Shown: one piece after another, positions 1-36,053 of the stretch | How the letters are laid out: each line of letters starts with the position of its first letter | How positions within the stretch are numbered: the first letter of the stretch is position 1 | Virus record (IMG/VR): IMGVR_UViG_3300036772_000143 | Coordinates: 1 to 36,053 of that record | Source: a virus | Strand: one strand, 5' to 3' | Length of the DNA stretch: 36,053 bases | Translations under genes and position numbers: made by a program | Notes under the pieces: generated by a model | Databases searched by the model: none | What the model saw: only the letters and a program-made list of their open reading frames with translations | Told to the model about the DNA's origin: nothing

Positions 1-1163
1 GTTTCACGTGAAACGCCCGGCTCTTGCGCCGCGCGATATGCTGCCGATACCTGCGGAGAGAGATCGCGCATCTGGTAGTCGAGCTCGGCCATACGCTGGC
101 GTGTCGCGGCCATCTCGGCGGTGTCGCCCGTTTCCGGGAGAGCCTTGGCGAGTTCGGCGCGACGAGCTTCAATTACGGAGATCTGGCCCGCGAGATCGCG
201 GCGGGCACCGCGAGAGGTTTCCCCGGATCTCTGGGTGCGCAGCTCATTGAGCAGTTGATCGAGCGGCGCTATCGCTGGAGACGTGCCTTCGCGGCGCATA
301 TCGTCGAGATCATCTATCTGACGGCGCAGGGTATCCCGCTGCAATCCGAGGGTGTCGTATTGCCGGAACGCGTCCGGCGCGATGCCGCGAGCCAATTGAT
401 GAATATCGGGTGTGGGTGTAGGCGGCGGGACGGCGGGTTCAGGTTCTTCTGGAGTTGCCTCGCGCACCTGCTTGATTGCCGCGGCGCGAGCCTCATCGCC
501 GCGCGGTCCTGATTCGACTGTACCCTTCCACCCCGCTTCGCCCTCGCCAATCACGGCCAACGAACGCGCATAGGCGAGATCGGGCGGCGTCAAGGCAAGG
601 ACCGCTCTTGCATTTGCTTCCGGTGAGGCTACGGGCTCGGGAGCGGGAGGGCGCGGAACAGGTTGCGCCAACTCAGCGCGCGGGCCTCGCGGAAATGCTT
701 CCGGGATCGCCGCCAGAGTCCGCCCTATTTCGGCGGCTCCAGGGAGTCCGCCTTGTTCGGCGCGTTCGCCGAGAGCAGCTACTCCAGCTTGGCCGGCCCG
801 CAATGCCGCCGATCCGCCACGATAGACGCTCTCCATTCCGGTCGCGAGCGCTGAGGCCGCGGGGCGCAGCATCACTTCATTGAACGTCTTCAGCCAATTC
901 TGATGACTTTTCTGCAAATCATCGAAGAGACCGGCGCTTCTAAGAAAGTTTGTCGTGTCCTCGCCGAAATGGAGAGGTTCGGCACCCCATCCTTCCGCCG
1001 CACCTTGCCCCATCGCATTCAAAACATCGGCGTGTGGCCCATGCTCGAAATACCAATCAGGCATTGGTGGCTGACCTGAAGGCGCCGCCCCTTGGTCGAA
1101 CTGGTCAAAAAAATTGCTGCCTTTGTCTGGCGAGCCGTCGAACTGATCAAAGAAATTTGCCAT
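1..1163 (-). CDS. Large virion protein, N-terminal part (gene runs off the left edge)
   Basis: The minus-strand frame is open from an ATG at 1163 to the left edge: 387 codons and no stop. The start overlaps the stop of the transglycosylase gene by one base (TGATG), the coupling style used throughout this operon. The N-terminus holds two copies of an N-F-F-D-Q-F-D motif (near residues 3 and 17), then a region rich in Ala, Gly and Pro. From about residue 260 it is strongly charged and coiled-coil-like, with runs such as TLRRQIDDLDDMRREG. No enzymatic motif is visible in this part. Last in a row of ejected core proteins, it is probably the N-terminus of a very large internal virion or polyvalent protein (inference). 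Plus-strand frames open over the same bases lack family character and Shine-Dalgarno (SD) support. Confidence 0.75.
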   Translation of the reverse strand, partial: MANFFDQFDGSPDKGSNFFDQFDQGAAPSGQPPMPDWYFEHGPHADVLNAMGQGAAEGWGAEPLHFGEDTTNFLRSAGLFDDLQKSHQNWLKTFNEVMLRPAASALATGMESVYRGGSAALRAGQAGVAALGERAEQGGLPGAAEIGRTLAAIPEAFPRGPRAELAQPVPRPPAPEPVASPEANARAVLALTPPDLAYARSLAVIGEGEAGWKGTVESGPRGDEARAAAIKQVREATPEEPEPAVPPPTPTPDIHQLARGIAPDAFRQYDTLGLQRDTLRRQIDDLDDMRREGTSPAIAPLDQLLNELRTQRSGETSRGARRDLAGQISVIEARRAELAKALPETGDTAEMAATRQRMAELDYQMRDLSPQVSAAYRAAQEPGVSRE

Positions 1164-3412
1164 CAGGGCTGCGGAGCGACGGGCGGGGTCGCGATGGGCG
1201 GTGTCGGTCCCAGCGGACCGAGCACGGCATTAGAAGCGCCGGCGCCATATTTCCGATCATACTCTGTACGCAGACCGGGATTTGCCCTGAGGGCGGCGTT
1301 GGCGGCCCCCATGTTCGGACCCTTTGGAGTTGTGGGTGCGGCATTCGCATTCGTCTCAGTCCCCGCCTCCAGTTTGTCTTTCATCTCCTCGGCATCGCTG
1401 CGCTTGAACGGCTGGATCATCTTATCCATGCTCTCTTTCGAGGATAGTTCTTGAGGCGTCTTGCCTGCCTTTATCCCATCTTCCCAGTATTTGAAGAACG
1501 CTGGCGTAAATCCGATGTTGTACGCGTCTTCTCCTTTAGGGTCGCGGAGTTTGAAGACGCCATAATCGGCTTCGAATGATAGTTGATGCTTGGCATAAGC
1601 CATCGCCCCAGCCTGAATCTTGGCGTCCCCTACTTTCTCCGGCAACTGCATCTCGCGCATGGTCTTGGTGAGCTTCTCGGCTCCCTCAAGCGTGAGATCA
1701 CCGCCCGGTCCGGCTCGCCGTAAGATCGCGGTCTGATCGGTTAGCCTATTCTCGCTCGCCGTTATCTGCTTCCACGCATCATCAAAGCCGGGACCAAAGG
1801 GCTTCGTCTTGTCTACCACGCCGTTGGCGATGGCAGCGTTCCGCAGGGCCTCCATCCGCCCCGGATCGTGCGCAAATGACGGATCTCTCGCGATCTCGTT
1901 GATAATGCCGTCGGTGTCCTGATGCGTCAGGATGCGCGTCATGTATCCGCTGGCAGCGGCCTCGCTCGCCTCTCTCAGTGCCCGCTCGCGCTCGGCGCGG
2001 TCGAATTCTTGCGCGTGCATTTGTTGCGCGACCACATTGCGAGCATGATCTTTGGCTTCCGGCGATGCACTTGATTCCTCAATCTGTCGCAGTCGAGCAG
2101 CGAGACCCGGCACTTGCGGCGTTGGATTGCCTCCAGCATCGGTCATTGTCGGCGACCCGGCTTGGGCATATTGCGAGCCAGCCACTCTCATCGTGTAAGC
2201 GCGCGTCTCATCGATTGGGATGCGGCTCGCGAATGCAGCATTAGAGATAGCGCCTGTTCGCGGATCGCCGATCGTCGTTAGCCATCGGTCGACTCGTTCG
2301 GGGCCAGCATTGTAGGCCGCCGCCGCCAGCGTCTCATTGCCGCCGTAGTGTTGCAATTGATCCTGCATATATCGCTGGCCCAGCGCCTCGTTGTATGCCT
2401 GATCGGTATGCAGTCGCCCTTCGTCATAAGGCACGCCCATCTCCGCGGCAACTTTTTGCGCGGTGCTCGGTAGGATTTGCGAGACTCCCACCGCGCCAGC
2501 AGATGAGACCAGAGCTTGACCGCCTGGTCCGACGCCGCCCTCCGCCCCCTTGATGCGCGACCATAAATCTCCGCTCTCTGGCATAGGCGAACCCAGCACG
2601 CCACGCGCCAGCGCATCTCCCTCGGATCTGACCGCATGACCCTTTACGGCATTCGATAGCGAATCATACGCTGCCGTGCCCTTGAAGAGATCGCGCTGTT
2701 GGTCGAGAACTTGTTGCGCCAATCCGGGGTTGGTCGGCAGTAATGCCCGGACACGCGCTTCCGTTGCGGCGCGGCGTGCATCCAAGAGAGTGGAATTTAC
2801 GATCTCTGGACCTGGAGTAAGACCCGCCGTGATCTGAAGCTGCTTGAGCCGACTTTTCATCAAATCAGCGGCGCCGTGGTTTGCCTGTTCCTCATCATCG
2901 GCGTGCTGAGAGATGAATTGCAGCGCGTTATTGTCCGTCGCCTTATTGACTTCCGTCGCCCAGAGATTTGATTGGTTCTCGTAATGCCGGCCGACCTCGC
3001 TCATCAAATAGAACTGCATCCGCCGCGTGTTCTGGTCGAACAGCAGTTCCTGATCGGGAGTGCCCATCTGCCCGCGATATTTCTCGCGGAGATCAGTTAT
3101 GGACTTACGGACGCCGGGCTCGGCATCCATCGCGGCTTGGCCCTTTAGCGAGTAGAAGCCTTGAATCCCCGAATCGGGATCGCCGTAAAGAACCTTGTTT
3201 GTCTCATCGAGGAAGTTATTCGTAGCCTGATCGGCGGCCACCTCACCAAAGAAGTGCCCTGCCTTTAATGCTCCCGCTCCAGCTTGCTGAAGTCCCTGCG
3301 CGATATGCGCGCCAAATTCCCCCGGTCGCGTCGGGATATTCTGATAATCATTGGGTACGCCCGTCTGCGGCGAGACGCTGGGCACGCCTTGATCGTATGG
3401 GACTTGCGCCAT
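1163..3412 (-). CDS. Internal virion protein with lytic transglycosylase (SLT) domain
   Basis: 749 residues. A soluble lytic transglycosylase-type domain occupies roughly residues 284-385. It has the order expected of the family: catalytic Glu in IKGAEGGVG (E291), then SSAGAVGVSQILPSTA, then AAAAYNAGPERV. Such enzymes cut the MurNAc-GlcNAc bond of peptidoglycan. In T7-like phages the ejected core protein gp16 carries this activity to open a path for DNA across the cell wall. The N-terminal 280 residues are alpha-helical and charged, and the C-terminal third is low-complexity and Pro/Ala-rich. It follows the gp14-like gene with no gap (3413/3412) and overlaps the next gene by one base. The role is a firm family inference; unlike T7 gp16, the domain lies mid-protein rather than at the N-terminus. 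Confidence 0.88.
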   Translation of the reverse strand: MAQVPYDQGVPSVSPQTGVPNDYQNIPTRPGEFGAHIAQGLQQAGAGALKAGHFFGEVAADQATNNFLDETNKVLYGDPDSGIQGFYSLKGQAAMDAEPGVRKSITDLREKYRGQMGTPDQELLFDQNTRRMQFYLMSEVGRHYENQSNLWATEVNKATDNNALQFISQHADDEEQANHGAADLMKSRLKQLQITAGLTPGPEIVNSTLLDARRAATEARVRALLPTNPGLAQQVLDQQRDLFKGTAAYDSLSNAVKGHAVRSEGDALARGVLGSPMPESGDLWSRIKGAEGGVGPGGQALVSSAGAVGVSQILPSTAQKVAAEMGVPYDEGRLHTDQAYNEALGQRYMQDQLQHYGGNETLAAAAYNAGPERVDRWLTTIGDPRTGAISNAAFASRIPIDETRAYTMRVAGSQYAQAGSPTMTDAGGNPTPQVPGLAARLRQIEESSASPEAKDHARNVVAQQMHAQEFDRAERERALREASEAAASGYMTRILTHQDTDGIINEIARDPSFAHDPGRMEALRNAAIANGVVDKTKPFGPGFDDAWKQITASENRLTDQTAILRRAGPGGDLTLEGAEKLTKTMREMQLPEKVGDAKIQAGAMAYAKHQLSFEADYGVFKLRDPKGEDAYNIGFTPAFFKYWEDGIKAGKTPQELSSKESMDKMIQPFKRSDAEEMKDKLEAGTETNANAAPTTPKGPNMGAANAALRANPGLRTEYDRKYGAGASNAVLGPLGPTPPIATPPVAPQP

Positions 3413-3931
3413 TTATCCCCCGGGCGGATTTTGCATGGCGTTCCACTTATACCCGATCGAGCTCGCATTCCCGAGCAGCCCGCCTGCAGCTGCAATCCCG
3501 GCTCCTATCGGCGCCTGCGCCGCCTCGGCGCTTTCGAGACCGGATTGCGCCGTGTAGCTGGTGGCCTGGCTTCGGTAGCCATACGCCTGCAAGAGCGCGT
3601 TGTTCTCCGTCGTTAACGTATCGAGCATCCCGGTCTCGCGCTGCGATTGTTGCACGGCCGCCGCAGACCCGGTGTTCACGTCGATCTGGTTTGCTCCTTG
3701 CGCCGCCTTGATCCGGCCGAGCGCAGCGGCGTTCTTCATGCTGCTCGTAGCCGCCTGCTGGGAGCCGGCCGCCGCACTATAGGCCGCATTTTGGTTAGCA
3801 ATCGTGGCATTGTTAGCCGCGACCTGGCTCTGGTAACGGGCCTCAGCGGCAGTCGATAGACCGCCCGCGATCGTACCGATAGCGGAAAGACCAGCCCCGG
3901 CTATGCCCAGAACTGGAAGGGCGGCTGTCAT
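3413..3931 (-). CDS. Internal virion protein, T7 gp14-like core protein
   Basis: 172 residues from the ATG at 3931, one base after the upstream stop. A TTG at 3952 in the same frame would lengthen it but lies inside the upstream gene. The N-terminus is a Gly/Ala-rich hydrophobic segment (LGIAGAGLSAIGTIAGGLS), followed by a long Ala/Gln-rich helical stretch (AEARYQSQVAANNATIANQN) and a second Gly/Ala hydrophobic segment. This is characteristic of the small ejected core proteins of podoviruses, which insert into the outer membrane after ejection. Position between the acetyltransferase-like gene and the transglycosylase gene matches the gp13-gp14-gp15/16 order of T7-like phages. Function is by family resemblance and synteny; no catalytic motif is expected. 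Confidence 0.75.
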   Translation of the reverse strand: MTAALPVLGIAGAGLSAIGTIAGGLSTAAEARYQSQVAANNATIANQNAAYSAAAGSQQAATSSMKNAAALGRIKAAQGANQIDVNTGSAAAVQQSQRETGMLDTLTTENNALLQAYGYRSQATSYTAQSGLESAEAAQAPIGAGIAAAGGLLGNASSIGYKWNAMQNPPGG

Positions 3932-3932
3932 T

Positions 3933-4406
3933 TCAGAATGGCCATGGCTCAATCTCTATGCGCCGCAGCGAGCCCCGGCGCGCAACAAAGCCGATGCCCT
4001 CGATCATTGCCGGCTCGGCGATCTCAAACCCAAAGAACTTCGCGAAACGCATCGCCACGGTGTCGTCATGGTGCAGATAGCATACGATCTCGTGGCGCAT
4101 TTCCATGATTCGCGCAAGTTCAGTGCGGCCCTCCTTTACCACGCGCAATGGGAATTTCTTCGCGGCTCTACTGAGTTGTAGCCAGAAGAGCCCGGCCGGC
4201 GACATCAATGAGCCGGTGACGCCCCACAGCGCGATCGGCTCGTCATCGAGTAAGGCGGTGCGCCGGTATGACGATTGCCGAAAGAACCCGCGGATCACCC
4301 GACGCGGATCGCGGCCCAGCCCGATGAACCGCGCGCAATCGCTCTCCGACATCTGCCGGGCGATCATCCCAACATGACGCGGCTCGGCATCGACGATGCG
4401 GATCAT
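3933..4406 (-). CDS. GNAT-like acetyltransferase-fold protein (T7 gp13 position)
   Basis: 157 residues. It resembles the short GNAT-fold proteins that podoviruses carry between the nozzle and core-protein genes. Features are an N-terminal MIRIVDAEPRHVGMIA strand-helix, a central core (LLDDEPIALWGVTGSLMS) that resembles GNAT strands 2-4, and a C-terminal AMRFAKFFGFEIAEP typical of the final GNAT helix-strand. The canonical acetyl-CoA pyrophosphate loop (Q/R-x-x-G-x-G/A) is not clear, so enzymatic activity is uncertain and it may be purely structural. The start codon overlaps the nozzle gene stop by four bases (ATGA). T7 gp13 fills this position and is needed for assembly of the internal core. 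Confidence 0.65.
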   Translation of the reverse strand: MIRIVDAEPRHVGMIARQMSESDCARFIGLGRDPRRVIRGFFRQSSYRRTALLDDEPIALWGVTGSLMSPAGLFWLQLSRAAKKFPLRVVKEGRTELARIMEMRHEIVCYLHHDDTVAMRFAKFFGFEIAEPAMIEGIGFVARRGSLRRIEIEPWPF

Positions 4407-7189
4407 CGGCCGCCGCCTCGCGGCTGACGCTGAGCCTCGCCTGATTCCGGCAAGTCACCCCCGAGCACTTCCGGGATAAACGCGAGCACCTGCAATGGCA
4501 GAGGAGCCGTCTGTTGGATCGCTACTTGGCCGCGCACGTCATAGCCGCCCGGGATCGGTACGCGAATATCACCGGTGTATAGCTGATTGAGTGCTGCCCC
4601 CCACGCCGTCGTTGCTGCCGCCCCTTTATCCGGCGCGACCGCCATGTTGCTCCACGTCGCAGCCGTCACCATTGGGCTCTGAGTGCTCCCGTCCGGTTGA
4701 TTGCAGCCCACGGAGATACCACCCTGTCCAGCCGAAGCCTCCAGCCGCACCGTTGCCGCCGCTACTTTCTTGCGCCGACCCTGTATGGTCGGCTGCCCCG
4801 CGTCGAGATAAAGGCTCTGCACTTGTGCGGTGAATGCCAGTCCAACCACGACAATAGTTCCCGCCGGCACAGACGCTGGCAAGTTAATCGATCCCGTCGA
4901 CGAAACGACCTGGGGCGGGATCACAATTGCGCCACATAACCCCGTGACGGTGGCGCCGATCAGGTGATTGAGGCCGCTGACCACACTCGTCTTCGGGCCG
5001 GTGGTCGTTGTCGCGAGCGCCGCGTCAACACACCACGCATATGAAATGCTCGACCACAGGCGGTTATCCATGCGCTCGATCATATAGGCGTTCCGGCCGC
5101 CCGGCGCGCGCTGCGTCGCCATATAGAGCGCATCCACCGGCAATTCCGTGATCGTCGCGACGCTCCATACGCTGCCTTGCGTGTCGTGCCGCGCCCATCC
5201 GGCGACCTCCTGCGCCTTCAGATAGGTGAGGCTGAGGAATGTCCCGTCCTGCCGCCCAACCCACAGGAGTTTATATGGCTCTTGGCACCACGCCCATTCG
5301 CGAATAAGCCCATTGCTGGCCTGAGATCCCAGCGCCTGGAAAAGATGAGAGGACAGATAAGTTGTATCCACCCCAGTATAGATATTAACAAAGAAATTGT
5401 AGCTGAATACTCGGACGATCGATCCTTTTGCTTCAACATAGAAAACCTCGTAATCGAGCACAAACGGCGGAATATTATAACTGCACCCATTATAGGCTTG
5501 CGGCTGCGCTTGCTGATCAGCCGGAGTGATCGGTTGTGGATTGAGTGACGATCCCCCGACTCCCGTCAACTGCCATGCCTGCCGCCCGGTGAGCACGACG
5601 AGTCCTCCGGGCATGCTGACCATAAATTGAATGCCGTTGACCTGCTGAGACCACGGCGTTCCGGTAATGGCATCACTGGCGATTGTCGGGATGCGCGTAT
5701 CGAAATTCGTAAAAGCGCCGGGCTGTGACATGAAGTAGGTATCAGGCTGGTTCGGCGTCGCGGCATAGACCCTGCGTTCCTGGAAATAGGTCACCACACT
5801 CGGGTAAACCCCGGACGCGGGACTGAGCACGAGTGTGCCGGTCGGCTCGCTGGAAAACCCCCCTCCCGAGAATGTGATCGTGTCGCTCGGCGCATAATTT
5901 TTCCCGCCATCGAGTACGATGCAGGATGGCACCGTGTTCGACTGGCTGTTGTAGGCCGCGAATATCACCGCGCCCGAACCGGTCGAGGTCGTAATGGTTA
6001 AAGTCGGGGCTCCGGTGCCGCCGGCGCCGACGAAACTCATCGCCACGTTGGTAATTGCGCCCACGACAAAAGGATTGGTGTGCCGCGGCGGCGTCTGAGC
6101 AAAATCCGGCACGATATTCGTGTCGACAAAGCTCGTGCCATAGGAAGATCCCGCATAGCCGTAAAGTACGCCGGGAGGGATGACCGACGAAGGGAGCGCC
6201 GCCGTTGTCCCGGCAACGGGCTGTGCCTTGTAGATATTGTATTCGATCGCCCCGGCGACGGCTGCATAAGTCACAATGACACTGCCGGAAGTAACGGCAA
6301 TATTGGCGCATTGTATCGAATTGAAGGGAGAGGCGATGCTCTCGGTCAGATCCACCGGATTGACCGCAGTCACCTCGTAGCCATAGGTCGCCGCGCTGGT
6401 ATCGCTCGTTCCCAGTGCCCCGGGCGCGTGAGTGGCGGATAAACTAACGGAGGCCGGAGCGCCGATCGACGGCGCGAACGTTACCTGCGCAAAAGAAAAA
6501 TTGTTGTTGGCCGTTCGGGTCAAGTCGTAGGGCGGGTAACTCGTACCCGTGTTCTGGTTCCAGCAGGTGAACGACATCACGTCCGCCGACTGCGTGAACT
6601 TCAGAAACGATAGATCAGCCTCCGCATAGACAGTAGTGACGGTGTAGATCCGAGCCGCTGTGCCGCCGCTGGTCCACGTTCCGAACGCTCTCGAATCAAT
6701 CGGATTGCCGTAGACATCGTTGAGTGTGAAACCCGATCCGCTTACCCCTGAGATGACATAGGTCTGGCCGTTGACCTGAGTCATTCCGGCAACGCCGGTT
6801 ATGTAAACCCAGTCGCCATTTGTGAAAGAATTCGTCGCCGAGACTACGGCCTGGATGGCTCGTGAGATGCCAGTGATCGAAATCGGCGTCTCGGTGACGA
6901 ACGCGCCGCCCTGAATGACGCGCATGTAGAAATTGCCGAATTCCAGGATCAGCCCTTGCGTCAGGCTGAATTGAAACGGGATCAGCCGCGGCGGTACGCT
7001 GCGGCCGGTCTGTTTGGAGAAGCCGACAAAGGCAGTGCCGGCCCTGGAATACGCCCCGCCACGATAGCTGACGAAGGCGTTGCGCATCGTCGAGCAGCCG
7101 ATGCCGTAGTGCTGATTGGTGACATTCCCATAAAATGAAGGGGCGACTTCACCGGCAACAAAGGATGGGCGTAGGATCGGCTCGGCCAT
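4403..7189 (-). CDS. Tail nozzle / tail tubular protein B (T7 gp12-like)
   Basis: 928 residues. The N-terminus has the recurrent pattern of podovirus stabilisation/tail tubular B proteins: LRPSFVAGEVAPSFYG, then a Cys/Met-rich stretch and FVSYRGGAYSRAGTAFVG. This forms the distal nozzle of the short tail. The middle holds beta-rich Thr/Ser/Gly segments that look like Ig-like decorations (around residues 230-460). Further on are the conserved YFQERRVYAATPNQPDTYFM block (about 470) and a cluster near EWAWCQEPYKLLWVGR followed by MATQRAP-type sequence. The C-terminal 150 residues are again beta-rich. It begins six bases after the adaptor gene. Length is within the range for gp12-like proteins with insertions. 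It is one of the surest calls in the window. Confidence 0.9.
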   Translation of the reverse strand: MAEPILRPSFVAGEVAPSFYGNVTNQHYGIGCSTMRNAFVSYRGGAYSRAGTAFVGFSKQTGRSVPPRLIPFQFSLTQGLILEFGNFYMRVIQGGAFVTETPISITGISRAIQAVVSATNSFTNGDWVYITGVAGMTQVNGQTYVISGVSGSGFTLNDVYGNPIDSRAFGTWTSGGTAARIYTVTTVYAEADLSFLKFTQSADVMSFTCWNQNTGTSYPPYDLTRTANNNFSFAQVTFAPSIGAPASVSLSATHAPGALGTSDTSAATYGYEVTAVNPVDLTESIASPFNSIQCANIAVTSGSVIVTYAAVAGAIEYNIYKAQPVAGTTAALPSSVIPPGVLYGYAGSSYGTSFVDTNIVPDFAQTPPRHTNPFVVGAITNVAMSFVGAGGTGAPTLTITTSTGSGAVIFAAYNSQSNTVPSCIVLDGGKNYAPSDTITFSGGGFSSEPTGTLVLSPASGVYPSVVTYFQERRVYAATPNQPDTYFMSQPGAFTNFDTRIPTIASDAITGTPWSQQVNGIQFMVSMPGGLVVLTGRQAWQLTGVGGSSLNPQPITPADQQAQPQAYNGCSYNIPPFVLDYEVFYVEAKGSIVRVFSYNFFVNIYTGVDTTYLSSHLFQALGSQASNGLIREWAWCQEPYKLLWVGRQDGTFLSLTYLKAQEVAGWARHDTQGSVWSVATITELPVDALYMATQRAPGGRNAYMIERMDNRLWSSISYAWCVDAALATTTTGPKTSVVSGLNHLIGATVTGLCGAIVIPPQVVSSTGSINLPASVPAGTIVVVGLAFTAQVQSLYLDAGQPTIQGRRKKVAAATVRLEASAGQGGISVGCNQPDGSTQSPMVTAATWSNMAVAPDKGAAATTAWGAALNQLYTGDIRVPIPGGYDVRGQVAIQQTAPLPLQVLAFIPEVLGGDLPESGEAQRQPRGGGR

Positions 7190-7195
7190 GACGCC

Positions 7196-8131
7196 TCAGT
7201 ACGCCGAGCCGTCGCCGAAGCTGATGCTGTCCCATCCCCCGCTGAAGACCCCAGGCCATCCCCCACCGTCCGGTCCCCATCCGAAGTTTGCGTTCCACGA
7301 TGCCCCCGCGTTTCTCGCCCGCAGAAAATCCGGCATGTGGTCGACCGAGCTCCACATCTCGTTGCCGTCGGTGATGCGCGCTTGGCTGATCGCTTCCTTG
7401 CAAGCCGCAATTGCCTGACCGCGCATCGCCAGGCCGAATTTCTTATCCTTGGCAAGCGGCAATGCCACCCGCGATGCCAAGAGTTGAACAAACGCCTCTT
7501 GAAAAAGAGCGTCCCACTCGTCCGGATAATCGACAGCCGCCGTATAGATAAGGCTCGCGTTCTGTACATTAGTCAGAACCACAGTGCGCTGCTGCGGTCC
7601 CACGCCTTGTATATTCTGGATATCGGGGAGTTGGCTCCAATCGCTTATTGCTCCTACGACGGCCGGATAGTTGAAATCGAGCGCCACCAAAAACCGGGCC
7701 GGAACGAGACGCACATTGAACGGATTTACGACATTGAGGCCGGGCATGCTGACCGTACCGGGGAGCGGCGGTCCCTGTACCAGCGGGAAAGAGCCCGAAA
7801 ACTGCGGAAGCATGTTCTGCTGTTGAGCGTTCTGCGGGACGAACCGCGCCTTTAGCGCGTCGATCGGCCACTGGTATTCGTAGATCCAGGGCGACGGGAC
7901 CACAGAACCCACATTAGGCGTCTGCCCCGTGGCGTCGGCCAACAAGGCCATAGGCGCTTGCTTGCGGGCGAAATTCCAATGCGCCGACCGCAGCAGTTCG
8001 TGCAATGCCGGCACATAGGCGCGGAGCAACGGCTTGGATTGCTCGGTTCCCTCTTCGAGATCCCCGATCGTCGGGCCGGACCAGCCCGAGGCATCTAGCG
8101 CGCGGTTGGCGATATCGGCTGCGACGGTCAT
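7196..8131 (-). CDS. Tail adaptor / tail tubular protein A, copy 1 (longest)
   Basis: 311 residues. It begins ADIANRALDASGWSGPTIGD and continues with LRAYVPALHELLRSAHWNFARK, the helical opening of gp11-like tail tubular A proteins, which form the ring joining portal to nozzle. Later come WIYEYQWPIDALKARFV, the family's hallmark block, and a helical end. Two further paralogues lie directly upstream (8128-8742 and 8742-9332). This copy is the longest and has an extra Gly/Trp-rich tail (WGPDGGGWPGVFSGGWDS). Its start overlaps the stop of copy 2 by four bases. The call rests on family pattern and on position next to the nozzle gene. Confidence 0.82.
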   Translation of the reverse strand: MTVAADIANRALDASGWSGPTIGDLEEGTEQSKPLLRAYVPALHELLRSAHWNFARKQAPMALLADATGQTPNVGSVVPSPWIYEYQWPIDALKARFVPQNAQQQNMLPQFSGSFPLVQGPPLPGTVSMPGLNVVNPFNVRLVPARFLVALDFNYPAVVGAISDWSQLPDIQNIQGVGPQQRTVVLTNVQNASLIYTAAVDYPDEWDALFQEAFVQLLASRVALPLAKDKKFGLAMRGQAIAACKEAISQARITDGNEMWSSVDHMPDFLRARNAGASWNANFGWGPDGGGWPGVFSGGWDSISFGDGSAY

Positions 8132-8742
8132 CCTTCTTTGGCCTCCGCCGCCTGCATTGCGGCCACTTCGTCACCCGCCTCGACCTTGGCGGCATCCAGG
8201 TTCGCAAGAACCGGCGCAAGGCGGCGCGCGAGGGAGGCAATCAGCTCTTCGAGAAACATCGGCTCCATCGCCAGCGGATCGGTCACCTGTCCCGTGTAAA
8301 CCAGGATCGCGTTCACAACATCGGTGAGGATGACTTGTGCCGGCGGCGTAAGCGTAGGGTCATTGGCGACGCGGAACACTTTCGGCCGCGGCGCGAAGGA
8401 AGGGATTAGTATCGGCTGCCCTCGAATCGAGCGCACCTTCAATGTGTCGCCCGGATATAGATATTCGTAGCGCCACGGAAGAATCGGGTAGGTAGAAGTC
8501 CACGGCGTCACCGGGGTATAGCCGCCTGGCGGGGCAGTCTTGAGAAGCGTCAGCGAGACAATCCGCTCGGCAAACCCCCAATCCTTGGAACGCAGCAGCT
8601 CGTCCCGCGTCTGGCCGTAGATGTCGAGCGCGGCTTTGCTTGCTGTCGAGCCGTCGTAGAGCGAGCCGATCCGAAATTTCCATCCAAGGCGGACCAACGC
8701 GGCATTGCAAGCGTCCTCCGGCGAAGCGAGCGACAGCGGCAT
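8128..8742 (-). CDS. Tail adaptor / tail tubular protein A paralogue, copy 2
   Basis: 204 residues. It is a diverged paralogue of its neighbours. It opens SPEDACNAALVRLGWKFRIG, continues with ALDIYGQTRDELLRSKDWGF (equivalent to the LLRSAHWNF block of copy 1), then WRYEYLYPGDTLKVRSIRGQ and AILVYTGQVTDPLAMEPMFL, and ends in a helical, acidic segment. The last two blocks also occur in copy 3. Start and stop overlap the flanking genes by one and four bases, so the three copies should be translated together. It is probably a structural subunit at the portal-tail junction. Whether it builds a mixed ring with the others or a separate layer cannot be read from sequence. Confidence 0.75.
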   Translation of the reverse strand: MPLSLASPEDACNAALVRLGWKFRIGSLYDGSTASKAALDIYGQTRDELLRSKDWGFAERIVSLTLLKTAPPGGYTPVTPWTSTYPILPWRYEYLYPGDTLKVRSIRGQPILIPSFAPRPKVFRVANDPTLTPPAQVILTDVVNAILVYTGQVTDPLAMEPMFLEELIASLARRLAPVLANLDAAKVEAGDEVAAMQAAEAKEG

Positions 8743-9332
8743 CAGCTATCCCTCGTCTCCGCCGGAGTCTCGAAACCCTGCATAGTCTCCAACAGCGATC
8801 GAACCGTCTCCGGCCGCCCCGCTATCGCCATCGCGAGTTCCGACGCCAGGAGACGCACCACAACTTCGGTAAATCCCGCATCCCAAAGAGTTTCGGTCAC
8901 TTGCCCCGAATAGACGGCAAAACCTGCCGCGAGGTTTGTCAGGATCACCTTCGTCGGCACACCGGCGATCAGATCGTTTCCCACAGACCAGCGTATCGGC
9001 AGCGGATTGTTCGGGTCGGTGATCGTGGTCGGCACAAGCTGGCGGACTTGGACGCCATTGGTCGGATAGAGATATTCGTATTTCCACACGACACCCAACG
9101 ATATGATAGGACCTAGATTTCCGGATTGTAGCGCCGCTGTGGAACGAGCGAAATCCCAGCCGAATTGCCGACCGACGGTATTGACGACGCCGACGTAAAG
9201 AGCAGTGCAAGCAAGCCCCGCAGTCGATGTGTCGAAGGTCGGGGTTGGATAGTTGCCGCTGCCGGTTATCGCGGGCTGATTGTCCCCGATAAGTTGGATC
9301 GCGCGATTGGCGATGTCGACTGAAAGCGTCAT
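8742..9332 (-). CDS. Tail adaptor / tail tubular protein A paralogue, copy 3
   Basis: 196 residues, transcribed first of the three. It starts TLSVDIANRAIQLIGDNQPA, close to the start of copy 1 (TVAADIANRALDASGWSGPT). It continues GRQFGWDFARSTAAL, WKYEYLYPTNGVQVRQLVP and FAVYSGQVTETLWDAGFTEV, and shares the last two blocks with copy 2. It lies six bases after the GH54-like gene and overlaps copy 2 by one base. The N-terminus thus resembles copy 1 and the middle resembles copy 2, which suggests serial duplication or recombination between copies. Function as a tail adaptor subunit is inferred from the family. Confidence 0.75.
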   Translation of the reverse strand: MTLSVDIANRAIQLIGDNQPAITGSGNYPTPTFDTSTAGLACTALYVGVVNTVGRQFGWDFARSTAALQSGNLGPIISLGVVWKYEYLYPTNGVQVRQLVPTTITDPNNPLPIRWSVGNDLIAGVPTKVILTNLAAGFAVYSGQVTETLWDAGFTEVVVRLLASELAMAIAGRPETVRSLLETMQGFETPAETRDS

Positions 9333-9338
9333 CGCGGC

Positions 9339-11066
9339 TTAAGGAAATGATAGGCCACGGTATGCCTTTGTGATATTATGCTGGATTGCAGCCGCATCGC
9401 GATCCGATAGTGCCGCATTGGTTATCATACCCTCGCGGAAACGAGTTCCCTGGGGGGAAAGGTCACCTCCTCCGCCGAGATGGATGCTGGTGCCAACATT
9501 AAAATACGGAGAAGCAGATTTTATTGTGTTGAACTGCTGCGCCCCGTTGAGATAACCCGTAACGCCATATGTATAGTTAAGTTGGAAAGCCATAATCTGG
9601 ATTGACCACGGAGCCGTCGTGATGGTTGGTGCATAGGTCAACAGAGCGCTGGACCGTACCATGCCACCGGCAACCGTCCAATTGGTTGTTGCAGTACTGC
9701 CAGTTGTACCTGCCCTTATGGGCGGGGTTACCCAAGCGGCATTCGACGCATCTTGCGTAAACGTGTCACCAGACGGGCCATTAGTTGCAAGCACACCTAA
9801 GTACAGCTCGTTTGGAGAGATAGGGGCAGCGTTCGCAGTGACTGTGGGAGCTGTGCTCGATCCCCCGTTACCGTGAGTAACTGCCGAATCGCGCGCATTG
9901 CCGGCGAGGAATATCCCGGTGGCGTAGAACGCAGAGATCGCGACGGTATTAGTCGTGCCCGACGTATTCGTGTAGGTAATAAGATTACCGGAGTTTAGAG
10001 CCAGACTATTGTAAGCATAGGCAATCAAATCAACTCCGTTGACAGCTGCGTTGTTGTTAACACCATGAGCAATGCTTACGTCGTAGGAGTTCGTAGCGGT
10101 ATCAGTAATCGTAAGTTGGCTGCTCCCCGTCGCTTGAGTGCTCATGACGACGCAGATTAGCGACCCGGCTGGTATACCACCGGCCGGGACAGTGATCGAA
10201 AGAGTCCCGCTATTGGCGAGCGCCTTGACGGAGTTTGTCCCGATGTTGTTGACGCTGACGAGTGGGATAACGGGATTCACGGCGCTCGCGGCGACGACGT
10301 TTTCCTGGCTCGCGAAGCTCGCGCCGACTTGCCCCTGACCCTCATAGTCTGCGGCAAGGCACCAATCCGTTGAGACACCGCAACTCTGATACGAGCCGGT
10401 TCCGTACCCGACCGCAACCTCATTCGTCGAGTTGCTGACATAGGCGACGCAGCAGTTATGACTCAGCCCGAACGATCCGGCGTTTGTCGCAGAATATGCA
10501 GGGACGGCCTGACCAACGAACAGAACACTGTTCGGAGCCTGACCACCCGTGACGCCCAGCGCCGTCTGGTCGGTAGTTAGGGTGTACTGGTATTGTCCGG
10601 TATCCGCCTCCATGATCGGCAATCCGGTCGCCGACTCAATTACAAGAGGGGCCGCGCAATTAATAGGCACTCCGGCACAGGTGAAAAAATTAGACGGCAC
10701 CAAATTGTTGGCCGAACCGTGAATCTGTGCGTAAATCGTGTATATCGCACAATTGCTCGCGGTCCCGCTGCAGAACTTGGACCAGGTAGTCATGTCGGCA
10801 TACCCGGCAGCCGTCTGCCCGATGTCGAGCCTGGTGGTCGGAGTGCTGATGAGGGCGAGCTGAAGCAAGGGGCCGTGATAGCTCGCAACCATGCGCCGCG
10901 TGACGCTCCACGCTTCGGCGCAGCCACCGACGATGACGTTGCAGGGGCCGACGTACCTTTGCCTCAACGGCGCGTCGAGCGTGAAATCCTGGGCGGGGAC
11001 CGAGGGTGAATTCAGCCCCAGACAAAGCCCGGCCAGTACGACCCTAAAAATCAACGCAGGAGACAT
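9339..11066 (-). CDS. Secreted GH54-like alpha-L-arabinofuranosidase domain protein with large inserted domain
   Basis: 575 residues with a signal peptide (hydrophobic residues 5-19, likely cleavage after PSVPAQ). After it the sequence follows the GH54 (fungal AbfB) catalytic fold: PCNVIVGGCAEAWSVTRR at 41-58, NCAIYTIYAQIHGSANNL, then HNCCVAYV with a vicinal Cys pair at 205-206, and AADYEGQGQ at 238-246. The last block is LGGGGDLSPQGTRFREGMIT, with D535. In AbfB the vicinal disulfide C176-C177, D219, nucleophile E221 and acid/base D297 (in GGD) build the site; each has a counterpart here (CC205-206, D240, E242, D535). Between about 253 and 500 lies a Thr/Ser-rich beta domain absent from AbfB, resembling tail-fibre Ig-like modules. 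The product may trim arabinose-bearing surface glycans. Its start lies 23 bases inside the upstream gene. Confidence 0.72.
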   Translation of the reverse strand: MSPALIFRVVLAGLCLGLNSPSVPAQDFTLDAPLRQRYVGPCNVIVGGCAEAWSVTRRMVASYHGPLLQLALISTPTTRLDIGQTAAGYADMTTWSKFCSGTASNCAIYTIYAQIHGSANNLVPSNFFTCAGVPINCAAPLVIESATGLPIMEADTGQYQYTLTTDQTALGVTGGQAPNSVLFVGQAVPAYSATNAGSFGLSHNCCVAYVSNSTNEVAVGYGTGSYQSCGVSTDWCLAADYEGQGQVGASFASQENVVAASAVNPVIPLVSVNNIGTNSVKALANSGTLSITVPAGGIPAGSLICVVMSTQATGSSQLTITDTATNSYDVSIAHGVNNNAAVNGVDLIAYAYNSLALNSGNLITYTNTSGTTNTVAISAFYATGIFLAGNARDSAVTHGNGGSSTAPTVTANAAPISPNELYLGVLATNGPSGDTFTQDASNAAWVTPPIRAGTTGSTATTNWTVAGGMVRSSALLTYAPTITTAPWSIQIMAFQLNYTYGVTGYLNGAQQFNTIKSASPYFNVGTSIHLGGGGDLSPQGTRFREGMITNAALSDRDAAAIQHNITKAYRGLSFP

Positions 11067-11535
11067 AGATGTTTATCAGGTCGGTAGAGGTCAGGGCAGT
11101 CGCGAAGGTCGCCTGTATCGTATCGCCGGAGACCAGAATGATATAGGGATTGCCGTACTGGTCCAGCGGGAGCCCGGGCCAGTTCGTCGGCGACATCAGC
11201 GCCTTTGCGGGAGCGCCGTTAGCAAATCCGTCGTTCACAGCGGTCGTGATCGCCATGCCGCCATACTTGACCGAGGTGTTGACGATTTGCACGGTCACGA
11301 GATGGGTCGCGGTGCCGTCGTTGTTGGTCTCGTACATGCCGACGCAGCGCGATCCGGCGGCGGCGCCCGTGTAGAGGGTCTTGTAAGTCCCGGCGGTATC
11401 GGTGCCCTGAAGAAACTGGACGATGCCGCGGTTGGGGGTCTGAGCGGTGATGATGCTATTTGGTGTAGTCGCCGCATATGAGATGCATGGAAGCAGAGCG
11501 GCGGCTATGGCTACAGCAATCTTGTGCCACTGCAT
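11044..11535 (-). CDS. Secreted beta-rich protein of the tail-fibre block
   Basis: 163 residues from the ATG at 11535, just after the small gene's stop (TGAAAATG). A GTG further upstream in the same frame is not favoured because it would bury the signal peptide. The N-terminus is a textbook Sec signal: Lys5 near the start, hydrophobic core IAVAIAAALLP, then a SYA-A cleavage site. The mature part is beta-rich and uncharged, with QFLQGTDTAGTYKTLYTGAA and a closing LTSTDLINIYVSCVDF. The pattern (accessory tail protein with a 'Y.NPYIILVSGDTIQATF' strand region) is seen near phage tail genes, but I cannot name a family. It overlaps the GH54-like gene by 23 bases. Confidence 0.7.
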   Translation of the reverse strand: MQWHKIAVAIAAALLPCISYAATTPNSIITAQTPNRGIVQFLQGTDTAGTYKTLYTGAAAGSRCVGMYETNNDGTATHLVTVQIVNTSVKYGGMAITTAVNDGFANGAPAKALMSPTNWPGLPLDQYGNPYIILVSGDTIQATFATALTSTDLINIYVSCVDF

Positions 11536-11537
11536 TT

Positions 11538-11705
11538 TCAAAGGCCGCCCAACCCCAAATTGGTGTTGTTGATTGCGGCGGCTGTCACCGTCGCCTGCGT
11601 CCACTTGATGTTGAGCTCATTGTGACCAGCTTGCGCTGAAACCGCTAGTCCGAGCAGAAACATTCCACCCCCGAAGAGGATCATGTACAGGGCTCTCTTG
11701 CGCAT
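11538..11705 (-). CDS. Small secreted or membrane-anchored protein (55 aa)
   Basis: A 55-residue frame in the gap between two larger genes; it is too short for most gene callers. It starts MRKRALYMILFGGGMFLLGL and continues AVSAQAGHNE, a convincing signal peptide with a positive N-region and an AQA cleavage site. That leaves a mature part of only about 29 residues, NELNIKWTQATVTAAAINNT and NLGLGGL. It ends three bases before the next ATG (TGAAAATG), which suggests coupled translation. No clear SD sits at optimal distance from its own ATG. I do not recognise a family. The tight fit and the shared export signal with its neighbours are the main reasons to call it real. Confidence 0.55.
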   Translation of the reverse strand: MRKRALYMILFGGGMFLLGLAVSAQAGHNELNIKWTQATVTAAAINNTNLGLGGL

Positions 11706-11730
11706 GGCGGCGGCGTCTACCTAGACATTT

Positions 11731-12429
11731 TTATTCCACGAACCAATTCGTCCCGTCGGAAATTACACATAATTCCTGACGGGCTTGGTTCATCACAATA
11801 CCGGTCGATCCGGCTACGCCGTCGATCGTTCCGGAGGTTGGCGATTTCAATGTCGCGTTATTGGTGGCGAAATTGGTCGTGCCGTCTTTCACGCATTCGC
11901 GCCAGCCAGCCGTCTGAACCGCCGTTGGCAAGTTGATTGTCGAGGCCGCTGGAGTGCCCATCGACACGATAGTCGTTAGCAAGTTGGTTGCCGCAATCGT
12001 GATGGGCGAGGTGCCCGAGGCCGTAGCTGTGGTCGGGATTAGCGGGCTGCCCGATGATGCGGCGGTGATCAGCCCCTTGGCATTGACCGTAAGCGACGTG
12101 TTCGTGAAGCTGCCGACATTGCTGTTGACCGTGGCCAAGGTTAAGGTGCCGGATGTGCCCAGGGTGGCATCGCCGCCCATCGTCTGCCAGCCCGGATCGG
12201 CAGCAGTCGCGCCCAGGAACATCTGGCCGTTGGTGCCGACCGCAGTTGCGACGACCGCGCCGGTGCCCTCGCCGATCAGAACCCCGTGAGTCAGCAATGT
12301 CTGCGCGCCAGTGCCACCATTTGCTACGAGCAGCGGCGGCGTGCCGGTGTAGGCGGCATAAGAGAGCGTCGGCGCGAGCGCCAACGCAGCCGCTACAAGC
12401 GCCCTAATGATGATGCGATACTTTGCCAT
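11731..12429 (-). CDS. Tail-fibre-like protein with signal peptide
   Basis: 232 residues. Residues 1-25 form a Sec signal (MAKYRIIIRALVAAALALAP, then a SYAA cleavage site). The mature part opens with LLVANGGTGAQTLLTHGVLI and GTNGQMFLGATAADPGWQTM. That GGTG...L..G...GQ.L.G pattern is typical of repeats in phage tail-fibre and collar proteins. Then come beta repeats (GDATLGTSGTLTLATVN, ITIAATNLLTTIVSMG), and it ends in DGTNWFVE, a common fibre-tip ending with a Trp. Tail fibres normally assemble in the cytoplasm, so an export signal here is unexpected. The 3' end lies 25 bases from the 55-aa gene and the 5' end overlaps the preceding gene by 26 bases. Confidence 0.72.
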   Translation of the reverse strand: MAKYRIIIRALVAAALALAPTLSYAAYTGTPPLLVANGGTGAQTLLTHGVLIGEGTGAVVATAVGTNGQMFLGATAADPGWQTMGGDATLGTSGTLTLATVNSNVGSFTNTSLTVNAKGLITAASSGSPLIPTTATASGTSPITIAATNLLTTIVSMGTPAASTINLPTAVQTAGWRECVKDGTTNFATNNATLKSPTSGTIDGVAGSTGIVMNQARQELCVISDGTNWFVE

Positions 12430-12691
12430 TTACTCCCTCCGAATATTGCCGCCACCACTCAGCCTGTAGGCCGATCCCGTCGACATAGCTGGCCCACCAC
12501 TCGGTCATCGTGACTTGCCGCTCGCGCGCCTTGCGCAAGTTCCCGGCATTCACCGCCAGCTCGTCCATCGCGTTGTTGCGCTCGACCTTGAGTTCGCACA
12601 CCGTCGGGTCTTCGCGCGGATCGCACGCCTCCGGCCCCGCCGCAAAGGCGGCCACCGATGCCAGCAAAAAGAAGATCAGCCAATGAGCCAT
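12404..12691 (-). CDS. Small secreted helical protein (95 aa), function unknown
   Basis: 95 residues from the ATG at 12691, preceded by TTAGGA. A GTG 21 bases upstream in the same frame would place seven residues in front of the signal. Residues 1-18 are a hydrophobic signal or anchor (WLIFFLLASVAAFAAG). The mature part has two cysteines close together (EACDPREDPTVCELK), suggesting a disulfide if exported. A helical, charged segment follows (ERNNAMDELAVNAGNLRKAR), then a Trp-rich part, and the end is His-rich. Its size and layout resemble small periplasmic lysis accessory proteins such as spanin components, but no specific family signature is visible, so that is only a possibility. It overlaps both neighbouring genes. 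Confidence 0.6.
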   Translation of the reverse strand: MAHWLIFFLLASVAAFAAGPEACDPREDPTVCELKVERNNAMDELAVNAGNLRKARERQVTMTEWWASYVDGIGLQAEWWRQYSEGVNGKVSHHH

Positions 12692-13323
12692 TTTCCTAAC
12701 GTCGCATTCCACCTGAAATCGAGGCTTCCATTGTTTTGATTGATGCTCGCCGTCGGAGCGCTATCGATCATTATGACGCCGCCGGCAGTGATAGTAATGG
12801 GATTTGCCGTAGCGTGCCCGGTGGCATCTTTCACCTGATAGGTGACGCCATTTGTGGGTGATGCCGTTAGCGTGTAAGTCTGCGGCCCCCCTGCCGTATC
12901 TAGGTCAACTGGGATTGCGCCACCGCCACCGCCGCCGCTGAGCGCAGCTATCGCCGCGGTCGTGGTTTGAGTCGCCATCGGACCAACTCCAATGAGGACA
13001 ATTTCGTTACCACGAAGGTTGGTGACATTGATTGCACCGGGAATCGCCGGCGTCGGATCCGGAAGTTCCCCAAGATCGAACTGTCTTGGCTCGAAAAGCT
13101 GTGGTCGCACCGCTATTCTGGCAGGCGAAGGCTCGATGAGTTGCGGAGCCCTTTCAGGAACGGCTCTCCACATCATTTCGGGAACTAGCGGAACGATCGA
13201 TGCTATTCCAGCGGCTCGCGGGACATTCGAGGCTCTTGCTATGTTCGGCGCGACTCCGATGGCGCGCGGCCAATTGGGGTGGCCCGCCGATATCCTCGGC
13301 AATTCAAGGTCGCTATCCGCCAT
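12676..13323 (-). CDS. Tail-fibre protein with distal tip domain (no signal peptide)
   Basis: 215 residues. The first 85 are rich in Pro, Arg and Ile with repeated R-A and I-A-R/P motifs (WPRAIGVAPNIARASNVPRA). They are followed by a Gly run (GGGGGG near 130). The C-terminal 80 residues form a compact beta domain common at phage fibre tips: PQTYTLTASPTNGVTYQVKD, then GHATANPITITAGGVIMID and FRWNATLGKWLIG. Unlike most genes around it there is no signal peptide. It is therefore the best candidate in this block for an ordinary virion-attached fibre. The ATG at 13323 lies 27 bases after the preceding stop, and its end overlaps the 95-aa gene by 16 bases. Confidence 0.7.
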   Translation of the reverse strand: MADSDLELPRISAGHPNWPRAIGVAPNIARASNVPRAAGIASIVPLVPEMMWRAVPERAPQLIEPSPARIAVRPQLFEPRQFDLGELPDPTPAIPGAINVTNLRGNEIVLIGVGPMATQTTTAAIAALSGGGGGGAIPVDLDTAGGPQTYTLTASPTNGVTYQVKDATGHATANPITITAGGVIMIDSAPTASINQNNGSLDFRWNATLGKWLIG

Positions 13324-13350
13324 TTCGCGCGGCGCAGCGGTAACTGTAGA

Positions 13351-13608
13351 TCATTTGGGCGTTACCACTGGTTCTGCCGATTTGCATGCCTCGCCACACT
13401 TGGTCTTGAGGGCTTCGGTCTGGGCCTTGAGGGTTTCAATCTGTTGGCTCAGTTGGACGGCGTTGGCCCGCATCTGCCCGAGTTCGAATAACGCCTGCCC
13501 GGCCGTCGCTTCGAGCGCGGCCTTGCGCAGTTCGGGACTTTCCTGGGCAAGCGCCGGGATGGCGCTCGCCAGTAGCGCCGCAAAAATAATGGCTCCTCTA
13601 GCAGACAT
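13351..13608 (-). CDS. Small secreted coiled-coil protein (85 aa)
   Basis: 85 residues. I chose the ATG at 13608 because GGAGG stands eight bases before it. Two other starts upstream in frame (ATG with MAEALS, and one at 13689) would hide the signal. Residues 1-21 are a Sec signal (hydrophobic GAIIFAALLASAIPALAQ). The mature part is an amphipathic coiled coil (ALFELGQMRANAVQLSQQIE, LKAQTEALKTKCGEACKS) with a Cys-x3-Cys near the end. Size and layout are reminiscent of small periplasmic helical proteins, including some lysis proteins, but there is no basis for naming it. It lies between a large secreted fibre-like protein and the unsignalled fibre. Confidence 0.62.
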   Translation of the reverse strand: MSARGAIIFAALLASAIPALAQESPELRKAALEATAGQALFELGQMRANAVQLSQQIETLKAQTEALKTKCGEACKSAEPVVTPK

Positions 13609-13654
13609 GGACAGCGCCTCCGCCATTCCAGAGTGATCCGATCGCCACCTCAAC

Positions 13655-15280
13655 TCAGTAGCTCGCCAGCGCAACACGTTTGAAAACATTCGTCGAAGTG
13701 CACACGTAAATAAAGTTGGCGTCCCAGGCTATCTGTCCAGCCCCACATGGCCCCGTATCAGTTTCGGTTGTTGGCGTCATCGAATAGCCGCCTGGCGCCG
13801 TCATGCCTCCGGCGAGCATCATCGATCCCGTCCCGGTGACGTTCATCACAAGCGTCGGCGCGCCCGACGTCAGCTGGTAAAAATAAAACCCTCCGCCGCC
13901 AATGACCTGATTGAACCAATCAGCCTCGTTGTTCCCGTTCGTGTAGTTTGAGGAGATAAAGCTCCCGTGCGTTTGCGCAGGCTGTGTCGTGGCCGGATTG
14001 GCGCCGGTCATTGTCAGCGCTATCCCCGAGAGCGCCCCCGCGCCCGAAATGAACGCCCCCGTGGACTTCCACGCGTAGCCCGTGATGTTGTATTGGCTGA
14101 GATCGACGCCCGTGGCGACCGTTGCCATGTTGGCGGTGGTGCACAACACGCAACCCGTGCTGGTCAGCGGACTTGCGCCATTGCCATTTGAGAGCAAAAT
14201 GGCGTTCTGAAATCCTATGCCGCCAGGCTGCGCGCCGATTGCCAGCGCCGCGTCGATAGCGGTCCCGCTTACCTTGTCGAGAGCATGATCGACGATTTGC
14301 AGTCCGGTCTTTTCCGAGGCTGATGTCCCCGTTTCGAGTGCGACATTTATTTCGCCTCCCGAGACGTTCGTGAGCGCCGTCCCTACTTTCGCGTCTCCGA
14401 ATGTGCCGATACCAAATATCGATCCGGCGGTCGTGTTGATATTGTTGACGTTTGTCCCGCCATCGCCACTAAATGCAACCATTTGAAAGAAACCGCCAGT
14501 GTAATTGCGGTTCGTGTTGCTGGCGCTGGTAGCTCCTTTATCGAAATATCCATCGACTTCGAGGGCGTTCTGGCCGCCGATGACTGTTGAGCCGCCAAAC
14601 TCATGCTCTATCAACAAGGTGCTGGTGAAATTGCTGTTGCCGCTTTGGGTGCCGGTATTGATCGTATGCAGAAAATTGGCTGCCGTAGGACCGGCCCCAT
14701 AAGAGCCGTTGAGGGTCGCCGTCACATCGATCGTGAACCCATGCGTCGGCTGCGGAAATCCGGTCTGTGTCAGCACCAGTTGCGGCAAGCTGCTGGCGAG
14801 CGTTCCTGTGGTATTGTTGAAGTAGGCCAGACATCCGATGCACGAAGAGTTCGGCCCCAAGATGTTCCCCTGTCCGTTGCCGGGGAACTGGTACATCGAG
14901 CCGTTGATCGCGAAATTCAGAACCGTAGGGGCGGCCGCCCCTAGTGGGCCGAGAGCAATCAGCGCGCCCCCTTGCGCATTCGGATCCCAGCATAGGTAAT
15001 GAGCCCCTGCAGCGCCCGTCAGCGACGGTTGATCATAGGAGCAGTTGTGCGTACCGAGCGGCCCCGTTCCCGCCGCGCGGTTGACCTGCAGTGTCTCGGA
15101 CAGGCCCTGGCCGAGCGAGAAACTTCCCGCCGGTCCCTGGTCCTGCAAGAAACCGTTTTGCAACAACATCGTGCCATGCCCAGGGGTGGCTGGCCCGGCC
15201 TGCAGCAAAGCACCTTGCGCCCACGCCAGCGCGGGCAGCAATATCAACGCGGCGGTTAGGGCAAGGTGGCGCAGGATCAT
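13655..15280 (-). CDS. Large tail-fibre/spike-like protein with signal peptide
   Basis: 541 residues. A signal peptide (HLALTAALILLPALAWAQ, cleavage after WAQ) is followed by beta-rich, Gly/Thr/Asn/Ser-rich sequence with hardly any charge. The mid-part (about 180-340) has strand-turn sequence such as GGFFQMVAFSGDGGTNVNNI and VSGGEINVALETGTSASEKT. This resembles the beta-solenoid shafts of phage fibres that list virtual 'tracks' of a surface-recognising protein. A Cys-x-x-Cys pair (SSCIGCLAY) and another pair near 395 (CVLCTT) may form disulfides if exported. The C-terminus (PCGAGQIAWDANFIYVCTST, FKRVALASY) is a common end for short phage tail proteins. It overlaps the preceding gene by four bases. 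Function is inferred; the receptor is unknown. Confidence 0.7.
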   Translation of the reverse strand: MILRHLALTAALILLPALAWAQGALLQAGPATPGHGTMLLQNGFLQDQGPAGSFSLGQGLSETLQVNRAAGTGPLGTHNCSYDQPSLTGAAGAHYLCWDPNAQGGALIALGPLGAAAPTVLNFAINGSMYQFPGNGQGNILGPNSSCIGCLAYFNNTTGTLASSLPQLVLTQTGFPQPTHGFTIDVTATLNGSYGAGPTAANFLHTINTGTQSGNSNFTSTLLIEHEFGGSTVIGGQNALEVDGYFDKGATSASNTNRNYTGGFFQMVAFSGDGGTNVNNINTTAGSIFGIGTFGDAKVGTALTNVSGGEINVALETGTSASEKTGLQIVDHALDKVSGTAIDAALAIGAQPGGIGFQNAILLSNGNGASPLTSTGCVLCTTANMATVATGVDLSQYNITGYAWKSTGAFISGAGALSGIALTMTGANPATTQPAQTHGSFISSNYTNGNNEADWFNQVIGGGGFYFYQLTSGAPTLVMNVTGTGSMMLAGGMTAPGGYSMTPTTETDTGPCGAGQIAWDANFIYVCTSTNVFKRVALASY

Positions 15281-15912
15281 TTGCGGCGGCTGTCCGCAGC
15301 CGGCGCTTGCGCCTTGCGCGCCTTCCCCGCCGCACCTTCTGTATCCTCTGCGCCTTTGTCATCGGCGATCTCGACCGGAACGTGGTGTGGCCCGACTTCG
15401 TGATCCTGGAGCCACACGACTTCGCCTGCGAGTTTTAGCACATCGCCAACGAACGCTCTCTCCATCAGCATGTACGACTTCGGCTCGCTTGGCTCCGGCG
15501 GCTGACCGACGGGCTCCAATTCAGGGTTTGATCCGGGGGCATGATATCCGGCCGCACGCGGCAACCAGGCGTGGCTCTCGCCGTGCGGCGCTGGGTTGAT
15601 CCTCTCGATGTGAGAATCCAGATCGCTCCGCGTCGTATCGATGGGCGTCATCACAGTACGCCTGCCATCGACAAGGATTGGCACACCATTGAAAAATCCC
15701 GGTGCCGGCTTTGTCGGATGGTGCTTTACGAGCATCGCGTTTTTAGGTTCGGGTAGCGCTTCGATAAAGGCCCACGCCTCCTCGTCAGCAACGAACCTCT
15801 TCCCGCGGGGATCGTCGACCAATTCCGGAACCATGAGAGCCATCCGATCGAAGACATCATCGCCCACGGAAAGCTCGATTTTGCCGATTTGGTTGTCGAA
15901 TATCAGGCGCAT
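15277..15912 (-). CDS. Conserved phage protein of unknown function (211 aa)
   Basis: 211 residues. The N-terminus (MRLIFDNQIGKIELSVGDDV) looks like a small beta unit. It is followed by PELVDDPRGKRFVADEEAW and KNAMLVKHHPTKPAPGFFNG, and a mid-part with VPILVDGRRTVMTPIDTTR. The last 80 residues are Pro/Glu-rich, with YMLMERAFVGDVLKLAGEVV and a basic, Ala-rich end. No signal peptide or catalytic signature is visible. It sits between the first signal-peptide block and the capsid-staple-like gene, so a structural or head-accessory role is possible. Its ATG lies one base after the upstream stop, and its end overlaps the following start by four bases. Confidence 0.6.
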   Translation of the reverse strand: MRLIFDNQIGKIELSVGDDVFDRMALMVPELVDDPRGKRFVADEEAWAFIEALPEPKNAMLVKHHPTKPAPGFFNGVPILVDGRRTVMTPIDTTRSDLDSHIERINPAPHGESHAWLPRAAGYHAPGSNPELEPVGQPPEPSEPKSYMLMERAFVGDVLKLAGEVVWLQDHEVGPHHVPVEIADDKGAEDTEGAAGKARKAQAPAADSRRK

Positions 15913-15913
15913 T

Positions 15914-16219
15914 TCACTCTTCCATGCTCTCCGTCATTTCGTTCTCGACGGCCATCTTCTGGATCTGCAACTCGATGCGGCAGCATGGCCCATTAGGGCC
16001 GTCGTTCTTGCTGACCGATGTCACGACCGCAAAGGCGCGCAGGTCGATCATGTCGCCCACATTGCAGTCATCGTCCAATTCCATTTTTTCGAGCTCGCTC
16101 TCGGTGAGGCAGAGGCGCAGCCCGCACGGATAATCCGGCCGCTCCATCGGCATTGGCATCATCGTGTCGAGCTTTTCCTCGTCGGTCATTTCGAGGTCGA
16201 CGAGCTTGGACCAGGCCAT
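15914..16219 (-). CDS. Capsid staple-like / head accessory protein
   Basis: 101 residues, acidic and Met-rich. It starts MAWSKLVDLEMTDEEKLD and continues YPCGLRLCLTESELEKMELD. Next come the MIDLRAFAVVTSVSK strand and a C-terminal CCRIELQIQKMAVENE. The order (AWSKL, then C/YG-L-R-x-x-L-T-E-x-E, then a short beta barrel) matches small head proteins of podoviruses and siphoviruses often described as capsid staples or decorations. Two adjacent cysteines (GPCCRIE) are notable. It lies in the accessory head cluster, three bases after the next gene's stop. I place it by family pattern from memory, so the specific name is less certain than the head-accessory role. Confidence 0.55.
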   Translation of the reverse strand: MAWSKLVDLEMTDEEKLDTMMPMPMERPDYPCGLRLCLTESELEKMELDDDCNVGDMIDLRAFAVVTSVSKNDGPNGPCCRIELQIQKMAVENEMTESMEE

Positions 16220-16222
16220 CGC

Positions 16223-16639
16223 TTAGGCCGCCTTCGCTGCCGGAACCTCGCCAGCCCCACCTTCGGCGCCACCCTCGCCACTGGGCGTCTCGCCCGCCAC
16301 CGCCGCTTCGCCTCGCCCAGCCTCGGCCATCTGACGCTCGTTCAGTTCCTTGAATTGCTTTTCATGCCGAGACTGCATTTGCCGGTGCTGCTCGCGATGA
16401 CTCCCGTGCAGGTCGCGGCGCTCGGTCTCGTGCTGTTTCGCCAGCGCCGCACGCTCTTCGACGTGGCGCTCCTCGTGGCCTCCACCAGCTTCGGCGTCGG
16501 GCTTTTCGGCCTGTTCGCCGTCTTCCTTACCCTTGTCCTCGCGTCCTTCAGTCTCGCGCTCCGGCTCATGCTCTTCAGGCGCTTTCTTCTTGCCGTACAG
16601 CGCCGAGCGCCGGCCGCGCTCTTCCTTCTCTTCGGCCAT
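16223..16639 (-). CDS. Highly charged protein with N-terminal RRSALYGK tag motif
   Basis: 138 residues, nearly all charged or small. The N-terminus contains RGRRSALYGKKK (R10-K17), an R-R-x-x-L-Y-G-K motif shared with two neighbouring small proteins and the scaffold C-terminus. The middle (about 55-110) is a Glu/Arg/His helix likely to be a coiled coil (HETERRDLHGSHREQHRQMQ), and the end is Gly/Ala/Glu-rich and probably disordered. A strong SD (AAGGAG, spacing eight) stands before the ATG and overlaps the last codons of the preceding gene. No family is recognised. Location among head genes and the shared tag suggest a capsid-associated or procapsid-packaged protein (inference). Confidence 0.65.
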   Translation of the reverse strand: MAEEKEERGRRSALYGKKKAPEEHEPERETEGREDKGKEDGEQAEKPDAEAGGGHEERHVEERAALAKQHETERRDLHGSHREQHRQMQSRHEKQFKELNERQMAEAGRGEAAVAGETPSGEGGAEGGAGEVPAAKAA

Positions 16640-16642
16640 CGG

Positions 16643-16933
16643 TCAGTCTCCTTTGCCGTATAGGGTCTGGCGGCGGGACTTCTTCTTGCCGCCACCGTGC
16701 ATGCCCATCAGCGTGAGCGCCAAGCGCGCCTGCTTGCCGGTCTTGCCTTCGTCGCCCTTGTGCTCATCGGCATAGGTCCGGGTGGATTCCCCAGCAGCCT
16801 CGGCCTTCGCGCGGAATTGGCCGTGAGCGTTCGACGTCGCTCCGGAGATCCATTTCTTCTTCGCCACCGGCCTCTCCCTCTGGGGCGCCATCCGCGACTG
16901 GAGATCCGCGATCGAGAGATGCTGCCCGGCCAT
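16643..16933 (-). CDS. Small basic protein with capsid-arm-like N-terminus and RRQTLYGK C-terminal tag
   Basis: 96 residues from the ATG at 16933: AGAGG stands six bases before it, whereas for the ATG at 16939 the same SD would touch the start. The N-terminus MAGQHLSIADLQSRMAP nearly copies the major capsid protein start (ATGQWLSIADLAHRLDP). The middle has a small domain common in phage head regions: KKKWISGATSNAHGQFRAKA, then GESTRTYADEHKGDEGKTGK and QARLALTLMGM. The C-terminus is KKSRRQTLYGKGD, the tag motif shared with its neighbours and the scaffold. Net charge is strongly positive, which would suit DNA contact or capsid interior. Function is unknown; the paired mimicry of capsid and scaffold ends suggests a role in procapsid assembly. 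Confidence 0.75.
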   Translation of the reverse strand: MAGQHLSIADLQSRMAPQRERPVAKKKWISGATSNAHGQFRAKAEAAGESTRTYADEHKGDEGKTGKQARLALTLMGMHGGGKKKSRRQTLYGKGD

Positions 16934-16952
16934 CCTCATCCTCTAATGCGAA

Positions 16953-17003
16953 GCCTCGCCGGGGTTGCCATCTTCGCCTCTCAGCCAAAGACCCCGGCGA
17001 GGC
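16953..17003. other. Perfect 12-bp inverted repeat (RNA hairpin candidate)
   Basis: GCCTCGCCGGGG at 16953-16964 is matched exactly by CCCCGGCGAGGC at 16992-17003, with a 27-base spacer. It fills most of the gap between the two tagged small genes. No T-tract follows on either strand, so a Rho-independent terminator is unlikely. An mRNA processing or stability hairpin, or a partial block that lowers expression of the genes downstream on the minus strand, would fit. Confidence 0.55.
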
Positions 17004-17025
17004 CCCGATTTCCCCCGAAGGGAAC

Positions 17026-17196
17026 TCAGTCTTTGCCGTAGAGCGCCGAACGGCGCCCCTTGGGCTTGGATTTCGTCTCCGGAAGCTTGCCGCCAGGATC
17101 GGCGTCGGCGAACTCTTTGGCTGCCGCGCCCTCTTTCGTGTCCTTGTCCTTGTTCGCGAAGGCCCAGCGGCGCTGCGCTTGAGATACGGGCGGCAT
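17026..17196 (-). CDS. Small basic protein with RRSALYGK C-terminal tag (56 aa)
   Basis: 56 residues. The ATG at 17196 overlaps the upstream stop (TAATG), so the longer GTG-type start upstream is not needed. It starts MPPVSQAQRRWAFANKDK, a pattern (P-x-S-x-x-Q-R-R-x-A/W-x-A) shared by many tiny phage proteins found near head genes. A short charged linker (KEGAAAKEFADADPGGKLPE) leads to KPKGRRSALYGKD at the very end (R48-K55). The motif is nearly identical in the two neighbouring genes and is similar at the scaffold C-terminus. Size leaves room for little besides the two motifs, so it probably acts as a bridge or tag-carrying peptide. No enzymatic function is likely. Confidence 0.7.
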   Translation of the reverse strand: MPPVSQAQRRWAFANKDKDTKEGAAAKEFADADPGGKLPETKSKPKGRRSALYGKD

Positions 17197-17690
17197 TACG
17201 CGTCTGCGTAGTGATACCAAGTAGCCGTGAGCGCGATGTAGGTCCGGCAGTATCTGCTGCCAACGGCTCCGGCTGTCTCGGTCGCTGCGCCGGCAAGGGT
17301 CTGTCCGGTATTAGCGCTAACGGTAACTGCGGTCTGTATCTGGTTCGATGTCCAGCAAACTCGCTGGCCATCATTTGGAACCGCCGGCATGATGATCGTG
17401 CCAGTCGCAAGCGTGCCGGCTGGATTGAGGAACAACAGCGAGATGTTGTTTGGAATGGTGATCGAGAAACCGGTAACAGGAACCTGATAAGAAACCGATT
17501 CCTGGCCGCCAATCGCTCCTGGCGAAGCATAGACGCTCTGCGCGCCCGCCAGCCCATTTGGCACAACCTGCACCAGATCTCCTTGGTGCATCGGGGAGAG
17601 GACCGGAGGCGTCTGCTGCGCGAGCGAGGAGCCGCCGAGACCCAACAGAGCCGACAGAACTGCGGCGGGGATTGCGCGAAAGAATTTCAT
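17196..17690 (-). CDS. Secreted fibre-tip-like protein A
   Basis: 164 residues from the ATG at 17690, which overlaps the preceding stop (ATGA) with GGAG just before. An upstream frame extension lacks an equally good start. The signal peptide is clear (KFFRAIPAAVLSALLGLGG, then SSLAQQ). After a linker of about 50 residues comes the domain LLFLNPAGTLATGTIIMPAV, followed by PNDGQRVCWTSNQIQTAVTV, NTGQTLAGAATE and finally TWYHYADA. The next gene upstream carries the same P-A-G-T-[IL]-A/x-x-T-I-x-M-P unit, so the two are paralogues. The domain is typical of fibre distal ends. Export of such a domain as a stand-alone protein is the unusual feature. Confidence 0.7.
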   Translation of the reverse strand: MKFFRAIPAAVLSALLGLGGSSLAQQTPPVLSPMHQGDLVQVVPNGLAGAQSVYASPGAIGGQESVSYQVPVTGFSITIPNNISLLFLNPAGTLATGTIIMPAVPNDGQRVCWTSNQIQTAVTVSANTGQTLAGAATETAGAVGSRYCRTYIALTATWYHYADA

Positions 17691-18193
17691 TGGCTCCGAT
17701 CCCAGGTTTTGTTGCTCGCAGAATAAGCCCAGCAAATTCCGTTCTGGTTGGCTGCCGCGAAGGTCGTAGCCGGCGCATTCAGCGTCTCGCCCGAACCGCT
17801 GCGCACTTGCATCGTCAGCGTCGTGACGATCTGGGTCGAGAAGATGCACAGCTCAGCTCCATCCACCGGCAAATTTCCGGGAGTCGGCCCGTCCGGCATC
17901 TGGATCGTCAAAGCGGCTATGGTGCCGGCCGGCTGAATTATCAGCCGCGATGTGTTTGGGGGCGGGATGACGGTTGCGCCGGTCAGCGGGGCCGTCTTCA
18001 GGTAGCCCTGAGCTTCCCGTAATTGGGTCAGGTAGACAGTCTGATTCATCCCTGTCGGAAAGGGGCTGGTCGGCGTCACCGAGAGGATTTCCGAGCCGGT
18101 CGGTGACGGAAGCTGCGTCGTGCCGGTCTGCGCAAAGACCTGAGACGTGAAGCCGATCAGAAAAGCGAGCGCGATGATGATGCGGCGCTTCAT
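17687..18193 (-). CDS. Secreted fibre-tip-like protein B (paralogue of A)
   Basis: 168 residues. The signal peptide is MKRRIIIALAFLIGFTSQ with cleavage near VFAQ. A mid-part (SEILSVTPTSPFPTGMNQTV, LREAQGYL) leads to the domain RLIIQPAGTIAALTIQMPDG, then LPVDGAELCIFSTQIVTTLT and an end with KTWDRSQ. It aligns by eye with the C-terminal half of the following gene: PAGT, x-T-I-x-MP, DG, a lone Cys, S-x-Q, then G-x-T and a final Trp. The two overlap by four bases and are probably a tandem duplication with a common role. It has no obvious catalytic residues. Confidence 0.7.
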   Translation of the reverse strand: MKRRIIIALAFLIGFTSQVFAQTGTTQLPSPTGSEILSVTPTSPFPTGMNQTVYLTQLREAQGYLKTAPLTGATVIPPPNTSRLIIQPAGTIAALTIQMPDGPTPGNLPVDGAELCIFSTQIVTTLTMQVRSGSGETLNAPATTFAAANQNGICWAYSASNKTWDRSQ

Positions 18194-18194
18194 G

Positions 18195-18608
18195 CTACAA
18201 GATCCCGAAGGCGGTTGCGGCGGTGCCGGTGGCGCTGAAGCGGTAGTTGACGACGCCGCCCGTTATCGTCGGGGCGTGCAGCCGATAGCACACACCTCGC
18301 TCCGGCTCGCCGACGACAACTGATAGGTCCGTGTTCGCCGTGCTGTAGACGGCCGGCGTCGTGCCGCCGATCATGCACACATACCAGGTCACGCCGCCGT
18401 CGAACGAGCGCTCGATCTGCATCGAGCCGCCCCATACCCCGTTCGGGCCACTCGCACCGCCGGCCACGATGTTGAACGCGCCGATACACTGGAATGTCGC
18501 GCTTACCTGCGACGTGCCGCTGATTGCGAATTGCCCGGTGAGCACGGCATTGGCCGCATCGCCCGCAGGCGGCGTCAGAACCGGTGGCGGATTTAGCGGG
18601 ATTCCCAT
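18195..18608 (-). CDS. Beta-rich head accessory or virion protein
   Basis: 137 residues, no signal peptide. The core GPNGVWGGSMQIERSFDGGV followed by TWYVCMIGG matches the 'GtWgGtvqLeRSfDgGaTW' pattern of small virion proteins that lie close to capsid genes in many tailed phages. Flanking strands are FAISGTSQVSATFQCIGAFN and ERGVCYRLHAPTITGGVVNY. It starts three bases after the preceding stop and ends one base before the secreted paralogue pair. It is likely a capsid-surface or head-tail decoration protein with an Ig-like or jelly-roll fold; that is inference from the pattern. Confidence 0.6.
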   Translation of the reverse strand: MGIPLNPPPVLTPPAGDAANAVLTGQFAISGTSQVSATFQCIGAFNIVAGGASGPNGVWGGSMQIERSFDGGVTWYVCMIGGTTPAVYSTANTDLSVVVGEPERGVCYRLHAPTITGGVVNYRFSATGTAATAFGIL

Positions 18609-18611
18609 CGA

Positions 18612-19403
18612 TCATGCGAGCTGCCGCGCCGGGGCCGCGATGGTCCCGAGTACGTTTGTCTCGGTAATCTGCCCCGCAACGGTATCGCCCAGCATCTTGA
18701 GCATGCCGATATTGCGGGGTTTTCCTACCGCTGGCACGCCCTCGACATCCGAAGAGCCAACGATTTTCAACTTCGGGCGGCCGAGATCTGGACGGTTGAT
18801 CGGAGCGGTGCTGCCGCCGATCGAGCGCAGAAACGCCGCGTGGATCTCCCGCGCCGCATCATTTGCCGGCGCCATGTATTCGTTGGGGATGCCAAACCAG
18901 ACGATCTGCCGGCGCATCAGTACCTTTTGCGCATTCTGCCAGGTCGGATCGACCAACTGCTCTTCGAGGTACATCGGCCGCATGACATCGTATTGCGGCT
19001 CCTTGCTCTCGCTGAAGGCGTCCACTAACAGCCGCTCCATGCGCTCGCGCGCTTCACGGCGGCCCTCGATCTCCTCGCCGGAGAGCCGCGCGGCCTGCCC
19101 CGATCGACGCCGATCACCGTCGATGAGTTCTGCAAGCTGCGCGGCGAGGATGCGCGCAAAGCTGATCTCGGATTCATTGACGCCGGGTGCCGCGCCCGGA
19201 TCTTCCCTTCGCCGCCCTTCCTCGATCTGCGTGAGGATGCGCTGCATCGAGGCATCGACGGCCTGCGCGACTACCGCCTTGAATTCGACCGTCTCGGTGA
19301 GAGGCGGGGCATTGGCAGCCACCTTCTTGGCCTCATGGCGCTGCTCTGCAGCTCTCCGGCGGCCAGCCGCCATCGCGGCCTTTTGCTCTTCGCTGAGGGG
19401 CAT
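18612..19403 (-). CDS. Phage protein of unknown function in the head cluster (263 aa)
   Basis: 263 residues. The first 35 are Arg/Ala/Lys-rich and helical (SEEQKAAMAAGRRRAAEQRH), then EFKAVVAQAVDASMQRILTQ. A charged helical middle (RLSGEEIEGRREARERMERL) leads to a more globular part with QYDVMRPMYLEEQLVDPTWQ and RRQIVWFGIPNEYMAPANDA. The end is Gly/Pro-rich (GTIAAPARQLA). Helical, charged composition and position directly after the cement gene suggest a head assembly or internal head role. I do not recognise a family. It begins two bases after the cement gene stop. Confidence 0.6.
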   Translation of the reverse strand: MPLSEEQKAAMAAGRRRAAEQRHEAKKVAANAPPLTETVEFKAVVAQAVDASMQRILTQIEEGRRREDPGAAPGVNESEISFARILAAQLAELIDGDRRRSGQAARLSGEEIEGRREARERMERLLVDAFSESKEPQYDVMRPMYLEEQLVDPTWQNAQKVLMRRQIVWFGIPNEYMAPANDAAREIHAAFLRSIGGSTAPINRPDLGRPKLKIVGSSDVEGVPAVGKPRNIGMLKMLGDTVAGQITETNVLGTIAAPARQLA

Positions 19404-19405
19404 GG

Positions 19406-19951
19406 TCAGTGCACCGCGTAATTCGCTGCGGCGTACTTGTTTGCTTGGTCATCGCGGCACAGCACGACGCCGGCAAAGCCGATCGAGCCAGCTGTGAAGG
19501 CGGTCGCGGCCAGTGCAACGAAGTTCAAGCGCATGTACCTGGGGCGTAGGGTCACCGGGAAGACCGGCGGCCAATCGAACCGCGCAAAGATCGCGTTCGC
19601 AACCAATTGGGCGGCCGTCAGGCCGGGCTGCTCGATGATCGTGTTCCATGTGCCCGGCAGATATCCGCCGGCCGCGCCGGTATCGACCGCGAGCTGGAAC
19701 TGTGCCGTCAGGGTCGCCGAGTTGCCGGTCGTAAAGGCCGCCCCAACCGAGGCGATCAGCTCCAGTTGCTGCTTGCCAATGCCGAAATCGGTCCCGAACA
19801 GCGCGACGTTGCCGATAATGCCGACCGGCGCGGTGCCCACGCCTTGGCCCAGCAGGTCGACTACAGGCGTTTGCACCGACCCAGCGGTCGCCAGCGACAT
19901 CACCAGCGGCGTCGCGACCGGAATTAAAATGTATTGTGCGTCCGTCATCAT
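19406..19951 (-). CDS. Capsid cement protein, Bbp16-like
   Basis: 181 residues (180 if the second of two consecutive ATGs at 19948 is used). It fits the Bbp16/epsilon15 gp10-type cement family: MTDAQ at the start, VVDLLGQGVG, TFTTG-like strands (AAFTTGNSATLTAQFQLAVD), then ARFDWPPVFPVTLRPRYMRL and a closing VLCRDDQANKYAAANYAVH. In BPP-1 and epsilon15 this jelly-roll protein sits on the outside of the capsid at twofold positions and reinforces it. It follows the major capsid gene after 12 bases, as in those phages. Good agreement of gene order and end motif makes this a firm call. Confidence 0.8.
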   Translation of the reverse strand: MMTDAQYILIPVATPLVMSLATAGSVQTPVVDLLGQGVGTAPVGIIGNVALFGTDFGIGKQQLELIASVGAAFTTGNSATLTAQFQLAVDTGAAGGYLPGTWNTIIEQPGLTAAQLVANAIFARFDWPPVFPVTLRPRYMRLNFVALAATAFTAGSIGFAGVVLCRDDQANKYAAANYAVH

Positions 19952-19963
19952 GGCCTGGATTCC

Positions 19964-21010
19964 TCAGACAACGCGCGCTTCGGTCGTGAGGAGCTGATCC
20001 ACGACCCTGATTGGAATGTCTCTAAACCCATCCGTGACCCTTCCGGCGTAGTCGTCGATGCGTAAGAGGACGTTGCGGTCGCGCATTCCCTGCACGTCCA
20101 TCCAGTGCCGCCCGGTGCGGTTTGTGTAGAAGCAGGGACGGATACCGGGTGACGATTCATCCGGCGCATCGACGCGAGTAATGCCACTCTGCTTCTTGCC
20201 GAGGGTCGGCGGCAGGTACATCATCTGCGCCATCAGCGCGAAAATATCCGCCGCATTGGGGCCGGCGAGGCCGGCGTTCGTCACGTCGACATTGGCGAGC
20301 CGGGCACCGTAGCGCCAATCCATCGGGACGAGCCCGGCCTGGTGGCGAAACCATGACGTATAGGCTTCGAAGCGGTTGCCGAGGTTATCGAAACCCGGAA
20401 CCGTATCGCCCTTGTTCTCCATCGTCAGGCCCGCCTTGGACCCGCGCGGATAGACGTTCATGATCGTCCGCTCGCCCCAGCATAAGAGCCAGATCGAGAG
20501 GTTCGAGGAGCCGGTGCCGAGCCCGTCGATGACATTGGCCGCATTGAGCGCGGTGCCGGTGGCAACCGTGTTGTAGAACGGAGATAGCCCCATGTACTGC
20601 GCCGGATTGGCGACCGAATTCCCGTAGAATTCGGTCTGCGTCATGGTCTGGCCCATGCCTTCCATGAAGGCCACGTCCTCCGACTCCCGGTACTTGTCTA
20701 CATCGCCCGAGGCTTCGGCCTCCCAGCGGTCGATCTGCGAGTAGCCTTCGAGGCTGCCGAGACCAACACGCGCTTGTGCCGTGGTGGACTTGCCGTAGGG
20801 CACGCCGGCATTAATCGCGCGCCATGCGCCGGGGGGAATGCTGGTTCGGAAGGTAAATTGATGGCCGCCTACTTCATTGGCCTCGATCCACGGCACATCG
20901 TCCCAAAGCTCGTTGGCCTGGGACATCATCTCGGCAATATAATCTATCCTCTGATAGGGATCTAACCTATGAGCAAGATCAGCTATGCTTAGCCATTGAC
21001 CTGTGGCCAC
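19964..21010 (-). CDS. Major capsid protein (GP7/epsilon15-BPP-1 type, HK97 fold)
   Basis: 348 residues from a GTG start with a strong SD (GAAGGAG, spacing about seven). Characteristic family blocks are RLDPYQRIDYIAEMMSQANE, LWDDVPWIEANEVGGHQFTF, GVPYGKSTTAQARVGLGSLE and EASGDVDKYRESEDVAFMEG. Then come FYGNSVANPAQYMGLSPFYN, WGERTIMNVYPRGSKAGLTM and a C-terminal RHWMDVQGMRDRNVLLRIDD. It forms the icosahedral shell. The first 17 residues (LSIADL core) recur in the small protein at 16643-16933. The first 25 codons are more AT-rich than the rest of the gene, which would keep the translation start free of structure. Flanked by scaffold and cement genes, as in BPP-1. Confidence 0.88.
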   Translation of the reverse strand: MATGQWLSIADLAHRLDPYQRIDYIAEMMSQANELWDDVPWIEANEVGGHQFTFRTSIPPGAWRAINAGVPYGKSTTAQARVGLGSLEGYSQIDRWEAEASGDVDKYRESEDVAFMEGMGQTMTQTEFYGNSVANPAQYMGLSPFYNTVATGTALNAANVIDGLGTGSSNLSIWLLCWGERTIMNVYPRGSKAGLTMENKGDTVPGFDNLGNRFEAYTSWFRHQAGLVPMDWRYGARLANVDVTNAGLAGPNAADIFALMAQMMYLPPTLGKKQSGITRVDAPDESSPGIRPCFYTNRTGRHWMDVQGMRDRNVLLRIDDYAGRVTDGFRDIPIRVVDQLLTTEARVV

Positions 21011-21021
21011 TCTTTACTCCT

Positions 21022-21891
21022 TCACGATCCGCGCCCGTTTGGGCCGGGCTGGACTTCGCCATACATGGCTTGGCGGCGATTGGTTGCGGTAGGCCGGCGC
21101 CCGACGTCAGGGGGCGGCCGGTAAGAGACCGATGGCGCAATGGGTTCGTCGAACCGCCTGGCGACGTTGTGCAGAAGGCGCAGCAGCCACGGCATGTCAC
21201 CGGCGCCGGTCGTCCGCAGACCGTCGTTGAACTCGGCCATGTCCTGCTCGTATTTCTCGGTGCCGGGCTTGGCCGACGAGGCGAACAGATCGCGCATCTT
21301 GGCGATGGTGGTCATCGCGGTAGCGTGACCGGACCCGCCTATTTCGGGGTCCGCCATGACGCGGGCGCGTTCCGCAGCCCTGTATTGATCGAAGGTGTCG
21401 TGCTGATTCTGTAAAGCCGCCGCGTCGTAGCGCTGCATCTCGGCGATGTGGAAATCAACGAGCTGCTGTGCGGCTTCCTGCGGCAGATTGTGCGACGCAA
21501 AAAGCTCATTCGCCGCGGCGATGCGCTCTTGGTCTAGGGTGATGCCTTCGGGAAGCGTGAATGCCTCATAGGCCCGGGCAGTCGGCTGCGCAGTCTCGAC
21601 TGGCGTAGTGCCTTCAGACGGCGCCTCACTTTTGCCGGCGCCTTCCAGAAGAGTCGCGGTATCGGTGTGGAGTTTGGGCTTTTCGGCTTCCGCGGGCGGC
21701 GTCTCTGCCGGGGCTTCGATCGGTGTGGTTTCCGCCGATGGCTCGGTAACCGGAGTTGTGGTCGGCTCTACAGGGGGCGATTCGGGTGTGGTCGAGGCCG
21801 GAGGCGGTGCCGCTGCCGGTGTTTCCGGCGTTTCGGGGGCAGGCGCACTCGGAGCGGCTGGCGTGACGACTGGCTCGTCTGCCGGAGGCAT
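21022..21891 (-). CDS. Capsid scaffolding protein with RRQAMYGE C-terminal motif
   Basis: 289 residues. Residues 1-115 are a Pro/Glu/Thr/Ala-rich disordered region. The core begins LPEGITLDQERIAAANELFA, then ASHNLPQEAAQQLVDFHIAE, MADPEIGGSGHATAMTTIAK and MAEFNDGLRTTGAGDMPWLL. This pattern (ANELF...GL.QE.AQ.LVD..., DPEIGG) is that of phage scaffolding proteins next to GP7-type capsid genes. It would act as an internal chaperone of procapsid assembly and then leave. The C-terminal TNRRQAMYGEVQ (R272-E279) matches the RR-x-x-L/M-Y-G tag of three small basic proteins at 16223-17196. Ends of scaffolds commonly bind the coat, so the motif is a candidate coat-binding peptide. The capsid gene follows after 11 bases. 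Confidence 0.82.
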   Translation of the reverse strand: MPPADEPVVTPAAPSAPAPETPETPAAAPPPASTTPESPPVEPTTTPVTEPSAETTPIEAPAETPPAEAEKPKLHTDTATLLEGAGKSEAPSEGTTPVETAQPTARAYEAFTLPEGITLDQERIAAANELFASHNLPQEAAQQLVDFHIAEMQRYDAAALQNQHDTFDQYRAAERARVMADPEIGGSGHATAMTTIAKMRDLFASSAKPGTEKYEQDMAEFNDGLRTTGAGDMPWLLRLLHNVARRFDEPIAPSVSYRPPPDVGRRPTATNRRQAMYGEVQPGPNGRGS

Positions 21892-21931
21892 GTGCCGCGC
21901 TTCTTGCGCGACGGGCGCAACATCACAATGT

Positions 21932-21948
21932 TATTGCTGTTAGCAATA
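21932..21948. promoter_or_regulatory. 17-bp palindrome, candidate operator between divergent genes
   Basis: TATTGCT-GTT-AGCAATA is a perfect 7-bp inverted repeat with a 3-base centre. It lies in the 66-base gap between the minus-strand scaffold gene and the plus-strand HTH gene, ten bases before the latter's start. An operator for the HTH protein, controlling itself and perhaps the capsid transcript, is the simple reading. An 8-codon plus-strand frame that ends two bases before the HTH ATG also overlaps it. Confidence 0.55.
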
Positions 21949-21957
21949 CCCTGAGGT

Positions 21958-22164
21958 ATGAACCCGATCGTGCAGTATCCATCAGATTACGACAATGGAA
22001 AGCTCACCGAAAAGCAGGTGGCGCATTTGCTTCAGGTGTCTAGAACAACGCTTTGGGCATGGCGCACAGCGAAAGTTGGGCCGCCTTACCACCGCGAGGT
22101 CTACCGGATCTTCTATTATCGTAGCGAGCTGGAAGCCTGGCGGGAGTCTACGAAATGGGCCTAA
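21958..22164 (+). CDS. Small helix-turn-helix DNA-binding protein (AlpA/excisionase-like)
   Basis: 68 residues on the plus strand, against the direction of all head genes around it. LTEKQVAHLLQVSRTTLWAW (about residues 16-35) is a winged-helix or MerR-type HTH as in AlpA and excisionases. It continues with KVGPPYHREVYRIFYYRSEL, in which the aromatic Y-x-Y-x-x-x-x-L pattern is usual for the wing and closing helix of this family. Such proteins act as transcription regulators or recombination directionality factors. No integrase is visible here, so regulation is likelier. GAGG stands just before the ATG. Its end overlaps the start of the next gene by 10 bases, making a two-gene cassette. Confidence 0.75.
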   Translation: MNPIVQYPSDYDNGKLTEKQVAHLLQVSRTTLWAWRTAKVGPPYHREVYRIFYYRSELEAWRESTKWA

Positions 22165-22418
22165 GCACCGAGAAGGTCTATGAAGTGATCTTAGAGGGCA
22201 ATCTATCCGACAAGGTAAGGCAGTACAGAATAGATCGTTTGGCGGAAGCCATCTGCGATGCCGAAATCGGCGGCAAATGCGAACTAACCGGGGCAAGCCT
22301 CGCGCACTACCGCATTATGGCCGAAGCCGCGCTGCATTGCGTGCAGGAGATGGGATACGTCCGGTTGATAGAAAGGCGCGGGCCGGCTATCGAGATCGTC
22401 GCGGACGTGCCTCGCTAA
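22155..22418 (+). CDS. Second gene of the plus-strand cassette, function unknown (87 aa)
   Basis: 87 residues, translationally coupled to the HTH gene. It is a helical protein with VYEVILEGNLSDKVRQYRID, RLAEAICDAEIGGKCELTGA, SLAHYRIMAEAALHCVQEMG and a C-terminal VRLIERRGPAIEIVADVPR. No catalytic or binding motif stands out. Two cysteines (EAICDAE, GGKCEL) are present, too few for a typical zinc site. The last 32 bases overlap tail-to-tail with the end of the Bbp19-like gene on the minus strand. As partner of a small DNA-binding protein it may be an anti-repressor or co-regulator, but nothing in the sequence proves this. Confidence 0.6.
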   Translation: MGLSTEKVYEVILEGNLSDKVRQYRIDRLAEAICDAEIGGKCELTGASLAHYRIMAEAALHCVQEMGYVRLIERRGPAIEIVADVPR

Positions 22419-22791
22419 ACTCCCCGTCATGCTCTAGGCGCATTTGATAGACCGCAGCGTGATCCGAGCGTTGCAACAGATCGTATAGCCGATCCCCCAC
22501 TCTTTTTACCCCGTTCCAGTACATCGTCGCCATCGGGTCGGGATGCCCTGACGGGCTCGCCGCAACCGGGACATTACCAAAGTAGCATTCGAGGGTGAGG
22601 AATTCCCAGACCGCCCGGCGGCCGATTTCGGTGCTCAGCGTCTGTCGCCAGAACTCGCGGCGTTGCGCGGTCCAGGTGCGGGAGCGTTTCTTTTGGCGTT
22701 CTACGGAAGCGGGGTCAGCGGAATTTACGGCTTCCGGGCCATCCTCGCCTTCAACCGACTCATCGCGCTCCGGATCATGCTCTTCAGACAC
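22387..22791 (-). CDS. Bbp19-like phage head-assembly protein
   Basis: 134 residues from a GTG directly after the upstream stop (TGA-GTG). The N-terminal 45 residues are acidic and probably disordered. The domain WTAQRREFWRQTLSTEIGRR, AVWEFLTLECYFGNV, then YWNGVKRVGDRLYDLLQRSD has the Bbp19 pattern ('l.tp.GRrvlw.ll...' followed by 'G.R.vg..L...'), a family located between portal and scaffold in BPP-1-like phages. Molecular role is not established. It ends the portal block; its last 32 bases overlap the converging plus-strand gene. Given that arrangement the portal and capsid blocks may be separate transcripts. Confidence 0.7.
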   Translation of the reverse strand: MSEEHDPERDESVEGEDGPEAVNSADPASVERQKKRSRTWTAQRREFWRQTLSTEIGRRAVWEFLTLECYFGNVPVAASPSGHPDPMATMYWNGVKRVGDRLYDLLQRSDHAAVYQMRLEHDGEFSEARPRRSR

Positions 22792-23247
22792 TCAATGTAC
22801 CGTCGCTCCAGGGCGGAGAATGATCCCAGACGGCGTTTTAACGGTTACCGGGCGGGTTTCGCGGTGCGGAGCCGGTAGAGGCTTCGGCAAGATCAGTCCG
22901 ATGCGTTCGGTGCGCTTCAGTTGCAGGTCTTCTGCGGCTTTTTGGCCGGATTTCAGGATTTCCGCCAATTTTGCAAACTTTCGGCCGGTTTCTGGGCCTT
23001 TTTCGCGTAACCACTGCCCCGCCGATTGGTGGGCCTTCGCGATCAGTGGCACGACGTAGAGCCAGCGGGCGTCTTCGCGCCACCATGCTGCTTGCCGCAG
23101 CGTTCCCTCGATCAGCCGCAACTCGTCTCGCAGACGGCGATAGACCGGCCCTCGTTCCCCGCGAGCGAGCCGCAAACAATCCTCGGATGCGAGCCGGAAA
23201 TTCTCTTTGAGGCAGGCGAAGATCTCGACTTCGGTCAGATCACCCAT
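22792..23247 (-). CDS. Helical phage head-region protein, function unknown (151 aa)
   Basis: 151 residues. It starts DLTEVEIFACLKENFRLASE and continues RGPVYRRLRDELRLIEGTLR, QAAWWREDARWLYVVPLIAK and WLREKGPETGRKFAKLAEIL. It is predominantly helical and basic, and the last 35 residues are a Pro-rich tail (GLILPKPLPAPHRETRPVTV). The start overlaps the upstream stop (TAATG). Position between the portal and the Bbp19-like gene suggests a minor head protein. No specific family recognised. Confidence 0.6.
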   Translation of the reverse strand: MGDLTEVEIFACLKENFRLASEDCLRLARGERGPVYRRLRDELRLIEGTLRQAAWWREDARWLYVVPLIAKAHQSAGQWLREKGPETGRKFAKLAEILKSGQKAAEDLQLKRTERIGLILPKPLPAPHRETRPVTVKTPSGIILRPGATVH

Positions 23248-23474
23248 TATTCGGCGAGCCTCGCCCGGATCTTCGGGTATCTCGCCATGTGTTCACGACT
23301 GAGCGCGTCATGGTCTATCTCGCCGGCAAGCGGAGCCATTCGGACCGAGCATGGGCCGACGATCGGCAAGCCGCCCAGCGAATCAAGCACTGGCTGGATC
23401 ATCTGGAGATAGTCCTCCAGTGACCTCTCCCGCAGGGCTCGGCGCAATACAGCGTGTGGCTTGTGTACGTTCAT
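23247..23474 (-). CDS. Small protein of unknown function (75 aa), portal block
   Basis: 75 residues: MNVHKPHAVLRRALRERSLE, DYLQMIQPVLDSLGGLPIVG, then PCSVRMAPLAGEIDHDALSR and a basic helical end. It overlaps the preceding stop by four bases (ATGA) and the following start by one (TAATG), so translation is coupled on both sides. No membrane segment or signal is visible. There is no recognisable family. Confidence 0.55.
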   Translation of the reverse strand: MNVHKPHAVLRRALRERSLEDYLQMIQPVLDSLGGLPIVGPCSVRMAPLAGEIDHDALSREHMARYPKIRARLAE

Positions 23475-23815
23475 CCAGACCTCGCGCTGTCGCGGATCGC
23501 CGCCATGATGTCGACTTCCTCGTCGAGCAGCTTCGATGGAGTTGTGAGGATTTGCCCGACTGTCTCTATTGGTGCGGCACGAAATTTGGCGCCACCCATG
23601 TACGGAACGATACGCCGCCAGTCGATATCCGGGAGAACCGTGCGGAGTACGACCTCGCCTACTGGCTCCGGGTTTCGATCGGAGTAGAATGGTGAAAATC
23701 CCTCGATGATCACACCATCGATAGTCTCAGTCTCGGATTCATATAGAGCACGGCAAAACTTGACGTTCTGCGATTCCAAATTCGTCGACGCCTCTTCCAA
23801 TGCAGCATCAGTCAT
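23471..23815 (-). CDS. Small phage protein of unknown function (114 aa), follows portal
   Basis: 114 residues from the ATG at 23815, which overlaps the portal stop by one base (TGATG); a GTG three bases further up is a weaker choice. It is alpha/beta and acidic: MTDAALEEASTNLESQNVKF, RALYESETETIDGVIIEGFS, PVGEVVLRTVLPDIDWRRIV, then KFRAAPIETVGQILTTPSKL. It lacks a membrane segment or a known motif. Direct coupling to the portal suggests co-production with the head vertex, but a role cannot be assigned. Confidence 0.58.
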   Translation of the reverse strand: MTDAALEEASTNLESQNVKFCRALYESETETIDGVIIEGFSPFYSDRNPEPVGEVVLRTVLPDIDWRRIVPYMGGAKFRAAPIETVGQILTTPSKLLDEEVDIMAAIRDSARSG

Positions 23816-25653
23816 CACGCCTGTCCCTGGCTTGGCAGCAATCCCATGCGGCTCCCCAGCAGACCTGCCATGTTGCCGGTGTTCGCGTCCACCTTACCTA
23901 AGGTGCCCGCCGCCTCGACGCCAGCCTGCGCGGCTTGCACGGCCTGCGCTTGCTTGGCCTGGTCCGCTTTGGCTTTGTCGTGCGCCGCCACCTCGTCGGC
24001 AGTAAAGAGGCCGCGCGCCGGGAACGTCTTGCGCTCGGCGAGGATGCGAGCCGATTCGTCGAGGTTGAAGATCCTCAACGGCGGCGGCAAACCCGCAGCC
24101 TGCGCGAGCGCTCCGAGGTTTCCCACCGTCGCCAAGGTCGACTCCATATTGGCCGTCTCGGCTCCGAGTTGTGCCAGCGTCACCATGTCCATAAAATTCA
24201 GCTTCAGCGGCACGCCCATCAGAGAGCGCGGCATAGGCTTCAGCATCCGGCGCCGCATGATGATGTTCGCGGTTCTCTGAAGCACAGGAGAAGCCACGTC
24301 GGCCTTCAGGTCCCCAAACACTGGCCCGAGGCGTTGTAGCTTTTCGCCCTTGCGCTCGGCAATCTCAAGCGTGTTTTTGGGTTGAACGCCTTCCATCTGC
24401 GAGATCGCCATCCACACATCGACCATGAAACAGCGGTCGACCCGCGTTTGCACGTCTTTTATGTCCAGCGCCATCGCCGCGAGATCGGGCTTGACCTCGA
24501 ACAGCGGCCAGAAGCCCTTTTTGCCCGACTGGGAATTGACGTAAGTAATACCACCTGGCGTGGTCGACGACGGCTCATTCTTCATTTCCGGGTCGGCACC
24601 CATCGGCGGCCGGACCTGCTTCTCGATCGCTTCGAGCTTGCGCTTGGTTTCCTGCTGGAGCTGCTTGATGTCGCCGAGCGCATCGATGCCCGGTCCGCGG
24701 TTGCCATAAGGATCATTGCCGGTCGTCGCCCAGCGCGCCGCCGCGAACGGCTTGTCCCAAAATCCCCGGATCGACAATGGACCGTTGGTTTTTTGCCCCC
24801 TCAGCCACCAGATTTCGCGATACGGGAATCCGCCGGGGACGACTTTGATCTCCTTGCCGCCCGGCCTGCCTCTGCCGTCCAATGGAAAGTTCGGCTCGAT
24901 CGCGCAAGCGACGACGTCCTCCATTTCGAGCGAAGCGCCGCCAGCTTGCCATTTCTCCCGCGTCCCTTCGCTGCACGCCTCCAACCCGAACTTGTCTACC
25001 TGTTGTGAGACAGTGTAAGTGCCTTCGGTATATTTCGCGTCCACTGAAAAGCTGGCACCATTAAACAAGTAATATTCGCCAGGACAGTCTGTATAAAACC
25101 GCACGACATCTTCAGCGTCTTCGTAGCAGGTCACGGTGGCCGTGCAGAATGAGACGAGATCCTGCATCATCTGCGCCATGCGGCTGTAGAAGTTCGACTG
25201 CGCCAAGACTACGTACATCGCGGCGTCGAGGTCTTCCAGCCAATTCTTTCCTTCGTTGTCCGGCTCGTAACCTGGAATTCCAATGGCGTGCTTGAACCAT
25301 GGGCGCGTGGTGGGAAAGATCCCATCAACCATGCCGGCCGCGCAGATGTCCCGCGCCAGACCCGCAGTAGAATCGATGATTGCTTGGTTGATCGGCGAGC
25401 CGCGGCGGAAGAGGTTGGCAACAACCAGCCAGCGATAGCGCTGCGGCAGAAGAAACTGGGCGATCTCGGCCCAGTGCATCCAGTAGCTGTACCTCCAGGT
25501 CCGGCCCATCCCGAGCCGCGATTCCAGATGGGCGTAGATCACATCCCATTCTAAATCGGGCTGCTCGGGTCGGTACGGCAGCGACGGCGGCTGCTGGGCG
25601 AGCAGCGTCGGGCTCGAACGCTCGTAATGAGCCAGGCCTTCGGCACTACGCAT
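23815..25653 (-). CDS. Portal protein (podovirus head-to-tail connector)
   Basis: 612 residues. It shows the podovirus portal pattern: YWMHWAEIAQFLLPQRYRWL, INQAIIDSTAGLARDICAAG and MVDGIFPTTRPWFKHAIG near the N-terminus. The middle holds WLEDLDAAMYVVLAQSNFYS and VSFCTATVTCYEDAEDVVRF. Then come KQLQQETKRKLEAIEKQVRP, which corresponds to the channel-lining helix region, and VDVWMAISQMEG with NTLEIAERKGEKLQRLGPVF. The C-terminal 100 residues are Ala/Gln-rich and helical (KAKADQAKQAQAVQAAQAGV). The dodecameric ring would form the DNA entry vertex and bind TerL and the adaptor. Length agrees with T7-like and BPP-1-like portals (500-700). It overlaps the next upstream gene by eight bases. Confidence 0.9.
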   Translation of the reverse strand: MRSAEGLAHYERSSPTLLAQQPPSLPYRPEQPDLEWDVIYAHLESRLGMGRTWRYSYWMHWAEIAQFLLPQRYRWLVVANLFRRGSPINQAIIDSTAGLARDICAAGMVDGIFPTTRPWFKHAIGIPGYEPDNEGKNWLEDLDAAMYVVLAQSNFYSRMAQMMQDLVSFCTATVTCYEDAEDVVRFYTDCPGEYYLFNGASFSVDAKYTEGTYTVSQQVDKFGLEACSEGTREKWQAGGASLEMEDVVACAIEPNFPLDGRGRPGGKEIKVVPGGFPYREIWWLRGQKTNGPLSIRGFWDKPFAAARWATTGNDPYGNRGPGIDALGDIKQLQQETKRKLEAIEKQVRPPMGADPEMKNEPSSTTPGGITYVNSQSGKKGFWPLFEVKPDLAAMALDIKDVQTRVDRCFMVDVWMAISQMEGVQPKNTLEIAERKGEKLQRLGPVFGDLKADVASPVLQRTANIIMRRRMLKPMPRSLMGVPLKLNFMDMVTLAQLGAETANMESTLATVGNLGALAQAAGLPPPLRIFNLDESARILAERKTFPARGLFTADEVAAHDKAKADQAKQAQAVQAAQAGVEAAGTLGKVDANTGNMAGLLGSRMGLLPSQGQA

Positions 25654-25822
25654 AAGGCTGCGCCCTCAGCGCCTCTCGGGCGAGATACGATGGATTTTGG
25701 GCGCCATCGGCAATTGCTTGGAGCACATCGGCGTAAAGCGCATGGACCAACAGCGGAGTCTCGGGGTTGTTGTGGATCGCGCCCGAGCGGATCGCGTGAA
25801 CCCGGTTTTTGACTTCCGCCAT
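25646..25822 (-). CDS. Small conserved phage protein next to portal (58 aa)
   Basis: 58 residues from the ATG at 25822; a GTG six bases upstream is also possible. The sequence MAEVKNRVHAIRSGAIHNNP, ETPLLVHALYADVLQAIADG, then NPSYLAREALRAQ is a compact helical protein without charge bias. It ends eight bases inside the portal start and begins seven bases after the upstream stop, so it is firmly embedded in the operon. I recognise no family. It may be a small assembly factor for the portal vertex. Confidence 0.55.
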   Translation of the reverse strand: MAEVKNRVHAIRSGAIHNNPETPLLVHALYADVLQAIADGAQNPSYLAREALRAQPYA

Positions 25823-25829
25823 GTCCACG

Positions 25830-26093
25830 TCAGTAATGCCGGTGTGGCCGGTCGGAATCCGAGCCGTATGGATCGAGGTACGTATTCAGCCGCTCGTGCG
25901 CCAGCTCATCCTCGTACCGCGCCCGCTGGCGCTCCATGTCTTCCCTGTCTTGCTGCAGCTGCTCCCGCTGCCGCTCGATCTGGTATTGCTGATCGGCGCG
26001 CTCGATGTCATCGATCATACTGCCGGCTCGCGCCGTCATTGGAAGCATCATCAGAAACGCCGCCGTCACGATTGCCGTCTTGAGCATTGTCAT
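25830..26093 (-). CDS. Secreted coiled-coil protein (87 aa)
   Basis: 87 residues from the ATG at 26093 (GGAGAGAGG just before); an ATG at 26087 is equally well placed relative to the SD. Residues 3-22 are a signal peptide (LKTAIVTAAFLMMLPMTARA). The mature part is an uninterrupted charged helix (QQYQIERQREQLQQDREDME, RQRARYEDELAHERLNTYLD) and ends in a His-rich tail. It is a clear outlier in a block of head genes, and it belongs with the signal-bearing proteins of the fibre block. The first 85 bases overlap a zinc-ribbon gene in another frame. Role unknown; a periplasmic coiled coil could bridge membranes or peptidoglycan. Confidence 0.62.
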   Translation of the reverse strand: MTMLKTAIVTAAFLMMLPMTARAGSMIDDIERADQQYQIERQREQLQQDREDMERQRARYEDELAHERLNTYLDPYGSDSDRPHRHY

Positions 26094-26211
26094 GTCCTCT
26101 CTCCGGCCAGGTTTTGCCACACTGCGTACACACCAGAAACTTACGCCCCGCAAACTCTCCGGCACCCAACATCTCAACCGGGATGTGGCCGTGCCAGATG
26201 CAGCGCTGCAT
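26008..26211 (-). CDS. Small zinc-ribbon-like protein (67 aa)
   Basis: 67 residues, starting three bases after the upstream stop (TAACCAATG). The N-terminal 40 residues look like a short zinc ribbon: Cys4 and His7 in QRCIWHGH, then FLVCTQCGKTWPER with C-x-x-C. The C-terminal 27 residues are hydrophilic and coincide with the signal peptide region of the next gene in another frame. They may therefore carry little information of their own. It is probably real because of the stop/start coupling and the metal-site spacing. The function cannot be stated; such ribbons are common in small phage proteins of unknown role. Confidence 0.5.
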   Translation of the reverse strand: MQRCIWHGHIPVEMLGAGEFAGRKFLVCTQCGKTWPERGHDNAQDGNRDGGVSDDASNDGASRQYDR

Positions 26212-26214
26212 TGG

Positions 26215-26415
26215 TTAACGCTTCACTAGCCCGAAGTTGAACGACGTAATCTTGCCGTCCTGGTGTACGCAGCCATGCATCTGGAAGAGCCACTCGGGGT
26301 CATTGTGGTGTAGATGGAAGAATGCTCGCAGAAGCATCTGCTCTTCCTCGCCCTCCGGGTAGACCACAAACTGCGGGACCGGACATCCTGTCGCTTCGGC
26401 CATTCTGATCTTCAT
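26215..26415 (-). CDS. Small protein of unknown function (66 aa)
   Basis: 66 residues: MKIRMAEATGCPVPQFVVYP, EGEEEQMLLRAFFHLHHNDP, EWLFQMHGCVHQDGKITSFN, FGLVKR. It is a compact alpha/beta-looking sequence with a histidine cluster (HLHHND) and two cysteines. It overlaps the preceding stop by four bases (ATGA) and ends three bases before the zinc-ribbon start. It has no signal or membrane segment. Family not recognised. Confidence 0.55.
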   Translation of the reverse strand: MKIRMAEATGCPVPQFVVYPEGEEEQMLLRAFFHLHHNDPEWLFQMHGCVHQDGKITSFNFGLVKR

Positions 26416-26630
26416 TGCCCAAGTAGCGCTTTCGTCGCCGTTGGCGCGCTGGGCGCACCCTGCGGTCCGGTCTGCAACGTGCCGCCAAACCCAGCGCCGG
26501 CCGCCGCCGCTGCCCGCTGCGCCGCTGCGGTCCCGGCTCCCTGTACTGCGGGATCGCCGAAGGTCGGGGGATTGGGGGGAGGCGGCGGCGGAGGTGGCGG
26601 CCCGGGGATCTTGGGAGCTAGGAAGCCCAT
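26412..26630 (-). CDS. Polyproline virion-associated small protein (72 aa)
   Basis: 72 residues from the ATG at 26630. It begins MGFLAPKIPG, followed by a run of nine prolines, NPPTFGDPAVQGAG, an Ala-rich helix (TAAAQRAAAAAGAGFGGT) and QTGPQGAPSAPTATKALLGQ. This combination (MGF-P, polyproline, short Ala helix, 'TGPQG...LLG' ending) is recurrent in small genes beside portal and terminase genes of podoviruses. It is probably a minor structural protein. A polyproline stretch binds exposed aromatic grooves, which would suit a vertex linker. It overlaps the following gene by four bases. Confidence 0.65.
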   Translation of the reverse strand: MGFLAPKIPGPPPPPPPPPNPPTFGDPAVQGAGTAAAQRAAAAAGAGFGGTLQTGPQGAPSAPTATKALLGQ

Positions 26631-26633
26631 CAC

Positions 26634-26927
26634 CTATTCCTCATCAGAATATGAGATCAGACCTTTATCGATCGCCTCCCACTGGGTGCCTTCCAGAAAG
26701 TGCGCCGCGATCTCGCCGCGCTGCTCCTCGGTATAGTTCTGCGGCGTAAACAACCACTTGACGTGCCACAGCATGTGCCAGAACGCGACGTCGACTTGCT
26801 CCTGCGTAAAACCGTGCTCGTGAGCGGCCTCGTCGCTGTTTACCACCGCTTCGTCACCGAGCCATGCAAGCCCGATGCGCTCGCAGTAATCCTTGACGTT
26901 CGTGTAGTCGTAGTGGAGCTTGGTCAT
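26634..26927 (-). CDS. Small acidic protein after TerL (97 aa)
   Basis: 97 residues, acidic, with aromatic content. MTKLHYDYTNVKDYCERIGL, AWLGDEAVVNSDEAAHEHGF, TQEQVDVAFWHMLWHVKWLF, then EEQRGEIAAHFLEGTQWEAI. It starts four bases inside the terminase stop, indicating co-translation. The WHMLWHVKWLF segment is amphipathic rather than membrane-spanning. No family recognised. As gene partner of TerL it might modulate packaging, but this is only position-based. Confidence 0.55.
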   Translation of the reverse strand: MTKLHYDYTNVKDYCERIGLAWLGDEAVVNSDEAAHEHGFTQEQVDVAFWHMLWHVKWLFTPQNYTEEQRGEIAAHFLEGTQWEAIDKGLISYSDEE

Positions 26928-28390
26928 CGGTAAGTCTCATAGGGCGGCGGTTCATACGACATCTGCGGCTCCCACTCGAATTTGTGCCTGCTGCCTCCCC
27001 GAGCAGCGCGCCCCTTGGGTTGGACCGGCTCGGCGAAAGTCTCCATCAGCGCATCCATGTCGTCAGGAGAAAATCCCAACTTCGCCTTGATGTCCTCTTT
27101 GGGTTCGATAATGTAGGCATCGCCTTTGAACGCATAAGTGGTCTCTGTCAAGGCCCTTGACAATTCCGGAATGTCGGGGATCGCGCCACCCTGTTTGATC
27201 CAACTCACCAGGTCGAACGCCATCTCGGCTCGCTTGTTGGCGTAGCGCTGCTTGTCGTGGGCGTTGCCCGCGTATTGTACCGGGATCGGCGCGTAGCCCC
27301 GCTGCCGAAGCTGGTCGATCCAGCCCCACCCATAGCCACCCGTCGCATCGACAAAGCATGCGTCGGCATCCCACTCGTCCCATTTGCGCGAGACCGCGCC
27401 GGCGCCCTCCACCGAGCTCACATTACGGTATTTCATCGGCTGGAAGGCCACCAGACCCTGACGCGGGAATATGACGCTCATGTCATCCCCCTCTCGGGCC
27501 ACGTCCACGCCGAGCAGTTTGGGGCTACGCGCATAGTCGTATTCCCGATAGTGCCGGCGCGTGGCCGCCTCCACTTCCTCGACGCTGATGAGCTGGTGAA
27601 TGCCTCCGGGGGCGAACTTCCCAAAGACATTCGCGAGCACCCAAGGATCGTCGCGCCCATTGGCCGCTATCTGATCCCGCGCCCATTGCAGACCGACGCG
27701 AGACGCCCGCTTCGGGTCGTCAGGATCGCCCGAGATCTCGAAGACTAGCCATAAATGCCGCTGGCGTTTCACCGAGTGATACAGCGCCCCGCCAAACTCC
27801 GTCGGGTTGCCGGCTTGAACAATGTGGCATTCCTTGCCAGTAGACAGCGCCGCCTCGGCCTCACTCATAACTTGCCTCGGCATGCCTCCCGTTTCGTCGA
27901 GCAGGAAGAGCGTGTAGTCGGCGTGGACACCCGAAAGCGTCGACCCTAACGCCGCCTCGTCGGCCGACCGCGAGAAAGTGCGGGCGCTCATCCACCACGT
28001 TTCCGGATGCTGCCGGCACACGATCCTCGTCTTCTGAAGCTCGAACATTGCCTTCAACAGCTCGCTCTTGCTCTGCAGCAAGGCCATCTCCGACCACAGA
28101 CCATCCCGCAGGTTGTCGCCGGTGATCGACGTCGCCGCGATGCGGGGGTGTGGTCGCGTCAGGAGATAGTTCCAACCGATGGCCGCCAGGGTGTGGGTTT
28201 TGCCAGGTCCCCGGCACGCCTGCATCGCAATCCGCGGCGTTACCGGAAATGCCCGGTACACGTCCTCCTGCCAGGGGTCCGGCTCCTCCCCAAACAATTC
28301 CCGCACCATCGCCGCAGGATCGAGCTGCCAGCGCGCCGTCGCCTTCTCCAATTCCCCCTGGGGTCCTGCGGACGGCTTCTCGCGTGGCAT
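26924..28390 (-). CDS. terL: Terminase large subunit (TerL)
   Basis: 488 residues. The ATPase part has a Walker A-like AMQACRGPGKTHTL (K64) and a Walker B LFLLDETGGM (D165, E166). A coupling-type motif HIVQAGNPTEF follows at about 190. The RNase H-like nuclease part starts KLLGVDVAREGDDMSV (D296), continues ACFVDATGGYGWGW (D348) and has a C-terminal acidic pair in GFSPDDMDALMETF. These are the three acidic positions expected to bind two metals. The protein pumps and cuts concatemeric DNA at the portal. The ATG directly follows the stop of the 58-aa gene (TAA-ATG). Length is typical (about 450-600). Confidence 0.93.
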   Translation of the reverse strand: MPREKPSAGPQGELEKATARWQLDPAAMVRELFGEEPDPWQEDVYRAFPVTPRIAMQACRGPGKTHTLAAIGWNYLLTRPHPRIAATSITGDNLRDGLWSEMALLQSKSELLKAMFELQKTRIVCRQHPETWWMSARTFSRSADEAALGSTLSGVHADYTLFLLDETGGMPRQVMSEAEAALSTGKECHIVQAGNPTEFGGALYHSVKRQRHLWLVFEISGDPDDPKRASRVGLQWARDQIAANGRDDPWVLANVFGKFAPGGIHQLISVEEVEAATRRHYREYDYARSPKLLGVDVAREGDDMSVIFPRQGLVAFQPMKYRNVSSVEGAGAVSRKWDEWDADACFVDATGGYGWGWIDQLRQRGYAPIPVQYAGNAHDKQRYANKRAEMAFDLVSWIKQGGAIPDIPELSRALTETTYAFKGDAYIIEPKEDIKAKLGFSPDDMDALMETFAEPVQPKGRAARGGSRHKFEWEPQMSYEPPPYETYR

Positions 28391-28567
28391 TTATTTTAGC
28401 AAGCAGATCACTTCTGAGTGGTGCGCGCCGCCGACGTCCTTCAGCGCGCGGCGAATATGTTCAGCCGCCTCATCGGCGTTTTTCTTCGAACTAAACTCGT
28501 GGAATTCCACAGCATGCCCATCCCAACCCAACGCCATCACGACAATTACGACCCAAATATCGTCCAT
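28391..28567 (-). CDS. Small protein directly before TerL (58 aa)
   Basis: 58 residues, missed by a 60-residue cut-off. It starts MDDIWVVIVVMALGWDGHAV, continues EFHEFSSKKNADEAAEHIRR, and ends ALKDVGGAHHSEVICLLK. The pattern strand - strand - helix - strand looks like a small alpha/beta protein; the first segment is hydrophobic but too charged to be a signal. The start is adjacent to the stop of an 18-codon frame (TAG-ATG) and its stop is adjacent to the TerL start (TAA-ATG). Both joints argue that it is translated. Function unknown. Confidence 0.6.
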   Translation of the reverse strand: MDDIWVVIVVMALGWDGHAVEFHEFSSKKNADEAAEHIRRALKDVGGAHHSEVICLLK

Positions 28568-28624
28568 CTATCCCTCGCTTCTCAAGGCCACCGCCCGGAT
28601 CATCCGATCCACCATCTCACTCAT
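28568..28624 (-). CDS. 18-codon micro-ORF bridging two genes (possible)
   Basis: ATG at 28624 overlaps the end of the DNA-binding gene (ATGAGTGA). The frame runs MSEMVDRMIRAVALRSEG and stops with TAG immediately before the next ATG. It fills the gap exactly, which would let ribosomes pass from one gene to the next. It may be only a translational relay rather than a functional peptide. Confidence 0.35.
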   Translation of the reverse strand: MSEMVDRMIRAVALRSEG

Positions 28625-29144
28625 CCCCTTCCCTCATCGAAGCCCGCACCGCCGCAACCGTATTCCGACTCACCCCGACCGCCGCAGACACCACCCGATC
28701 AGACGCGGCCGGGTCGAGTAAAATCCGAGCCACGATCCTAAGCCGTTTCTGCTCACGCGCCCCAGGTGGCTCAGTTTCCAAATCGCCCACTGGCTCAGTT
28801 TCGCCAAGTGGCTCAGTTTGGTGGCTCACTTTCGGTAAGGGTGGCTCAGTTTGAGGTAAGGGTGGCTCAGTTTGAGGTAAGGGTGGCTCAGTTTCAGCCA
28901 TCCGGATCACCCCAGCACGCCGCGCCGCCGCAAGTAGCTCGGGACAGCACTCGATGGTGAGCTTGCCGTTAGGCCCGGAAATCGTCCGTGGCCGCGGCAG
29001 CTTACCACCCTCAATCAACTGCGCCCACTCACACCGGCAACTCCACCAAACCCCAACATTTCCGCAAAATAAACACCGAGCCACCTGCGCCGGCCCCGAA
29101 TGCCAACTACTCGTTCGAGCCAGTCCCACAACCTCACCAACCAC
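28617..29144 (-). CDS. DNA-binding protein with TEPPLP repeats and C-terminal HTH
   Basis: 175 residues from the GTG at 29144: CGGAGGTGA, complementary to the 16S tail, stands five bases before it, so the GTG at 29150 inside the SD is not the start. N-terminal part: RCLFCGNVGVWWSCRCEWAQ, a likely zinc ribbon (C-x-x-C, C-x-C). The middle (about 95-130) has TEPPLPQ repeats encoded by a 21-bp tandem repeat, then degenerate TEP units. The C-terminus RLRIVARILLDPAASDRVVS, then AAVGVSRNTVAAVRASM is a helix-turn-helix. It precedes TerL in the operon; a role in DNA recognition for packaging or regulation would fit. Repeats may vary in number between relatives. Confidence 0.7.
   Translation of the reverse strand: MVGEVVGLARTSSWHSGPAQVARCLFCGNVGVWWSCRCEWAQLIEGGKLPRPRTISGPNGKLTIECCPELLAAARRAGVIRMAETEPPLPQTEPPLPQTEPPLPKVSHQTEPLGETEPVGDLETEPPGAREQKRLRIVARILLDPAASDRVVSAAVGVSRNTVAAVRASMREGDE
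28834..28896. repeat. Three tandem copies of a 21-bp unit (codes TEPPLPQ)
   Basis: Units at 28834-28854, 28855-28875 and 28876-28896, the third with one mismatch. Core GGTAAGGGTGGCTCAGTTT. The period keeps the reading frame of the DNA-binding protein at 28617-29144. Partial copies of GTGGCTCAGTTT lie just to the left. Confidence 0.85.
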
Positions 29145-29146
29145 AA

Positions 29147-29308
29147 TCACCTCCGAAATCGGTCCGGGAATTCATACACCAAAAATTCCGCAGAAAATAT
29201 AGCGAGAGCGGGCGTGCGAGCCCCCATGAGGTAGCCTCCATCCTCGATGCCGGCGCCCCCCAAAGCCGGGTCTGGCGGGCAGCTGTTTGATACCCAAGCG
29301 TTACCCAT
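29147..29308 (-). CDS. Possible small gene upstream of the DNA-binding protein (53 aa)
   Basis: A 53-codon frame from the ATG at 29308 to a TGA that is itself the last three bases of the next gene's SD (GGAGG-TGA), two bases before that gene's GTG. Sequence: MGNAWVSNSCPPDPALGGAG, IEDGGYLMGARTPALAIFSA, then EFLVYEFPDRFRR. The exact fit of its stop to the next start is typical of this operon. There is no good SD of its own and no recognised family, so it may be non-coding. It would explain half of the otherwise empty 300 bases here. Confidence 0.35.
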   Translation of the reverse strand: MGNAWVSNSCPPDPALGGAGIEDGGYLMGARTPALAIFSAEFLVYEFPDRFRR

Positions 29309-29452
29309 TGCTGCGTCCGTTCACCTAACCCATTGATATCACTGCAGGAGCATCCGTCTATGTAGCGGTTGCTGCGCTCGCGGCGAGGGCACGCTGAGGC
29401 TCGCGCGGGCAGGCGCGGAGCCTGAGTCAGTCAGGTGGATTTAGCCCGCTTT
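29309..29452. other. Gap with no convincing gene; palindromic and GC-rich elements
   Basis: No frame with coding character was found on either strand. It contains the palindrome CTGAGTCAG near 29422-29430, extended by a second GTCAGG, and a GC-rich inverted stretch (GCTCGCGCGGGCAGGCGCGGAGC-like, about 29399-29421). It also contains TTGATATCA near 29334. It could hold a promoter or operator for the packaging genes at 29144 and below, but I see no good -35/-10 pair. Confidence 0.4.
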
Positions 29453-29511
29453 TTATGTTGGCGGCCTTTTATGTTGGCAGCCCTTACGTTGGCCGCAGCC
29501 CTTATGTTGGC
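29453..29511. repeat. Four degenerate direct repeats of TTATGTTGGC, 15-18 bp apart
   Basis: Copies begin at about 29453, 29469, 29484 (TTACGTTGGC) and 29502. The spacing is 15-18 bases and most copies are followed by a GC-rich spacer. They encode the repetitive C-terminus of the 47-aa protein. They could also be a binding array for a regulator or a slippage product. Confidence 0.6.
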
Positions 29512-29596
29512 TGTTCATGCGGTCAACGCGCCGTTCTAGCCGCATCAGGCGAATGCCAAGGCCGATTACCACGATCACGAGACCTAGTGTGGTCAT
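29453..29596 (-). CDS. Small single-span membrane protein (47 aa)
   Basis: 47 residues starting directly after the upstream stop (TGA-ATG). Residues 1-18 are hydrophobic: MTTLGLVIVVIGLGIRLMRL, which would make one membrane span with a basic cytoplasmic side (ERRVDRMNSQ). The C-terminal 20 residues are built from H-K-G-C and Q-H/R-K repeats (CGQRKGCQHKRPPT). They are encoded by four degenerate direct repeats of TTATGTTGGC. It resembles small phage membrane proteins that modulate lysis or superinfection, but no family is recognisable. Confidence 0.5.
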   Translation of the reverse strand: MTTLGLVIVVIGLGIRLMRLERRVDRMNSQHKGCGQRKGCQHKRPPT

Positions 29597-29767
29597 TCAG
29601 GGGGATTTAGCCTCACCTGGTAGCGCGACCAGCCATGCGGCGTCGGCCATAGCTACGCGGCGGGAGAAGGGGACGTTTTGGGTAGTGCCTGGGTATTGCG
29701 CGGGGATGGCGTTGAAGATGGCCATCCAGAGCCGATCATCTCGATTGATGGGTGGAGGTGGGCTCAT
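29597..29767 (-). CDS. Small protein after terminase small subunit (56 aa)
   Basis: 56 residues: MSPPPPINRDDRLWMAIFNA, IPAQYPGTTQNVPFSRRVAM, ADAAWLVALPGEAKSP. The ATG overlaps the TerS stop by four bases (ATGA), and the stop is adjacent to the next start (TGA-ATG). It is helical with two Trp residues; the DRLWMAIFNAIP...VAMADAAW layout looks like a small regulatory or assembly protein. It has no signal peptide. Family not recognised. Confidence 0.6.
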   Translation of the reverse strand: MSPPPPINRDDRLWMAIFNAIPAQYPGTTQNVPFSRRVAMADAAWLVALPGEAKSP

Positions 29768-30315
29768 TCTGTCGGTTCTCCGGGGTATTCGAGTAGCGGT
29801 GCGTCGCTGTTGGCTTCGATCAGCTTGGTGTCCGCCTGTTTGCGAGTTTGGTTGAGCTTGAGAGCGTTGAGGACGACGGTTTCGAGGCTGATGTTGAGGT
29901 TTACCTCGGCGCCGGGCTTGGAGAACCATAGGGCTCGCTGGCGGTTTGTGAGGTAGAGCTGCATCGCTCCGGTGTCTGGGGGATAGTGCTGGATGTACGA
30001 CGCGCGGACGATTTGGCCGTCTTTGCTGAGAAAGATCTTCTCGGCTGGGTGCGAGTAGCCCTTGGCTCGCTTGTACAGCGCTCGGGCAATCTTGCCATCA
30101 GCTATGGTTCGGCCGCGATCGAAGGCTGATTTGAACTCCGGGTGTCGCTTGCGCCATTCCGCCATCGTGCGGGCTGCGGTGCCGAGACAGTCGGCAATTT
30201 GAGCATCTGAGAGGCCTAGGAGGCATAGTTCGAAGACGCGCCCGACGAACGCGGCTGAGTACTTTGTGGCTGCGCCGCCTTTTGGGTTTCCTATGCGTCC
30301 GGGCCGAGTCGGCAC
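29764..30315 (-). CDS. terS: Terminase small subunit-like, HTH DNA-binding
   Basis: 183 residues from a GTG one base after the upstream stop (TAG-G-GTG). N-terminal GRIGNPKGGAATKYSAAF is followed by an HTH (VFELCLLGLSDAQIADCLGT, AARTMAEWRKRHPEFKSAFD). Then come RTIADGKIARALYKRAKGYS, IQHYPPDTGAMQLYLTNRQ and RALWFSKPGAEVNLNISLET. This order (HTH, then 'A...L..RA.G...' and 'YPPD..A....L.NR....W') is that of phage small terminase-type DNA recognition proteins. It would bind the packaging site and activate TerL. The position about 1.4 kb upstream of TerL in the same direction agrees. Confidence 0.8.
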   Translation of the reverse strand: MPTRPGRIGNPKGGAATKYSAAFVGRVFELCLLGLSDAQIADCLGTAARTMAEWRKRHPEFKSAFDRGRTIADGKIARALYKRAKGYSHPAEKIFLSKDGQIVRASYIQHYPPDTGAMQLYLTNRQRALWFSKPGAEVNLNISLETVVLNALKLNQTRKQADTKLIEANSDAPLLEYPGEPTE

Positions 30316-30316
30316 C

Positions 30317-30439
30317 CTACTCTTCGCCCCACATAATGCCGCGGTAGGCGCTCATTGCTGCCTCGTATTGCGGCCAAGCGAAGAAATCAAGCGCGGCACG
30401 CCACCAGTTCCAGCGACACTCCAGTTCTACACCCGTCAT
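30317..30439 (-). CDS. Small Trp-rich protein before terminase small subunit (40 aa)
   Basis: 40 residues: MTGVELECRWNWWRAALDFF, AWPQYEAAMSAYRGIMWGEE. It lies immediately before the GTG of TerS (one base between stop and start) and 33 bases downstream of a TATAAT element. Five Trp in 40 residues is unusual. No SD is convincing (GAG seven bases before the ATG). It may be a translational leader for TerS or a real short protein. Confidence 0.5.
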   Translation of the reverse strand: MTGVELECRWNWWRAALDFFAWPQYEAAMSAYRGIMWGEE

Positions 30440-30471
30440 TCAACTCACTACGCGAAGAGCCACGCCCCGTT

Positions 30472-30477
30472 ATTATA
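30472..30477 (-). promoter_or_regulatory. Candidate -10 element (TATAAT) of a minus-strand promoter
   Basis: A perfect TATAAT on the minus strand at 30477-30472 lies 33 bases before the 40-aa gene in the 72-base gap after the membrane-protein gene. At a 17-base spacing the -35 hexamer would be TTTCCC, a poor match. It could start a transcript for terminase and head genes. Confidence 0.4.
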
Positions 30478-30511
30478 GCCTTGCTGGCCGATGAGGGAAA
30501 GGCTGGTCGCA

Positions 30512-30685
30512 TTAGGCAAACGGTTCTTTTTCGTCGAGATAGAGACTTACAGCGGCGCCTAATACACAAACGGGTATCGCGATGATTAACCCGAGCCACC
30601 ATGGACATTCGCCCGTCAGCACCCCTACGACCAATGCGCCGCCGATCATACCATTGGTAAACGCCGCACGCTCATGCCAACTCAT
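30512..30685 (-). CDS. Small two-span membrane protein, holin-like candidate (57 aa)
   Basis: 57 residues from the ATG at 30685, which overlaps the upstream stop (TAATG); an ATG nine bases earlier is also possible. After SWHERAAFTNG come two hydrophobic segments (MIGGALVVGVLTG and WWLGLIIAIPVCVLGAAVS), joined by a short ECPW turn, and a charged C-terminus (YLDEKEPFA). Small size, two spans and a charged tail are typical of class II holins. No endolysin gene lies nearby, so an alternative is a superinfection or membrane-modulating protein. The fold prediction is from hydropathy by eye. Confidence 0.55.
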   Translation of the reverse strand: MSWHERAAFTNGMIGGALVVGVLTGECPWWLGLIIAIPVCVLGAAVSLYLDEKEPFA

Positions 30686-31056
30686 TATGGCCATTCGCGG
30701 TGGAATTGGCCGCGAGCTTGCTCAGGTGTGATGTCGCCGCGGCAGAAGGCTTCGCAGGCTGCCCGTTCGCGAGCGTCTTTCTTGCGGGCTTGCGGCCACG
30801 GCTGATACTGGATGTTGTCGCGGGTGTCGGGCCCACCTAGACAGCGCGGGATTATGTGGTCGCGCTCGCAACCGGTCGCGGCGCACCAGGGATGGGCCGT
30901 ATCACCGATGTCTGCTGTGGGCAGGCCGTCGTAGGTTGTCGGCTGACGTGGTGCGGGATGGCCGTTGATGCACAGCGGTTCGGAGTGCGGAAGGTAGTTC
31001 ACGCCCATGATCGCGAGTGGGATCAGGAAGGCGAGAGGGAGGATGGTCTGGTTCAT
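30685..31056 (-). CDS. Secreted or membrane-anchored HNH-like nuclease (123 aa)
   Basis: 123 residues. The N-terminus is hydrophobic (MNQTILPLAFLIPLAIMGVN), a signal peptide or anchor. The C-terminal part carries an HNH-like core: CERDHIIPRCLGGPDTRDNI (D-H near 66-67, then the GG turn and N), followed by QYQPWPQARKKDARERAACE and ITPEQARGQFHREWP. The D-H-I-I-P...GG...N...QP pattern, with a K-D pair further on, matches the small secreted HNH nucleases of this type. As a periplasmic enzyme it could degrade incoming DNA. The first codons lie in a 19-bp direct repeat whose other copy sits at the end of the HTH gene. Confidence 0.65.
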   Translation of the reverse strand: MNQTILPLAFLIPLAIMGVNYLPHSEPLCINGHPAPRQPTTYDGLPTADIGDTAHPWCAATGCERDHIIPRCLGGPDTRDNIQYQPWPQARKKDARERAACEAFCRGDITPEQARGQFHREWP

Positions 31057-31318
31057 TCATGGGCCCTGGTCTTTAGTGAACTCGTCCATCTCAGCCGCGA
31101 ATCGTTCAGCGTCTAGCTTTGCTAATGCCAGCGTCCAGTATCCCGCATCTGGCACATGCCCGTCCGTTTCTAATTTGAATGGCGGGCTGCCTCGTGTCCG
31201 CCTAATGCGAATTGGATAACCATCTGCGCAAAGCGTGTTTCCATCGGCCGCTGAGATCCAGTTCAGTTTAACCATTTTTGCTCTCCCTGTCTGCGGTGTA
31301 GGATGGTCTGGTTCATTC
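31040..31318. repeat. 19-bp direct repeat pair flanking the 72-aa gene
   Basis: AGGATGGTCTGGTTCATTC occurs at 31040-31058 and 31300-31318, exactly 260 bases apart. The left copy encodes the HNH protein start (MNQTIL on the minus strand). The right copy overlaps the end of the HTH gene and would also encode MNQTIL before running into non-coding sequence. Sequence beyond the repeats is only loosely similar. Confidence 0.85.
31057..31275 (-). CDS. Small phage protein of unknown function (72 aa)
   Basis: 72 residues from the ATG at 31275, with GGGAG seven bases before it; an upstream extension of the frame has no good start. MVKLNWISAADGNTLCADGY, PIRIRRTRGSPPFKLETDGH, VPDAGYWTLALAKLDAERFA, then AEMDEFTKDQGP. 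It resembles small phage proteins that have a beta-hairpin followed by one helix. It is sandwiched between two copies of a 19-bp direct repeat (31040-31058 and 31300-31318), so the segment may have been inserted between the HTH and HNH genes. Its stop is adjacent to the HNH start. Confidence 0.55.
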   Translation of the reverse strand: MVKLNWISAADGNTLCADGYPIRIRRTRGSPPFKLETDGHVPDAGYWTLALAKLDAERFAAEMDEFTKDQGP

Positions 31319-31549
31319 TGGCCCTTCGATACCACTTCGCGGAGCGTGCACCATATCGGCCGATTGCGTAAAGATGATGCCGCGCTCTTCGAGGACGTGC
31401 TGGAGCGCGAGAGCGAGGGCTTGATCTAGCGTACCGCCGTTCTCAAAACGGGCGACAGCGGAGTCACCCCGACCGATCATCATACCAAGCTCGGCTTGTG
31501 TGAGGTTGAGCCAAGCGCGAGCGGCACGGCATTGAGCGGGGGTGATCAT
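31313..31549 (-). CDS. Small HTH transcriptional regulator (Cro/CI-type, 78 aa)
   Basis: 78 residues. MITPAQCRAARAWLNLTQAE, then LGMMIGRGDSAVARFENGGT form a Cro/C1-type HTH (RAAR..L.LTQ.EL......S.VARFENG). The C-terminus LALALQHVLEERGIIFTQSA is the usual following helix of short Rhizobiales-type XRE regulators. It should bind an operator as a dimer and regulate phage or host promoters. Start overlaps the next gene's stop by four bases. The first residues (MIT-x-AQ-x-RA-x-RA) recur at the start of the neighbouring gene. Confidence 0.78.
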   Translation of the reverse strand: MITPAQCRAARAWLNLTQAELGMMIGRGDSAVARFENGGTLDQALALALQHVLEERGIIFTQSADMVHAPRSGIEGPE

Positions 31550-31746
31550 GGCTTGTTGACCATTTCGGCGAGCATCTCGGACCAGATGCTATCGGGACCA
31601 TGCTCGATCGCTTTTGCCTTCGTTCGCTCGATAAGATCCCTAGTCCGTTGGGCGCGGCGGGCGTAGCGCTCTGCCACGAATTTGGCATGCGCCTCCGGAC
31701 CAATTTTGAAGGCGCGAGAAGCGCGGCGTTGAGCGGCGGTGATCAT
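31546..31746 (-). CDS. Small basic helical protein (66 aa)
   Basis: 66 residues from the ATG at 31746 (overlapping the upstream stop, ATGA). MITAAQRRASRAFKIGPEAH, AKFVAERYARRAQRTRDLIE, RTKAKAIEHGPDSIWSEMLA, EMVNKP. Basic and helical. The first 13 residues are close to those of the HTH regulator downstream, and the DNA before both starts is alike (GAGCGG..GTGATCATG), so the two gene starts share ancestry. There is no HTH here. It may be a small accessory to the regulator. Confidence 0.55.
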   Translation of the reverse strand: MITAAQRRASRAFKIGPEAHAKFVAERYARRAQRTRDLIERTKAKAIEHGPDSIWSEMLAEMVNKP

Positions 31747-31898
31747 GCCGCATGCCGTTGATAACGCTGACACTGCGACCAGCCCATCCGCCAGGCGGCG
31801 CAGAGCCGGCGATCTTTATGCGGGCACTCACTCTCTGGCGCGCCGCAGAGGTAAGCCATCGCGCCGTCTTCGAATGCTTGTTTGATCTGCTGGCTCAT
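31743..31898 (-). CDS. Ribosome modulation factor (Rmf)-like protein (51 aa)
   Basis: 51 residues from the ATG at 31898 with a strong SD (GGAGGA, spacing about five). MSQQIKQAFEDGAMAYLCGA, PESECPHKDRRLCAAWRMGW, SQCQRYQRHAA. The order G-A-x-A-x-x-x-G, E-C-P-x, then A-W-x-x-G-W is that of the RMF family, whose members silence ribosomes by promoting 100S dimers. It is the first gene of a leftward transcript, 15-30 bases after a good promoter. A phage copy could tune host translation, but several phage RMF-like proteins have no tested role. A longer frame upstream has no supporting SD. Confidence 0.55.
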   Translation of the reverse strand: MSQQIKQAFEDGAMAYLCGAPESECPHKDRRLCAAWRMGWSQCQRYQRHAA

Positions 31899-31922
31899 CG
31901 ATTCCTCCGTTCTGACGCTCCT

Positions 31923-31951
31923 TACATAAGCGCGAGGAAAATCGGCGTCAA
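31923..31951 (-). promoter_or_regulatory. Leftward sigma70-type promoter (TTGACG-17-TATGTA)
   Basis: On the minus strand, TTGACG at 31951-31946 is separated by 17 bases from TATGTA at 31928-31923. Transcription would begin near 31916, 18 bases before the RMF-like start. It faces a rightward promoter with the same TTGACG about 33 bases away. Confidence 0.55.
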
Positions 31952-31983
31952 GAGATTTTTTCGTCTCTGTCGAACTTTTTCGC

Positions 31984-32011
31984 TTGACGCGCCGAAAATA
32001 CGCGCTATATT
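31984..32011 (+). promoter_or_regulatory. Rightward sigma70-type promoter (TTGACG-16-TATATT)
   Basis: TTGACG at 31984-31989 and TATATT at 32006-32011 with a 16-base spacer. The transcript would begin near 32018 and read the three plus-strand genes. The -35 lies in CGCTTGACGCGCC, an imperfect inverse copy of the leftward -35 region (GGCGTCAAG), with a T/C-rich stretch between them: a possible shared operator region. Confidence 0.65.
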
Positions 32012-32045
32012 CCCATCTGTAAGGCATGAGCAGGAACGAAACACT

Positions 32046-32255
32046 ATGACACACGAGCAAGCACTTCGCGATCTTGACCGAGTGAGCGACTATCTCACCA
32101 ACCTGGTCGACAGGCCACCGATGATGATCGATCATTTCTTCCACATTGAGTGGCGGCGCATCAATAAGCGTTTTCAGGCGGTAACGATTGAGCGCCACGA
32201 AGACTCACTCATGCGGGCGCTCTACAATCGTCGAGAGAGAACGCTGACGGTATGA
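32046..32255 (+). CDS. First plus-strand small gene (69 aa), function unknown
   Basis: 69 residues: MTHEQALRDLDRVSDYLTNL, VDRPPMMIDHFFHIEWRRIN, KRFQAVTIERHEDSLMRALY, NRRERTLTV. Helical and charged, without a recognised motif. The start region GCAGGAACGAAACACTATGA is repeated almost exactly before the next gene. It is the first gene after the rightward promoter. Early small phage genes of this kind often target host functions; no target is deducible. Confidence 0.6.
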   Translation: MTHEQALRDLDRVSDYLTNLVDRPPMMIDHFFHIEWRRINKRFQAVTIERHEDSLMRALYNRRERTLTV

Positions 32256-32285
32256 CCAGTTTATTGCGCGCAGGAGCGAAACACC

Positions 32286-32489
32286 ATGAGATCCAGCAAT
32301 CATTTTTGGTGCATCGAGACGGTCGGCAAGGGCGTCTACAAACTGACCGTCTACGGCAAAGATCCGGTCTCGAAAGATCCTGACCGCGGAGCCGCCGAAA
32401 TCCTACTCGACGATGATGACATAGACGAACTGGTGTTGTCCGCGCACAAAGCACAGCGCGCCAAAGTCACAATCTCGGCTGAGGGATAG
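32286..32489 (+). CDS. Second plus-strand small gene (67 aa), function unknown
   Basis: 67 residues: MRSSNHFWCIETVGKGVYKL, TVYGKDPVSKDPDRGAAEIL, LDDDDIDELVLSAHKAQRAK, VTISAEG. Likely a small alpha/beta protein with an acidic loop (LLDDDDIDE). It shares an 18-of-20-base translation start region with the preceding gene. Its end lies four bases before the next ATG. Confidence 0.6.
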   Translation: MRSSNHFWCIETVGKGVYKLTVYGKDPVSKDPDRGAAEILLDDDDIDELVLSAHKAQRAKVTISAEG

Positions 32490-32493
32490 CAGC

Positions 32494-32802
32494 ATGAGCG
32501 ATGATCCATTGCGCGGCACGGGCAGGACCACAAGGATGCTTGATCATGCCAAACGACTCGAAATGGAAGGCCTGGCGGTTTATGTGATCGCCGCCAATCC
32601 GACCGAAGTAATGCGGCTGCGTGGCTTGTTACCAACGCAGACCTCAATCAAGGTGGAAACACCGGACAGCTGCCGATATTTGGATTGGCAAACGCTAATG
32701 CTGCGCGGTACCCATTCGAACTGCCGAGTGCTCGTCGATCACTTTGCGATTGAAAGCCGCTTTGGTCATTTGTTCAGGATGATGCACGCCTATGATCTCT
32801 AA
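32494..32802 (+). CDS. P-loop-like protein (GTGRTTRM motif, 102 aa)
   Basis: 102 residues. N-terminal DPLRGTGRTTRMLDHAKRLE carries the G-x-G-R-T-T-R-M loop that recurs in small phage NTPase-like proteins; it resembles a Walker A motif with the usual Lys replaced by Arg. It continues GLAVYVIAANPTEVMRLRGL, then YLDWQTLMLRGTHSNCRVLV (strand plus D-H, at the Walker B position). The protein is about half the length of a usual RecA/ASCE domain, so it may be a minimal or inactive NTPase. SD AGGGATAGCAGC lies before the ATG. It is the last gene of the rightward transcript. Confidence 0.6.
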   Translation: MSDDPLRGTGRTTRMLDHAKRLEMEGLAVYVIAANPTEVMRLRGLLPTQTSIKVETPDSCRYLDWQTLMLRGTHSNCRVLVDHFAIESRFGHLFRMMHAYDL

Positions 32803-32825
32803 GGCGGCTCAGTGTAAGTGCATCG

Positions 32826-33152
32826 TTACGATGGAGCAGGATAGCGTAATACTATGGTGCCTTTCACCATATTAGCGAATTCTGGCCACCAATGGGCTGC
32901 GTCCATTTTGTCATGATACGCTTGGAGTCGGTCTAGGGTTGTAGGACCATCGTAGTCAGAATCCCGCTGACCAAACACCCGCCAAGCGTACGTGGAGCGC
33001 TCTGGATGAGCTTGCCGATACAGTCGGCCGATGATCTGGTTTTTGGTCATGTCCACCTCAGTGGCGATTTTGCTTCTCGATAGCCCTTGCTCCTGCAGAG
33101 CGAGCACGCGATTCTGAAGCTCCGGCGTCCATGGCGAATTCTGCTCGTTCAT
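32826..33152 (-). CDS. GcrA-like DNA-binding protein (108 aa)
   Basis: 108 residues. The N-terminus SPWTPELQNRVLALQEQGLS, RSKIATEVDMTKNQIIGRLY, RQ is close to the DNA-binding segment of GcrA ('WT.E.......W..G.SAS.IA..LG..TRNAVIGK..R'). GcrA is an alphaproteobacterial cell-cycle regulator that acts with sigma70 at CcrM-methylated (GANTC) promoters. The C-terminal 60 residues (STYAWRVFGQRDSDYDGPTT, MDAAHWWPEFANMVKGTI) do not match GcrA. So it may borrow the DNA-binding part only. A phage gene of this type could redirect host transcription. Its end converges with the plus-strand genes. Confidence 0.65.
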   Translation of the reverse strand: MNEQNSPWTPELQNRVLALQEQGLSRSKIATEVDMTKNQIIGRLYRQAHPERSTYAWRVFGQRDSDYDGPTTLDRLQAYHDKMDAAHWWPEFANMVKGTIVLRYPAPS

Positions 33153-33541
33153 CCTCTCTCCTCCGGTAGATCATCTTCAAGCCCCAGCGCTACCCGTCCC
33201 CGGCGGAGCGCTTCTGGATCTTCGTACGCCGCGCGCGCCGCGCGCGCGGTAATACCTAACTCCCCCCGTATTGCCGCTGCAGGATCGCGTGACGTGGCCG
33301 CCGCTGATGGCTTGGAAAGGTTTTGGGCAGCCTGAGACACGCAAATAGCGGAGAACGCCTCTGCGGCTTCCCTACGCGCTTCCAGCGTCATGGCTTGTGC
33401 CCATCGCCGATGTGCGTCAGCGCGCGCCAAGTCTTGTTCCTTGTACCGCTTCTGCGTCTCGACCAAGAGAGCGCGGAACCACGGCTCATCGTAGCGGGCA
33501 GCATATCCTGGTGCCCAGCAATTACGTACTATTTGCGGCAT
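33149..33541 (-). CDS. Helical phage protein of unknown function (130 aa)
   Basis: 130 residues from the ATG at 33541 (a GTG three bases earlier is less likely). MPQIVRNCWAPGYAARYDEP, WFRALLVETQKRYKEQDLAR, ADAHRRWAQAMTLEARREAA, then Ala/Arg-rich helices and EEDLPEERG-like acidic ending. It overlaps the upstream loader-like gene by 20 bases and the GcrA-like start by four. No recognised family; replication-region location suggests an accessory replication or regulation role. Confidence 0.55.
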   Translation of the reverse strand: MPQIVRNCWAPGYAARYDEPWFRALLVETQKRYKEQDLARADAHRRWAQAMTLEARREAAEAFSAICVSQAAQNLSKPSAAATSRDPAAAIRGELGITARAARAAYEDPEALRRGRVALGLEDDLPEERG

Positions 33542-34187
33542 CACAAATCATCTTCCTAAACTCACACAACGACCAGATAGCGTCGGCAAGTTCAGCGAGC
33601 GCCGGCCAGAATTTATGGTCGTGCGGCCAGCGGCGAAGCGCCGCGATGGCGGCATCAGCCGGGTATTCCGCGAGCGCGTCGAGGTAGACGGCAAAGATGA
33701 TCCGCGTGTCGTCCGCATCGGCGGCGCGCGACACCGTCAACGCGCGCAGCCGCGCCAGTTCCCGCGCCAGCACGTCGCGCGCCGCCGGCCGCATTGCCTC
33801 CTCGATGAGATGGCGAGCCAAAGGGCGGTCATTGCGTTCAAGGCCGTAGCCGCGCAGACTGAACGTCGTATACGGATCATCAGTGGCCGGCCGGATGGCC
33901 GAGAACGTCACGCAGCGCCGCAGCGATGCCTCCAGGACGCGATCCGTTTGCCCCGGATCGCCCTCCGCGAACGCTGCTGCTATCGCGTTCTTTGCGGCAC
34001 CAATTTCGGAAGGTGGCGCTCCAATCGAGCTTGATCCCGCCAGCGCCCGGCCGGGCGATCCAGTAATCTCGGAAGCTGTCACCGACGCGTCTGCTGTCAA
34101 GCCCACATTCGCCCTCGGCAAAGGCACAATCTTCGCTGCTAGGTTGCCAATCGGACGCAAGCCTGGTTCCTCGTTCTTGTCCGCCAT
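33522..34187 (-). CDS. Helicase-loader/replication-P-like protein, start uncertain
   Basis: The frame runs 221 codons from an ATG at 34187 with GGAG seven bases before it. The C-terminal 130 residues look real: RPLARHLIEEAMRPAARDVL, then ADDTRIIFAVYLDALAEYPA and AAIAALRRWPHDHKFWPALA, a pattern typical of phage replication proteins that load DnaB-type helicases ('YL.AL..YP...V..AL..W....F.P...EL'). The first 100 residues lie entirely inside the DUF1376 gene in another frame and have the bland Ala/Gly/Arg look of a shadow. A GTG at 33911 would give a 129-residue protein without most of that overlap. The SD favours the long form. It is probably a helicase loader acting with the DUF1376 protein. 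Confidence 0.6.
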   Translation of the reverse strand: MADKNEEPGLRPIGNLAAKIVPLPRANVGLTADASVTASEITGSPGRALAGSSSIGAPPSEIGAAKNAIAAAFAEGDPGQTDRVLEASLRRCVTFSAIRPATDDPYTTFSLRGYGLERNDRPLARHLIEEAMRPAARDVLARELARLRALTVSRAADADDTRIIFAVYLDALAEYPADAAIAALRRWPHDHKFWPALAELADAIWSLCEFRKMICDAANST

Positions 34188-34641
34188 TTTTGCGCTCCGG
34201 CTTCATCGGGGGGGACATAAGGGGGGAAGATTCTCCGCTAGGAGAATCTATAATATGGTTCTTGGTTCTTGGTTTTCGCGCGCGTGCATTGCCGAGCGCA
34301 TCATCTAAGGTATTGGAATGCCATCTTTTGGATGCTCGATCTTGTCCAGTTTTAGACCTGTTGTTGGCCCGTTCTAGCTCACTTATAACCCGGTTATTAC
34401 TCAGTTGTGACCCGCTAATGGTCAACTTATGACCCGCTAACAGCTCAGTTATGACTCGATTAATGCGATTCCGCTTCGCTTTGATTATCCGAAAAAGTCG
34501 CTCATCATCAATGGGTATGGGACCGCCAGTTGAGGCGATAAGATCGCAAATGGTCCGATAAATTCCGTTCTGCTCGGGCGTAAGACCGGCTATTCCGACA
34601 AGCCATTCATCTGGGTGATGCTCGATATACCGCACTTTCAT
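33880..34641 (-). CDS. DUF1376 (YdaU-like) replication initiation protein
   Basis: 253 residues. The N-terminal domain fits DUF1376: MKVRYIEHHPDEWLVGIAGL, TPEQNGIYRTICDLIASTGG, PIPIDDERLFRIIKAKRNRI, a winged-helix found in phage replication initiators. The middle is a polar linker. The C-terminal block GTRLASDWQPSSEDCAFAEG, then VGDSFRDYWIARPGAGGIKL, DWSATFRNWCRKE is the second conserved element of this family. The protein likely binds the origin and recruits the loader from the next gene. Start overlaps the HTH gene stop by four bases. The final 308 bases overlap the loader-like frame. Both conserved blocks are in this frame, so it is real to its end. Confidence 0.8.
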   Translation of the reverse strand: MKVRYIEHHPDEWLVGIAGLTPEQNGIYRTICDLIASTGGPIPIDDERLFRIIKAKRNRINRVITELLAGHKLTISGSQLSNNRVISELERANNRSKTGQDRASKRWHSNTLDDALGNARARKPRTKNHIIDSPSGESSPLMSPPMKPERKNGGQERGTRLASDWQPSSEDCAFAEGECGLDSRRVGDSFRDYWIARPGAGGIKLDWSATFRNWCRKERDSSSVRGGRSGANGSRPGGIAAALRDVLGHPAGH

Positions 34642-34958
34642 CCCTCTAACACCTTACGAATGATAGCTGGCCACTTACCGGCGCCGCCGTGCTCGGAACG
34701 ACTGATTTCGACCTGATGGCACCCGACAAGTTTTGCTAGCGCTCTTTGCGTCAAGCCGCGTTTTACGCGCAGTTGCAGAAGATCGGCTTCCGGCTGTCTA
34801 GCTCTTTCCGGTCCCGTTTCCGGTGTTGCCCCACTGGCGATTGCATCACATTCGGCGCGAAACTCGGGACCCACCCGATACCACGGCCATGGCCGTAGAT
34901 CCCACACTATCGCAGTCTTGACTTTTCGCGGCGGCGCAACAAATGAAACGTCGTCCAC
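34638..34958 (-). CDS. XRE-family HTH regulator (106 aa)
   Basis: 106 residues from a GTG at 34958 with GGAG six bases before. The N-terminal half contains RKVKTAIVWDLRPWPWYRVG and EFRAECDAIASGATPETGPE, with no clear fold. The C-terminal part is a Cro/C1 HTH: ADLLQLRVKRGLTQRALAKL, VGCHQVEISRSEHGGAGKW. The recognition helix is H-Q-V-E-I-S-R-S-E. It lies upstream of the replication genes and is likely to control them or the phage switch. The N-terminal half may bind an effector or another subunit, but nothing shows which. Confidence 0.75.
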   Translation of the reverse strand: MDDVSFVAPPRKVKTAIVWDLRPWPWYRVGPEFRAECDAIASGATPETGPERARQPEADLLQLRVKRGLTQRALAKLVGCHQVEISRSEHGGAGKWPAIIRKVLEG

Positions 34959-34973
34959 AACATTCTCCGTTTG

Positions 34974-35309
34974 TTAAGCAGGCTTGCGCGCCCGATAGAT
35001 TTGCGGTGGCCCGCCGTCGAACAGACTGTCCCCTCGATCGGGCATCAGCCAGCCATTCGCCACCATACGGGCGAACTGTCGCTCTGACCTGACTTGATCT
35101 CCACTCCGAAAGGTGACGGGGCTGCCGTCTTCGTAAGCATAGATCTTGCCGGTTTCTGTAAGCGTAACGATAATGAAGCCGAGACTCGCGCGACGCAAAA
35201 TCGCAACCTCTTCCACACTTGGGAGTATCGGCTTTTCTGGCTTGCCTAGCCTTTGATTGCCTGGCGTAAATGTTACCGCATGACCTGGATTTTCGGCGAG
35301 CTTGACCAT
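34974..35309 (-). CDS. Phage protein of unknown function (111 aa)
   Basis: 111 residues from the ATG at 35309, with GAGG seven bases before. MVKLAENPGHAVTFTPGNQR, LGKPEKPILPSVEEVAILRR, ASLGFIIVTLTETGKIYAYE, DGSPVTFRSGDQVRSERQFA and RMVANGWLMPDRGDSLFDGG, ending YRARKPA. The last part looks like a winged-helix or similar fold seen in small phage proteins (strand, helix, 'GWL.P..D.LF.G.PQ'). A DNA-binding role is possible. It is separated from the HTH gene by 15 bases. Confidence 0.55.
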   Translation of the reverse strand: MVKLAENPGHAVTFTPGNQRLGKPEKPILPSVEEVAILRRASLGFIIVTLTETGKIYAYEDGSPVTFRSGDQVRSERQFARMVANGWLMPDRGDSLFDGGPPQIYRARKPA

Positions 35310-35321
35310 TTCAACCTCGGG

Positions 35322-35693
35322 TCATAGCAAATATAACGTTTCGATCACGTCAACCGACGTATGGCCATCCCACTCAGGAGCGCGTTCTAACGTATTGACG
35401 AAATTAGTTCGATCCCACAACCGAATTGGCAAATGATAACTTATCTGGCGCAGTGGCGTTCCCGTCGTGATTATCTGGCGCAGTGGCGTTCCCGTCGTGA
35501 TGCCTATCACGAACTGGCCGTCGTACATTGAACCGTCGGCATGTCGTCGCGAGCGCCAGCATGCGAGTGGCATTCGGCGGCACAGCGCGATGAACAGCGC
35601 GTGCCGGTGCTCATACAGTTCATTAAACGTGTGATAGCCGTCGGACACTTCGCCCATTTCCGCTTGATCGGCTTGCGCGTCGTAATCGGTCAT
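35322..35693 (-). CDS. WDGH-motif phage protein with a 10-residue tandem duplication
   Basis: 123 residues from the ATG at 35693 (overlapping the upstream stop, ATGA). After MTDYDAQADQAEMGEV it shows the pattern of a widespread phage protein: DGYHTFNELYEHRHALFIAL, then RSRRHADGSMYDGQFVIGI, QISYHLPIRLWDRTNF and RAPEWDGHTSVDVIETLYLL. The invariant H-T-F, E-H-R, H-x-D-G-S and W-D-G-H groups suggest an enzymatic or metal-binding fold, of unknown activity. A perfect 30-bp tandem duplication repeats ITTGTPLRQI at about residues 65-84. Because it keeps frame it may be tolerated, or it may have damaged the core. The duplication appears very recent. Confidence 0.72.
   Translation of the reverse strand: MTDYDAQADQAEMGEVSDGYHTFNELYEHRHALFIALCRRMPLACWRSRRHADGSMYDGQFVIGITTGTPLRQIITTGTPLRQISYHLPIRLWDRTNFVNTLERAPEWDGHTSVDVIETLYLL
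35441..35500. repeat. Perfect 30-bp tandem duplication
   Basis: Two identical 30-base units at 35441-35470 and 35471-35500, beginning TTATCTGGCGCAGTGGCG and ending GTTCCCGTCGTGA. They lie inside the WDGH-motif gene and add ten residues in frame. Confidence 0.95.
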
Positions 35694-35896
35694 GGCAGTA
35701 GGTCCACGCGATGCCAGATGCGGTCGTGACGATCCGCTGTGCATACCGGGCAATGCACCCATCCCGTCGTACCAAGCCTTGCGACGATGACGGCTGGGAT
35801 TTGCTGCCCGGTTTTGTGGCATTCAATCGAGACTACTGCTTCCGCAGGAAAATACACCACGCGGGCTTTCCCGGCTTGCGGGTCGTAATCACTCAT
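35690..35896 (-). CDS. Small Cys/His-containing protein with SDYDPQA N-terminus (68 aa)
   Basis: 68 residues from the ATG at 35896, overlapping the upstream gene's stop by eight bases (ATGAGTGA). MSDYDPQAGKARVVYFPAEA, VVSIECHKTGQQIPAVIVAR, LGTTGWVHCPVCTADRHDRI, WHRVDLLP. Cys and His at IECHKTG, then HCPVC and a later DRH suggest a zinc site. The DYDPQA start is shared with both neighbouring genes. An upstream ATG in the same frame (35908) has no better SD. Role unknown. Confidence 0.6.
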   Translation of the reverse strand: MSDYDPQAGKARVVYFPAEAVVSIECHKTGQQIPAVIVARLGTTGWVHCPVCTADRHDRIWHRVDLLP

Positions 35897-36053
35897 CTTG
35901 CGGCGCATCGGCAATCCATTTCGCGTCGTACCCGCATCGAAGACATTCCCAGCCAGTATCGAGGTTGCCTATGCGGCACTTCGGGCAAAAGTCATTCGCT
36001 ACCATGCCGCGCTCGTAATGTGTTATCGGCTGGGCTTGCGGGTCGTAATCACC
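35889..36053 (-). CDS. Zinc-ribbon protein with DYDPQA N-terminus, cut by the right edge
   Basis: The frame is open from the right edge to a TGA at 35891-35889 (54 codons visible). It reads GDYDPQAQPITHYERGMVAN, then DFCPKCRIGNLDTGWECLRC, GYDAKWIADAPQDE. Two C-x-x-C pairs (FCPKC, ECLRC) make a classic zinc ribbon. The start is probably one codon beyond the edge, by comparison with the neighbours (M-x-DYD). Its stop overlaps the next start by eight bases. Confidence 0.65.
   Translation of the reverse strand, partial: GDYDPQAQPITHYERGMVANDFCPKCRIGNLDTGWECLRCGYDAKWIADAPQDE

Follow-up and report, generated by a model that had tools for sequence, protein, structure and literature searches.

Conserved Sec signal peptides on candidate tail spikes of short-tailed alphaproteobacterial phages

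A gene block at positions 9339-18193 of a 36-kb IMG/VR viral contig fragment (the window, 36,053 nucleotides) probably encodes the adsorption apparatus of an epsilon15/BPP-1-type podovirus of Alphaproteobacteria, whose components, judging from their sequences, would be exported through the host Sec pathway, fold in the periplasm and join the particle at lysis. This reading rests on predicted signal peptides that recur throughout a clade of related phages and are confined almost wholly to spike- and fibre-like proteins.

The recognised structural genes of the window all lie on the minus strand, and its portal, terminase, scaffold-like, major capsid, tail tubular A and B, and internal virion proteins have matches among podovirus families. 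The portal shares ~32% identity with those of epsilon15, BPP-1 and Caulobacter phages, and the podoviruses epsilon15, BPP-1 and Carin-1 possess homologues of its portal, capsid, tubular A/B and internal proteins, encoded in a similar order, a likeness that assigns the window to the epsilon15/BPP-1 type. The block lies between the gene for the major capsid protein (19964-21010, minus strand), which served as the query for finding relatives, and three tail tubular A-like genes with a nozzle (tubular B-like) gene (4403-9332, minus strand). Relatives of the nozzle (4403-7189) reach ~1300 aa and show variable inserts past residue ~117; in another part of the window, an HNH-like protein (30685-31056) has an N-terminal hydrophobic stretch, MNQTILPLAFLIPLAIMGVNYLPHSEPLC. 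Unlike the arrangement in the window, the tailspike genes of epsilon15, BPP-1 and Carin-1 (gp20, Mtd/bbp9 and Dpo31) follow the internal protein genes; their products open with a domain of the GNGxxTxFP type and carry no signal peptide. This N-terminal domain, sought as GNGxxTxFP(Y/F)xF, occurs in epsilon15, Jess A and Carin-1 as well as a MAG locus (L049), and was absent from the window, its relatives and the prophage of Rhizobium sp. BK313 described below, which by this feature lack a tailspike of the epsilon15 type.

Signal peptides were called with a rule-based scorer of n-region charge, h-region and c-region for Sec substrates of signal peptidase I (SPase I), which calls for a positive n-region, an uncharged h-region and small residues at -3/-1. 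Among control proteins OmpA, LamB and MalE were recovered and PhoA was missed; the scorer also called 2.2% of shuffled N-termini and 6% of antisense ORFs, so that a call in a single genome is not proof and needs the support of relatives. Within the block, with genes named by their left coordinates, signals were called for 9339 (ATG 11066), 11044 (ATG 11535), 11538 (ATG 11705), 11731 (ATG 12429), 13351 (ATG 13608), 13655 (ATG 15280), 17196 (ATG 17690) and 17687 (ATG 18193), all of the SPase I and not the lipoprotein type; the starts at 13608 and 17690, and probably that at 11535, differ from the start of the longest ORF. Proteins with such predicted signals are termed exported below. The signals occur in 8 of the 15 genes of the block as against 1 of the 37 elsewhere in the window (Fisher p = 7e-5), and the exported proteins of the window contain 1.56 Cys per 100 residues, the others 0.67. 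A first-pass annotation had credited nine genes of the block with textbook signals; eight pass the scorer, but 12404 is weak and without a positive n-region. The tenth gene it named, 25830, adjoining the portal gene, does have a signal-like N-terminus, called from ATG 26093, but lies outside the block and has no fibre features.

Relatives were collected with two queries, the capsid protein and the mature N-terminal domain of 13655 in aligned form, and comprise ~40 viral loci. The second query retrieved 31 loci from viral contigs and none from genome contigs; in the latter, a capsid alignment picked up the Rhizobium prophage together with other loci. A single-sequence pattern scan of viral contigs with 9339 and 13655 found no close relatives, annotated phages and plasmids yielded only weak matches to the exported families, and no isolated phage of this clade was found. 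Most loci of sufficient length show the same order from capsid to tubular A: capsid, 19406, 18612, 18195, a short exported protein and four small genes, followed by the long exported spike, variable exported genes and the tubular A genes. When one rule was applied to families labelled by homology, a signal was found in 31 of 33 scored homologues of 13655 and in 17 of 19 members of the 17196/17687 family, as against 1 of 311 proteins in 18 other structural families; the conserved structural protein at 18195-18608 (minus strand) shows it in 0 of 16 homologues. Conservation across homologues led us to reject a chance origin. A hydrophobic signal is present in every one of the 30 homologues of 13655 whose N-terminus is complete, 29 of them called by the scorer and one (L040) without n-region charge; the search that found them was keyed to the mature domain, and thus did not select for the signal. 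Among 34 distinct long spikes, mean identity is 26% in the signal and 53% in the mature N-terminus, which the predicted AxA-type cut immediately precedes. The predicted SPase I signals are, in short, conserved as a class, independently of sequence identity, and the systematic export of fibre-like proteins proposed from the window is supported on these grounds and extends to the whole clade.

The 13655 protein (LONGF; 13655-15280, minus strand) is a long tail spike or fibre protein of 541 aa with a signal at residues 1-21, a conserved mature N-terminal domain at ~22-160 that contains an invariant Cys pair (C80, C97), and a variable C-terminus. At least two Cys are located within the first 110 mature residues of all 34 long spikes, one of the two belonging to the search pattern, so that only the other Cys constitutes independent evidence. 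The C-terminal modules of some homologues match Pect-lyase_RHGA_epim, End_N_terminal, Peptidase_S74 and mtd_2nd, and several homologues hit PHROGs annotated as tail fibre or tail spike; the window protein itself has no Pfam or PHROG match, most long-spike C-termini have no Pfam family, and its AF2 model, of low confidence, yielded no PDB fold match. A conserved N-terminal domain joined to variable C-terminal modules, together with known spike or fibre modules in some members, is the pattern expected of tail spikes and RBPs, and by these sequence features the family looks like a set of candidate virion spikes. Two loci encode long spikes (L022:6587-8845 and L037:8472-12239) with an Mtd second-domain match and with a C-terminal endosialidase chaperone.

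The short exported family comprises a fibre or connector protein of 164 aa (17196-17690, minus strand; signal 1-24, C-terminal beta domain with two Cys) and its paralogue of 168 aa (17687-18193, minus strand; signal 1-21, two Cys). The AF2 model of 17196 (pLDDT 82) matched TSP4, T4 gp9, T4/KP1 baseplate chains and the Pa223 capsid spike with Z of 7.6-10.3 over 86-96 residues, a result that points to a predicted T4 gp9/gp10-like connector fold. In this model the mature C-terminal domain resembles T4 gp9/gp10-type connectors, CBA120 TSP4 and the Pa223 capsid spike, and differs from those chains in having two cysteines and a Sec signal; they are virion proteins, and we know of no export signals on them. 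In two families the exported members usually carry two Cys and their non-exported homologues do not. Thus a non-exported paralogue of 17196/17687 (L022:3997) lacks both Cys that nearly all exported members carry, and in a family of 104-aa proteins two Cys are present in 2 of 3 exported members and more than one Cys in 0 of 9 non-exported ones; some exported members (L011, L005) are without the Cys pair.

The remaining genes of the block, likewise on the minus strand, are more diverse. The exported 575-aa protein at 9339-11066, with 11 Cys in its mature part, matches the catalytic domain of GH54 alpha-L-arabinofuranosidase B (PF09206) in two stretches (42.5 bits against a curated cut-off of 25) and is by this profile a putative GH54 arabinofuranosidase; no solved structure was matched by its sequence. 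It is adjoined by exported proteins of 163 aa (11044-11535, from ATG 11535; signal 1-21, two Cys) and 55 aa (11538-11705; signal 1-26), the second of which returned no homologue, and by a fibre shaft with knob of 232 aa (11731-12429; signal 1-25, two Cys), which matches annotated tail spike and baseplate proteins weakly and has homologues in L012 and L002 that also bear a signal. The hydrophobic N-terminus of 12404 (12404-12691) reads MAHWLIFFLLASVAAFAAG; a homologue in L012 is called as a signal peptide, and either export or anchoring is possible. A non-exported fibre protein of 215 aa (12676-13323), free of Cys and with a knob that matches a baseplate PHROG, provides an internal control. The exported, coiled-coil-like protein of 85 aa at 13351-13608 is read from ATG 13608, preceded by the SD GGAGG, and similar small exported genes, often coiled-coil-like, are found downstream of the long spike in other loci (L027:7413, L028:11661, L034:9321). 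The L037 spikes end in a stretch similar to this small protein, which suggests that proteins of the 13351 type are partners of the spike. Between the short and the long exported fibre genes, in the window and in nearly all relatives, lie four conserved small genes of cytoplasmic type (15914, 16223, 16643 and 17026; 15914-17196).

A separate observation concerns a short C-terminal K/R-x-x-LY-D-H-P-R-S-K-K-like motif, present in two small basic proteins (10 of 12 and 13 of 17 homologues) and on the scaffold-like protein (8 of 21 by strict regex), and elsewhere among the structural families only in 15914 (5 of 27) and 22387 (1 of 16). It occurs at 17026-17196, 16643-16939, 16223-16639 and 21022-21891 of the window and in L008, L010 and L044, and is possibly a capsid-loading tag common to the scaffold.

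Spikes with and without a signal were encountered in prophages of Acetobacteraceae, where a spike located between tail genes bears the common motif W-x-QNYIPT-x-EW. The motif directly follows the signal in Gluconacetobacter entanii (two spikes, with Beta_helix and Pect-lyase matches) and in one further genome, and lies near the N-terminus of proteins without a signal in Acetobacter musti, Komagataeibacter intermedius, Saccharibacter and Bombella; spikes of the two kinds (L062 with signal, L064 without) occupy the same place between tail genes. Four further candidates with weaker motif scores comprise three with a signal and one without.

Relatives of the window capsid in cellular genomes include those of a prophage of Rhizobium sp. 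BK313 (71%) and of Hyphomicrobiales MAGs, and the exported long spike is present in all of these loci that reach its position; when 397 genomes of the order were searched with the long-spike alignment, BK313 alone was found. Read from its structural to its lysis genes, the BK313 prophage encodes exported fibre-like proteins of 163 aa and 767 aa only, and no other spike; two viral genomes likewise have no other spike past the giant internal protein. Near its lysis genes this prophage (L096) also carries glycosyltransferase, HAD/FkbH, capsule-synthesis-like and methyltransferase genes on both strands, which are probably a surface-polysaccharide conversion cassette.

From the signals, their conservation, the gene positions, the Cys pattern and the fibre and spike modules present in these sequences, we infer a route in which spikes, fibres and connectors would be exported unfolded via Sec, SPase I would cut just upstream of the conserved mature N-terminal anchor, the proteins would fold and form disulfide bonds in the periplasm, and lysis, by mixing the two compartments, would allow the spikes to attach to particles assembled in the cytoplasm and so enter the virion. 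In some phages, completed particles accept spikes or fibres in vitro, which makes joining in the lysate plausible. We regard as about evenly balanced the broader proposal of a two-compartment virion, with heads of cytoplasmic origin and spikes that pass through Sec and Dsb, are oxidised in the periplasm and are joined at lysis, in which otherwise similar spikes have acquired or lost the signal in more than one group of alphaproteobacterial phages.

Of the three meanings put forward in the first-pass annotation, the second, of virion components folded in the periplasm and assembled during lysis or afterwards, is the best supported: no spike candidates other than the exported proteins were found in the genomes read, some of these proteins carry classical tailspike modules, and closely similar Acetobacteraceae prophage spikes occur with and without a signal; a surface or superinfection role and lysogenic conversion each leave these three facts unexplained. 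It is unlikely that the exported proteins stay out of the virion and instead mask or trim the polysaccharide or receptor of the producing cell, against superinfection or the sticking of progeny to debris. The signals would be real in that case too, and the glycosidase-type domain of 9339, the polysaccharide-lyase-like domains of some long-spike homologues, the glycosyltransferase genes of the BK313 prophage and the example of WceF, a Tat-exported bacterial enzyme of tailspike fold that modifies the polysaccharide of its own cell (PMC7949094), are in its favour; yet on this view the genomes read would have no spike at all, and it explains neither why a conserved mature N-terminal domain is joined to variable C-termini nor why spikes with and without a signal have an N-terminal motif in common. 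A double use, in which exported spikes have a pre-lysis function in the periplasm or on the cell surface (exclusion, trimming) and then serve on virions once the cell has lysed, fits all the sequence data, and several exported paralogues per genome leave room for a division of labour; we consider it rather improbable, as it is more complex than necessary and there is no sign of passage through the outer membrane.

Lysogenic conversion, with the exported proteins as prophage-expressed cargo useful to the host, could draw on the BK313 prophage and on the varying set of genes that follows the long spike, but is very improbable, since in nearly all relatives the genes lie within the structural cluster between capsid and tail and not at its edge, and the spike itself bears a signal. 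That the N-termini are uncleaved hydrophobic anchors or chance stretches is hardly credible: although the rule calls some antisense ORFs as well, the signals are kept in 31/33 and 17/19 homologues, with the AxA-type cut directly before the conserved mature start, and are found in only 1/311 proteins of the other families.

Known cases of export differ in kind. WceF of Pantoea stewartii is a glycan enzyme of tailspike fold with a cleavable export signal, but the signal is of the Tat type and the gene is a bacterial one in a polysaccharide cluster, not a phage structural gene (PMC7949094). The Sec-exported lysins, Lys44 of fOg44 and the SAR endolysins, are tailed-phage proteins that use the host Sec pathway, but are lysis enzymes and not adsorption proteins (PMC6116005). 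The open-access literature gave no report of cleavable Sec signals on tail spikes or fibres, and the fibres of the Bcep22-like phage BcepIL02, considered as a precedent with proteomics, have no clear signal. Virion proteins with Sec signals do exist in the filamentous-phage coat proteins pIII and pVIII, but those phages assemble at the membrane, are extruded without lysis and have no tailed dsDNA capsid. What would be new here is the export of tail spikes, Sec-exported lysins and a Tat-exported enzyme of tailspike fold having been known before.

For tailed phages the usual assumption is that spikes and tail fibres fold, and are mounted on the particle, inside the cytoplasm. If the route proposed here is true, Sec-routed adsorption proteins would change the view of assembly for such phages, Dsb and signal peptidase would become host factors for infectivity, and the production of spikes with structural disulfides would be accounted for; since a prophage of this kind resides in a Rhizobium strain whose genome has been sequenced, the idea is open to direct test. 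Our analysis suggests that, for these uncultivated short-tailed phages of Alphaproteobacteria, the host periplasm may serve as the site in which spikes fold and acquire disulfides before they join the particle at lysis.
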